A DNA stretch of 64,000 bases, from positions 62,001 to 126,000 of the forward strand of contig CAXKVV010000081.1 in the NCBI GenBank assembly GCA_964058805.1. The letters run 5' to 3'. Made by a program: the position numbers and the translations under genes. The DNA comes from Schoenoplectus triqueter. Its lineage: Eukaryota; Streptophyta; Magnoliopsida; Poales; Cyperaceae. How positions within the stretch are numbered: position 1 is the stretch's first letter; each line of letters starts with the position of its first letter. Under the pieces are notes generated by a model. That model saw only the letters and a program-made list of their open reading frames with translations, was not told the origin of the DNA and did not search any database. Of the stretch, positions 1 through 64,000 are shown piece after piece.

Positions 1-2653
1 TCTTAAGAGCCTTAAGCATTTTAATCGACTTCTTCGATAAGTGTGTAGTCCATTGTTCTTCCTGGTTTTCACTTAATTGTTCCGGGATCTTCTCTTTTTC
101 GTGAGAGATCATATTGGCCTGTTCATGGGCCGATGGGCTTTGCAAGAACCCTTTGGGTAAAGTAATTTCACCGTTTTTGTACGCCTTTTCGACCCAATCT
201 TTGAAGACCCAGCAATCTTCAATTGCGTGCCCTAGTACTCTGTGGTATGGGCAGAAGTTGGGTTCATCTGATTTATCGGCATCTTCGGGGCGTTTACTGG
301 CCGGTAGGGCTAGACCATTCTTTAATGCTCCTCTGAAGATTTGGGCAACTTTATCTTTTCTGAAGGAGTACGGCTTAGATTTCTTTTGTTTGAGGGATTC
401 AAAACTCCGTGAACTCCCTACTGTATTGGGCCTAGGTCCCTTATTGTAATTGTTGCCATTTGTGCCACTGCCGCCTTGGGTATCGGCGTTGGCGACCATC
501 TTATCTTTTAGCGAGGTGAATGCCACTTTAGTCTCGGCTCGGGTTCCTCGTTGCGGCCTATTATTCATAAAGTTCGGCGCTATGTGCGGTGACATCCTTT
601 CCATATTGGATACCGATCTGAGCAAGTCTTTGAACGTGTTGACTTTTGTCACACCAAGAAGCATGCCCATCCACCCGTCAATATTTTTCATGATTAGGTT
701 GACGGCCTCATCTTCGGTTAATGTGCGGTCGCATTTAATGCTGAGGTTCCGCCATCTATTGATAAAATCTGTCATTGACTCCCCTTTCTTGGGTTTAGTG
801 CTCGCCAGATCGGCTATGTTTATTTTGTCAGACACCATGACAAATCGCGCCCTGAACGAGTCTGCCATCTCGTCCCAGGTCCTGATGCTGTTGTTTTCTA
901 ATGAATAATACCATTGGAAAGCGGTTCCCACTAGGCTCTGAGGGAATTGTCTTAACAACAGTGCATCATTGCCGCCCGTGTTGCCGCACGAGGCTACAAA
1001 ATGGGCCAGGTGTTGTTCGGGGTTTAGGTCTTTATTGCCTTCCCCTGAGAAGGTCCTGAAACGGGGGATCACATACCCTTTAGGATATTCTTCTAAATCA
1101 TATATGGCAGGGTATGGATGTCCACAGTTTTTAACGGGAGGGATAGCGTATCCACCTCCAGCTATTTGCATTTGCTGGGCAATCATGGCTTGAATCTCTT
1201 TCCGGGATATCCCCGTTGGTTCAGCCTCCACATCTATTATTCTATGTGGATGGGGTTTAGAATCGACAGGTTGTTTTCCCTTATGATTGCTTTTGGTACT
1301 GTGGACCCCTTCTTGACGGGAGCTACCAGCTTTGAAATTGGCGTCTTGTGATTCTTGCAATGATTTGACCGCCTTAATTAATTCTTCGTTTTGTTTTAGC
1401 ATGGTAGCAATTAGCTCCCGTTGCCTAATCAGCTCTTCGTCCCGTGCCTCGATGTGGCCTTTTAGTATTTCAATTTCATCGATAGGCACTTCGGGACGTG
1501 TTTCAACGTCATCTTCGTTATCGAAGAAGTCAGGGTTTTCGTTGTGGTCTTCCCCTTCCCTGCTATTGCCCTCGGGGTTGACTCTCTTGGGAGGTCTCCC
1601 TTTTCTACCATTATTTTTGTTGGTATTGGTGACGTGAGCTTGATTAGGCGGGGACTGATCATCCTGGGTCATATTCACCTCAGCATCAGTATCCGGATCG
1701 GTATCGTAACTTATACTGATGGTGTTGACTGAGAAGTGCTCTTCATGGCGAGCGGTTCTTCTCTCCTTCTTTGCTTGGTCAGGGGCAGTTATTTTTAAGT
1801 TGTTGAGTGGTATTCTCGAGCCTAATCGGCTGAATACACTCTTCTGACCTAGGCGGTTGAACACACTCTCGGGCGGAGCGTTGAATTTGCCGGCCTTGCT
1901 GGGTTGGGCTTGAGACTGGGATTTTATTGGCTGGGAACCCTTCGGGACCCACACCTGCTGGGTGCTAGGTGTTGCCTCTGGTATAAACCTCCTCGGGTTC
2001 GGAGTGGAGACAATGGCTTGCGGCTGAGCCATGCCTTGAGAGTGATTAGAGCGGGAGACGTGTTGTCTCGACCTAACGTTTCTAACGCTTCTCCTCTGTT
2101 TGAGGGCCCTGTGAGCCTTGTAGATGGCTTCTGCAGGGGCTTGAGACTTGTTCTGGCGGCGCTGAGGCCTTTGAGTTGGGCGAGGTATGGGCTTAGGCAC
2201 CTCCCATGCCTGGCGGAGTTGGCCTGTGGCCGAGTTCTTGGCCACTATTCGGAGAGCCGAGAATTTATTGGAGACTGGGATAGCTGGCCTAGCCACCAGC
2301 TGATTTTGGTATGCATCCAGGGCCCTCTTCCTGGACGCTTGAGAGTTGCGGGTAGTCTGGGCTGCGGCCGTTGGGGCTGTCCTCTTGGACGGTCGCCTTC
2401 TCCTCTTTGGGGAGGTAGTAGGAGAGGCCATGACGTTATTGGAGATGCCCTTGGGAGTCAGGGTGATCGAGTCCTCCTCCTCGTCCGGGATGGAGATCCG
2501 GACGGTTGCGGGAGTGATCGTGGCCACTGGAGCTGGGCCGTAGATGGTGAGTTCTTGCGGGATAGTCCCGAAGAACATGAAGAGCTTGCCCTCTGGGCTC
2601 TGTGCAGGAGTGACGGTGTAGGGAGCGAGGTTGAAGTTTCCAAAGAATGCCAT
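1..2653 (-). CDS. gag: gag (N-terminal part of Gag-Pol), partial at window edge
   Basis: Structural Gag part of the retrotransposon polyprotein, which forms the virus-like particle. I start it at the ATG at 2653, which begins MAFFGNFNLAPYT; upstream of that ATG the two elements differ by a 2-nt length change, so an upstream extension is not conserved. The frame stays open for 884 codons to the window edge. Its length differs from the other copy by one codon, so there is no net frameshift. It contains a basic, proline-rich N-terminal region, an acidic stretch, and a Retrotrans_gag-type capsid domain (about 1060-590) with FQWYYSLE and a W-x4-F-x-A-R-F pattern. It then reaches the C-x2-H-x4-H-x4-C knuckle shared with the other copy and ends just after it. 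The rest of pol is outside the window. Confidence 0.9.
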   Translation of the reverse strand, partial: MAFFGNFNLAPYTVTPAQSPEGKLFMFFGTIPQELTIYGPAPVATITPATVRISIPDEEEDSITLTPKGISNNVMASPTTSPKRRRRPSKRTAPTAAAQTTRNSQASRKRALDAYQNQLVARPAIPVSNKFSALRIVAKNSATGQLRQAWEVPKPIPRPTQRPQRRQNKSQAPAEAIYKAHRALKQRRSVRNVRSRQHVSRSNHSQGMAQPQAIVSTPNPRRFIPEATPSTQQVWVPKGSQPIKSQSQAQPSKAGKFNAPPESVFNRLGQKSVFSRLGSRIPLNNLKITAPDQAKKERRTARHEEHFSVNTISISYDTDPDTDAEVNMTQDDQSPPNQAHVTNTNKNNGRKGRPPKRVNPEGNSREGEDHNENPDFFDNEDDVETRPEVPIDEIEILKGHIEARDEELIRQRELIATMLKQNEELIKAVKSLQESQDANFKAGSSRQEGVHSTKSNHKGKQPVDSKPHPHRIIDVEAEPTGISRKEIQAMIAQQMQIAGGGYAIPPVKNCGHPYPAIYDLEEYPKGYVIPRFRTFSGEGNKDLNPEQHLAHFVASCGNTGGNDALLLRQFPQSLVGTAFQWYYSLENNSIRTWDEMADSFRARFVMVSDKINIADLASTKPKKGESMTDFINRWRNLSIKCDRTLTEDEAVNLIMKNIDGWMGMLLGVTKVNTFKDLLRSVSNMERMSPHIAPNFMNNRPQRGTRAETKVAFTSLKDKMVANADTQGGSGTNGNNYNKGPRPNTVGSSRSFESLKQKKSKPYSFRKDKVAQIFRGALKNGLALPASKRPEDADKSDEPNFCPYHRVLGHAIEDCWVFKDWVEKAYKNGEITLPKGFLQSPSAHEQANMISHEKEKIPEQLSENQEEQWTTHLSKKSIKMLKALK

Positions 2654-2771
2654 TTCCTGCAAAAACAAAAAAATACTTGAAAATTATTAGTCATTTTAGC
2701 ACATAGAAGACCACTTGTATCTCTTAACTATTCTATTTGCCTCTCTCTTTCAGAGATAAGAGGAGAATCTA
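2654..2771 (-). other. leader between primer binding site and gag
   Basis: Untranslated leader of the left element. Just before the gag ATG the minus strand reads CTAAT, then a T-rich tract, then TTTTTGCAG, which resembles a plant branch point and 3' splice site. The same arrangement is present in the right element. The leader also carries one arm of an inverted repeat with the LTR (2709-2757 with 3032-3086). Confidence 0.6.
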
Positions 2772-3086
2772 GGTCCCACCGGGCGTGCCAGATCCTGTGC
2801 GACCCTTTTTCGCGCGCCGCCGCACCGCCGCTGGGCGATGGGTTTGCGGAAGAAGGACACGGAGATCCCTCCCGAGCGTGCATCTGCTGGGTGTCGGCTG
2901 ATTCTGCCGTTTAGAGATTATTTGGATGCACATTCAGGGGGTTTTTAGTGATTGTGAGTTCTTGTAGATTCCGGTGGGCGCAAGCCCCCACCGTTAATTA
3001 CCCTGGGCTACGAACCTCGAGGCACCTCTGGATCTTTGAAAGAGAGAAGCAAATAGTATAGTTAAAAGATGGTCAAGTGGTCGTCT
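2709..3086. repeat. inverted repeat spanning LTR end and PBS (left element)
   Basis: Arm 2709-2757 in the leader is almost the reverse complement of 3032-3086 in the LTR. The interval holds the LTR end (2796) and the PBS (2772-2790). The same structure occurs in the right element at 40368-40738. Confidence 0.8.
2772..2790 (-). other. primer binding site (PBS)
   Basis: Minus-strand TGGCACGCCCGGTGGGACC lies 5 nt inside the LTR end (2796), the usual place for the tRNA primer site. The implied tRNA 3' end finishes in CCA, as required. Ogre/Tat elements are reported to use tRNA-Arg; I cannot confirm the tRNA identity here. Confidence 0.85.
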
Positions 3087-3099
3087 AGGTTTATAAAAA

Positions 3100-3660
3100 G
3101 GGGTCTACGGAAGATGAACCTACAAACAGATCGGTTCAATCTATGGAAGACAAACCTACAAACAGATCGGTTTTGTCCTATGGAGGACAAACCTACAAAC
3201 AGATCGGTTCAGTCCATGCCACCTCGAGATGTAACCTTACCTACAGACCAGGTTAATCTCTTCATAGGAGGCTTGAGGTGAGTCTACATACAGATCGACT
3301 CGACCTCCGTTGATCTAGAAGATAAACCTACAAACAGATCGGTTCAATCTTAACTAGTCAACAACCAATCACACAAAATACAACTCGAAGCGCTGAGCCG
3401 GTTGATCTTGAGGTTGGTGAATCAGGAGAAGGGTGGATATGGCCCACGTGTTTCTTCTCACCGATCTTCTAGATCATGAATTCGAAGCACTAAGCCGATT
3501 CATAAACCTAGGAAACACAATTGCACACAATGTCAAACCTGAAGCGCTGAGCCAGTTCAACATTGAGGCATGTGTTAGTGAAGGAACCTACCTACAGAAC
3601 GGTTCACATTCACTGTTTTGTGGATGAATCTACCTACAGACCGATTCAATCTCGCAGTCT
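3100..3660. repeat. degenerate short repeats with AAACCTACAAACAGATCGG core
   Basis: Units of roughly 36-40 bp share a core close to CCTACAAACAGATCGGTT. Clear copies lie at about 3118-3210 and 3315-3345, with weaker ones (CTACAGACC-type) at 3240-3300 and 3590-3650. They are the reverse complement of the arrays in the right-element LTRs. Function unknown. Confidence 0.75.
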
Positions 3661-3754
3661 TGGGAAATGAGCCAGGAGACAAACTCATCGACGGACGAGT
3701 TCAGTCTTGCCAGCTCAAATGGTCATGAATTACTTGTTCATGACACCGAGTCAT

Positions 3755-3782
3755 TAAGATGTCGCTTCGCTCGGACATCTTA
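3755..3782. repeat. perfect 9-bp stem-loop
   Basis: TAAGATGTC (3755-3763) is followed by its reverse complement GACATCTTA (3774-3782), with a 10-nt loop. It is conserved in the right-element LTRs. Confidence 0.7.
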
Positions 3783-4350
3783 ATGTTCTTCTTCTTCAAA
3801 GTCGACATATCTCTCCATGCTGATGTCGTAGCTTTGGTCATTCTTCAGCGAGCGTTGAGATGTTCTTGTCTCAACTAATCATTCTATGTGTTGCATTACT
3901 TGTGCAAAATTACTATATTGCCCTACACCCCTTGTGTGAGCGTATTCAATCATGAGTTACTTGCTCATGGCAGCGAGTCATTAAGATGTCACCTATCTAG
4001 GACATCGTAATGTTCTTCTTCTTCAGAGTCGACATATATCTCCATGTTAGTATCGTAGCTCTGGTTATTCTTCATCAAGTGTCAAGATGTTCTTGTCTCG
4101 ACATATTCCTTCATGTTGCTATCAAAGCCCTATTCATCTCACGTCAAGATGTTCCTGTCTCGACGTATCTTATTATTTTTCATCAAGTGTCAAGATGTTC
4201 TTGTCTCGACATATCTTTTTGTATTGCTATTAAAGCCTTAATCATCTCACGTCAAGATGTTCTCGTCTTGACTAATCATTCTAAATGTTATATCATGTGT
4301 GCAAATATTCTTACGTGGATCTACACTCCTTATGTGAGCATGTTTATTCA
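3783..4350. repeat. degenerate ~60-80 bp repeats with AAGATGTTCTTGTCTCGAC core
   Basis: The string GATGTTCTTGTCTCGAC or close variants recurs at about 3857, 4087, 4145, 4192 and 4255, each followed by an ATGTTGCTATCAAAGC-like segment. The reverse complement is found at 39060-39680 and 61016-61640. No coding capacity is supported. Confidence 0.65.
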
Positions 4351-4359
4351 TTTCTAAAA

Positions 4360-4413
4360 TGCACAAAGTCTATTATATAATATCTTCCATTATTATTTTT
4401 ATTATGAAGATGC

Positions 4414-4458
<45 letters not shown>

Positions 4459-5700
4459 TCTTATTACTATTATTATTTTTTTATTATTATTATTTTTATT
4501 TCTTAAACTCTATTTATCTATGTAGAAAATTATTTACAAAAATAATAGGAAAAGGGGTAGCTATTAATTAGAGTTCATTTATATTTTTGGGATTTTTATA
4601 ATAACTAAAGCTAAAGTAGTAAAATTTTATTATTATTATTTCTAAACTTTATTTATTCTGTAGAAAATCACTTACAAAAATAATAATAATAAAAAAAATA
4701 AAATGGCTATGATTTTTATTTGTATTTTCAAAATGTTCATAATAACCAAAGTAATAGGATTTTATTATTATATTCTATTATATTGAAATACTATTCATTA
4801 TGTAAGAATTATTTACAAAATTAAAAGGTGGTTAGCTATACTATTTTACTATTATTATTATTATTTTTTTTTATTTTTTATATTTTTAATATCTATAATA
4901 GCTAAAAAGAAATCATTACTAGTATTCTATCCTATTTATTATACTATTCATTATATCTATTTTTTTATTATTTTTATTTATTATCTATAGAAAAGTATAA
5001 GATTTTTTTATTATTAGTTGAAAATAGTCATAAGAAATGAAATTCATTATGTTTTTATTACAACTATTATTTTTACTACATTTTATTCATCAAAAGTACA
5101 TATTTTTCTTTATTGTATATGTTTGTATAGAAATAAAAGAAATACAATTCATATTGTAAAACTATATTATCATCCTTTATTATAAAAGAAAGAGCATTTT
5201 GTTATTTATTACCATGGTAGTATATTTTTGCATATTTTGTGCTATTTATTTTTATTATTCTTTTTACAGAAAATATCAATATAATATCTATTATTATTAT
5301 TATATTTTTATTTTTTTTTATCAAAGAATATAGCTAATCTCACTATTTATTATAGTATATTACTATCATCATTATTATTTCATGGAATATCACTTGAAAA
5401 ATCACTAAAATATATCTAGTTATTATTTATGATTTTTATTTGTATTTTTGGAATTTTTATAGTATTTAAAATGGCAAGTCAAATCTAGGTCAAATATACC
5501 AATATATGTAATGTATTTTTGCTTTTAAATTGTTTTACCATGATTATATTTTTAAAACTGGAATATTATTGTATAGAAAAATAGTATGAAAAATAAGAAA
5601 ATTTTAGAAACAAATTTGAGTCAATTTGGAGTTCAGGAACATTTTTAAATCATTTATTTACTATATGCTATTACTATTCTGTTATTATTTAATTAATGGG
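4360..5700. repeat. very AT-rich LTR segment with (TTA)n microsatellite
   Basis: Almost entirely A/T, with a pure TTA run at about 4418-4456 and many shorter ATT/TTA tracts. It is the reverse complement of 37740-39010. Short frames here are simple-sequence artefacts. Confidence 0.85.
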
Positions 5701-8400
5701 CCTAATCTGGGCCTTTGGATCTGCACCAGGATTGGCGCTCATCTTCCATTTAACTTCGTCTTTATTTAGGCCGCTGGATTCGCCTCAAGATTAAACCATA
5801 CGAGATGTAAGGCCCAGATCCATTCTGGATCTTTATTTGAAAGCATCATTTCATCCCAAGCGTCCGATCTCTTCAAGATCCACACGCGCGCGTTAATATC
5901 TGCGCTGCCACGATTTTCTGATTCTTCAGTCAACGTAAGTTTCAAGATTCGTGCTCTTGGCAACGCCGGCGACTGCGGCCGTCTTCCTCCGATCAGGTAA
6001 CCGTCCCAGTGTCGCCTTGCCTTAGGGAGTCGTTTTACGGTGTCCGATCGACAATCTATCCGGTGATGGAAGCTGTGTGGCAGTACCAACCGAAGTATAC
6101 TGATAGGAATCGGTACCGAGTTGAAATTTTTGTCAAATTCAACTCATTCATTCGTCAATTCTAAAAATTTTCATGTTATATAGCATCGTCTTTGCTTCTT
6201 TGATGTGCTGACATGATTAATTTCTGTCTAAGTTCATTCAATATGATCATGGAGCTCAAGATTATTTGGTACCGTTCGGTACCGATTCAAGTTATGCTTA
6301 TAATCGATCTTCACACATTATGCAAGCAATCTCAACACTCCTGTACACTTCTAAGCTTGCCTAGAGCGAATTATTAACATGTGAGGTATTAACAATCCAT
6401 GAATCTATGCTAATTGAATGAAATACACGATCAGTACTGATGCGTCTATCAGTATATGGATTGATCTAATGGAATTAGTTGAATTCTTGAAATCAAGTTT
6501 GCAAAACTCATTTAGGCGACCATAGAACTACTCAATTACTACCTAGATACAATCTTAGACTCAATTATTATACTGATCATAATGGAAACAAAAGAAAACA
6601 GCCCCAATTCATCCCATAGCCTATCAGTATACTAATTCCACTCGATGAATTTACCAAATTCATGCAATTGAACTTGTGAGAGAGCTGAGAGGGTTACAGA
6701 AACCCTTCAATCAACTTCCATCACCAACTCAAAATGAATTATGAAACTAAATCAAATACAAAATCGGGAGGGTTACAAAAACCCTTCGACCGAGTTTCAT
6801 ATTATCCCATATGCTCTATAATCATGCTCAATATCAAGAAAAATAAAGAAAATGAGAAGAAAAGAAAGAGATGGAGGAAGAAATGAAGAAATCAAGAAAT
6901 GATAAAGAAAAAGAAAAGGAATTCCATTGCTACCTTGCTATTCATATCAATGTCTTCAAGATTACATGTAACAAACAGTAATTACCTAATTTCTGACACT
7001 CCTTGAGATGGATTAGCTGTTGAATGAAGATCTAAGCTTTACAGAATTGGAGAAATTGAATTGAAAAGAAAAGAACTAGTCTCTCTCTTACTGTTTATCT
7101 CTCTCTCCTTGCTTTCTAATATCACTCTCTCTACTGCCTTCCTTATGGCCAGGATTAAGGTTTATATAGATTAGGAGCTCAATTGTGATTGGTTAGGTGA
7201 TTAGAAGCCGGATTATGCTTTTCAATTAATCTCATCCCTTGATTGCTTCTTATTCAATGGTTAGGATCAAATTGTGTTTCTTTTTAGCTAATCCATTGAC
7301 TTGAGTCAACCCTTGACAGTTCTAGGTTGTTAGAGTCGGTTAAATCTTCTTTCTATTTACTCCTTTGCCACTCACCCTTATCAATCGGGTCTCCCATGTT
7401 TCCAGAGCCTTCTAGAACATTCTAAGCACTTGAACACTCTCAGTATGCTCCCTATATAATCTCCAAATGCTTTTTAATCTCAATTGATCAACTGAAAGCT
7501 CCTTTCTTCACCCAAGCTCCATACTCGGCCTATCTATTCAACCATCACCTTTCTTTCATCTACCCTTCCAATTGACAGCTTTCCCAATCTCTCCTCACCC
7601 CCTGGAGTCGATCTAGCATCCCTGCCTAGGCAATTGAGCACCATACCACCAAATTCAAGCACCCATGCCCATGGCCGGTTTGTGAATCGGTGGAACATCG
7701 CATTAGAAGCTCCCAAGGGTCACCTTTATGCTTGCCTTAGCATCGTGTGTGTAAAAGAAGTGAGCTTACGTGATCAATTGAACTTACAAGCATTCGTAAA
7801 GGTAATTTCCATTTTCAAGCCGATCAATTGCTTCTGTCAAATGCTATCTCTTCTCTTGCTAATTCCTTCAATTGACTGCTTGAATGAGATCTCAATAGTG
7901 CCTGGAAGCCTCTGTGAAGAAGGATCGGAGTAAGGCATCGTGTAGACTCATCTCCCATTGATGGCACCTTCACAGTCGGGCGGGAGGAAGAGGAAGAGAG
8001 GAAGAAGAGAATGGGACGAGGGAGGATCAACGTCGGCTGCGCGCGGTGCATGTGAGCCAATACTCCCAGCAATGCAAAGTCAGAGAGAGGAGACGCATGG
8101 GCCAGGTACACACTTCATTCCTCGTTAGATTTAAATTTCTGACTGTGAATGTGCATAGACATGGTGTATGTCTGCTAGTGTGTGCTATACTCTCATAAAC
8201 CTGACATATGGGCTCCATCTGTAAGTAGTTGAGTCTAGGCCCATAGGATTAAATTGCGACTTGATTAACAGCCTGCTTAAGTATAATGGATCTGATCTGT
8301 CATGATCTGATAGGGCCACACAATTAATCACCTTGTTAATTATCCAACTCAGTGTTTAACTCGTGCTGAGGTGGCATCAGCTAGTAGGTGCCATGTGTTA
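5700..8400. other. central LTR segment, no gene seen
   Basis: The part up to about 6100 resembles 37100-37740 of the right element, including GGTACCG motifs. From about 6100 to 8400 it does not align by eye with the matching segment of the right LTR. I see no domain, RNA gene or long frame. Confidence 0.6.
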
Positions 8401-8800
8401 ATAGGAATAGTCTGGCTTGCTGAGGTGTGCTACTTAATGTGCTGCCATGTGTCATGTGGGTGTTGAGGTGGCTCTGTCACAGCTTGCCACGTGGCATGTT
8501 GGTGGGGCCCACATGTCAGTCATCTTGTGGTATAGTGGGGCCCACATGGCTGGAATGGACCAATAGGGAAGTGCCATGTGGCACCCAGCTGTTGAGGTGG
8601 CTTACCCCGTGTGTTGCCATTTGTCATGTTGTTGTATGAGGTGGCTGCTGACGTGGATCAATGGCTGACTGCCACGTGGCATAGGTGGGGCCCACTTGTC
8701 AGGTCTGTAGGGGTGTGGGGCCCACATGGCTGAGGTGGACCAATGGGGTGCTGACACGTGGCATGAGGTGGCCCAATGAAATGCTGACACGTGTCACACC
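8400..8800. promoter_or_regulatory. G-box / CCAAT repeat cluster in LTR
   Basis: Tandem, degenerate units combine a G-box core (CACGTG at about 8489, 8672, 8755, 8788) with GAGGTGG, GGGGCCCACATG and a CCAAT motif. This is a dense array of plant transcription-factor sites in the LTR, matching 34915-35250 of the right element. Enhancer function is inferred. Confidence 0.55.
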
Positions 8801-9220
8801 CTCTCTCTTCCCTGATTCGGTGTAGGTGTGCTTAGGATCCCCAGCTTGCACCCAGATGTGTCTCTGTCCCCAAGTTGCACCCAGATCTGCCTTGATCAAA
8901 TCTCAGCCCTTGATCTTTCATTTTTAATCTGTTTTATCTTCCCTGAATTTATTTTGATAGCTCCACTCATCCAAAAATTATGAAATTTTCACCAAAAATC
9001 CCTAAATTTATGATGATCATCCCTGTAATTTTTAATTCCATTTTTACCCCTCCTTCTCTGAATTAAAAATTCTTTTGTCCATAAAACCCTATTATTCCTT
9101 ATGAATTAATCCCTGATCTCAATTATAGCTCTGTGTCTCTGCCAATTATCTCCCTCTTGCAGAAACCACCCTAACTAAATACCAATTAGACTTATATTGA
9201 TATTCATTAGGGTTTGATTT

Positions 9221-9435
9221 GATCAAATGCTGACTACTTATCAGCAATTAATACAAATCTAGACTTGATCAGGTGGTTGCTCCCAGCTTTGGCACCTGAT
9301 CAGTCTTGTGAAATTGACTTTCAATCCCTTAACATGAGGGTGACTTGGTCAAAGAACTGACTACTTATCAGTAATTGACACAAATCAAAGCATGGTTAGG
9401 TGGTTGCTCGCAGCTTTGGCACCAGGTCAGCCTTG
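9221..9435. repeat. two diverged ~90-bp direct repeats in LTR
   Basis: Both copies share CTGACTACTTATCAG and GGTGGTTGCTC-CAGCTTTGGCACC, spaced ~125 bp apart. Equivalents lie at 34276-34494 and 56120-56338 in the right element. Confidence 0.75.
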
Positions 9436-9730
9436 AAAGCAAAATCACATTTGAAATTTCTCATGGCTAGTTGCATCAAAATGCTAGCTTGGCATTGACA
9501 TCATTTCATGTAGCATAGGGATTATACTGCTTCAGCTCCTTTCTAGGGTTAGCTCCAAAGGCAGATTTTTAGGGTTCAATTCTGACTCCTTCAATAGGTC
9601 ACTGAGGTGTGGGGTCCACCTGTCAGTGAAAATGGTCACATGGGTGACTCATCAGATAGGCTATGTTGTTAGATTCATCTACAAGGGACTGCCAGGTGGG
9701 TCCCACTTGTCAGAGAAAATGTAATCAAAT

Positions 9731-9781
9731 GGCTGACCCATCAGGAGATTTTCTCTCTCCTAAATCTCCCGAGGGTCAGCC
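9731..9781. repeat. nested stem-loop downstream of LTR TATA box
   Basis: Outer stem GGCTGACCC (9731-9739) with GGGTCAGCC (9773-9781); inner stem GGAGATTT with AAATCTCC. It is identical in position and sequence to the second promoter module of the right element. Confidence 0.75.
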
Positions 9782-9808
9782 ACCTCGAATGAGTAGGAGG
9801 TGGTGGGG

Positions 9809-9816
9809 TATTTATA
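9809..9816 (-). promoter_or_regulatory. candidate TATA box of left LTR
   Basis: TATAAATA on the minus strand, followed by CCCC and a stem-loop about 30 nt downstream. The left LTR has one such module. Its upstream side matches module 1 and its downstream side matches module 2 of the right element, with the switch at the TATAAATACCCC they share. Confidence 0.55.
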
Positions 9817-9984
9817 CTCTTCACTTCATGCCCAGCATTCCATTGTGGGACTAATGAATTCATTCCGGGGTTAAGCAGCGACCTCTTCTGATCAGTGGGC
9901 CATCTTTTCATTGCTTTCTCTCCTTCCCTCTTCTTATGATTTGTCATTAATCATCAATTTATTTTCATTTATTCATTTACTCAT

Positions 9985-10002
9985 CCTTGAAATTTTTCAA
10001 GG
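9985..10002. repeat. 18-bp palindrome at LTR start
   Basis: CCTTGAAA and TTTCAAGG separated by 2 nt, seven bases inside the LTR end. Present in all three LTRs (33467-33484 and 55311-55328). It could be part of the integrase-recognised end, but that is inference. Confidence 0.75.
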
Positions 10003-10009
10003 GTAAACA

Positions 10010-13000
10010 CACGTTGATATGAATATTCTACGATACTAATTTTTCACAAAACATAAGTAAGATACTTTAGAAACTGCTATTAATAAAAAGATTGTTTGAG
10101 TTTTTAACATTTTTGCCCTCAGAACTGCACATAATCTCTTGGAAATTAATATAACTACTACTAATTACGCCTATTGTAAAATTGTCCAATTAAAACTTCG
10201 ATATGAATATTCAATAACGCCATTTTTGGACAAAACATAAGTAAGATGCGTTAAAAACTGCTGTTTAAACAAGTTGTTTGGCTTTTTGAAATTTTTTGGC
10301 CGCACAACTACACATAATTTCGTGCAAATTAAAATAATCACTCCTGATTACGCCTATTATAAGATTGTCCTATTAAAATTTCGATATGAATATTCTATGA
10401 CGCTAATTCCGCGCAAAACATAAGTACGATGCATTAAAAACTGCTGTTTGAACAAGTTGTTTGAGTTTTTCATAATTTTTGGCCGAATAACTGCATATAA
10501 TTCCGTGCAAATTAATACAATCACTCCTAGTTACGCCTATTACCAAATTGTCCAACTAGAAATTCGATATGAATATTCTATAACGCTAATATTGCACAAA
10601 ACATAAGTAAGATGTCCTAAAAATCGCTGTTTAAACAAGTTATTTGGCTTTATGAAAATTTATGGCCGCATAACTACACATAATTTGGTGCAAATTAATA
10701 TAATTACTCCTAATTATGTCTATTATAAGATTGTTCAATTAACATTTCAAAATGAATATTTTAGGGCGCTATATTTCCTCAAAACATAAGTAAGATGCAC
10801 TAGAAACTGCTATTTAAAAAAGTTAAGTTTTCCAACATTTTTGGCCTCATAACTACATATAATTTCGTGAAAATTAATATAATTACTCGTAATTATGCCT
10901 ATTAAAATATTAGCCGCTTTGCACTTCGATATGAACATTCTACGACACTAGGTTTGCACAAGACATAAGTAGGTGCATTAAAAACAACTGTTTAAATAAG
11001 TTGTTTGTGTTTAACAAAATTTTTGGCCGCGTAAATATACATAATTTCATGCAAATTAATATAATTACTCATAATTATGCCTATTATAAGATTGTCTAAT
11101 TAAAACTTCGATATGAATATCCTACGACGCTATTTTTCATAAAACATAAGTAAGATACATTAGAAACCGCTGTTTAAACACGTCGTTGAAGAATTTTAAC
11201 ATTTTTTGACTCATAACTGCGCATAACTTCGTGAAAATTAATATAATTAGTCCTAATTATACCTATTAGAAGATTATCCAATTAACACTTCGATATGAAC
11301 GATGTACGGCACAAATTTTGCACAAAACATAAATAAGATGCATTGAAAAAAGTTGTTTAAACAAATTGATTGAGTTTTTGAAATTTTTTGGCCGCATAAC
11401 TACATATAATTTCGTAGAAATTAATATAATTACTCCTAATTAGGCCTATTATATGATTGTCCAATTATAACTTTGATATGAATATTCTATGCCGCTAATT
11501 TTGCACAAAATATAAGTAAGATGCATTAGAAACTGTTGTTTAAACAAGTTGTTTAAGATTTTCAACATTTTTTGCATCAAAACCACACATATTTTCAAGA
11601 AAATTAATATAATTACTCCTAACTATGCCTATTATAAGATTGTCAAATTAACACTTCGATACGAATATCATAGGACTCTAATTTTTCATAAGACATAAGT
11701 AAGATGCATTAGAAATTGCTGTTTAAACAAGTTGTTTAAGATTTTTAACATTTATTGCCTCATAATGACACATAATTTCATGAAAATTAATATAATTACT
11801 CCTAATTATTCCTATTAGAAGATTATCCAATTAACACTTCGATATGAACATTCTACGATATGAATTTCGCATAAAAAATAAGTAAGATGCATTAAAAATA
11901 GTTGTTTAAACAAGTTGTTTTTGTTTTGTAAAATTTTTGGCTGCATAACTAGACATAATTTCACGCAAATTAATATAATTACTCCTAATTATGTCTATTA
12001 AATGATTTTCTAATTAACACTCCAATATGAATATCCTATAACTGTAATTTTTCATAAAACATAAATAAGATACATTTGAAATTGCTGTTTAAACTAGTTG
12101 TTTAAGATTTTCAAAATTTATTGTCTCATAACTACATATAATTTCGTCAAAATTAATATAATTACACCTATTTGTGCCTATTAGACGATTATCCAATTAA
12201 TACCTCGATATGAATATTCTACGACACCATGTTTGCACAAAACATAGGTAAAATGCACTAAAAGAACAACAGTTTAAACTAGCTGATTGAGTTTGTCAAT
12301 TTTTTTACCGCATAACTACATATAATTTCGTACAAATTAATATAATTACTTCGAATTATGCCTATTATAATATTATATAATTAAAACTTCGTTATAAATA
12401 TTCTATGATGCAAATTTGGCACAAAACATAAGTAGATGAATTAAAAACTGCTGTTTAAACAAGTTGTTTGACTTTTTTTAAATTTCTGGCCGCATAAACA
12501 CACATAATTTCGTGAGAATTCATATAATTACTCCTAATCATGTCTATTATAAGATTGTTCAATGAAAACTTCGATATGAATATTCTACGACACTAATTTT
12601 ACACAAAACACAAGTAAGATGCATTAAAAACAGCTGTTTAAATGAGTTATTTGAGTTTTTCAAAAATATTGGCGGCATAACTGCACATAATTTCTTATAA
12701 ATTACTATAATTACTCCTAAATATGTCTATAGTAGGTTTTACCTATTGAAACTTCGAGATGAATGTTGTACAACACTAATTTTGCACAAAACTTAAGTAA
12801 GATGCATTAAAAACAGCTGTTTAAACAAGTGGTTTGATCGTTCCAAATTTTTTGGCCGCATAACTGTACATAATTTCGTATAAATTAATATAATTACTCC
12901 TAATCATGTAATTTATATGATTTTTCACTGAACACGTTGATATGAATATTCTACGATACTAATTTTTCACAAAACATAAGTAAGATACTTTAGAAACTGC

Positions 13001-16000
13001 TATTAATAAAAAGATTGTTTGAGTTTTTAACATTTTTGCCCTCAGAACTGCACATAATCTCTTGGAAATTAATATAACTACTACTAATTACGCCTATTGT
13101 AAAATTGTCCAATTAAAACTTCGATATGAATATTCAATAACGCCATTTTTGGACAAAACATAAGTAAGATGCGTTAAAAACTGCTGTTTAAACAAGTTGT
13201 TTGGCTTTTTGAAATTTTTTGGCCGCACAACTACACATAATTTCGTGCAAATTAAAATAATCACTCCTGATTACGCCTATTATAAGATTGTCCTATTAAA
13301 ATTTCGATATGAATATTCTATGACGCTAATTCCGCGCAAAACATAAGTACGATGCATTAAAAACTGCTGTTTGAACAAGTTGTTTGAGTTTTTCATAATT
13401 TTTGGCCGAATAACTGCATATAATTCCGTGCAAATTAATACAATCACTCCTAGTTACGCCTATTACCAAATTGTCCAACTAGAAATTCGATATGAATATT
13501 CTATAACGCTAATATTGCACAAAACATAAGTAAGATGTCCTAAAAATCGCTGTTTAAACAAGTTATTTGGCTTTATGAAAATTTATGGCCGCATAACTAC
13601 ACATAATTTGGTGCAAATTAATATAATTACTCCTAATTATGTCTATTATAAGATTGTTCAATTAACATTTCAAAATGAATATTTTAGGGCGCTATATTTC
13701 CTCAAAACATAAGTAAGATGCACTAGAAACTGCTATTTAAAAAAGTTAAGTTTTCCAACATTTTTGGCCTCATAACTACATATAATTTCGTGAAAATTAA
13801 TATAATTACTCGTAATTATGCCTATTAAAATATTAGCCGCTTTGCACTTCGATATGAACATTCTACGACACTAGGTTTGCACAAGACATAAGTAGGTGCA
13901 TTAAAAACAACTGTTTAAATAAGTTGTTTGTGTTTAACAAAATTTTTGGCCGCGTAAATATACATAATTTCATGCAAATTAATATAATTACTCATAATTA
14001 TGCCTATTATAAGATTGTCTAATTAAAACTTCGATATGAATATCCTACGACGCTATTTTTCATAAAACATAAGTAAGATACATTAGAAACCGCTGTTTAA
14101 ACACGTAGTTGAAGAATTTTAACATTTTTTGACTCATAACTGCGCATAACTTCGTGAAAATTAATATAATTACTCCTAATTATACCTATTAGAAGATTAT
14201 CCAATTAACACTTCGATATGAACGATGTACGGCACAAATTTTGCACAAAACATAAATAAGATGCATTGAAAAAAGTTGTTTAAACAAATTGATTGAGTTT
14301 TTGAAATTTTTTGGCCGCATAACTACATATAATTTCGTAGAAATTAATATAATTACTCCTAATTAGGCCTATTATATGATTGTCCAATTATAACTTTGAT
14401 ATGAATATTCTATGACGCTAATTTTGCACAAAATATAAGTAAGATGCATTAGAAACTGTTGTTTAAACAAGTTGTTTAAGATTTTCAACATTTTTTGCAT
14501 CAAAACCACACATATTTTCAAGAAAATTAATATAATTACTCCTAACTATGCCTATTATAAGATTGTCAAATTAACACTTCGATACGAATATCATAGGACT
14601 CTAATTTTTCATAAGACATAAGTAAGATGCATTAGAAATTGCTGTTTAAACAAGTTGTTTAAGATTTTTAACATTTATTGCCTCATAATGACACATAATT
14701 TCGTGAAAATTAATATAATTACTCCTAATTATTCCTATTAGAAGATTATCCAATTAACACTTCGATATGAACATTCTACGATATGAATTTCGCATAAAAA
14801 ATAAGTAAGATGCATTAAAAATAGCTGTTTAAACAAGTTGTTTTTGTTTTGTAAAATTTTTGGCTGCATAACTAGACATAATTTCACGCAAATTAATATA
14901 ATTACTCCTAATTATGTCTATTAAATGATTTTCTAATTAACACTCCAATATGAATATCCTATAACTGTAATTTTTCATAAAACATAAATAAGATACATTT
15001 GAAATTGCTGTTTAAACTAGTTGTTTAAGATTTTCAAAATTTATTGTCTCATAACTACATATAATTTCGTCAAAATTAATATAATTACACCTATTTGTGC
15101 CTATTAGACGATTATCCAATTAATACCTCGATATGAATATTCTACGACACCATGTTTGCACAAAACATAGGTAAAATGCACTAAAAGAACAACAGTTTAA
15201 ACTAGCTGATTGAGTTTGTCAAATTTTTTACCGCATAACTACATATAATTTCGTACAAATTAATATAATTACTTCGAATTATGCCTATTATAATATTATA
15301 TAATTAAAACTTCGTTATAAATATTCTATGATGCAAATTTGGCACAAAACATAAGTAGATGAATTAAAAACTGCTGTTTAAACAAGTTGTTTGACTTTTT
15401 TTAAATTTCTGGCCGCATAAACACACATAATTTCGTGAGAATTCATATAATTACTCCTAATCATGTCTATTATAAGATTGTTCAATGAAAACTTCGATAT
15501 GAATATTCTACGACACTAATTTTACACAAAACACAAGTAAGATGCATTAAAAACAGCTGTTTAAATGAGTTATTTGAGTTTTTCAAAAATATTGGCGGCA
15601 TAACTGCACATAATTTCTTATAAATTACTATAATTACTCCTAAATATGTCTATAGTAGGTTTTACCTATTGAAACTTCGAGATGAATGTTGTACAACACT
15701 AATTTTGCACAAAACTTAAGTAAGATGCATTAAAAACAGCTGTTTAAACAAGTGGTTTGATCGTTCCAAATTTTTTGGCCGCATAACTGTACATAATTTC
15801 GTATAAATTAATATAATTACTCCTAATCATGTAATTTATATGATTTTTCACTGAACACGTTGATATGAATATTCTACGATACTAATTTTTCACAAAACAT
15901 AAGTAAGATACTTTAGAAACTGCTATTAATAAAAAGATTGTTTGAGTTTTTAACATTTTTGCCCTCAGAACTGCACATAATCTCTTGGAAATTAATATAA

Positions 16001-19000
16001 CTACTACTAATTACGCCTATTGTAAAATTGTCCAATTAAAACTTCGATATGAATATTCAATAACGCCATTTTTGGACAAAACATAAGTAAGATGCGTTAA
16101 AAACTGCTGTTTAAACAAGTTGTTTGGCTTTTTGAAATTTTTTGGCCGCACAACTACACATAATTTCGTGCAAATTAAAATAATCACTCCTGATTACGCC
16201 TATTATAAGATTGTCCTATTAAAATTTCGATATGAATATTCTATGACGCTAATTCCGCGCAAAACATAAGTACGATGCATTAAAAACTGCTGTTTGAACA
16301 AGTTGTTTGAGTTTTTCATAATTTTTGGCCGAATAACTGCATATAATTCCGTGCAAATTAATACAATCACTCCTAGTTACGCCTATTACCAAATTGTCCA
16401 ACTAGAAATTCGATATGAATATTCTATAACGCTAATATTGCACAAAACATAAGTAAGATGTCCTAAAAATCGCTGTTTAAACAAGTTATTTGGCTTTATG
16501 AAAATTTATGGCCGCATAACTACACATAATTTGGTGCAAATTAATATAATTACTCCTAATTATGTCTATTATAAGATTGTTCAATTAACATTTCAAAATG
16601 AATATTTTAGGGCGCTATATTTCCTCAAAACATAAGTAAGATGCACTAGAAACTGCTATTTAAAAAAGTTAAGTTTTCCAACATTTTTGGCCTCATAACT
16701 ACATATAATTTCGTGAAAATTAATATAATTACTCGTAATTATGCCTATTAAAATATTAGCCGCTTTGCACTTCGATATGAACATTCTACGACACTAGGTT
16801 TGCACAAGACATAAGTAGGTGCATTAAAAACAACTGTTTAAATAAGTTGTTTGTGTTTAACAAAATTTTTGGCCGCGTAAATATACATAATTTCATGCAA
16901 ATTAATATAATTACTCATAATTATGCCTATTATAAGATTGTCTAATTAAAACTTCGATATGAATATCCTACGATGCTATTTTTCATAAAACATAAGTAAG
17001 ATACATTAGAAACCGCTGTTTAAACACGTAGTTGAAGAATTTTAACATTTTTTGACTCATAACTGCGCATAACTTCGTGAAAATTAATATAATTACTCCT
17101 AATTATACCTATTAGAAGATTATCCAATTAACACTTCGATATGAACGATGTACGGCACAAATTTTGCACAAAACATAAATAAGATGCATTGAAAAAAGTT
17201 GTTTAAACAAATTGATTGAGTTTTTGAAATTTTTTGGCCGCATAACTACATATAATTTCGTAGAAATTAATATAATTACTCCTAATTAGGCCTATTATAT
17301 GATTGTCCAATTATAACTTTGATATGAATATTCTATGACGCTAATTTTGCACAAAATATAAGTAAGATGCATTAGAAACTGTTGTTTAAACAAGTTGTTT
17401 AAGATTTTCAACATTTTTTGCATCAAAACCACACATAATTTCAAGAAAATTAATATAATTACTCCTAACTATGCCTATTATAAGATTGTCAAATTAACAC
17501 TTCGATACGAATATCATAGGACTCTAATTTTTCATAAGACATAAGTAAGATGCATTAGAAATTGCTGTTTAAACAAGTTGTTTAAGATTTTTAACATTTA
17601 TTGCCTCATAATGACACATAATTTCGTGAAAATTAATATAATTACTCCTAATTATTCCTATTAGAAGATTATCCAATTAACACTTCGATATGAACATTCT
17701 ACGATATGAATTTCGCATAAAAAATAAGTAAGATGCATTAAAAATAGCTGTTTAAACAAGTTGTTTTTGTTTTGTAAAATTTTTGGCTGCAAAACTAGAC
17801 ATAATTTCACGCAAATTAATATAATTACTCCTAATTATGTCTATTAAATGATTTTCTAATTAACACTCCAATATGAATATCCTATAACTGTAATTTTTCA
17901 TAAAACATAAATAAGATACATTTGAAATTGCTGTTTAAACTAGTTGTTTAAGATTTTCAAAATTTATTGTCTCATAACTACATATAATTTCGTCAAAATT
18001 AATATAATTACACCTATTTGTGCCTATTAGACGATTATCCAATTAATACCTCGATATGAATATTCTACGACACCATGTTTGCACAAAACATAGGTAAAAT
18101 GCACTAAAAGAACAACAGTTTAAACTAGCTGATTGAGTTTGTCAAATTTTTTACCGCATAACTACATATAATTTCGTACAAATTAATATAATTACTTCGA
18201 ATTATGCCTATTATAATATTATATAATTAAAACTTCGTTATAAATATTCTATGATGCAAATTTGGCACAAAACATAAGTAGATGAATTAAAAACTGCTGT
18301 TTAAACAAGTTGTTTGACTTTTTTTAAATTTCTGGCCGCATAAACACACATAATTTCGTGAGAATTCATATAATTACTCCTAATCATGTCTATTATAAGA
18401 TTGTTCAATGAAAACTTCGATATGAATATTCTACGACACTAATTTTACACAAAACACAAGTAAGATGCATTAAAAACAGCTGTTTAAATGAGTTATTTGA
18501 GTTTTTCAAAAATATTGGCGGCATAACTGCACATAATTTCTTATAAATTACTATAATTACTCCTAAATATGTCTATAGTAGGTTTTACCTATTGAAACTT
18601 CGAGATGAATGTTGTACAACACTAATTTTGCACAAAACTTAAGTAAGATGCATTAAAAACAGCTGTTTAAACAAGTGGTTTGATCGTTCCAAATTTTTTG
18701 GCCGCATAACTGTACATAATTTCGTATAAATTAATATAATTACTCCTAATCATGTAATTTATATGATTTTTCACTGAACACGTTGATATGAATATTCTAC
18801 GATACTAATTTTTCACAAAACATAAGTAAGATACTTTAGAAACTGCTATTAATAAAAAGATTGTTTGAGTTTTTAACATTTTTGCCCTCAGAACTGCACA
18901 TAATCTCTTGGAAATTAATATAACTACTACTAATTACGCCTATTGTAAAATTATCCAATTAAAACTTCGATATGAATATTCAATAACGCCATTTTTGGAC

Positions 19001-22000
19001 AAAACATAAGTAAGATGCGTTAAAAACTGCTGTTTAAACAAGTTGTTTGGCTTTTTGAAATTTTTTGGCCGCACAACTACACATAATTTCGTGCAAATTA
19101 AAATAATCACTCCTGATTACGCCTATTATAAGATTGTCCTATTAAAATTTCGATATGAATATTCTATGACGCTAATTCCGCGCAAAACATAAGTACGATG
19201 CATTAAAAACTGCTGTTTGAACAAGTTGTTTGAGTTTTTCATAATTTTTGGCCGAATAACTGCATATAATTCCGTGCAAATTAATACAATCACTCCTAGT
19301 TACGCCTATTACCAAATTGTCCAACTAGAAATTCGATATGAATATTCTATAACGCTAATATTGCACAAAACATAAGTAAGATGTCCTAAAAATCGCTGTT
19401 TAAACAAGTTATTTGGCTTTATGAAAATTTATGGCCGCATAACTACACATAATTTGGTGCAAATTAATATAATTACTCCTAATTATGTCTATTATAAGAT
19501 TGTTCAATTAACATTTCAAAATGAATATTTTAGGGCGCTATATTTCCTCAAAACATAAGTAAGATGCACTAGAAACTGCTATTTAAAAAAGTTAAGTTTT
19601 CCAACATTTTTGGCCTCATAACTACATATAATTTCGTGAAAATTAATATAATTACTCGTAATTATGCCTATTAAAATATTAGCCGCTTTGCACTTCGATA
19701 TGAACATTCTACGACACTAGGTTTGCACAAGACATAAGTAGGTGCATTAAAAACAACTGTTTAAATAAGTTGTTTGTGTTTAACAAAATTTTTGGCCGCG
19801 TAAATATACATAATTTCATGCAAATTAATATAATTACTCATAATTATGCCTATTATAAGATTGTCTAATTAAAACTTCGATATGAATATCCTACGACGCT
19901 ATTTTTCATAAAACATAAGTAAGATACATTAGAAACCGCTGTTTAAACACGTAGTTGAAGAATTTTAACATTTTTTGACTCATAACTGCGCATAACTTCG
20001 TGAAAATTAATATAATTACTCCTAATTATACCTATTAGAAGATTATCCAATTAACACTTCGATATGAACGATGTACGGCACAAATTTTGCACAAAACATA
20101 AATAAGATGCATTGAAAAAAGTTGTTTAAACAAATTGATTGAGTTTTTGAAATTTTTTGGCCGCATAACTACATATAATTTCGTAGAAATTAATATAATT
20201 ACTCCTAATTAGGCCTATTATATGATTGTCCAATTATAACTTTGATATGAATATTCTATGACGCTAATTTTGCACAAAATATAAGTAAGATGCATTAGAA
20301 ACTGTTGTTTAAACAAGTTGTTTAAGATTTTTAACATTTTTTGCATCAAAACCACACATAATTTCAAGAAAATTAATATAATTACTCCTAACTATGCCTA
20401 TTATAAGATTGTCAAATTAACACTTCGATACGAATATCATAGGACTCTAATTTTTCATAAGACATAAGTAAGATGCATTAGAAATTGCTGTTTAAACAAG
20501 TTGTTTAAGATTTTTAACATTTATTGCCTCATAATGACACATAATTTCGTGAAAATTAATATAATTACTCCTAATTATTCCTATTAGAAGATTATCCAAT
20601 TAACACTTCGATATGAACATTCTACGATATGAATTTCGCATAAAAAATAAGTAAGATGCATTAAAAATAGCTGTTTAAACAAGTTGTTTTTGTTTTGTAA
20701 AATTTTTGGCTGCAAAACTAGAAATAATTTCACGCAAATTAATATAATTACTCCTAATTATGTCTATTAAATGATTTTCTAATTAACACTCCAATATGAA
20801 TATCCTATAACTGTAATTTTTCATAAAACATAAATAAGATACATTTGAAATTGCTGTTTAAACTAGTTGTTTAAGATTTTCAAAATTTATTGTCTCATAA
20901 CTACATATAATTTCGTCAAAATTAATATAATTACACCTATTTGTGCCTATTAGACGATTATCCAATTAATACCTCGATATGAATATTCTACGACACCATG
21001 TTTGCACAAAACATAGGTAAAATGCACTAAAAGAACAACAGTTTAAACTAGCTGATTGAGTTTGTCAAATTTTTTACCGCATAACTACATATAATTTCGT
21101 ACAAATTAATATAATTACTTCGAATTATGCCTATTATAATATTATATAATTAAAACTTCGTTATAAATATTCTATGATGCAAATTTGGCACAAAACATAA
21201 GTAGATGAATTAAAAACTGCTGTTTAAACAAGTTGTTTGACTTTTTTTAAATTTCTGGCCGCATAAACACACATAATTTCGTGAGAATTCATATAATTAC
21301 TCCTAATCATGTCTATTATAAGATTGTTCAATGAAAACTTCGATATGAATATTCTACGACACTAATTTTACACAAAACACAAGTAAGATGCATTAAAAAC
21401 AGCTGTTTAAATGAGTTATTTGAGTTTTTCAAAAATATTGGCGGCATAACTGCACATAATTTCTTATAAATTACTATAATTACTCCTAAATATGTCTATA
21501 GTAGGTTTTACCTATTGAAACTTCGAGATGAATGTTGTACAACACTAATTTTGCACAAAACTTAAGTAAGATGCATTAAAAACAGCTGTTTAAACAAGTG
21601 GTTTGATCGTTCCAAATTTTTTGGCCGCATAACTGTACATAATTTCGTATAAATTAATATAATTACTCCTAATCATGTAATTTATATGATTTTTCACTGA
21701 ACACGTTGATATGAATATTCTACGATACTAATTTTTCACAAAACATAAGTAAGATACTTTAGAAACTGCTATTAATAAAAAGATTGTTTGAGTTTTTAAC
21801 ATTTTTGCCCTCAGAACTGCACATAATCTCTTGGAAATTAATATAACTACTACTAATTACGCCTATTGTAAAATTGTCCAATTAAAACTTCGATATGAAT
21901 ATTCAATAACGCCATTTTTGGACAAAACATAAGTAAGATGCGTTAAAAACTGCTGTTTAAACAAGTTGTTTGGCTTTTTGAAATTTTTTGGCCGCACAAC

Positions 22001-25000
22001 TACACATAATTTCGTGCAAATTAAAATAATCACTCCTGATTACGCCTATTATAAGATTGTCCTATTAAAATTTCGATATGAATATTCTATGACGCTAATT
22101 CCGCGCAAAACATAAGTACGATGCATTAAAAACTGCTGTTTGAACAAGTTGTTTGAGTTTTTCATAATTTTTGGCCGAATAACTGCATATAATTCCGTGC
22201 AAATTAATACAATCACTCCTAGTTACGCCTATTACCAAATTGTCCAACTAGAAATTCGATATGAATATTCTATAACGCTAATATTGCACAAAACATAAGT
22301 AAGATGTCCTAAAAATCGCTGTTTAAACAAGTTATTTGGCTTTATGAAAATTTATGGCCGCATAACTACACATAATTTGGTGCAAATTAATATAATTACT
22401 CCTAATTATGTCTATTATAAGATTGTTCAATTAACATTTCAAAATGAATATTTTAGGGCGCTATATTTCCTCAAAACATAAGTAAGATGCACTAGAAACT
22501 GCTATTTAAAAAAGTTAAGTTTTCCAACATTTTTGGCCTCATAACTACATATAATTTCGTGAAAATTAATATAATTACTCGTAATTATGCCTATTAAAAT
22601 ATTAGCCGCTTTGCACTTCGATATGAACATTCTACGACACTAGGTTTGCACAAGACATAAGTAGGTGCATTAAAAACAACTGTTTAAATAAGTTGTTTGT
22701 GTTTAACAAAATTTTTGGCCGCGTAAATATACATAATTTCATGCAAATTAATATAATTACTCATAATTATGCCTATTATAAGATTGTCTAATTAAAACTT
22801 CGATATGAATATCCTACGACGCTATTTTTCATAAAACATAAGTAAGATACATTAGAAACCGCTGTTTAAACACGTAGTTGAAGAATTTTAACATTTTTTG
22901 ACTCATAACTGCGCATAACTTCGTGAAAATTAATATAATTACTCCTAATTATACCTATTAGAAGATTATCCAATTAACACTTCGATATGAACGATGTACG
23001 GCACAAATTTTGCACAAAACATAAATAAGATGCATTGAAAAAAGTTGTTTAAACAAATTGATTGAGTTTTTGAAATTTTTTGGCCGCATAACTACATATA
23101 ATTTCGTAGAAATTAATATAATTACTCCTAATTAGGCCTATTATATGATTGTCCAATTATAACTTTGATATGAATATTCTATGACGCTAATTTTGCACAA
23201 AATATAAGTAAGATGCATTAGAAACTGTTGTTTAAACAAGTTGTTTAAGATTTTCAACATTTTTTGCATCAAAACCACACATAATTTCAAGAAAATTAAT
23301 ATAATTACTCCTAACTATGCCTATTATAAGATTGTCAAATTAACACTTCGATACGAATATCATAGGACTCTAATTTTTCATAAGACATAAGTAAGATGCA
23401 TTAGAAATTGCTGTTTAAACAAGTTGTTTAAGATTTTTAACATTTATTGCCTCATAATGACACATAATTTCGTGAAAATTAATATAATTACTCCTAATTA
23501 TTCCTATTAGAAGATTATCCAATTAACACTTCGATATGAACATTCTACGATATGAATTTCGCATAAAAAATAAGTAAGATGCATTAAAAATAGCTGTTTA
23601 AACAAGTTGTTTTTGTTTTGTAAAATTTTTGGCTGCAAAACTAGACATAATTTCACGCAAATTAATATAATTACTCCTAATTATGTCTATTAAATGATTT
23701 TCTAATTAACACTCCAATATGAATATCCTATAACTGTAATTTTTCATAAAACATAAATAAGATACATTTGAAATTGCTGTTTAAACTAGTTGTTTAAGAT
23801 TTTCAAAATTTATTGTCTCATAACTACATATAATTTCGTCAAAATTAATATAATTACACCTATTTGTGCCTATTAGACGATTATCCAATTAATACCTCGA
23901 TATGAATATTCTACGACACCATGTTTGCACAAAACATAGGTAAAATGCACTAAAAGAACAATAGTTTAAACTAGCTGATTGAGTTTGTCAATTTTTTTAC
24001 CGCATAACTACATATAATTTCGTACAAATTAATATAATTACTTCGAATTATGCCTATTATAATATTATATAATTAAAACTTCGTTATAAATATTCTATGA
24101 TGCAAATTTGGCACAAAACATAAGTAGATGAATTAAAAACTGCTGTTTAAACAAGTTGTTTGACTTTTTTTAAATTTCTGGCCGCATAAACACACATAAT
24201 TTCGTGAGAATTCATATAATTACTCCTAATCATGTCTATTATAAGATTGTTCAATGAAAACTTCGATATGAATATTCTACGACACTAATTTTACACAAAA
24301 CACAAGTAAGATGCATTAAAAACAGCTGTTTAAATGAGTTATTTGAGTTTTTCAAAAATATTGGCGGCATAACTGCACATAATTTCTTATAAATTACTAT
24401 AATTACTCCTAAATATGTCTATAGTAGGTTTTACCTATTGAAACTTCGAGATGAATGTTGTACAACACTAATTTTGCACAAAACTTAAGTAAGATGCATT
24501 AAAAACAGCTGTTTAAACAAGTGGTTTGATCGTTCCAAATTTTTTGGCCGCATAACTGTACATAATTTCATATAAATTAATATAATTACTCCTAATCATG
24601 TAATTTATATGATTTTTCACTGAACACGTTGATATGAATATTCTACGATACTAATTTTTCACAAAACATAAGTAAGATACTTTAGAAACTGCTATTAATA
24701 AAAAGATTGTTTGAGTTTTTAACATTTTTGCCCTCAGAACTGCACATAATCTCTTGGAAATTAATATAACTACTACTAATTACGCCTATTGTAAAATTGT
24801 CCAATTAAAACTTCGATATGAATATTCAATAACGCCATTTTTGGACAAAACATAAGTAAGATGCGTTAAAAACTGCTGTTTAAACAAGTTGTTTGGCTTT
24901 TTGAAATTTTTTGGCCGCACAACTACACATAATTTCGTGCAAATTAAAATAATCACTCCTGATTACGCCTATTATAAGATTGTCCTATTAAAATTTCGAT

Positions 25001-28000
25001 ATGAATATTCTATGACGCTAATTCCGCGCAAAACATAAGTACGATGCATTAAAAACTGCTGTTTGAACAAGTTGTTTGAGTTTTTCATAATTTTTGGCCG
25101 AATAACTGCATATAATTCCGTGCAAATTAATACAATCACTCCTAGTTACGCCTATTACCAAATTGTCCAACTAGAAATTCGATATGAATATTCTATAACG
25201 CTAATATTGCACAAAACATAAGTAAGATGTCCTAAAAATCGCTGTTTAAACAAGTTATTTGGCTTTATGAAAATTTATGGCCGCATAACTACACATAATT
25301 TGGTGCAAATTAATATAATTACTCCTAATTATGTCTATTATAAGATTGTTCAATTAACATTTCAAAATGAATATTTTAGGGCGCTATATTTCCTCAAAAC
25401 ATAAGTAAGATGCACTAGAAACTGCTATTTAAAAAAGTTAAGTTTTCCAACATTTTTGGCCTCATAACTACATATAATTTCGTGAAAATTAATATAATTA
25501 CTCGTAATTATGCCTATTAAAATATTAGCCGCTTTGCACTTCGATATGAACATTCTACGACACTAGGTTTGCACAAGACATAAGTAGGTGCATTAAAAAC
25601 AACTGTTTAAATAAGTTGTTTGTGTTTAACAAAATTTTTGGCCGCGTAAATATACATAATTTCATGCAAATTAATATAATTACTCATAATTATGCCTATT
25701 ATAAGATTGTCTAATTAAAACTTCGATATGAATATCCTACGACGCTATTTTTCATAAAACATAAGTAAGATACATTAGAAACCGCTGTTTAAACACGTAG
25801 TTGAAGAATTTTAACATTTTTTGACTCATAACTGCGCATAACTTCGTGAAAATTAATATAATTACTCCTAATTATACCTATTAGAAGATTATCCAATTAA
25901 CACTTCGATATGAACGATGTACGGCACAAATTTTGCACAAAACATAAATAAGATGCATTGAAAAAAGTTGTTTAAACAAATTGATTGAGTTTTTGAAATT
26001 TTTTGGCCGCATAACTACATATAATTTCGTAGAAATTAATATAATTACTCCTAATTAGGCCTATTATATGATTGTCCAATTATAACTTTGATATGAATAT
26101 TCTATGACGCTAATTTTGCACAAAATATAAGTAAGATGCATTAGAAACTGTTGTTTAAACAAGTTGTTTAAGATTTTCAACATTTTTTGCATCAAAACCA
26201 CACATAATTTCAAGAAAATTAATATAATTACTCCTAACTATGCCTATTATAAGATTGTCAAATTAACACTTCGATACGAATATCATAGGACTCTAATTTT
26301 TCATAAGACATAAGTAAGATGCATTAGAAATTGCTGTTTAAACAAGTTGTTTAAGATTTTTAACATTTATTGCCTCATAATGACACATAATTTCGTGAAA
26401 ATTAATATAATTACTCCTAATTATTCCTATTAGAAGATTATCCAATTAACACTTCGATATGAACATTCTACGATATGAATTTCGCATAAAAAATAAGTAA
26501 GATGCATTAAAAATAGCTGTTTAAACAAGTTGTTTTTGTTTTGTAAAATTTTTGGCTGCAAAACTAGACATAATTTCACGCAAATTAATATAATTACTCC
26601 TAATTATGTCTATTAAATGATTTTCTAATTAACACTCCAATATGAATATCCTATAACTGTAATTTTTCATAAAACATAAATAAGATACATTTGAAATTGC
26701 TGTTTAAACTAGTTGTTTAAGATTTTCAAAATTTATTGTCTCATAACTACATATAATTTCGTCAAAATTAATATAATTACACCTATTTGTGCCTATTAGA
26801 CGATTATCCAATTAATACCTCGATATGAATATTCTACGACACCATGTTTGCACAAAACATAGGTAAAATGCACTAAAAGAACAATAGTTTAAACTAGCTG
26901 ATTGAGTTTGTCAATTTTTTTACCGCATAACTACATATAATTTCGTACAAATTAATATAATTACTTCGAATTATGCCTATTATAATATTATATAATTAAA
27001 ACTTCGTTATAAATATTCTATGATGCAAATTTGGCACAAAACATAAGTAGATGAATTAAAAACTGCTGTTTAAACAAGTTGTTTGACTTTTTTTAAATTT
27101 CTGGCCGCATAAACACACATAATTTCGTGAGAATTCATATAATTACTCCTAATCATGTCTATTATAAGATTGTTCAATGAAAACTTCGATATGAATATTC
27201 TACGACACTAATTTTACACAAAACACAAGTAAGATGCATTAAAAACAGCTGTTTAAATGAGTTATTTGAGTTTTTCAAAAATATTGGCGGCATAACTGCA
27301 CATAATTTCTTATAAATTACTATAATTACTCCTAAATATGTCTATAGTAGGTTTTACCTATTGAAACTTCGAGATGAATGTTGTACAACACTAATTTTGC
27401 ACAAAACTTAAGTAAGATGCATTAAAAACAGCTGTTTAAACAAGTGGTTTGATCGTTCCAAATTTTTTGGCCGCATAACTGTACATAATTTCATATAAAT
27501 TAATATAATTACTCCTAATCATGTAATTTATATGATTTTTCACTGAACACGTTGATATGAATATTCTACGATACTAATTTTTCACAAAACATAAGTAAGA
27601 TACTTTAGAAACTGCTATTAATAAAAAGATTGTTTGAGTTTTTAACATTTTTGCCCTCAGAACTGCACATAATCTCTTGGAAATTAATATAACTACTACT
27701 AATTACGCCTATTGTAAAATTGTCCAATTAAAACTTCGATATGAATATTCAATAACGCCATTTTTGGACAAAACATAAGTAAGATGCGTTAAAAACTGCT
27801 GTTTAAACAAGTTGTTTGGCTTTTTGAAATTTTTTGGCCGCACAACTACACATAATTTCGTGCAAATTAAAATAATCACTCCTGATTACGCCTATTATAA
27901 GATTGTCCTATTAAAATTTCGATATGAATATTCTATGACGCTAATTCCGCGCAAAACATAAGTACGATGCATTAAAAACTGCTGTTTGAACAAGTTGTTT

Positions 28001-31000
28001 GAGTTTTTCATAATTTTTGGCCGAATAACTGCATATAATTCCGTGCAAATTAATACAATCACTCCTAGTTACGCCTATTACCAAATTGTCCAACTAGAAA
28101 TTCGATATGAATATTCTATAACGCTAATATTGCACAAAACATAAGTAAGATGTCCTAAAAATCGCTGTTTAAACAAGTTATTTGGCTTTATGAAAATTTA
28201 TGGCCGCATAACTACACATAATTTGGTGCAAATTAATATAATTACTCCTAATTATGTCTATTATAAGATTGTTCAATTAACATTTCAAAATGAATATTTT
28301 AGGGCGCTATATTTCCTCAAAACATAAGTAAGATGCACTAGAAACTGCTATTTAAAAAAGTTAAGTTTTCCAACATTTTTGGCCTCATAACTACATATAA
28401 TTTCGTGAAAATTAATATAATTACTCGTAATTATGCCTATTAAAATATTAGCCGCTTTGCACTTCGATATGAACATTCTACGACACTAGGTTTGCACAAG
28501 ACATAAGTAGGTGCATTAAAAACAACTGTTTAAATAAGTTGTTTGTGTTTAACAAAATTTTTGGCCGCGTAAATATACATAATTTCATGCAAATTAATAT
28601 AATTACTCATAATTATGCCTATTATAAGATTGTCTAATTAAAACTTCGATATGAATATCCTACGACGCTATTTTTCATAAAACATAAGTAAGATACATTA
28701 GAAACCGCTGTTTAAACACGTAGTTGAAGAATTTTAACATTTTTTGACTCATAACTGCGCATAACTTCGTGAAAATTAATATAATTACTCCTAATTATAC
28801 CTATTAGAAGATTATCCAATTAACACTTCGATATGAACGATGTACGGCACAAATTTTGCACAAAACATAAATAAGATGCATTGAAAAAAGTTGTTTAAAC
28901 AAATTGATTGAGTTTTTGAAATTTTTTGGCCGCATAACTACATATAATTTCGTAGAAATTAATATAATTACTCCTAATTAGGCCTATTATATGATTGTCC
29001 AATTATAACTTTGATATGAATATTCTATGACGCTAATTTTGCACAAAATATAAGTAAGATGCATTAGAAACTGTTGTTTAAACAAGTTGTTTAAGATTTT
29101 CAACATTTTTTGCATCAAAACCACACATAATTTCAAGAAAATTAATATAATTACTCCTAACTATGCCTATTATAAGATTGTCAAATTAACACTTCGATAC
29201 GAATATCATAGGACTCTAATTTTTCATAAGACATAAGTAAGATGCATTAGAAATTGCTGTTTAAACAAGTTGTTTAAGATTTTTAACATTTATTGCCTCA
29301 TAATGACACATAATTTCGTGAAAATTAATATAATTACTCCTAATTATTCCTATTAGAAGATTATCCAATTAACACTTCGATATGAACATTCTACGATATG
29401 AATTTCGCATAAAAAATAAGTAAGATGCATTAAAAATAGCTGTTTAAACAAGTTGTTTTTGTTTTGTAAAATTTTTGGCTGCAAAACTAGACATAATTTC
29501 ACGCAAATTAATATAATTACTCCTAATTATGTCTATTAAATGATTTTCTAATTAACACTCCAATATGAATATCCTATAACTGTAATTTTTCATAAAACAT
29601 AAATAAGATACATTTGAAATTGCTGTTTAAACTAGTTGTTTAAGATTTTCAAAATTTATTGTCTCATAACTACATATAATTTCGTCAAAATTAATATAAT
29701 TACACCTATTTGTGCCTATTAGACGATTATCCAATTAATACCTCGATATGAATATTCTACGACACCATGTTTGCACAAAACATAGGTAAAATGCACTAAA
29801 AGAACAATAGTTTAAACTAGCTGATTGAGTTTGTCAATTTTTTTACCGCATAACTACATATAATTTCGTACAAATTAATATAATTACTTCGAATTATGCC
29901 TATTATAATATTATATAATTAAAACTTCGTTATAAATATTCTATGATGCAAATTTGGCACAAAACATAAGTAGATGAATTAAAAACTGCTGTTTAAACAA
30001 GTTGTTTGACTTTTTTTAAATTTCTGGCCGCATAAACACACATAATTTCGTGAGAATTCATATAATTACTCCTAATCATGTCTATTATAAGATTGTTCAA
30101 TGAAAACTTCGATATGAATATTCTACGACACTAATTTTACACAAAACACAAGTAAGATGCATTAAAAACAGCTGTTTAAATGAGTTATTTGAGTTTTTCA
30201 AAAATATTGGCGGCATAACTGCACATAATTTCTTATAAATTACTATAATTACTCCTAAATATGTCTATAGTAGGTTTTACCTATTGAAACTTCGAGATGA
30301 ATGTTGTACAACACTAATTTTGCACAAAACTTAAGTAAGATGCATTAAAAACAGCTGTTTAAACAAGTGGTTTGATCGTTCCAAATTTTTTGGCCGCATA
30401 ACTGTACATAATTTCATATAAATTAATATAATTACTCCTAATCATGTAATTTATATGATTTTTCACTGAACACGTTGATATGAATATTCTACGATACTAA
30501 TTTTTCACAAAACATAAGTAAGATACTTTAGAAACTGCTATTAATAAAAAGATTGTTTGAGTTTTTAACATTTTTGCCCTCAGAACTGCACATAATCTCT
30601 TGGAAATTAATATAACTACTACTAATTACGCCTATTGTAAAATTGTCCAATTAAAACTTCGATATGAATATTCAATAACGCCATTTTTGGACAAAACATA
30701 AGTAAGATGCGTTAAAAACTGCTGTTTAAACAAGTTGTTTGGCTTTTTGAAATTTTTTGGCCGCACAACTACACATAATTTCGTGCAAATTAAAATAATC
30801 ACTCCTGATTACGCCTATTATAAGATTGTCCTATTAAAATTTCGATATGAATATTCTATGACGCTAATTCCGCGCAAAACATAAGTACGATGCATTAAAA
30901 ACTGCTGTTTGAACAAGTTGTTTGAGTTTTTCATAATTTTTGGCCGAATAACTGCATATAATTCCGTGCAAATTAATACAATCACTCCTAGTTACGCCTA

Positions 31001-33459
31001 TTACCAAATTGTCCAACTAGAAATTCGATATGAATATTCTATAACGCTAATATTGCACAAAACATAAGTAAGATGTCCTAAAAATCGCTGTTTAAACAAG
31101 TTATTTGGCTTTATGAAAATTTATGGCCGCATAACTACACATAATTTGGTGCAAATTAATATAATTACTCCTAATTATGTCTATTATAAGATTGTTCAAT
31201 TAACATTTCAAAATGAATATTTTAGGGCGCTATATTTCCTCAAAACATAAGTAAGATGCACTAGAAACTGCTATTTAAAAAAGTTAAGTTTTCCAACATT
31301 TTTGGCCTCATAACTACATATAATTTCGTGAAAATTAATATAATTACTCGTAATTATGCCTATTAAAATATTAGCCGCTTTGCACTTCGATATGAACATT
31401 CTACGACACTAGGTTTGCACAAGACATAAGTAGGTGCATTAAAAACAACTGTTTAAATAAGTTGTTTGTGTTTAACAAAATTTTTGGCCGCGTAAATATA
31501 CATAATTTCATGCAAATTAATATAATTACTCATAATTATGCCTATTATAAGATTGTCTAATTAAAACTTCGATATGAATATCCTACGACGCTATTTTTCA
31601 TAAAACATAAGTAAGATACATTAGAAACCGCTGTTTAAACACGTAGTTGAAGAATTTTAACATTTTTTGACTCATAACTGCGCATAACTTCGTGAAAATT
31701 AATATAATTACTCCTAATTATACCTATTAGAAGATTATCCAATTAACACTTCGATATGAACGATGTACGGCACAAATTTTGCACAAAACATAAATAAGAT
31801 GCATTGAAAAAAGTTGTTTAAACAAATTGATTGAGTTTTTGAAATTTTTTGGCCGCATAACTACATATAATTTCGTAGAAATTAATATAATTACTCCTAA
31901 TTAGGCCTATTATATGATTGTCCAATTATAACTTTGATATGAATATTCTATGACGCTAATTTTGCACAAAATATAAGTAAGATGCATTAGAAACTGTTGT
32001 TTAAACAAGTTGTTTAAGATTTTCAACATTTTTTGCATCAAAACCACACATAATTTCAAGAAAATTAATATAATTACTCCTAACTATGCCTATTATAAGA
32101 TTGTCAAATTAACACTTCGATACGAATATCATAGGACTCTAATTTTTCATAAGACATAAGTAAGATGCATTAGAAATTGCTGTTTAAACAAGTTGTTTAA
32201 GATTTTTAACATTTATTGCCTCATAATGACACATAATTTCGTGAAAATTAATATAATTACTCCTAATTATTCCTATTAGAAGATTATCCAATTAACACTT
32301 CGATATGAACATTCTACGATATGAATTTCGCATAAAAAATAAGTAAGATGCATTAAAAATAGCTGTTTAAACAAGTTGTTTTTGTTTTGTAAAATTTTTG
32401 GCTGCATAACTAGACATAATTTCACGCAAATTAATATAATTACTCCTAATTATGTCTATTAAATTATTTTCTAATTAACACTCCAATATGAATATCCTAT
32501 AACTGTAATTTTTCATAAAACATAAATAAGATACATTTGAAATTGCTGTTTAAACTAGTTGTTTAAGATTTTCAAAATTTATTGTCTCATAACTACATAT
32601 AATTTCGTCAAAATTAATATAATTACACCTATTTGTGCCTATTAGACGATTATCCAATTAATACCTCGATATGAATATTCTACGACACCATGTTTGCACA
32701 AAACATAGGTAAAATGCACTAAAAGAACAACAGTTTAAACTAGCTGATTGAGTTTGTCAATTTTTTTACCGCATAACTACATATAATTTCGTACAAATTA
32801 ATATAATTACTTCGAATTATGCCTATTATAATATTATATAATTAAAACTTCGTTATAAATATTCTATGATGCAAATTTGGCACAAAACATAAGTAGATGA
32901 ATTAAAAACTGCTGTTTAAACAAGTTGTTTGACTTTTTTTAAATTTCTGGCCGCATAAACACACATAATTTCGTGAGAATTCATATAATTACTCCTAATC
33001 ATGTCTATTATAAGATTGTTCAATGAAAACTTCGATATGAATATTCTACGACACTAATTTTACACAAAACACAAGTAAGATGCATTAAAAACAGCTGTTT
33101 AAATGAGTTATTTGAGTTTTTCAAAAATATTGGCGGCATAACTGCACATAATTTCTTATAAATTACTATAATTACTCCTAAATATGTCTATAGTAGGTTT
33201 TACCTATTGAAACTTCGAGATGAATGTTGTACAACACTAATTTTGCACAAAACTTAAGTAAGATGCATTAAAAACAGCTGTTTAAACAAGTGGTTTGATC
33301 GTTCCAAATTTTTTGGCCGCATAACTGTACATAATTTCGTATAAATTAATATAATTACTCCTAATCATGTAATTTATATGATTTTTCACTGAACACGTTG
33401 ATATGAATATTCTACGATACTAATTTTTCACAAAACATAAGTAAGATACTTTAGAAACT
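10010..33459. repeat. centromere-type satellite array, 16-monomer HOR of 2923 bp, eight copies
   Basis: AT-rich monomers of 179-184 bp (mostly 183) recur with landmarks GATATGAATATTCTACGAC, ACATAAGTAAGATGCATTA, TGTTTAAACAAGTTGTTT and TTAATATAATTACTCCTAA. In the first HOR the landmark falls at 10015, 10199, 10382, 10565, 10748, 10927, 11109, 11291, 11474, 11657, 11840, 12023, 12206, 12390, 12572 and 12755. HOR copies start at 10015, 12938, 15861, 18784, 21707, 24630, 27553 and 30476, with a partial ninth from 33399: every step is exactly 2923 bp. Neighbouring monomers clearly differ, while HOR copies are nearly identical. No frame of 60 or more codons occurs. Monomer length and HOR structure are typical of centromeric satellites; centromere identity itself is inferred. 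Confidence 0.97.
33455..33459. repeat. target site duplication (left copy), AAACT
   Basis: AAACT before the 5' LTR is repeated directly after the 3' LTR at 62608-62612. The uninterrupted satellite reads TTAGAAACTGCTATT, so the 5-bp duplication is unambiguous. Confidence 0.97.
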
Positions 33460-33466
33460 TGTTTAC

Positions 33467-33484
33467 CCTTGAAAAATTTCAAGG
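33467..33484. repeat. 18-bp palindrome at 5' LTR start
   Basis: CCTTGAAAAATTTCAAGG: 8-bp arms with a 2-nt centre, seven bases inside the LTR terminus. Confidence 0.8.
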
Positions 33485-33590
33485 ATGAGTAGATGAATAA
33501 ATGAAATAAATTGATGATAAATCATAAGAAAGGGGAAGAAGAGAGAGAGAGCAATGAAAGATGGCCCACTGATCAGGAGAGGTCGCTGCC

Positions 33591-33789
33591 TAACCCCGGA
33601 ACAAATCCATTAGTCCCACAATGGAATGCTGGGCATGAAGTGAAGAGTATAAATACCCCGCTATTCTCTATCCACTCAGCATGAGTGACACCCAAGAAGA
33701 TCGAGGGAGAGAGGAGACCTCTTGGGTGTCACCATGTGATTATATCTTTTCTGACAAGTGGGACCCACATGGCAGTCCCTTATGAGCAG
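33591..33789 (+). promoter_or_regulatory. LTR promoter module 1: TATA box and 13-bp stem-loop
   Basis: TATAAATA at 33648-33655. The perfect stem GTGACACCCAAGA (33685-33697) with TCTTGGGTGTCAC (33720-33732) begins 37 nt after the TATA start, so it would lie at or close to the RNA 5' end if this TATA is used. The module is a diverged duplicate of 33832-34030: both start AACCCCGGAAC or AACCCGGAAC, continue TCCCACAATG, contain TATAAATACCCC, and end ACAAGTGGGACCCAC-TGGCAGTCCCTT. The 3' LTR counterpart has its TATA at 55492. Confidence 0.6.
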
Positions 33790-33831
33790 CTCCAACGACA
33801 TGGACCTAGCCTATTTTGCTAAGAAAGCTAA

Positions 33832-34030
33832 CCAACCCGGAACAGAGGTTAAGCATTAATCCCACAATGAAATAATAGGGTGAATGACGAGGATATAAAT
33901 ACCCCACCACCTCCTACTCATTCGAGGTGGCTGACCCTCGGGAGATTTAGGAGAGAGAAAATCTCCTGATGGGTCAGCCATTTGATTACATTTTCTCTGA
34001 CAAGTGGGACCCACCTGGCAGTCCCTTGTA
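33832..34030 (+). promoter_or_regulatory. LTR promoter module 2: TATA box and nested stem-loop
   Basis: TATAAATA at 33894-33901. Outer stem GGCTGACCC (33929-33937) with GGGTCAGCC (33971-33979), plus an inner GGAGATTT/AAATCTCC stem, starting 35 nt after the TATA start. The stem sequence is unrelated to that of module 1 although its position is the same. The left element keeps only this stem-loop. The 3' LTR counterpart has its TATA at 55738. Confidence 0.6.
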
Positions 34031-34275
34031 GATAAATCTAACAACATAGCCTATCTGATGAATCACCATGTGACCATTTTCACTGACAGGTGGACCCCAC
34101 ACCTCAGTGACCTATTAAAGGAGTCAGAATTGAACCCTAGAAATCTGTCTTTGAAGCTAACCCTAGAAAGGAGCTGAAGTAGTATAATCCCTATGCTACA
34201 TGAACTGATGTCAATGCCAAGCTAGCATTTTGATGCAACTAGTCATGAGAAATTTCAAATGTGATTTTGCTTTCA

Positions 34276-34494
34276 AGGCTGACCTGGTGCCAAAGCTGCG
34301 AGCAACCACCTAACCATGCTTTGATTTGTGTCAATTACTGATAAGTAGTCAGTTCTTTGACCAAGTCACCCTCATGTTAAGGGATTGAAAGTCAATTTCA
34401 CAAGACTGATCAGGTGCCAAAGCTGGGAGCAACCACCTGATCAAGTCTAGATTTGTATTAATTGCTGATAAGTAGTCAGCATTTGATCAAATCA
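34276..34494. repeat. two diverged ~90-bp direct repeats in 5' LTR
   Basis: Copies share GGTGCCAAAGCTG-GAGCAACCACCT and CTGATAAGTAGTCAG. Counterpart at 56120-56338 in the 3' LTR. Confidence 0.75.
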
Positions 34495-34914
34495 AGCCCT
34501 AATGAATATCAATATAAGTCTAATTGGTATTTAGTTAGGGTGGTTTCTGCAAGAGAAAGATAATTGGCAGAGACATTGAGCTACAATTGAGATCAGGGAT
34601 TAATTCATAAGGAATAATAGGGTTTTATGAATAAAAGAATTTTTAATTCAGAGAGGCAAGGGCAAAAATGGAATTAAAAATTACAGGGATGATCATCATG
34701 AATTTAGGGATTTTTGGTGAAATTTTCATGATTTTTGGATAAGGGGAGCTATTAAAATAAATTCAAGGAAGATAAAAGCAGAATAAATGGACTGATCAAA
34801 GGCTGAGATTCAATCAAGGGTTCATCTGGGTGCAATCTGGGGACAGAGACACATCTGGGTACAAACTGGGGGTCCTAAGCACACCTATACCGAATCAGAG
34901 AAGAGAGAGGGTGT

Positions 34915-35250
34915 GACACGTGTCAGCATTTCATTGGGCCACCTCATGCCACGTGTCAGCACCCCATTGGTCCACCTCAGCCATGTGGGTCCCACACCCC
35001 TACAGACCTGACAAGTGGGCCCCACCTATGCCACATGGCAGCCAGCCATTGGTCCACATCAGCAGCCACTTCATCCAGCAGCTAGACAAATGGCAGCATG
35101 CTATAAGGCCACCTCAACAGCTCATTGCCATGTGGCCTTCCCTTATTGGTCCACCTCACCACTGTGAATCCCACTATGCTATAAGGCGACTGACAATTGG
35201 GCCCCACTGGATGCCACATGGCATGCACTCACTGGTGCCATGTCACCATA
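34915..35250. promoter_or_regulatory. G-box / CCAAT repeat cluster in 5' LTR
   Basis: Repeated units of the type GACACGTGTCAGC, CATTGGGCCACCTCATGCC, CCATTGGTCCACCTCAGC. They combine CACGTG cores (about 34918 and 34962), reverse CCAAT boxes (CCATTGG) and GTGGGCCCCAC palindromes. The 3' LTR copy is at 56758-57093. A regulatory role is inferred from motif density. Confidence 0.55.
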
Positions 35251-37740
35251 CAGCGTGTATAAAGAGTGACAGATGGCTCTTTATGGTTGGTACAGGGCAA
35301 CACACAAGGTGCCACATGGCACTATATTACAGAGCCACATCATACACAGATTATTAACACTAAGGGTTTGTTTAATAAGCAATCAACCAATCAGGAAGAG
35401 CCACCTCAGCATATTAGCATTAATCAGTTACTAACCTCACAAGCTTAAACGCTTAAACCTTACAGGTGGGACCCAGTAGTCAGATGGATAAGGCTAGGAT
35501 CACAAGCTAAAGATGTAAACCAAGTCCATTCATCCTGTCTATCCAATACAGCGCAATTCAATTTAAAACAAGAGATAAAAGGAAGGTGAACCTGGTGCAT
35601 GCTCCCCCAGTCGCTGATCTACTCCCCTTTGGCGCTTTGGTGCACGTGCGCCTGAGCCGTCCAGCCCAGCCGAACACTCTCCCCGCTCTCCTTCCTTCTT
35701 CTTCTTCTCCTCGCGCGCGATCATCATCTTCTTCCCATGGCGCCTCACCATTTTAGAGACTTAAAAGCAATCGATAAACATCAATGCATCAGTCAGAAGG
35801 GTAAGAACAAAGGGATGACAGTGAAGGAAGAGTTGAATAGTGAGATTACCACAGTTCGAGTTGAGACAGTAATGGAGCGATTCTAAAGAGATGTAATTGA
35901 AGGCTTCAAGCACCAAATTGAACACAGAGACAACTTCCTTGAGCTAAGGCGACGCCGATTGAGAGGTGATTATGAAGCAATTGAGTTAGAGGAAGGTGCA
36001 AATGTGAAGAGTCGCCGGAGATAGTAATAAAGAGGCAAGCTTGGTAGGCGCTTCAAAGGCCAAATTGAACGATCAGAAAGCTTATTCAGATTAAGGCGAC
36101 GCCAATTAGCATGGAAAGAGTGAGTGATTGAGTGGAAGAAGTGGATTGCGCCAAGAGAAGAGGTGAGGCAGAAATCGGATTTTGAAATAAATGAAATTCA
36201 GTGAAATTGAGAGAGAGAAAATGCTAACCATGGTGCAGAGGCATTTAAATATGGATTATTGATAAGAGGGCTTGCTTATCAATCAAAGTAACTGTTGAAT
36301 TGGAGTCAAACGAGTAGCGGCACAGTCAAACCATAACAGAAAGCAGTTGGGCGGTTTCCACAACAAACACAAACCCATCTGGGCCGTCGATTGAGTTAGA
36401 ATGAAGGGTGAGGATGTATCCAAGGTGGCAATCCGAGTGGAAGGCAGCTAACCAATCACAATTGAGTATAATCGGCCTAATTAGTCTATATAAACTGAAA
36501 TTCAGCAACAGTAGAGGGGGGGGATTAGCAGAGCCATTAGGATCAAGAACATACACCCATATACACTTTTCTAGTCGACAAGAGAGAGAGAGTGAATAGC
36601 TAGAAGAGAGATTATTCAATTTCTTGTTTCTGTGAAGAATAAAAGGTAATTAGTAATATTCATTGGTCTATAGATGTTTTCCTTGTATTCTTTCTCTGAA
36701 ATTGATTTTAAAACATTCAATTCATAGTTATTGAATAGTCAATTGAATATATTTCTTCACTCTTGCTCTCTTCCTTTAGGCCTGAATCGGTTATAAAGTC
36801 AAGAATTTGCGATTTAATTATTGATATACTGATTTTCATTGGAAATTTTCATTTTTAGTATTCATTAGCTTATGATCACATAAAACTGAGGTATACAAGT
36901 TTATATCTTTGTAATTTTCTTGATTGAATTGTTCTTGATTGATTAGAATTAACCCTAGCGTTGCAATTTCATTACAATGCACTGATTCTGTTAGAACCAG
37001 TATATCGCCGAGTTCTCAAATCCAAATTTGTTCAAATTAACACTCAACTCAGTGAGCCACTGGCCCTAGCTACGCCTAGGTGCGCCTTTAGGCCTGAGGG
37101 GTGTTGATTCGATGAGAAAAGGGCACGAATTGAGCTAATTAAGCTTGGTACCGACCGGTCCTATACGCTACCGAGTGATGAATTGCCTCAGCACCGCCAA
37201 GAACGAAAGGGAAGTCTTCCGCCTAATCCATACAGCATCTTCATGTCGAGACGATGCTCATTGACCTTGTAATTGTCAATAACTTTGATCAATTTTGCCG
37301 AATTTAACGAAAGAAGCATCTCGGTACCGGTTCTAACTGATACACTACTCGGTACCATCATGTGGCATCTCTCACCGTATGGATTCTCGATCAAGAACCA
37401 TAAAAGAACTCTCCAAAGCAAGACGATGCGGAAGCACCGACCTGATCATGGAAGAGATGCTTCGGCCGCCGGAAGCGCCACTCGGCACGAATCCTGACGT
37501 AGGAACAAATCGGAAGAGATGAAAGAACCGTTGGCACGAACCTTGAAGCATGCGCTGATCTTGAAGCTAATCAACACATGGGATCTGTTAAGAAGTCCGA
37601 TTATTAAACCAAGAAAGGATCTGGGCCGTAGATCCATTAAACACGTATCTCAAGTAAATCTGGCGGCCCAAATGAAGAAGAAGTTATATAGAAGATGCGC
37701 ACCAATCTCGGCATAGATCTGGCGGCCCAGATTAAGCCCA
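35250..37740. other. central 5' LTR segment, no gene seen
   Basis: Moderately AT-rich sequence with a TATA-like site (36487). A GT/CGGTACCG-rich stretch lies at 37140-37360, and GGCCCA motifs near 37660-37730. Short frames are repeated identically in the 3' LTR and have no recognisable domain. From about 35300 to 37100 it does not align with the left-element LTR. Confidence 0.6.
36487..36494 (+). promoter_or_regulatory. alternative LTR TATA box
   Basis: TATATAAA preceded by CCAATCACAATTG about 40 nt upstream. It is a plausible core promoter that would give a shorter R-U5 (about 4.1 kb) than the modules near 33.6-33.9 kb. The 3' LTR copy starts at 58330. Which TATA is used cannot be decided from sequence. 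Confidence 0.4.
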
Positions 37741-38941
37741 TTAATTAAATAATAACAGAATAGTAATAACATAGAGTAAATAAATGTTTTGAAAATGTTC
37801 CTGAACTCCAAATTGACTTAAATTTGTTTCTAAAATTTTCTTATTTTTCATACTATTTTTCTATACAATAATATTCCAGTTTTAAAAATATGATCATGAT
37901 AAAACAATTTAAAAGCAAAAGGCATTACATATATTGATATAGTTGACTTAGCTTTGACTTGTCATTTTAAATACTATAAAAATTCCAAAAATACAAATAA
38001 AAATCATAAATAATAACTAGATATATTTTACTGATTTTTCAAGTGATTTTCCATGAAATAATAATGATGATAGTAAAATGCTATAATGAATAATGAAATT
38101 AGCTATATTCTTTGGTAAATAAAAAAATAATAATAATAATAGATATTATATTGATATTTTCTGTAAAAAGAATAATAGAATAAATAGCACAAAATATACA
38201 AAAATATAATACCATGGTAATAAATAGTAAAATGCATTTTTCTTTTATAATAAAGAATGATAATATAGTTTTATAATATGAATTGTATTTCTTTTATTTC
38301 TATACAAATATATAAAAAAATATATACTTTTGATGAATAAAATGTAATAAAAATAATAGTTGTAATAAAAACATAATGAATTTCATCTCTTATGACTATT
38401 TTCAACTAATAATAAAAAAATCTTATACTTTTCTATAGATAATAAATAGAAATAATAAAAATAGATATAATAAATAGGATAGAATATTAGTAATGATTTC
38501 TTTTTAGCTATTATAGATATTTAAAATATAAAAAATAAAAAAAGTAATAATAGTAAAATAGTATAGCTAACCACCTTTTAATTTTGTAAATGATTCTTAC
38601 ATAATGAATAGTATTTCAATATAATAGAATATAATAATAAAATTCTATTACTTTGGCTATTATAAACATTTTAAAAATACAAATAAAAATTATAGCCATT
38701 TTATTTTCTATTATTTTTGTAAGTGATTTTCTACAGAATAAATAGAGTTAGAAATAATAAAGATAAAATTTTATTACTTTAGCTATTATAAAAATCCCAA
38801 AAATATAAATGAAATTCTAATTAATAGCTACCCCCTTTTCCTATTATTTTTGTAAATAATTTTCTACATAGATAAATAGAGTTTAAGAAATAAAAATAAT
38901 AATAATAAAATAATAATAGTAACAAGAATATAATAATAATC

Positions 38942-38978
<37 letters not shown>

Positions 38979-39010
38979 GCATCTTTATAATAAAAATAAT
39001 AATGGAAGAT
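37740..39010. repeat. very AT-rich LTR segment with (ATA)n microsatellite
   Basis: Simple A/T sequence with a pure ATA run near 38942-38970, which is 6 bp longer than in the 3' LTR (60904-60926). No coding content. Confidence 0.85.
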
Positions 39011-39059
39011 ATTATTGACTTTGTGCATTTTAGAAATGAATAAACATGCTTACATAAGG

Positions 39060-39680
39060 AGTGTAGAGCCACGTGAGAATATTTGCACACATGATATGAC
39101 ATTTAGAGTGATTAGTCAAGACGAGAACACCTTGACGGAGGATAACTAAGGTTGTAATGACAACATGAGGAGATGCGTTGAGACAGGAACATCTTGGCGC
39201 GAGAAGATTAAGGCTTTGATAGCAACAGGAGAAGATACATCGAGACAAGAACATCTCGACACTTGATGAAGAATAACAAGATACGTTGAGACAAGAACAT
39301 CCTAACGTAGAATGATTAAGGGCTTTGATAGCAGCATGAAGAGACATGTCGAGACAGGAACATCTTGACGCATTGACGAAGAATAACCAGAGCTACGATA
39401 CTAACATGGAGATATATGTCGACTCTGAAGAAGAAGAACATTATGATGTCCTAGATAGGTGACATTTTAATGACTCGCTGCCATGAGCAAGTAACTCATG
39501 ATTGAATACGCTCACACAAGGGGTGTAGGGCAACATAGTAATTTTGCACAAGTAATGCAACACGTAGAATGATTAGTTGAGACAAGAACATCTCGACGCT
39601 CGCTGAAGAATGACCAAAGCTACGACATCAGCATGGAGAGATATGTCGACTTTGAAGAAGAAGAACATTAAGATGTCCGA
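39060..39680. repeat. degenerate repeats with GTCGAGACAAGAACATCTCGAC-like core
   Basis: GAGACAAGAACATC or GAGACAGGAACATC recurs at about 39180, 39242, 39290, 39350 and 39580, followed by GAAGAATAAC and GCTACGATA/TTTGATAGCA segments. Some cores are self-complementary (TCGAGACAAGAACATCTCGA). Counterpart 61016-61636. Confidence 0.65.
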
Positions 39681-39696
39681 GCGAAGCGACATCTTA
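39669..39696. repeat. perfect 9-bp stem-loop
   Basis: TAAGATGTC and GACATCTTA with a 10-nt loop. Also at 61625-61652 and, in reverse, 3755-3782. Confidence 0.7.
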
Positions 39697-39794
39697 ACGA
39701 CTCGGTGTCATGAACAAGTAATTCATGACCATTTGAGCTGGCAAGACTGAACTCATCCGTCGATGAGTTTGTCTCCTGGCTCATTTCCCGAGAC

Positions 39795-40345
39795 TGTGAG
39801 ATTGAATCGGTCTGTAGGTAGATTCATCCACAAAACAGTGAATGTGAACCGTTCTGTAGGTAGGTTCCTTCACTAACACATGCCTCAATGTTGAACTGGC
39901 CCAGCGCTTCAGGTTTGACATTGTGTGCAATTGTGTTTCCTAGGTTTATGAATCGGCTTAGTGCTTCGAATTCATGATCTAGAAGATCGGTGAGAAGAAA
40001 CACGTGGGCCATATCCACCCTTCTCCTGATTCACCAACCTCAAGATCAACCGGCTCAGCGCTTCGAGTTGTATTTTGTGTGATTGGTTGTTGACTAGTTA
40101 AGATTGAACCGATCTGTTTGTAGGTTTATCTTCTAGATCAACGGAGGTCGAGTCGATCTGTATGTAGACTCACCTCAAGCCCCTCTAAAGAGATTAACCT
40201 GGTCTGTAGGTAAGGTTATATCTCGAGGTGGCATAGACTGAACCGATCTGTTTGTAGGTTCGTCTTCCATAGGACAAAACCGATCTGTTTGTAGGTTTGT
40301 CTTCCATAGATTGAACCGATCTGTTTGTAGGTTCATTTTCCGTAG
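39795..40345. repeat. degenerate ~36-40 bp repeats, AACCGATCTGTTTGTAGGTT core
   Basis: Three well-preserved units at about 40230-40345 and further units at 40105-40135 and 39800-39870 (CGGTCTGTAGGTAG-type). Same array at 61751-62301. Confidence 0.75.
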
Positions 40346-40367
40346 ACCCCTTTTTATGAAATTAGAC

Positions 40368-40738
40368 GACCACTTGACTATCTTTTAACTATACTATTTG
40401 CTTCTCTCTTTCAAAGATCCAGAGGTGCCTCGAGGTTCGTAGCCCAGGGTAATTAACGGTGGGGGCTTGCGCCCACCGGAATCTACAAGAACTCACAATC
40501 ACTAAAAACCCCCTGAATGTGCATCCAAATATCTCTAAACGGCAGAATCGGCCGACACCCAGCGGATGCACGCTCGGGAGGGATCTCCGTGTCCTTCTTC
40601 CGCAACCCATCGCCCAGCGGCGGTGCGGAGCGCGCGAAAAAGGGTCGCACAGGATCTGGCACGCCCGGTGGGACCTAGATTCTCCTCTTATCTTTGAAAG
40701 AGAGAGGCAAATAGAATAGTTAAAGGATACAAGTGGTC
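40368..40738. repeat. inverted repeat enclosing U5 end and PBS
   Basis: LTR segment 40382-40418 and leader segment 40690-40726 are reverse complements over 37 nt with three differences, two of which are G-U compatible in RNA. A further 9 nt (40368-40376 with 40730-40738) extend the stem. The 271-nt interval contains the LTR end (40651) and the PBS (40657-40675). The same arrangement is found in the left element. Confidence 0.85.
40657..40675 (+). other. primer binding site (PBS)
   Basis: TGGCACGCCCGGTGGGACC, 5 nt after the LTR end, identical to the left element. Type known for Tat/Ogre-related elements. The tRNA species is not determined. Confidence 0.88.
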
Positions 40739-40792
40739 TTCTATGCGCTAAAAATGACTAATGATTTTCGAGTATTTTTGTTTTTGCAGGAA
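40676..40792 (+). other. leader with 3'-splice-site-like end before gag
   Basis: Contains one inverted-repeat arm, then ATGACTAATG, a T-rich tract and TTTTTGCAG at 40781-40789, three bases before the gag ATG. The frame can be extended upstream to 40733 by a GTG or to an ATG at 40754, but the left element is out of frame there. I therefore take 40793 as the start. A spliced leader is possible but inferred. Confidence 0.55.
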
Positions 40793-43700
40793 ATGGCATA
40801 TTTTGGGAACTTCAACCTTGCTCCTTACACCGTCACACCTGCACAGAGCCCAGAGGGCAAACTGTTCATGTTCTTCGGGACCATCCCGCAAGAACTCACT
40901 GTCTATGGCCCAGCTCCAGTGGCCGCCTTCACTCCCGCAACCGTCCGGATCTCCATCCCGGACGAGGAGGAGGACTCGATTACCCTAACTCCCAAGGGCA
41001 TCTCCAATAACGTCATGGCCTCTCCTACTACCTCCCCAAAGAGGAGAAGGCGACCGTCCAAGAAGACAGCCCCAACGGCCGCAGCCCAAACTACCCGCGA
41101 CTCTCAAACATCCAGGAAGAGGGCCCTGGATGCATACCAAAACCAGCTGGTGGCTAGGCCAGCCATCCCGGTCTCCAACAAATTTACAGCTCTCCGCATA
41201 GTGGCCAAGAACTCGGCCACAGGTCAGCTCCGCCAGGCATGGGAGGTGCCTAAGCCCACACCTCGCCCAACTCAAAGGCCTCAGCGCCGCCAGGACAAGT
41301 CTCAAACCCCTGCAGAAGCCATCTACAAGGCTCACAGGGCCCTCAAGCAGAGGAAGAGCGTGAGAAACGCTAGGTCGAGACAATACGTCTCCCGCTCCGG
41401 TCAATCTCAAGACATGGCTCGGCCGCAAGCCATTGTCTCAACTCCGAACCCGAGGAGGTTTACACCAAAAGCAACACCTAGCACCCAGCAGGTGTGGGTC
41501 CCAAAGGGTTCCCAGCCAACAAGGTCCCAAACTCAAGCCCAGCCCAACAAGGCCGGCAGGTCCAACGCTCCGTCCGAGAGCGTATTCAACCGCTTAGGTC
41601 AAAAGAGTGTGTTCAGCCGATTAGGCTCGAGAATACCACTCAATAGTTTGAAAGTAACTGCCCCTGACCAAACAAAGAAGAAGAGAAGAACCGCTCGCTA
41701 TGAAGAGCACTTCTCAGTCAACACCATCAGCATAAGCTACGATACTGATCCGGACACTGATGCTGAGGTGAATATGACCCAGGATGACCAGTCCCCGCCT
41801 AATCAAGCTCACGTCACCAATACCAACAAAAATAATGGTAGAAAAGGGAGACCACCCAAGAGAGTCAACCCCGAAGGTAATAGTAGGGAAGGGGAAGATC
41901 ACAACGAAAACCCTGATCTCTTTGACAATGAAGATGACGGCGAAACGCGTCCCGAAGTGCCTATCGATGAAATTGAAATACTAAAAGGCCACATCGAGGC
42001 ACGGGACGAAGAGCTAATTAGGCAACGGGAGCTAATCGCTACCATGCTGAAGCAGAACGAAGAACTGATTAAGGCGGTCAAGTCATTACAAGAATCACAA
42101 GACGCTAATTTCAAAGCTGGTAGCTCCCGTCAAGAAGGGATCCACAGTACCAAAAGCAATCATAAGGGAAAACAACCTGTCGATTCTAAACCCCATCCAC
42201 ACAGAACAATAGAAGTGGAGGCTGAACCAACGGGAATATCCCGGAAAGAGATTCAAGCCATGATTGCCCAGCAAATGCAAATAGCTGGAAGTGGATACGC
42301 TATCCCTCCTGTAAAAAACTGTGGACATCCATACCCCGCCATATACGATTTAGAAGAATATCCTAAAGGGTATGTGATCCCCCGCTTCAGGACCTTCTCC
42401 GGGGAAGGCAATAAAGACCTAAACCCCGAACAACACCTGGCACACTTCGTAGCCTCGTGCGGCAACACGGGCGGCAATGATGCACTGTTGTTAAGACAAT
42501 TCCCTCAAAGCCTAGTGGGAACCGCCTTCCAATGGTACTATTCGTTAGAGAACAACAGCATCAGGACCTGGGACGAGATGGCGGACTCGTTCAGGGCACG
42601 ATTTGTCATGGTGTCTGACAAAATAAACATAGCCGATCTGGCGAGCACTAAACCCAAGAAAGGGGAGTCAATGACAGATTTTATCAATAGATGGCGGAAC
42701 CTCAGCATCAAATGCGACCGCACATTAACCGAAGATGAGGCCGTCAACCTAATCATGAAAAATATTGACGGGTGGATGGGCATGCTTCTTGGTGTGACAA
42801 AAGTCAACACGTTCAAAGACTTGCTCAGATCGGTATCCAATATGGAAAGGATGTCACCGCACACCGTGCCGAACTTCATGAATAATAGGCCGCAACGAGG
42901 AGCCCGAGCTGAGACCAAGGTGGCATTCACCTCGTTAAAGGATAAGATGGTCGCTAACGCAGATACTCAAAGCGGCAACAGTGGCACAAATGCAAACGAT
43001 TACAATAAAGGACCCAGGCCTAATCCGGGAGGGAGTTCACGGAGTTTTGAATCCCTTAAACAAAAGAAATCTAAACCGTATTCCTTCAGAAAAGATAAAG
43101 TTGCCCAAATCTTCAGAGGGGCCCTGAAGAACGGTCTAACCCTGCCGGCCAGTAAACGCCCAGAAGATGCCGATAAATCGGACGAACCCAACTTTTGCCC
43201 ATATCACAGAGTATTAGGGCACTCAATTGAAGATTGCTGGGTCTTCAAAGATTGGGTCGAAAAAACATACAAAAATGGTGGAATTACTCTACCCAAAGGG
43301 TTCTTGCAAAGCCCATCAGCCCATGAGCAGGCCAACACAATCTCTCATGAAGAAGAGAAAGTCCCGGGCCAGTCATGCGAAGACCAGGAAGAGCAATGGA
43401 CTACGCACCTATCGAAGAAATCAATTAAAATGCTTAAAGCCCTTAAGAAAGAACCTGACATGAAATGGAAAGACAATATCACGCCAGTGGTCCCACCAAA
43501 ACCCAGGGTATATTATAAGGTGGACCAGAGCCAAAACCAGGTTCTTAAGAAAAGAAAGAAGCATAGAAGCAACAAGTCCAAAAAGAACAAAATTGAAGAA
43601 TATGAGCAGGGCAGTCCCGAGGCGATCACCCTTCAACATTTCATCTCCAAAGAAGACTGGGAGAAGCTAACCCTAGGTCAAAAGAAAGAAGATGCAGATG

Positions 43701-46700
43701 GAGAAATAAATAAAGAAGAAAGCGAAGAAATCTGGGGTGCTTCGTGCAACATGGTATATTCTTCTCACGACGAAGATATGCCAACATTAGAGGAGATGTT
43801 CTTCCCGGATGACGAAGGGGAAGCAAGCACCTCTGGGACCAAAAATGAAGAATGTAAAGCCGTACTCCGGTCCGGGACTTATATACCCGAGAGACAGGCT
43901 CCCAAGGATTCCGATAAGGGAAAGGATAAGGCCCTGAATAAAGGCAAAGAGGTCGAGAACCTAAGCAAGAACCCAGAAAAGACCCGGTCGACGGGCGAAG
44001 AATATAATGTGTTGGCACATCTGCGTAAGATCCCAGCGCTATTAAGCATATTTGATGCGTTGATGATGTCACAAGAACTAAGGGAGGTGCTAATCCAGGC
44101 CTTGCAAGATCCCGAGAAGTACAAGTCATACTTCATAGAGCAAAATATGCAAGAAGCCCTATTCACCGCTAAGCGGGCCACCTGTATAAATTTCACGGAC
44201 GACGACCTCCTAATAGGCACCGTTGACCACAATCGCCCACTGTACATCACAGGAAATTATGGAGGGCAAAAGATTGGCCGCATCTTGGTCGACGCGGGGT
44301 CCTCGATTAATATCATGCCCCTTAAAACCCTGAAGACCATCACCTTAGACGTAAAGAATCTATCTGATGAAAAGGTGATTATTCATGGCTTTAACCAAAA
44401 CTCCCAAAAGGCCCTGGGAGCTATAACTCTGAACCTGCAATGCGGAAGCCTAAGAGCGCCTACTAAATTCTATGTCATTGACGCTGAAACCTCTTATCGG
44501 GCGTTGCTGGGTCGCCCGTGGCTTCATAGTAATCAGGTCATACCCTCTACTCTGCACCAATGCCTGAAATATATCGAGAATGGTAAGCAAAAGAGAATTG
44601 ACGGAGATGTCAAACCATTCGGGGTGCATGAGATTAAATTCAACGACGCCCAATATTTTCTGCCTAAATCCGCCGTGGCGCCAAGCCGGCCTATAACAAA
44701 AGCAGGTCAGAAACCCTTCAATAAAGGCCCTAAATTTGATACCTCATCCGGAGAAGAAGAAGAGGTCAAATTTAATATCAAACCCCGAGGTGCTCGAGCC
44801 CAAAGACCCGGAAGAAAGTCGGGTGAAGAAGCAACCTTCCGCTTCAAACAGGTGGCTGCGTATAAGGCCCAAATAAAGCCGAGCGAAATCAAGTCAAGTG
44901 ATTCTGAAGAGGAGGTCATTTTCAATTTTAAGCCTGCCAACACCCCTCAAATTCAGATCATAGAGGCAACTTCGGGAGAAGACTCTGAAGATTCTGACGA
45001 CTCGGGCGATACCACCTCGGGAGAAGAGTCTGGCCATGATCGTCAGCCCTGGGAAGAGGAATCTGACGAAGAGATCATCTATCACATCCTCAAGAAGCCA
45101 TATAAAGGGCCCGAAACAGATAATGAAAGCGAGGAGTCATATATGATCAACACGGGACCCGGTAGCGGAAGGGATAACCTGGTTAGGCCGAGGCCTATAA
45201 ATGAAGAACGCTCATGGCGGGAAAATTTTGAAGGTCGCGTCTGGATTGCGATCGACGAAATAAGGCACCAAGTTGAAAATAATAGAAGGGAGGTGTCTGA
45301 ACAATGGGAAGTGATGCAGGATATCAAGGTGCAACACAATGAAATCATGATAATGATTGAAAACCTGCAAACCGCGATCTATAACTCCGAGCTACTCAAG
45401 GAAGTGACGAGCGAACCCCGTTCCAGGACCCCCGAAAGACAAACACCCGATAGCGGCAAACGGGTAATTGTCATAGTAGATGAATCAAAGGGGGAAGAAA
45501 CAAAAGCTAAACAATCGACCGTCATGCAAACCCTCAAGGTCAAGAAGAGCAAACCATACTCTTTCTTAAAAAATAAAACAGCTCGGATATTTGAGCAGGC
45601 CCTAAAGAGCGGGTTAACACTTCCCGTCTGTAAAAGACCCGCTGACATAGAAAGAGCCGGCGAAGGCAAATTCTGCCCTTATCATCGCATATTGGGTCAT
45701 ACTATTGAAGAATGCTGGGTATTCAAAGACCTTATAGAAGAAGGGCACAGAAATGGGACGATCCAACTCCCGAAGAGCTTTCAACAAGACCCAGCTCCGC
45801 ATAACCTGAATAACAAGGGCAAAGGGGTGGCTTATACGATCTCGCACACTCCCGTACTTAGTAAACCTAAGGTTGCGAGACGTAAGCCTATCAAAGAAAT
45901 CTACCGCTCCAACTCGGTCATGAATATTGAGATAGAAGAAGAGATGGCAGCGCTAGAGATTACTGTGGTTCCTGAAAGGCATTTTAAAGACCTTATACCA
46001 AGGGAGGTGAACCACATCCAAACCCTAAAGACCTTTGTTGTGCCGGCAAAGGTAGAGCGCCTCAAAGGGAAGACTATCATCCACAAGGCCATAATTTTCT
46101 ATCAGAGCGATTCAACCCAGTCTTTGAAGAACCCTGATCACAACGCTTGGAAGAAGTGGGTGATAGAACAAGAATCGGAGAATGCAACGAGCGATGACGC
46201 TGCATCCCATCCCTTTGGAAAGGAGCTATATAAATTGGCGAAAAGGGCAAAATGTCTGAGAGACATATCCAAGGCCGAGGCCAAGCGCTTTGATGAACTC
46301 TGGAATGGCGGCCAGAATAAGGTCCTGGGCCTGGACGGTAAAATAAAATATACCCGGGGGTTAGGGTATAACTGCGATGACGCAGCATGCTTCGAGGGGT
46401 CTCTCAAGGAGTACCGTATGGAAGAGAGCTGCTGCATGGCTTCTGTTGAAATGCCAGATGATAAAACAGAAGAGGACAATACCCCGGTCCTGAAAAATGC
46501 TTTGAAGCAGCTAGAAAAGGAACCTAACACGGTCGATGAGTTAGCTGAAATTAATTTGGGGACAGAAGAAGACCCACGACCAACTTTCATAAGCGCGTCT
46601 TTGCCGGAAGAGGTAGCTGACAGGTTGAAGACATTCCTTAGAAGCTATATGGACTGCTTCGCTTGGAGTTATAAAGAAATGCCTGGATTAGATCCCAACG

Positions 46701-47692
46701 TGGCGGTCCATTACTTGAAAATTGATCCAACCTTCAAGCCGATTAAACAAGCGCCGAGGCGAATGAGAATAGAACTCGAAGAGAAGGTCGTGGAGGAAAC
46801 AAAGAAACTCATCGACGCCGGTTTCATACGGGAAGAAGAGACGCCAGAATGGGTAGCTAGCATTGTCCCGGTTAAGAAGAAAAATGGGCAAATCCGCATT
46901 TGCGTGGACTTTCGGGACTTGAACAAGGCGTGCCCTAAAGATGATTTCCTGCTCCCCGTAACCGAAATCATAATTGATCATACATCCTCCTATGAAGTCT
47001 TCTCCTTCATGGACGGTTATGCGGGCTATAATCAAATTAAAATGGCGCCAGAAGATGAGAGGCATACGGCATTCCGCACGCCGATTGGCATATATTGTTA
47101 CAAAGTCATGCCGTTTGGGCTCAAAAATGCGGGAGCCACCTACCAACGAGCGATGACGAAGATATTCGACGATCTAATCCACAAGATAGTAGAATGTTAT
47201 GTGGACGATCTGGTCATCAAAGCCATGTCATATGAAGAACACCTCCAATATCTTGAGGTCGTTTTCAACCGCCTGAGAGAACATGCGCTCAAATTAAACC
47301 CGTTGAAATGCGCATTCATGGTATCATCTGGTAAATTTCTAGGGTTTGTGGTACGCCACAGGGGAATTGAAATAGACCCAGGCAAGATAAAAGCAATAAC
47401 TGAACTATCCCCGCCAAAGAATTTAAAACAATTGCGATCTTTGCAAGGGCAATTGGCGTACATCAGGCGGTTCATAGCCAACCTATCGGGTAAAATCCAA
47501 CCCTTCACCCGGCTAACTAAGAAGAATATCCCGTTTAAGTGGGATGGCGAGTGCCAGCGAGCCTTTGAAGAAATCAAGGCATATCTACTCAACCCTCCAG
47601 TATTGGCGGCGCCCATACCCGGGAAGGAACTTATCCTATATACGACTGCCCTAGATGGATCCTTGGGAGCCCTATTGGCCCAAGAAAACTAG
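40793..47692 (+). CDS. gag-pol: Gag-protease-RT-RNase H (N-terminal part) polyprotein, ends at in-frame TAG
   Basis: Gag-Pol polyprotein of the complete element, 2299 codons before a TAG. Domains by residue from ATG 40793: basic, proline-rich N-terminus (~80-300); acidic/coiled-coil stretch (~390-470); Retrotrans_gag capsid domain (~533-690); zinc knuckle 1, C802-x2-H805-x4-H810-x4-C815; aspartic protease with VDAGSS (Asp1167); an acidic SGEEEE-VKFNIKP-type repeat region (~1318-1420); a second knuckle module, C1628 to C1641; reverse transcriptase (~1970-2210) with Asp2074 and YVDD (2136-2139); then the start of RNase H (LILYTTALDGSLGALLAQEN). Gag and Pol share one frame, so no frameshift separates them. 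The knuckle duplicate between protease and RT is unusual. The stop truncates RNase H and removes integrase unless it is read through. Confidence 0.95.
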   Translation: MAYFGNFNLAPYTVTPAQSPEGKLFMFFGTIPQELTVYGPAPVAAFTPATVRISIPDEEEDSITLTPKGISNNVMASPTTSPKRRRRPSKKTAPTAAAQTTRDSQTSRKRALDAYQNQLVARPAIPVSNKFTALRIVAKNSATGQLRQAWEVPKPTPRPTQRPQRRQDKSQTPAEAIYKAHRALKQRKSVRNARSRQYVSRSGQSQDMARPQAIVSTPNPRRFTPKATPSTQQVWVPKGSQPTRSQTQAQPNKAGRSNAPSESVFNRLGQKSVFSRLGSRIPLNSLKVTAPDQTKKKRRTARYEEHFSVNTISISYDTDPDTDAEVNMTQDDQSPPNQAHVTNTNKNNGRKGRPPKRVNPEGNSREGEDHNENPDLFDNEDDGETRPEVPIDEIEILKGHIEARDEELIRQRELIATMLKQNEELIKAVKSLQESQDANFKAGSSRQEGIHSTKSNHKGKQPVDSKPHPHRTIEVEAEPTGISRKEIQAMIAQQMQIAGSGYAIPPVKNCGHPYPAIYDLEEYPKGYVIPRFRTFSGEGNKDLNPEQHLAHFVASCGNTGGNDALLLRQFPQSLVGTAFQWYYSLENNSIRTWDEMADSFRARFVMVSDKINIADLASTKPKKGESMTDFINRWRNLSIKCDRTLTEDEAVNLIMKNIDGWMGMLLGVTKVNTFKDLLRSVSNMERMSPHTVPNFMNNRPQRGARAETKVAFTSLKDKMVANADTQSGNSGTNANDYNKGPRPNPGGSSRSFESLKQKKSKPYSFRKDKVAQIFRGALKNGLTLPASKRPEDADKSDEPNFCPYHRVLGHSIEDCWVFKDWVEKTYKNGGITLPKGFLQSPSAHEQANTISHEEEKVPGQSCEDQEEQWTTHLSKKSIKMLKALKKEPDMKWKDNITPVVPPKPRVYYKVDQSQNQVLKKRKKHRSNKSKKNKIEEYEQGSPEAITLQHFISKEDWEKLTLGQKKEDADGEINKEESEEIWGASCNMVYSSHDEDMPTLEEMFFPDDEGEASTSGTKNEECKAVLRSGTYIPERQAPKDSDKGKDKALNKGKEVENLSKNPEKTRSTGEEYNVLAHLRKIPALLSIFDALMMSQELREVLIQALQDPEKYKSYFIEQNMQEALFTAKRATCINFTDDDLLIGTVDHNRPLYITGNYGGQKIGRILVDAGSSINIMPLKTLKTITLDVKNLSDEKVIIHGFNQNSQKALGAITLNLQCGSLRAPTKFYVIDAETSYRALLGRPWLHSNQVIPSTLHQCLKYIENGKQKRIDGDVKPFGVHEIKFNDAQYFLPKSAVAPSRPITKAGQKPFNKGPKFDTSSGEEEEVKFNIKPRGARAQRPGRKSGEEATFRFKQVAAYKAQIKPSEIKSSDSEEEVIFNFKPANTPQIQIIEATSGEDSEDSDDSGDTTSGEESGHDRQPWEEESDEEIIYHILKKPYKGPETDNESEESYMINTGPGSGRDNLVRPRPINEERSWRENFEGRVWIAIDEIRHQVENNRREVSEQWEVMQDIKVQHNEIMIMIENLQTAIYNSELLKEVTSEPRSRTPERQTPDSGKRVIVIVDESKGEETKAKQSTVMQTLKVKKSKPYSFLKNKTARIFEQALKSGLTLPVCKRPADIERAGEGKFCPYHRILGHTIEECWVFKDLIEEGHRNGTIQLPKSFQQDPAPHNLNNKGKGVAYTISHTPVLSKPKVARRKPIKEIYRSNSVMNIEIEEEMAALEITVVPERHFKDLIPREVNHIQTLKTFVVPAKVERLKGKTIIHKAIIFYQSDSTQSLKNPDHNAWKKWVIEQESENATSDDAASHPFGKELYKLAKRAKCLRDISKAEAKRFDELWNGGQNKVLGLDGKIKYTRGLGYNCDDAACFEGSLKEYRMEESCCMASVEMPDDKTEEDNTPVLKNALKQLEKEPNTVDELAEINLGTEEDPRPTFISASLPEEVADRLKTFLRSYMDCFAWSYKEMPGLDPNVAVHYLKIDPTFKPIKQAPRRMRIELEEKVVEETKKLIDAGFIREEETPEWVASIVPVKKKNGQIRICVDFRDLNKACPKDDFLLPVTEIIIDHTSSYEVFSFMDGYAGYNQIKMAPEDERHTAFRTPIGIYCYKVMPFGLKNAGATYQRAMTKIFDDLIHKIVECYVDDLVIKAMSYEEHLQYLEVVFNRLREHALKLNPLKCAFMVSSGKFLGFVVRHRGIEIDPGKIKAITELSPPKNLKQLRSLQGQLAYIRRFIANLSGKIQPFTRLTKKNIPFKWDGECQRAFEEIKAYLLNPPVLAAPIPGKELILYTTALDGSLGALLAQEN
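43060..43325 (+). repeat. Gag zinc-knuckle module, copy 1
   Basis: Encodes KKSKPYSF, then RGALKNGLTLP, then CPYHRVLGHSIEDCW and TLPKGF. It is clearly homologous to 45534-45790. The C-x2-H-x4-H-x4-C pattern is the usual nucleocapsid-type knuckle in Tat/Ogre Gag. Confidence 0.88.
45534..45790 (+). repeat. Gag zinc-knuckle module, copy 2, between protease and RT
   Basis: Encodes KKSKPYSF, EQALKSGLTLP, CPYHRILGHTIEECW and QLPKSF. It has the same order and spacing as copy 1, with many substitutions, so it is an old duplication with all four metal ligands preserved. Confidence 0.88.
47690..47692 (+). other. in-frame TAG interrupting RNase H
   Basis: The frame before (ending LLAQEN) and after (DGNQNALYYLSR) is continuous and matches Ty3/gypsy RNase H on both sides. 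This is a nonsense codon, not a frameshift or domain boundary. It lies between the first and second conserved RNase H blocks. A C-to-T change in a CAG context is one possible origin; TAG followed by GAT is not the known CAA-UUA readthrough context. Confidence 0.9.
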
Positions 47693-49879
47693 GATGGTAA
47701 CCAAAATGCGCTATATTACTTAAGTCGCATGATGGTGGGGGCAGAACATGGGTATTCACCGATTGAAAAGCATTGTTTAGCCCTAATCTTCGCGGTGAAG
47801 AAATTGAGGCACTACATGCTAGCCCATAAAATCATTCTAATATCCAAGGTGGACCCTCTTAAATACCTGATGACTCGACCAATGCTGACGGGGAGGCTGG
47901 CCAAGTGGGCTATTATTCTTACCGAGTTTGACATCACCTATACACCGCAAAAGGCGATAAAGGGGCAGGCGCTGGCGGATTTCCTGGCTGCACATCCGAT
48001 TCAAGATGACTCCCCATTAAAATGTGACTTTCCTGATGAGGAAACCCTACATGTTGAAGAAGGAAGTCCTATATGGGAGATGTACTTTGATGGTGCCTCA
48101 TCGATCAAGCCGATCGCGGGCCCGGGAGTCCCAACTGTGCGAGCTGGCGCAGGACTAGTCTTCGTAACCCCGGAAGGCGGGATAATACGACATTCTCTGG
48201 CTTTAACCGAACCATGTACAAATAATGAAGCAGAGTATGAGGCACTTATCGCCGGACTAGAGCTATCATTGGAGCTGGAAGTCAAGGCTGTGCGCATCTT
48301 TGGGGATTCACAGTTGATAATAAATCAAATAATTGGCGAATACAAAGTCCTAAAGCCGGAACTAATACAATATCACCAGAAGGCCATGGAACTAATGAAG
48401 AAAATCCCGTACGTGTCCATCGAGAAGGTCACAAGGGCTGTGAATGGTGAAGCAGATGCGTTGGCCAAACTCGCCAAAGAGCTGGGTGAACCAACAGAGC
48501 CGGAAATCCACATCATCGTCCGCAATAGGAGGCCATTATCATTGTGTCAAACAACAGATAAGGCGAATAATGAAAATGCTGGGTTAGAAAAGATGGAATG
48601 CCAAGAAGCAATGATAACTGAAGACGATGATTGGAGACAGCCGTTCATCGAATATTTCCGGCATGGCACCCTCCCCAAGGATAAAAGGATAGCTGATCAA
48701 CTAAGAAAGCGGGTACTACGGTATGCATATGTGGGCAATACGCTATACCGTAGGTCTTATGATCAGTTATGGCTAAGATGTGTATCAGGGCCTGAAGCCG
48801 GGCAGGTTATGAAAGAAGTTCATTCCGGGCTATGCGGAGCACATCAGTCTGGGCCAAAGATGAAGTTAAAAATCAAGAGAATGGGATATTATTGGCCCAC
48901 GATGGTGGCTGATTGTGAAGAGCATGCAAAGAAGTGCCGCATGTGCCAGATACATGGCCCTTTTATACATCAAGCGCCAAACCCGTTGCACCCCACGGTA
49001 GCATCCTGGCCATTTAATATGTGGGGCACAGACATAGTGGGACCCATAGACCCTCCTACGTCGAGAGGTCACCGGTTCATCCTGGCGGCGACAGATTACT
49101 TTACAAAATGGGCTGAAGCCGTTCCGCTTAAAGAAGTTAAAGCGTCTGATGTGGTTAAGTTCTTCAAGACGCACATCCTCTACCGATTCGGTACCCCACA
49201 ACGGATAATATCCGATAACGGGACGGCCTTCAAGAGCTCCAAAGTCTATGCCCTGGCGGAGCAATTTAATATTGATTGGAGATTCTCGTCCATTTACAAC
49301 CCAAGAGCCAACGGTCTGGCCGAAGCCTTTAACAAAACCCTAATCAATATCATGAAAAAGACCGTAGACGGCAACCAACGAGACTGGGATAATCGTCTAC
49401 AGGAGGCATTATGGGCTTACCGAACTACATACCGAACACCTACGCAAGCTACCCCGTATTCTCTGGCTTTTGGGGTTGAAGCCGTTCTCCCTCTTGAGGT
49501 GGAATTACCGTCGTTGCGGGTGGCTATGCAAAACGATATGACCGCGGATGAATGCCAACAACTCAGATTAGACGAATTGGATGCCATGGACGAGAGGAGA
49601 TTAATAGCCCAGCAGAACCTCGAGATATATCAAGCAAAAATGGCAAGGGCATATGACAAAATGGCGCGAGTCAGGGCATTTCAACAAGGGGAGCTTGTTC
49701 TTGTCCTCAAGAGGCCGATCATTGGCCGGCACATCGGCCCGAAATTCTCTCCGAATTGGGAAGGGCCATATGTAATTGAGAAGGTATACGGGGGCGGCGC
49801 ATACCAACTCATAGACCATGAAGGTGAAAGACCCATGCCACCGATTAATGGGCGATATCTGAAGAAGTACTACACATAG
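47693..49879 (+). CDS. pol: RNase H (C-terminal part), second RNase H and integrase; continuation of pol after TAG
   Basis: Same frame as the upstream part, 728 codons plus stop; the first ATG after the stop is at 47729. It completes the first RNase H (LALIFAVKKLRHYM, KYLMTRPMLTGRLAKW). It continues with an archaeal-type second RNase H with Asp2433 (YFDGASS), NNEAEYEAL, Asp2505 (GDSQLI) and Asp2555 (EADALA). Integrase follows: HHCC zinc finger (VHSGLCGAH to CRMCQ), then Asp2747 (WGTDIVG), Asp2808 (ISDNGTAF) and Glu2844, a DD35E spacing. The C-terminal part ends PPINGRYLKKYYT without a chromodomain. Residue numbers count from 40793. All catalytic residues I can locate are intact. The dual RNase H is the hallmark of the Tat lineage. 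Confidence 0.94.
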   Translation, partial: DGNQNALYYLSRMMVGAEHGYSPIEKHCLALIFAVKKLRHYMLAHKIILISKVDPLKYLMTRPMLTGRLAKWAIILTEFDITYTPQKAIKGQALADFLAAHPIQDDSPLKCDFPDEETLHVEEGSPIWEMYFDGASSIKPIAGPGVPTVRAGAGLVFVTPEGGIIRHSLALTEPCTNNEAEYEALIAGLELSLELEVKAVRIFGDSQLIINQIIGEYKVLKPELIQYHQKAMELMKKIPYVSIEKVTRAVNGEADALAKLAKELGEPTEPEIHIIVRNRRPLSLCQTTDKANNENAGLEKMECQEAMITEDDDWRQPFIEYFRHGTLPKDKRIADQLRKRVLRYAYVGNTLYRRSYDQLWLRCVSGPEAGQVMKEVHSGLCGAHQSGPKMKLKIKRMGYYWPTMVADCEEHAKKCRMCQIHGPFIHQAPNPLHPTVASWPFNMWGTDIVGPIDPPTSRGHRFILAATDYFTKWAEAVPLKEVKASDVVKFFKTHILYRFGTPQRIISDNGTAFKSSKVYALAEQFNIDWRFSSIYNPRANGLAEAFNKTLINIMKKTVDGNQRDWDNRLQEALWAYRTTYRTPTQATPYSLAFGVEAVLPLEVELPSLRVAMQNDMTADECQQLRLDELDAMDERRLIAQQNLEIYQAKMARAYDKMARVRAFQQGELVLVLKRPIIGRHIGPKFSPNWEGPYVIEKVYGGGAYQLIDHEGERPMPPINGRYLKKYYT

Positions 49880-51626
49880 CCCGGAGCGGGGCCGATCGAG
49901 TAGTATCTACTGTAAATAAATAAGGAGGGAATAAGTGTTCGTTTACACACACATGCACGAAACACAAACCCATGTCTAACCTCCACTTTTGCATAAAAAA
50001 AAAAATCCCAAAAAACCCTACTTGTGCATCTGTAAATAGAATGCATCCAAAAATCCAAAACCACACAAACACATTTAGCCCTATAAAAATAAAGAATATA
50101 GAATAAGAGAAATCAACGCCAAAACCACGCGAGAATGTAAGGCGAGAGCTTTGGTGTTTGGGCTCATAATACAAATACCACTGGGTTTGTCCATTTGATA
50201 CAGAATAAACACAAAAATGGGCGGGGTTTGCAGTTTGTTCCTCAAACTATCTGTTGCCCAATGACGAAAGTTGCTCATATTGGTCGCCCGCGGCGCAAGC
50301 CAAGGGATAGGTCGAGCAAATTGGTGGCTAGTATATAGTCGCTTCCGAGGGCATATGAATAAATAACTCTCGTACTATTAGTAACATGTATCACTAATAA
50401 CCAAAAATCTGCCTTCTTCTAATAAAATAAATGGATATATATGTAAAACAATAAAAAACCTATTTTTTCTACTCATAAAAAAAAATGAATGATAATAAAA
50501 ATAATAAAATCTTTTCAATAAGGGGTTGCCACCTTTGTCCCCGACACCATGAGTGTTATACAAAGCCAGGTTGGGTGCATTCATCCGTAAAAGCACCACA
50601 CGCCCGAAGAAATGGTGTGTCATAATCCCACGACATATCATGGAGGGGTCAGATCAAGGGTTTACGCTTGTACCCGACATTTCATGTTAAACAAAGCGGC
50701 TCGCTTAAAGAAGTGACTCAGGTCATGGAGAGCGGACCTACCCGATGAAAGCCTGTCTCGCAGGGATGCGTGATGGATGTTTGAGGGTAGCTAAAATATA
50801 AAAAACTATGTTGGGTACATTCATCCGCAAAAGTACCACACGCCCAAGGAGGTGATCTGTTTCTAATCCCGAAATAGATCATGGAGGGGTCAGACTAAGG
50901 GTTCATGCTTTCGCCCGACATTTAGTGTCAAATAAAGTAATTCGCTTAAAGAAGTGACTCAGGTCATGGAGAGCGGACCTACCCGATGAAAGCCTGTCTC
51001 GCAGGGATGTGTGATGGATGTTTGAGGGTAGTACCCCCACAAAACAAATTGAGTGGAGATGAGTGAATGTGAGTTTCCACTTCCGCACGCAACGGTGCAC
51101 AAATGAGGGGAGAGTGGGTGAGCTTCCATAAATAAATGTCAATTAAATATACAAGGAGCATCCACAAAATGGTGTTATCAATTGCATCCATAATCCAATT
51201 GATACTGGTAAGTTTATCCATCAGTAATAAAGGGATAAACGGGTTTATTCTGTACCCGGCCTAGAGGTCAATACAGACAGGTTCGGTATCCGTAAAATAC
51301 CACGGTTACTTGAGTTTTGTATTGCCATAAATAAAGAGAAACATGTATAGAATGAATGTAATAGGATGTTGTAAGATTTTTCTTTATTATGTTTAGACGC
51401 TGCGAAAGAATGAAGCAGTTGTAATAGGGCACTTTTGCAAATAAGATTGGAGGTGCATAGCATGAAATCAATAAAATATTTCCTCGCGCTGCAGAGGAAG
51501 CGATGAAAGAATAATAATAGAGGCAAGCATCATCCACAACAAGAGATCAAAGTGATAAATGACAATGCATCCTATATCAAGTATAGTAAAAGAAAAGGAG
51601 AAAGAAAAAATGATGAAAAGTGCAGT
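49880..51626. other. spacer between pol and the antisense gene
   Basis: Non-coding on both strands as far as I can see. It has A-rich tracts (about 49995-50010), a purine-rich AATAAGGAGGGAATAAG near 49918-49934 and a tandem duplication at 50571-51031. It would serve as the 3' untranslated region for the sense pol message and, convergently, for the antisense gene. Confidence 0.6.
50571..51031. repeat. tandem duplication, ~220-bp units at 240-bp spacing
   Basis: Units 50571-50790 and 50811-51031 share TTGGGT-CATTCATCCG, CATGGAGGGGTCAGA and a nearly identical ~85-bp tail from CGCTTAAAGAAGTGACTC to TTGAGGGTAG. The first half is more diverged than the tail, which suggests partial homogenisation. 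Confidence 0.85.
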
Positions 51627-54600
51627 CTATGGGCCCAAAAAGCGGGACTCCAACTCTAATAGCACAGTGCTAATAGTCTCTAAATGAGTATGGAGGGAGT
51701 GCCTATCCTCCTCCGAAGCTGCCTCGAAGTCCAAGAACTGAGCGAAGGCACTATCTCGGGCGCTCGAATAAATCTGCAGCTCTGGGAGACGTCCCGCTAG
51801 ATGACGGGAAAAGCCCTCCACTGATGATCTATGGTCCTCTAGCTCCTGCACGAGCAGTCGAGCGGGCCCACCACTAACTCCCATGGAACGGAGAGTGGCA
51901 CAAGAAGAGAGCCGCTGAAGATAACGGAGTCGAGCAGCCTCCAAATGTCTACGCAGCTCATGAATCTCCAACTCGTGCTGATATACGAGAGAGCTCGCAT
52001 CCTGGTAAATCCTGAGCAGCTCCTCACACCTCCTAGAAATAAAAGTGCTCTCGAGACGAGGTGCGATGAGTAGAGCTGGCGCGATGGTATCCCGCATCAG
52101 CCTATACCAATCGAAAGAGAAGCCACTGGGCAGAGAGTCCAGGATCTCGAAATCTAGCGGATAGCCCCCGAAAAAGGTATCTCGGAGTGCATCCGCCAGC
52201 GCGGCCAAGGCGAGCTGCACATCCCTCGATGTAACATCTGCAAGTAAAATAAATGGGTTAGACAAATTGTTATAACCAAAGAAGAAATAGAGGGAAGAGA
52301 AGATCTAACCTATCGCCTCGTCACCTGAGACAGGCGGGACTGAATCGGGGGCAGGGATGTCGGCCGCCTCAGGAGGACCTGCAGGTGCACTAGACCCGGC
52401 TACAAAATAAAATGAAAAGCATAAATACATGGAAAAGGAAAATACGGGCAAATGACAAAAGGAAATGTAAGGTACCGGGAGAAGCATGAGGCTCGGCGAA
52501 ACCCTCGCTAGCCGGAACCCCCGTCTCTGGGCTGTGGAATAGCTGCTCTACCAGCCAACTCTCATCCAACTCTGAGTCGTAATCGACTGCAACCCGCTCA
52601 GTCGAGACTCTGCCATCTGTGGCCATGAGAGGCTGCCCGTCGGGAGATGAAGAAGCATGAGATGGCCCTCCCTCGATCAGTAATGGCTCGTCGCCTGCGG
52701 GCTCGACAGCCAATGGACTCCCTTGCTCTAAAGAAGCCTCCTCTGATCGTACAAGAGTGAGCACTGGTCCCAGAACCACATCAAATGAGTCACCGTCTCC
52801 AGTGGGTACCAGCAAGATCGACGGAGAAGCGGGGCCGTCATGAAAGAAAGGCTCCGAGCGATGTGGAGATGCCATGTCATCGGCCTCAGGGTCTGTAAAA
52901 TCTACATGTAAGAATGAAAATACTAGTGCATGCTGGCAACTAAGTATTAAATGAAGCACACGAACCTGCGACGGCAAGGTCGGTGCAAAACCCTGAAATG
53001 GCAGTGCTCGCAGGCGCCGATAGATCTGCTATGATGTCGTCTCGGGCTACCTCTACAGGAGATGTATCGCGGGCTGAAAAATAAACCCTAATCAGAAATA
53101 TAAATGAAGTGCGCCCGAATAAGGATAGGCGAGTCAATAAAGAAAATCACCCGGAGTGGGAGAAGGAAAAGAAAATGGAGAAGACGGCTGAGAAGCGCCG
53201 TCTCGATCTCTCCCCATGGTAGCTGGAGCCGGTGGCTCGACGTGTGGCTGAGAATGAACGCCAACTACTCGTGGACGAGGGACCGAGAACCCGGGCTCCG
53301 CGTGATCATACTCATAAGCCAGCTCTGAATCAAAAGAGAATTGGTCGAAATGAGATGAAGCTTATCGAAAAGAAATAACCTAAAGGGTGATGAAGCATAC
53401 CTGTGAGGACGGTCCTAACAGGAGCATAAGAAAACCGGCTGTCTAAACCCTGAAAGTCGACAGGCTCTGCAGCAATGGCCGGGAAAGGGCTGCGATCACG
53501 CGAAACGGTGCCATCTAATAGGGGCTGGCCATCTCGCGGACATGTACTCCGGACGACCACCGGAGGAGTATACGACTGGTAGGAGCGAATGGTCTCATAA
53601 TACCACTGCTGATAACGCCTCGTGAAGGTGGAAGTCCTAGAGGTGGATACCATTTGATAGCAAGTACCTGTGCCTAGTCGGAAGAGGTGAGTATAGCACC
53701 ATCCGATACCCTCCAAATCGGCCGCCAGTGATACAGGGCGGAGAAGAGATGCTGGAATATCCTGATCCAAGCCAAACTGATGTGCGCATCGATGTGGCGA
53801 ATAGGGCTCGATGAACATATGATCGCCCAATCTGAGAGGGAGAAAGCCCTGACGAAGACTGATCAGGTACTCCAAATCAATAGGCCTGGCTCGAATGCTA
53901 GAAGAGTCAGAAGAGGGGATCCTGCTGTCAATCACCATCCTGTCAGCAACCCTAGATGTCCCACGGGCCACTGATCTATCTCGAGAGAAGCGCAGATGGT
54001 CTCGACTCCTGAAGAATCTATACCGAGCAGCCTCTGGAGTCAATGAAGCTGGCTGCACCCCAGCTAAGTCACTCAATAAGGGTAGACGATCTCGTAGCGT
54101 GACCGCCATGCCGGGATCATATGAGCCAGACCAATGTAAATGGAGCCATCCGCTAATCAAATGCCACGGGATCAGCTCCTGACACTGTGAAGGACTACGA
54201 GATGAAGTCAGACCACGGAGGCACCTATAAATGTTGGCCAGTACAGGCACGGCCAAAGAAATCCTGTTGCCACGCGCGATCAGGCTCGCCATAACGAACA
54301 CCGAAGGCCGAATGGTGTATGCGGGGGAGCTAGGCAATAAGAAATAGCAAATCCACCAAGAGATGAAAGCTGTCAAATAAGTCTCCCGATCCACGATATG
54401 TGAACACAGGGTATCCTGAGATGGGATAGGACCGTCGTGATGAATCTCGAGCCGACCTGTACCAAATGGATCTCTGGTGGAAGCCAGACCCGTAGGGCGA
54501 GTGTGGACCCGATCGGTGAAATAGGAGATCCAATGTCTGAACGGAACTCCGGGATGCCCCCTCCGTAAATGATGATAAATCTCATAAATCCTATGCAAAG

Positions 54601-55279
54601 AAGGCGGGAATCGAGTGAAGTCCCCCGAGTCAGCGGGTGAGACCATGAACTCATCATAGAAATGGCCAAAGATCGGCAGCCCGGTCAACTGCTGTATCTC
54701 TAGGAGGGTCGGAGTCAGCTCCCGATCGTCGATGAACAGAGTGTTGGTAGAATAGTTCCACCTCTCACAAAAGGCCCGTAGCCAGGGTGTGTCGATATGA
54801 TAATGAAACATCGATAAGAAAACTGAGTCATATATCCCGGCTCGCCTGAGCAGAGTCCCCTCCCGCATGAGCACATACCGGGTCCACTCTAGCTGATAGC
54901 CATGGCACTCTAAGAGAGTGATGAAAGGGGCAGTGGTCCATCTGTGAGCCTCCCCGTCTATAATCTCCTTGCCCAGGAGATGTGTCAAAGGAGCCGTAGA
55001 AGCAACGCCTAAGGGCTGAAGGGGCATGATGTCATGAGGCTGATCATCCCTGAAGAATAAACCGCCGCCTCGCGGGTAGACAGGAGTCGCTCGGATGGCT
55101 GAGACGAGAGGAGTCCAATCGCTAGGATCCTCGTAAAAAGAATGATAATGACTCAAGGGGCGACGTGGAATGGCGTCGTGAGATGAAACTATAATACCCA
55201 AAGAAGAGAAGACGTCATGAGAAATGAAGTGATGAATAATAAGGAATAATACACCAAGACAAGCCTTTCGAGCGTTCAA
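51627..55279 (-). CDS. antisense spliced gene: Plant Mobile Domain protein with coiled-coil C-terminus
   Basis: Minus-strand gene between pol and the 3' LTR. Exons: 55279(or upstream)-53401, 53324-53151, 53073-52966, 52892-52476, 52399-52310, 52237-51627. Introns of 76, 77, 73 (or 64), 76 and 72 nt all run GT to AG and all fall in phase 1; internal exon lengths (174, 108, 417, 90) are multiples of three, and the joined frame is open to TAG at 51627. The first in-frame ATG is 55027, giving about 1008 residues; the frame is open upstream to the LTR edge without an ATG. Early residues carry Plant Mobile Domain (PF10536-like) hallmarks: LRRAGIYDSVF, ERWNYSTNTLF, TLLEIQQLTGLPIFG and SLAVPVLANIYRCL. 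The middle is acidic and Pro/Ser-rich. Exon 6 has a probable coiled coil (CEELLRIYQDAS to LRRHLEAARLRYLQRL). PMD proteins occur in plant genes and transposons; the role here is unknown. Confidence 0.85.
55189..55254 (-). other. possible additional 5' intron of the antisense gene
   Basis: Minus strand reads GTCTTG then GTGTATTATT at the donor and TGGGTATTATAG at the acceptor. Removing 66 nt keeps the frame and would also be phase 1. The upstream exon would then reach to or into the 3' LTR. The donor is weaker than the other five, so this is tentative. Confidence 0.35.
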
Positions 55280-55303
55280 GACTCGTCTTGGTGGGTGGCT
55301 CTT
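55280..55303 (+). other. expected polypurine tract position, not canonical
   Basis: The bases just before the 3' LTR read GACTCGTCTTGGTGGGTGGCTCTT. There is a G-rich core (GGTGGGTGG) but no clean purine run, unlike the usual plus-strand primer. Either the primer is atypical or priming differs. Confidence 0.4.
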
Positions 55304-58300
55304 TGTTTACCCTTGAAAAATTTCAAGGATGAGTAGATGAATAAATGAAATAAATTGATGATAAATCATAAGAAAGGGGAAGAAGAGAGAGAGAGCAATG
55401 AAAGATGGCCCACTGATCAGGAGAGGTCGCTGCCTAACCCCGGAACAAATCCATTAGTCCCACAATGGAATGCTGGGCATGAAGTGAAGAGTATAAATAC
55501 CCCGCTATTCTCTATCCACTCAGCATGAGTGACACCCAAGAAGATCGAGGGAGAGAGGAGACCTCTTGGGTGTCACCATGTGATTATATCTTTTCTGACA
55601 AGTGGGACCCACATGGCAGTCCCTTATGAGCAGCTCCAACGACATGGACCTAGCCTATTTTGCTAAGAAAGCTAACCAACCCGGAACAGAGGTTAAGCAT
55701 TAATCCCACAATGAAATAATAGGGTGAATGACGAGGATATAAATACCCCACCACCTCCTACTCATTCGAGGTGGCTGACCCTCGGGAGATTTAGGAGAGA
55801 GAAAATCTCCTGATGGGTCAGCCATTTGATTACATTTTCTCTGACAAGTGGGACCCACCTGGCAGTCCCTTGTAGATAAATCTAACAACATAGCCTATCT
55901 GATGAATCACCATGTGACCATTTTCACTGACAGGTGGACCCCACACCTCAGTGACCTATTAAAGGAGTCAGAATTGAACCCTAGAAATCTGTCTTTGAAG
56001 CTAACCCTAGAAAGGAGCTGAAGCAGTATAATCCCTATGCTACATGAACTGATGTCAATGCCAAGCTAGCATTTTGATGCAACTAGTCATGAGAAATTTC
56101 AAATGTGATTTTGCTTTCAAGGCTGACCTGGTGCCAAAGCTGCGAGCAACCACCTAACCATGCTTTGATTTGTGTCAATTACTGATAAGTAGTCAGTTCT
56201 TTGACCAAGTCACCCTCATGTTAAGGGATTGAAAGTCAATTTCACAAGACTGATCAGGTGCCAAAGCTGGGAGCAACCACCTGATCAAGTCTAGATTTGT
56301 ATTAATTGCTGATAAGTAGTCAGCATTTGATCAAATCAAGCCCTAATGAATATCAATATAAGTCTAATTGGTATTTAGTTAGGGTGGTTTCTGCAAGAGA
56401 AAGATAATTGGCAGAGACATTGAGCTACAATTGAGATCAGGGATTAATTCATAAGGAATAATAGGGTTTTATGAATAAAAGAATTTTTAATTCAGAGAGG
56501 CAAGGGCAAAAATGGAATTAAAAATTACAGGGATGATCATCATGAATTTAGGGATTTTTGGTGAAATTTTCATGATTTTTGGATAAGGGGAGCTATTAAA
56601 ATAAATTCAAGGAAGATAAAAGCAGAATAAATGGACTGATCAAAGGCTGAGATTCAATCAAGGGTTCATCTGGGTGCAATCTGGGGACAGAGACACATCT
56701 GGGTACAAACTGGGGGTCCTAAGCACACCTATACCAATCAGAGAAGAGAGAGGGTGTGACACGTGTCAGCATTTCATTGGGCCACCTCATGCCACGTGTC
56801 AGCACCCCATTGGTCCACCTCAGCCATGTGGGTCCCACACCCCTACAGACCTGACAAGTGGGCCCCACCTATGCCACATGGCAGCCAGCCATTGGTCCAC
56901 ATCAGCAACCACTTCATCCAGCAGCTAGACAAATGGCAGCATGCTATAAGGCCACCTCAACAGCTCATTGCCATGTGGCCTTCCCTTATTGGTCCACCTC
57001 ACCACTGTGAATCCCACTATGCTATAAGGCGACTGACAATTGGGCCCCACTGGATGCCACATGGCATGCACTCACTGGTGCCATGTCACCATACAGCGTG
57101 TATAAAGAGTGACAGATGGCTCTTTATGGTTGGTACAGGGCAACACACAAGGTGCCACATGGCACTATATTACAGAGCCACATCATACACAGATTATTAA
57201 CACTAAGGGTTTGTTTAATAAGCAATCAACCAATCAGGAAGAGCCACCTCAGCATATTAGCATTAATCAGTTACTAACCTCACAAGCTTAAACGCTTAAA
57301 CCTTACAGGTGGGACCCAGTAGTCAGATGGATAAGGCTAGGATCACAAGCTAAAGATGTAAACCAAGTCCATTCATCCTGTCTATCCAATACAGCGCAAT
57401 TCAATTTAAAACAAGAGATAAAAGGAAGGTGAACCTGGTGCATGCTCCCCCAGTCGCTGATCTACTCCCCTTTGGCGCTTTGGTGCACGTGCGCCTGAGC
57501 CGTCCAGCCCAGCCGAACACTCTCCCCGCTCTCCTTCCTTCTTCTTCTTCTCCTCGCGCGCGATCATCATCTTCTTCCCATGGCGCCTCACCATTTTAGA
57601 GACTTAAAAGCAATCGATAAACATCAATGCATCAGTCAGAAGGGTAAGAACAAAGGGATGACAGTGAAGGAAGAGTTGAATAGTGAGATTACCACAGTTC
57701 GAGTTGAGACAGTAATGGAGCGATTCTAAAGAGATGTAATTGAAGGCTTCAAGCACCAAATTGAACACAGAGACAACTTCCTTGAGCTAAGGCGACGCCG
57801 ATTGAGAGGTGATTATGAAGCAATTGAGTTAGAGGAAGGTGCAAATGTGAAGAGTCGCCGGAGATAGTAATAAAGAGGCAAGCTTGGTAGGCGCTTCAAA
57901 GGCCAAATTGAACGATCAGAAAGCTTATTCAGATCAAGGCGACGCCAATTAGCATGGAAAGAGTGAGTGATTGAGTGGAAGAAGTGGATTGCGCCAAGAG
58001 AAGAGGTGAGGCAGAAACCGGATTTTGAAATAAATGAAATTCAGTGAAATTGAGAGAGAGAAAATGCTAACCATGGTGCAGAGGCATTTAAATATGGATT
58101 ATTGATAAGAGGGCTTGCTTATCAATCAAAGTAACTGTTGAATTGGAGTCAAACGAGTAGCGGCACAGTCAAACCATAACAGAAAGCAGTTGGGCGGTTT
58201 CCACAACAAACACAAACCCATCTGGGCCGTCGATTGAGTTAGAATGAAGGGTGAGGATGTATCCAAGGTGGCAATCCGAGTGGAAGGCAGCTAACCAATC

Positions 58301-60903
58301 ACAATTGAGTATAATCGGCCTAATTAGTCTATATAAACTGAAATTCAGCAACAGTAGAGGGGGGGGATTAGCAGAGCCATTAGGATCAAGAACATACACC
58401 CATATACACTTTTCTAGTCGACAAGAGAGAGAGAGTGAATAGCTAGAAGAGAGATTATTCAATTTCTTGTTTCTGTGAAGAATAAAAGGTAATTAGTAAT
58501 ATTCATTGGTCTATAGATGTTTTCCTTGTATTCTTTCTCTGAAATTGATTTTAAAACATTCAATTCATAGTTATTGAATAGTCAATTGAATATATTTCTT
58601 CACTCTTGCTCTCTTCCTTTGGAAATTTTGCTTCTTTCATTTGTTTCTTCACTGTTCCTCTTTGAAAGGCATCAATTAGCAATAATCAGCCGCATTCAGT
58701 GAGCCACTGGCCCAATCACAAAGTGATTGGTGAGCCTTTAGGCCTGAATCGGTTATAAAGTCAAGAATTTGCGATTTAATTGTTGATATACTGATTTTCA
58801 TTGGAAATTTTCATTTTTAGTATTCATTAGCTTATGATCACATAAAACTGAGGTATACAAGTTTATATCTTTGTAATTTTCTTGATTGAATTGTTCTTGA
58901 TTGATTAGAATTAACCCTAGCGTTGCAATTTCATTACAATGCACTGATTCTGTTAGAACCAGTATATCGCCGAGTTCTCAAATCCAAATTTGTTCAAATT
59001 AACACTCAACTCAGTGAGCCACTGGCCCTAGCTACGCCTAGGTGCGCCTTTAGGCCTGAGGGGTGTTGATTCGATGAGAAAAGGGCACGAATTGAGCTAA
59101 TTAAGCTTGGTACCGACCGGTCCTATACGCTACCGAGTGATGAATTGCCTCAGCACCGCCAAGAACGAAAGGGAAGTCTTCCGCCTAATCCATACAGCAT
59201 CTTCATGTCGAGACGATGCTCATTGACCTTGTAATTGTCAATAACTTTGATCAATTTTGCCGAATTTAACGAAAGAAGCATCTCGGTACCGGTTCTAACT
59301 GATACACTACTCGGTACCATCATGTGGCATCTCTCACCGTATGGATTCTCGATCAAGAACCATAAAAGAACTCTCCAAAGCAAGACGATGCGGAAGCACC
59401 GACCTGATCATGGAAGAGATGCTTCGGCCGCCGGAAGCGCCACTCGGCACGAATCCTGACGTAGGAACAAATCGGAAGAGATGAAAGAACCGTTGGCACG
59501 AACCTTGAAGCATGCGCTGATCTTGAAGCTAATCAACACATGGGATATGTTAAGAAGTCCGATTATTAAACCAAGAAAGGATCTGGGCCGTAGATCCATT
59601 AAACACGTATCTCAAGTAAATCTGGCGGCCCAAATGAAGAAGAAGTTATATAGAAGATGCGCACCAATCTCGGCATAGATCTGGCGGCCCAGATTAAGCC
59701 CATTAATTAAATAATAACAGAATAGTAATAACATAGAGTAAATAAATGTTTTGAAAATGTTCCTGAACTCCAAATTGACTTAAATTTGTTTCTAAAATTT
59801 TCTTATTTTTCATACTATTTTTCTATACAATAATATTCCAGTTTTAAAAATATGATCATGATAAAACAATTTAAAAGCAAAAGGCATTACATATATTGAT
59901 ATAGTTGACTTAGCTTTGACTTGTCATTTTAAATACTATAAAAATTCCAAAAATACAAATAAAAATCATAAATAATAACTAGATATATTTTACTGATTTT
60001 TCAAGTGATTTTCCATGAAATAATAATGATGATAGTAAAATGCTATAATGAATAATGAAATTAGCTATATTCTTTGGTAAATAAAAAAATAATAATAATA
60101 ATAGATATTATATTGATATTTTCTGTAAAAAGAATAATAGAATAAATAGCACAAAATATACAAAAATATAATACCATGGTAATAAATAGTAAAATGCATT
60201 TTTCTTTTATAATAAAGAATGATAATATAGTTTTATAATATGAATTGTATTTCTTTTATTTCTATACAAATATATAAAAAAATATATACTTTTGATGAAT
60301 AAAATGTAATAAAAATAATAGTTGTAATAAAAACATAATGAATTTCATCTCTTATGACTATTTTCAACTAATAATAAAAAAATCTTATACTTTTCTATAG
60401 ATAATAAATAGAAATAATAAAAATAGATATAATAAATAGGATAGAATATTAGTAATGATTTCTTTTTAGCTATTATAGATATTTAAAATATAAAAAATAA
60501 AAAAAGTAATAATAGTAAAATAGTATAGCTAACCACCTTTTAATTTTGTAAATGATTCTTACATAATGAATAGTATTTCAATATAATAGAATATAATAAT
60601 AAAATTCTATTACTTTGGCTATTATAAACATTTTAAAAATACAAATAAAAATTATAGCCATTTTATTTTCTATTATTTTTGTAAGTGATTTTCTACAGAA
60701 TAAATAGAGTTAGAAATAATAAAGATAAAATTTTATTACTTTAGCTATTATAAAAATCCCAAAAATATAAATGAAATTCTAATTAATAGCTACCCCCTTT
60801 TCCTATTATTTTTGTAAATAATTTTCTACATAGATAAATAGAGTTTAAGAAATAAAAATAATAATAATAAAATAATAATAGTAACAAGAATATAATAATA
60901 ATC

Positions 60904-60934
<31 letters not shown>

Positions 60935-62607
60935 GCATCTTTATAATAAAAATAATAATGGAAGATATTATTGACTTTGTGCATTTTAGAAATGAATAAA
61001 CATGCTTACATAAGGAGTGTAGAGCCACGTGAGAATATTTGCACACATGATATGACATTTAGAGTGATTAGTCAAGACGAGAACACCTTGACGGAGGATA
61101 ACTAAGGTTGTAATGACAACATGAGGAGATGCGTTGAGACAGGAACATCTTGGCGCGAGAAGATTAAGGCTTTGATAGCAACAGGAGAAGATACATCGAG
61201 ACAAGAACATCTCGACACTTGATGAAGAATAACAAGATACGTTGAGACAAGAACATCCTAACGTAGAATGATTAAGGGCTTTGATAGCAGCATGAAGAGA
61301 CATGTCGAGACAGGAACATCTTGACGCATTGACGAAGAATAACCAGAGCTACGATACTAACATGGAGATATATGTCGACTCTGAAGAAGAAGAACATTAT
61401 GATGTCCTAGATAGGTGACATTTTAATGACTCGCTGCCATGAGCAAGTAACTCATGATTGAATACGCTCACACAAGGGGTGTAGGGCAACATAGTAATTT
61501 TGCACAAGTAATGCAACACGTAGAATGATTAGTTGAGACAAGAACATCTCGACGCTCGCTGAAGAATGACCAAAGCTACGACATCAGCATGGAGAGATAT
61601 GTCGACTTTGAAGAAGAAGAACATTAAGATGTCCGAGCGAAGCGACATCTTAACGACTCGGTGTCATGAACAAGTAATTCATGACCATTTGAGCTGGCAA
61701 GACTGAACTCATCCGTCGATGAGTTTGTCTCCTGGCTCATTTCCCGAGACTGTGAGATTGAATCGGTCTGTAGGTAGATTCATCCACAAAACAGTGAATG
61801 TGAACCGTTCTGTAGGTAGGTTCCTTCACTAACACATGCCTCAATGTTGAACTGGCCCAGCGCTTCAGGTTTGACATTGTGTGCAATTGTGTTTCCTAGG
61901 TTTATGAATCGGCTTAGTGCTTCGAATTCATGATCTAGAAGATCGGTGAGAAGAAACACGTGGGCCATATCCACCCTTCTCCTGATTCACCAACCTCAAG
62001 ATCAACCGGCTCAGCGCTTCGAGTTGTATTTTGTGTGATTGGTTGTTGACTAGTTAAGATTGAACCGATCTGTTTGTAGGTTTATCTTCTAGATCAACGG
62101 AGGTCGAGTCGATCTGTATGTAGACTCACCTCAAGCCCCTCTAAAGAGATTAACCTGGTCTGTAGGTAAGGTTATATCTCGAGGTGGCATAGACTGAACC
62201 GATCTGTTTGTAGGTTCGTCTTCCATAGGACAAAACCGATCTGTTTGTAGGTTTGTCTTCCATAGATTGAACCGATCTGTTTGTAGGTTAATTTTCCGTA
62301 GACCCCTTTTTATGAAATTAGACGACCACTTGACTATCTTTTAACTATACTATTTGCTTCTCTCTTTCAAAGATCCAGAGGTGCCTCGAGGTTCGTAGCC
62401 CAGGGTAATTAACGGTGGGGGCTTGCGCCCACCGGAATCTACAAGAACTCACAATCACTAAAAACCCCCTGAATGTGCATCCAAATATCTCTAAACGGCA
62501 GAATCGGCCGACACCCAGCGGATGCACGCTCGGGAGGGATCTCCGTGTCCTTCTTCCGCAACCCATCGCCCAGCGGCGGTGCGGAGCGCGCGAAAAAGGG
62601 TCGCACA
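55304..62607 (+). repeat. 3' LTR (7304 bp)
   Basis: Same termini as the 5' LTR (TGTTTACCC to TCGCACA). Sub-parts: palindrome 55311-55328; TATA modules with TATA at 55492 and 55738; direct repeats 56120-56338; G-box cluster 56758-57093; TATATAAA at 58330; 119 bp absent from the 5' LTR at 58621-58739; AT-rich block ~59700-60965; GAGACAAGAACATC repeats 61016-61636; stem-loop 61625-61652; CTGTTTGTAGGTT repeats 61751-62301. Its frames duplicate those of the 5' LTR and are not genes. Its left end lies immediately upstream of the antisense gene and may supply that gene's promoter. Confidence 0.96.
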
Positions 62608-62612
62608 AAACT
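62608..62612. repeat. target site duplication (right copy), AAACT
   Basis: Matches 33455-33459. After it the satellite continues with GCTATTAAT exactly as in uninterrupted copies. Confidence 0.97.
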
Positions 62613-64000
62613 GCTATTAATAAAAAGATTGTTTGAGTTTTTAACATTTTTGCCCTCAGAACTGCACATAATCTCTTGGAAATTAATATAACTACTACTA
62701 ATTACGCCTATTGTAAAATTGTCCAATTAAAACTTCGATATGAATATTCAATAACGCCATTTTTGGACAAAACATAAGTAAGATGCGTTAAAAACTGCTG
62801 TTTAAACAAGTTGTTTGGCTTTTTGAAATTTTTTGGCCGCACAACTACACATAATTTCGTGCAAATTAAAATAATCACTCCTGATTACGCCTATTATAAG
62901 ATTGTCCTATTAAAATTTCGATATGAATATTCTATGACGCTAATTCCGCGCAAAACATAAGTACGATGCATTAAAAACTGCTGTTTGAACAAGTTGTTTG
63001 AGTTTTTCATAATTTTTGGCCGAATAACTGCATATAATTCCGTGCAAATTAATACAATCACTCCTAGTTACGCCTATTACCAAATTGTCCAACTAGAAAT
63101 TCGATATGAATATTCTATAACGCTAATATTGCACAAAACATAAGTAAGATGTCCTAAAAATCGCTGTTTAAACAAGTTATTTGGCTTTATGAAAATTTAT
63201 GGCCGCATAACTACACATAATTTGGTGCAAATTAATATAATTACTCCTAATTATGTCTATTATAAGATTGTTCAATTAACATTTCAAAATGAATATTTTA
63301 GGGCGCTATATTTCCTCAAAACATAAGTAAGATGCACTAGAAACTGCTATTTAAAAAAGTTAAGTTTTCCAACATTTTTGGCCTCATAACTACATATAAT
63401 TTCGTGAAAATTAATATAATTACTCGTAATTATGCCTATTAAAATATTAGCCGCTTTGCACTTCGATATGAACATTCTACGACACTAGGTTTGCACAAGA
63501 CATAAGTAGGTGCATTAAAAACAACTGTTTAAATAAGTTGTTTGTGTTTAACAAAATTTTTGGCCGCGTAAATATACATAATTTCATGCAAATTAATATA
63601 ATTACTCATAATTATGCCTATTATAAGATTGTCTAATTAAAACTTCGATATGAATATCCTACGACGCTATTTTTCATAAAACATAAGTAAGATACATTAG
63701 AAACCGCTGTTTAAACACGTAGTTGAAGAATTTTAACATTTTTTGACTCATAACTGCGCATAACTTCGTGAAAATTAATATAATTACTCCTAATTATACC
63801 TATTAGAAGATTATCCAATTAACACTTCGATATGAACGATGTACGGCACAAATTTTGCACAAAACATAAATAAGATGCATTGAAAAAAGTTGTTTAAACA
63901 AATTGATTGAGTTTTTGAAATTTTTTGGCCGCATAACTACATATAATTTCGTAGAAATTAATATAATTACTCCTAATTAGGCCTATTATATGATTGTCCA
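62608..64000. repeat. satellite array, continuation of the ninth HOR copy
   Basis: Resumes at the HOR position interrupted at 33459; the next monomer landmark falls at 62736, as predicted from the phase before insertion. Same monomer order as the start of the other HOR copies, running to the window edge in the eighth monomer. Confidence 0.96.

Follow-up and report, generated by a model that had tools for sequence, protein, structure and literature searches.

A selected, spliced antisense gene with an exchangeable plant mobile domain in a giant Tat-type LTR retrotransposon

The window analysed here, 64,000 bp from a contig of Schoenoplectus triqueter, carries on its plus strand a 29,148-bp LTR retrotransposon of Tat type (33460-62607) with LTRs of 7.2-7.3 kb. 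The 5′ LTR (33460-40651, 7,192 bp) and the 3′ LTR (55304-62607, 7,304 bp), both on the plus strand, differ by about 110 bp in length and are 99.77% and 99.85% identical over two aligned blocks, and the target-site duplication AAACT is found at 33455-33459 and again at 62608-62612. A sequence resembling a primer-binding site (TGGCACGCCCGGTGGGACC) lies downstream of the 5′ LTR. The element was inserted within an array of a 183-bp satellite, which occupies positions 10016-33459 and 62607-64000 of the window; satellite copies spaced at 2,923 bp share 99-100% identity and therefore point to a higher-order repeat of about 16 units. On the minus strand, positions 1-10009 hold part of a second member of this element family, whose 5′ LTR spans roughly 2796-10009, and an antisense gene of type 1 (the types are described below) at C79:52852-54750, outside the window, fits this partial copy.

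One long plus-strand frame (40724-47692) encodes gag, protease and reverse transcriptase (RT). In this copy it is ended by an in-frame stop inside the RNase H domain (47690-47692), and the continued plus-strand frame (47693-49879) encodes RNase H, an additional RNase H (RVT_3) and integrase; a Pfam search of the protein P0002 placed RT_RNaseH at 2-79, RVT_3 at 149-261 and rve at 440-537. This domain order, from gag to integrase, is reported for Ogre and Retand elements (PMC6317226), which have in common the additional RNase H placed between RNase H and integrase. The extra open reading frame (ORF) with a plant mobile domain (PMD, PF10536) described below is typical of Ogre, if not universal there. 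The prevailing Ogre layout, with gag-protease and RT-RH-INT as two ORFs and a spacer intron, is not found, and because gag to RT form one frame we call it an Ogre-like Tat element of the Ogre/Retand branch and refrain from assigning it to Ogre. The antisense TRP28 domain (PF04195) of Retand was not detected either, as the spliced antisense protein matched PF10536 only (Pfam, E up to 0.1). The element is a young, giant Tat-type retrotransposon of the Ogre/Retand branch.

Between pol and the 3′ LTR, antisense to gag-pol, sits a minus-strand gene; the spacer between it and pol includes a 241-bp unit duplicated in tandem (50570-51031). The first-pass annotation of this DNA had proposed six minus-strand exons and five GT-AG introns, all of phase 1, and the joined translation is indeed one open frame. 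Exon 1 (53401-55188, 596 aa), which contains the entire PMD and is the segment swapped among copies, is followed on the minus strand by intron 1 (53325-53400, 76 nt), exon 2 (53151-53324), intron 2 (53074-53150, 77 nt), exon 3 (52966-53073), intron 3 (52893-52965, 73 nt), exon 4 (52476-52892; acidic and Pro/Ser-rich), intron 4 (52400-52475, 76 nt), exon 5 (52310-52399), intron 5 (52238-52309, 72 nt) and exon 6 (51627-52237), which encodes a helical C-terminal domain and ends in the stop codon TAG.

For comparison, the 82.1-Mb assembly was searched with the exon 1 protein, giving 217 candidates, the best 70 of which were scored (94-100% identity). The resulting alignment has 50 rows, the window copy and 49 others from the same genome, taken from the first 41 and last nine of the 70 listed places with the middle 20 left out. 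The alignment moved one splice site: the intron 3 acceptor had been set at 52902, where AG is present in 36 of 50 rows, while at 52893 it is present in all 49 rows with letters, and the range of intron lengths is corrected from 64-77 to 72-77 nt. The donor GT of introns 1 to 5 is kept in 50, 50, 49, 49 and 47 of the 50 rows, respectively, the miss in intron 3 reading AT and those in introns 4 and 5 being gaps, and the acceptor AG in 50 rows for introns 1 and 2, 48 for intron 4 and 47 for intron 5 (three gaps). Intron 1 seems to be old, judging from protein sequences: 14 of the 25 rows of the protein alignment (P0004-P0009, P0012-P0014, P0020, P0021, P0025-P0027) reach its position, and the ORFs of these relatives read through a Gly in that column or next to it and continue with unrelated residues, the pattern expected of a G|GT donor.

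The predicted product is 1,067 aa long. The first-pass annotation had read it as a PMD, an acidic region and a coiled coil. A PF10536 search of the joined protein found the PMD with E = 2.1e-26 and 93.4 bits against a Pfam gathering cut-off of 34.9, and the domain was matched in all 25 A1 members (the window protein and 24 homologs; E up to 1). The acidic region is likewise present in exons 2-5 (net charge -36 across 263 aa); for the C-terminus, a helix (64-117) is predicted in exon 6 by a low-confidence model (mean pLDDT 56.5). The protein encoded by 51627-55188 (1,062 aa) has 90 arginines and is nearly without lysine (1, against 18.1 predicted from positional base composition) and asparagine (4, against 25.9); this scarcity could reflect composition context or avoidance of ubiquitination sites.

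The multi-exon frame is under strong purifying selection in the family copies examined, and we have little doubt that it is a real, selected, spliced gene. The contrast between exons and introns is large: a single in-frame indel of 24 nt is found across 153,105 aligned exon bases, and 134 indels across 17,973 bases of introns 1-5, 130 of these not multiples of 3; as distinct gap patterns the counts are 1 and 29. Ranking of the places by exon 1 protein similarity biases the sample towards an intact exon 1, and exons 2-6, which lay outside the query, are equally free of frameshifts. Shared substitutions comprise 216 non-synonymous and 425 synonymous changes (pN/pS 0.168, frame read from 55303), against pN/pS of 1.09 and 1.84 in the two wrong frames. 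Singletons give 0.434, as expected if many private changes arose after insertion; in the short exons 2 and 5 they are unconstrained (1.17 and 2.29), with shared changes constrained (0.36 and 0.35). Random stops and frameshifts, which would speak for decay, were looked for in the 46 rows that span the whole gene, four partial rows being left out: 39 have no premature stop, seven have one, and none has a frameshift. A chance origin of the spliced frame, which the first-pass annotation had rejected from the window alone, is strongly disfavoured by indel, substitution and splice-site conservation over the 49 other copies.

The gene does not start at 55279 as first proposed; coding pattern, acceptor and ATG evidence place the start elsewhere. 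The first in-frame ATG of the exon 1 frame is at 55027, with none earlier, and one type 2 copy (L059) has Thr in its place. Upstream of 55027 the coding pattern is clear to about 55160 and weak to 55188, with shared changes in 55216-55028 falling 8, 2 and 14 times on the three codon positions. An AG acceptor at 55190-55189, giving phase 1, is present in all 50 rows, and the four type 2 copies carry a phase-matched AG that aligns nine bases further upstream. The adjoining part of the 3′ LTR (55560-55304) offers two ATG-to-GT pieces of phase 1. The first runs on the minus strand from ATG 55454 to a donor at 55438 (exon 0, 55439-55454, encoding MDLFR plus 1 nt), with the ATG in 50 and the GT in 45 of 50 rows and both in all four type 2 copies, and it begins 45 nt after a putative TATA box (TATTTATA, 55492-55499, minus strand) that reads the same in 50 of 50 rows of the aligned stretch. 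The second, ATG 55526 to donor 55519 (ML; 55526-55520), has both signals in 48 of 50 rows and in three of four type 2 copies and lies upstream of the TATA box at 55499. On this sequence evidence the ATG 55454 piece is preferred, and the gene probably begins with an exon 0 whose start codon lies in the 3′ LTR, which would then be the site of the antisense promoter; because a second phase 1 piece exists, we hold this slightly less firmly than we otherwise would.

A point for caution is that the stretch between the LTR edge and exon 1 (55303-55189) has no indels at all and is under tighter constraint than introns 1-5. A possible hairpin adjoining the polypurine tract lies at 55252-55293; its stem reads CACCAAGAC/GTCTTGGTG in type 1 and CACCAAAGC/GCTTTGGTG in type 2, so that both sides differ with pairing kept. 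The lowest-energy folds use this stem in all six type 1 variants and in two of the four type 2 copies shown, and on one sequence the hairpin is not significant (z -1.68, 16 of 200 shuffles as good).

Copies of the gene differ sharply in one segment. In four type 2 copies (L059-L062), exon 1 lies at a distance of 0.364 from type 1 (0.036 within type 1), and the non-coding 55303-55189 at 0.446 (0.030 within) as far as the LTR edge. The distance falls to 0.200 in exon 2 (0.051 within) and 0.148 in exon 3 (0.090), and is close to the within-type value in exon 4 (0.082; 0.073), exon 6 (0.067; 0.061) and the LTR piece (0.101; 0.071). The breakpoints are the LTR edge on the 5′ side and a point near 53245 in exon 2 on the 3′ side. 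Over exons 2-6, the nearest relative of L059 is a type 1 copy (L033, 0.049), and the other three type 2 copies are nearest to a type 2 copy, two of them by a very small margin over a type 1 copy (L062, 0.072 vs 0.073; L061, 0.091 vs 0.094). Exons 2-6 splice in frame in all four, with a single premature stop, in L059. A third type is represented by L065, which is 90-100% identical to type 1 as far as 54901 and at least 86% identical from 53450 to about 53050, with about a quarter of bases differing in between.

We are nearly certain that recombination has moved the PMD segment between elements whose backbones are otherwise shared. In the PMD core, synonymous divergence is saturated between types 1 and 2 (pS 0.77) and reaches dS 1.57 between types 1 and 3, against 0.14-0.21 within type (0.14-0.16 within type 1, from two comparisons), and dN/dS between types 1 and 3 is 0.08; these are therefore old, still constrained domain versions on a shared backbone. 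That the PMD is the most diverged part might suggest types arising in place through fast positive selection, without recombination, which these synonymous distances, the low dN/dS and the divergence of the non-coding stretch 55303-55189 as well (0.446) make wholly improbable. Exon-by-exon growth, proposed in the first-pass annotation, finds no evidence either; the exchange breakpoints lie at the LTR edge and inside exons and not at exon borders.

A search with type 2 exon 1 gave 193 candidates; among the best 90, which were scored, 21 match at 93-100%, 3 at 76-83%, 19 at 67-69% and 47 at 65-66%. The last group consists mostly of places already listed by the type 1 exon 1 search, and the 67-69% group includes L065, its other members being assigned to type 3 on identity alone. 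With 480 bases of RT as query, the best 40 of 158 matches were scored, all at 96-100%; among these, RTs lie at the expected distance from five type 2 genes (C1095, C751, C1662, C1816, C621) and from four genes of the 67-69% group (C2057, C68, C799, C2043). Most of pol is missing from the type 2 copy at C2080. The natural route of exchange would be template switching between co-packaged RNAs, and the exchange may alter what the protein recognises. Recombination within a family is reported for ONSEN bursts (PMC5668417), and pairwise recombination among members of one family is what PMD exchange needs; the ONSEN abstract makes no mention of swapping an anciently diverged domain, the kind of exchange seen in the present element.

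The suggestion that a host gene had been captured is unsupported. The best PMD match in the genome outside the family, at C1629 (L063, G000:C1629:5800-8800; 249.6 bits), is host-like by score only and shares 34% identity over 64 residues with the element PMD, and a published phylogeny places Gypsy-encoded PMDs in their own clades (PMC5418596). Sequence like this family's LTR end begins about 120 bp after the C1629 match.

The best fold match of the modelled PMD is a DNA-bound protein with the fold of the VANC DNA-binding domain, that of VANC21 from VANDAL21, at 6% identity. On these models, PMD and VANC very probably share a fold, and fold and a sequence bridge together suggest that the PMD belongs to the VANC class of DNA-binding domains. 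DUF1985 was not detected in the window protein by Pfam, and the VANC21 motif is absent here. Elsewhere in the genome, an ORF at G000:C330:12340-12880 (L066) matches both the DUF1985 and the PMD models, and two further DUF1985 matches lie at C86 and C63. VANC21 is reported to bind short arrayed motifs of its own transposon and to strip methylation (PMC5735166, PMC10398659). Like the window gene, VANC genes have introns and are encoded by transposable elements, and the reported VANC targets are non-coding tandem repeats (PMC5735166, PMC10398659, PMC8616336); VANDAL21, however, is a class II element and ours an LTR retrotransposon.

Our best explanation, to which we assign a probability of roughly 55%, is a functional antisense accessory gene, started in the LTR, whose VANC-class PMD serves in anti-silencing or trans-activation. 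Transcription would start at the TATA box within the 3′ LTR, and the short exon 0 with its start codon would be spliced to exon 1 across the LTR edge. As the introns lie antisense to the genomic RNA, the sense transcript would keep them and each new copy would carry them; this reasoning, already put forward in the first-pass annotation, is sound and fits the data. By analogy with VANC21, the protein, with PMD, acidic linker and helical tail, would bind the element's own repeated non-coding sequence and either counteract host silencing or activate transcription in trans. We regard the VANC-like anti-silencing role on its own as about an even bet.

The LTRs contain repeated motifs: TCGAGACARGAACATCTTGAC occurs 6 times per LTR at up to 3 mismatches, GAACCGATCTGTTTGTAGGTTC 7 times at up to 5 mismatches and CTGACAAGTGGGACCCAC 9 times on both strands at up to 3 mismatches, the three sets lying at 61072-61553, 61760-62290 and 55595-57320 and at the matching places of the 5′ LTR. 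The TCGAGACARGAACATCTTGAC and GAACCGATCTGTTTGTAGGTTC kinds recur unchanged in two other LTR pieces, one beside the type 2 gene at C1009 (92.6% identical over 926 bases, at a locus otherwise made up of an inverted second LTR), the other beside the 67-69% group gene at C799 (95.5% over 1,410 bases). The U3 piece does not track PMD type. This independence would be explained by a shared target, targets elsewhere, neutral exchange or a host-protein target, and it is the main gap in the VANC-like reading.

A protein target is what the strongest competing explanation supposes: the element PMD would mimic host MAIN/MAIL1 and poison the MAIN-MAIL1-PP7L silencing complex, without sequence-specific DNA binding. 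MAIN and MAIL1 are PMD proteins required for transposon silencing in complex with PP7L (PMC9899485), transposon-encoded PMDs have already been suggested to counter silencing (PMC8616336, PMC5418596), and the LTR pieces examined do not vary with PMD type. We nevertheless consider such a decoy unlikely, as 34% identity over 64 residues to this genome's host-like PMD is poor for mimicry and the best modelled fold match is a DNA-bound protein. More doubtful is a PMD that steers the element, in its integration or its nuclear localisation, towards heterochromatin, for instance the 183-bp satellite: the window copy lies inside the array, the second copy abuts one, and the maize Grande antisense protein is reported to be nuclear (PMC7264820), but no integrase link is seen and the satellite context is known for the window's two copies alone. 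That the antisense RNA itself is functional, as double-stranded RNA control with incidental open frames, is highly improbable: LTR-element antisense transcripts may act as regulators (PMC7264820), but amino-acid constraint, frame-bound indels and phase-kept introns would be left unexplained.

Taking the VANC-class anti-silencing reading further, we tentatively propose that in Tat-lineage retrotransposons the LTR-started, spliced antisense gene could be a sequence-specific VANC/PMD anti-silencing factor whose DNA-binding domain is reassorted, the PMD being ancient and MAIN/MAIL1 derived or related. If so, the DNA-binding domain would be a modular part like those that set specificity in other arms-race systems, a major plant retroelement class would encode anti-silencing proteins of its own, and hypotheses on how the MAIN/MAIL1 pathway arose would become testable. 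MAIN and MAIL1 share the PMD with the window gene (PMC9899485, PMC7156037, PMC5418596), but belong to the host and serve to maintain silencing, and in sequence this genome's host-like PMD is distant from the element PMD.

The first-pass annotation considered a multi-exon antisense PMD gene possibly undescribed, which partly overstates the novelty. Its ingredients are in print: PMD extra ORFs are known in Ogre (PMC6317226, PMC9289625), being reported in 57% of elements (PMC6317226), and antisense extra ORFs of this region in Retand, Grande, RIRE2 and others (PMC11963269, PMC7264820). The open-access papers searched gave no report of a multi-exon antisense PMD gene, of PMD exchange, of a link between PMD and VANC or of a PMD with DUF1985, and in that respect the claim stands as provisional novelty. 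As in our element, the Ogre extra ORFs of Neumann et al. 2019 (PMC6317226) carry PF10536 in a Tat-lineage element with an additional RNase H; that survey treats them as open frames of at least 250 codons, whereas here the gene is multi-exon and antisense, with selected acidic and helical parts and a start codon probably in the LTR. The antisense ORFs of Grande, RIRE2 and Retand share the position between pol and the 3′ LTR, and Grande gene23, which has its promoter upstream and is transcribed from it, encodes a nuclear protein (PMC7264820); the domains listed in the Retand survey are TRP28 and five others, not the PMD found here (PMC11963269), and the accessible portions of these reports do not describe the multi-exon structure seen in the window gene (PMC7264820, PMC11963269), one of them asking for a search for spliced antisense transcripts (PMC7264820). 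Set beside these systems, the present element swaps its PMD between copies. The PMD, a domain of unknown function, gains a candidate structural relative whose complex with DNA has been solved, and the vague extra ORF of plant retrotransposons becomes a gene model that is defined, under selection and open to biochemical tests of its role.
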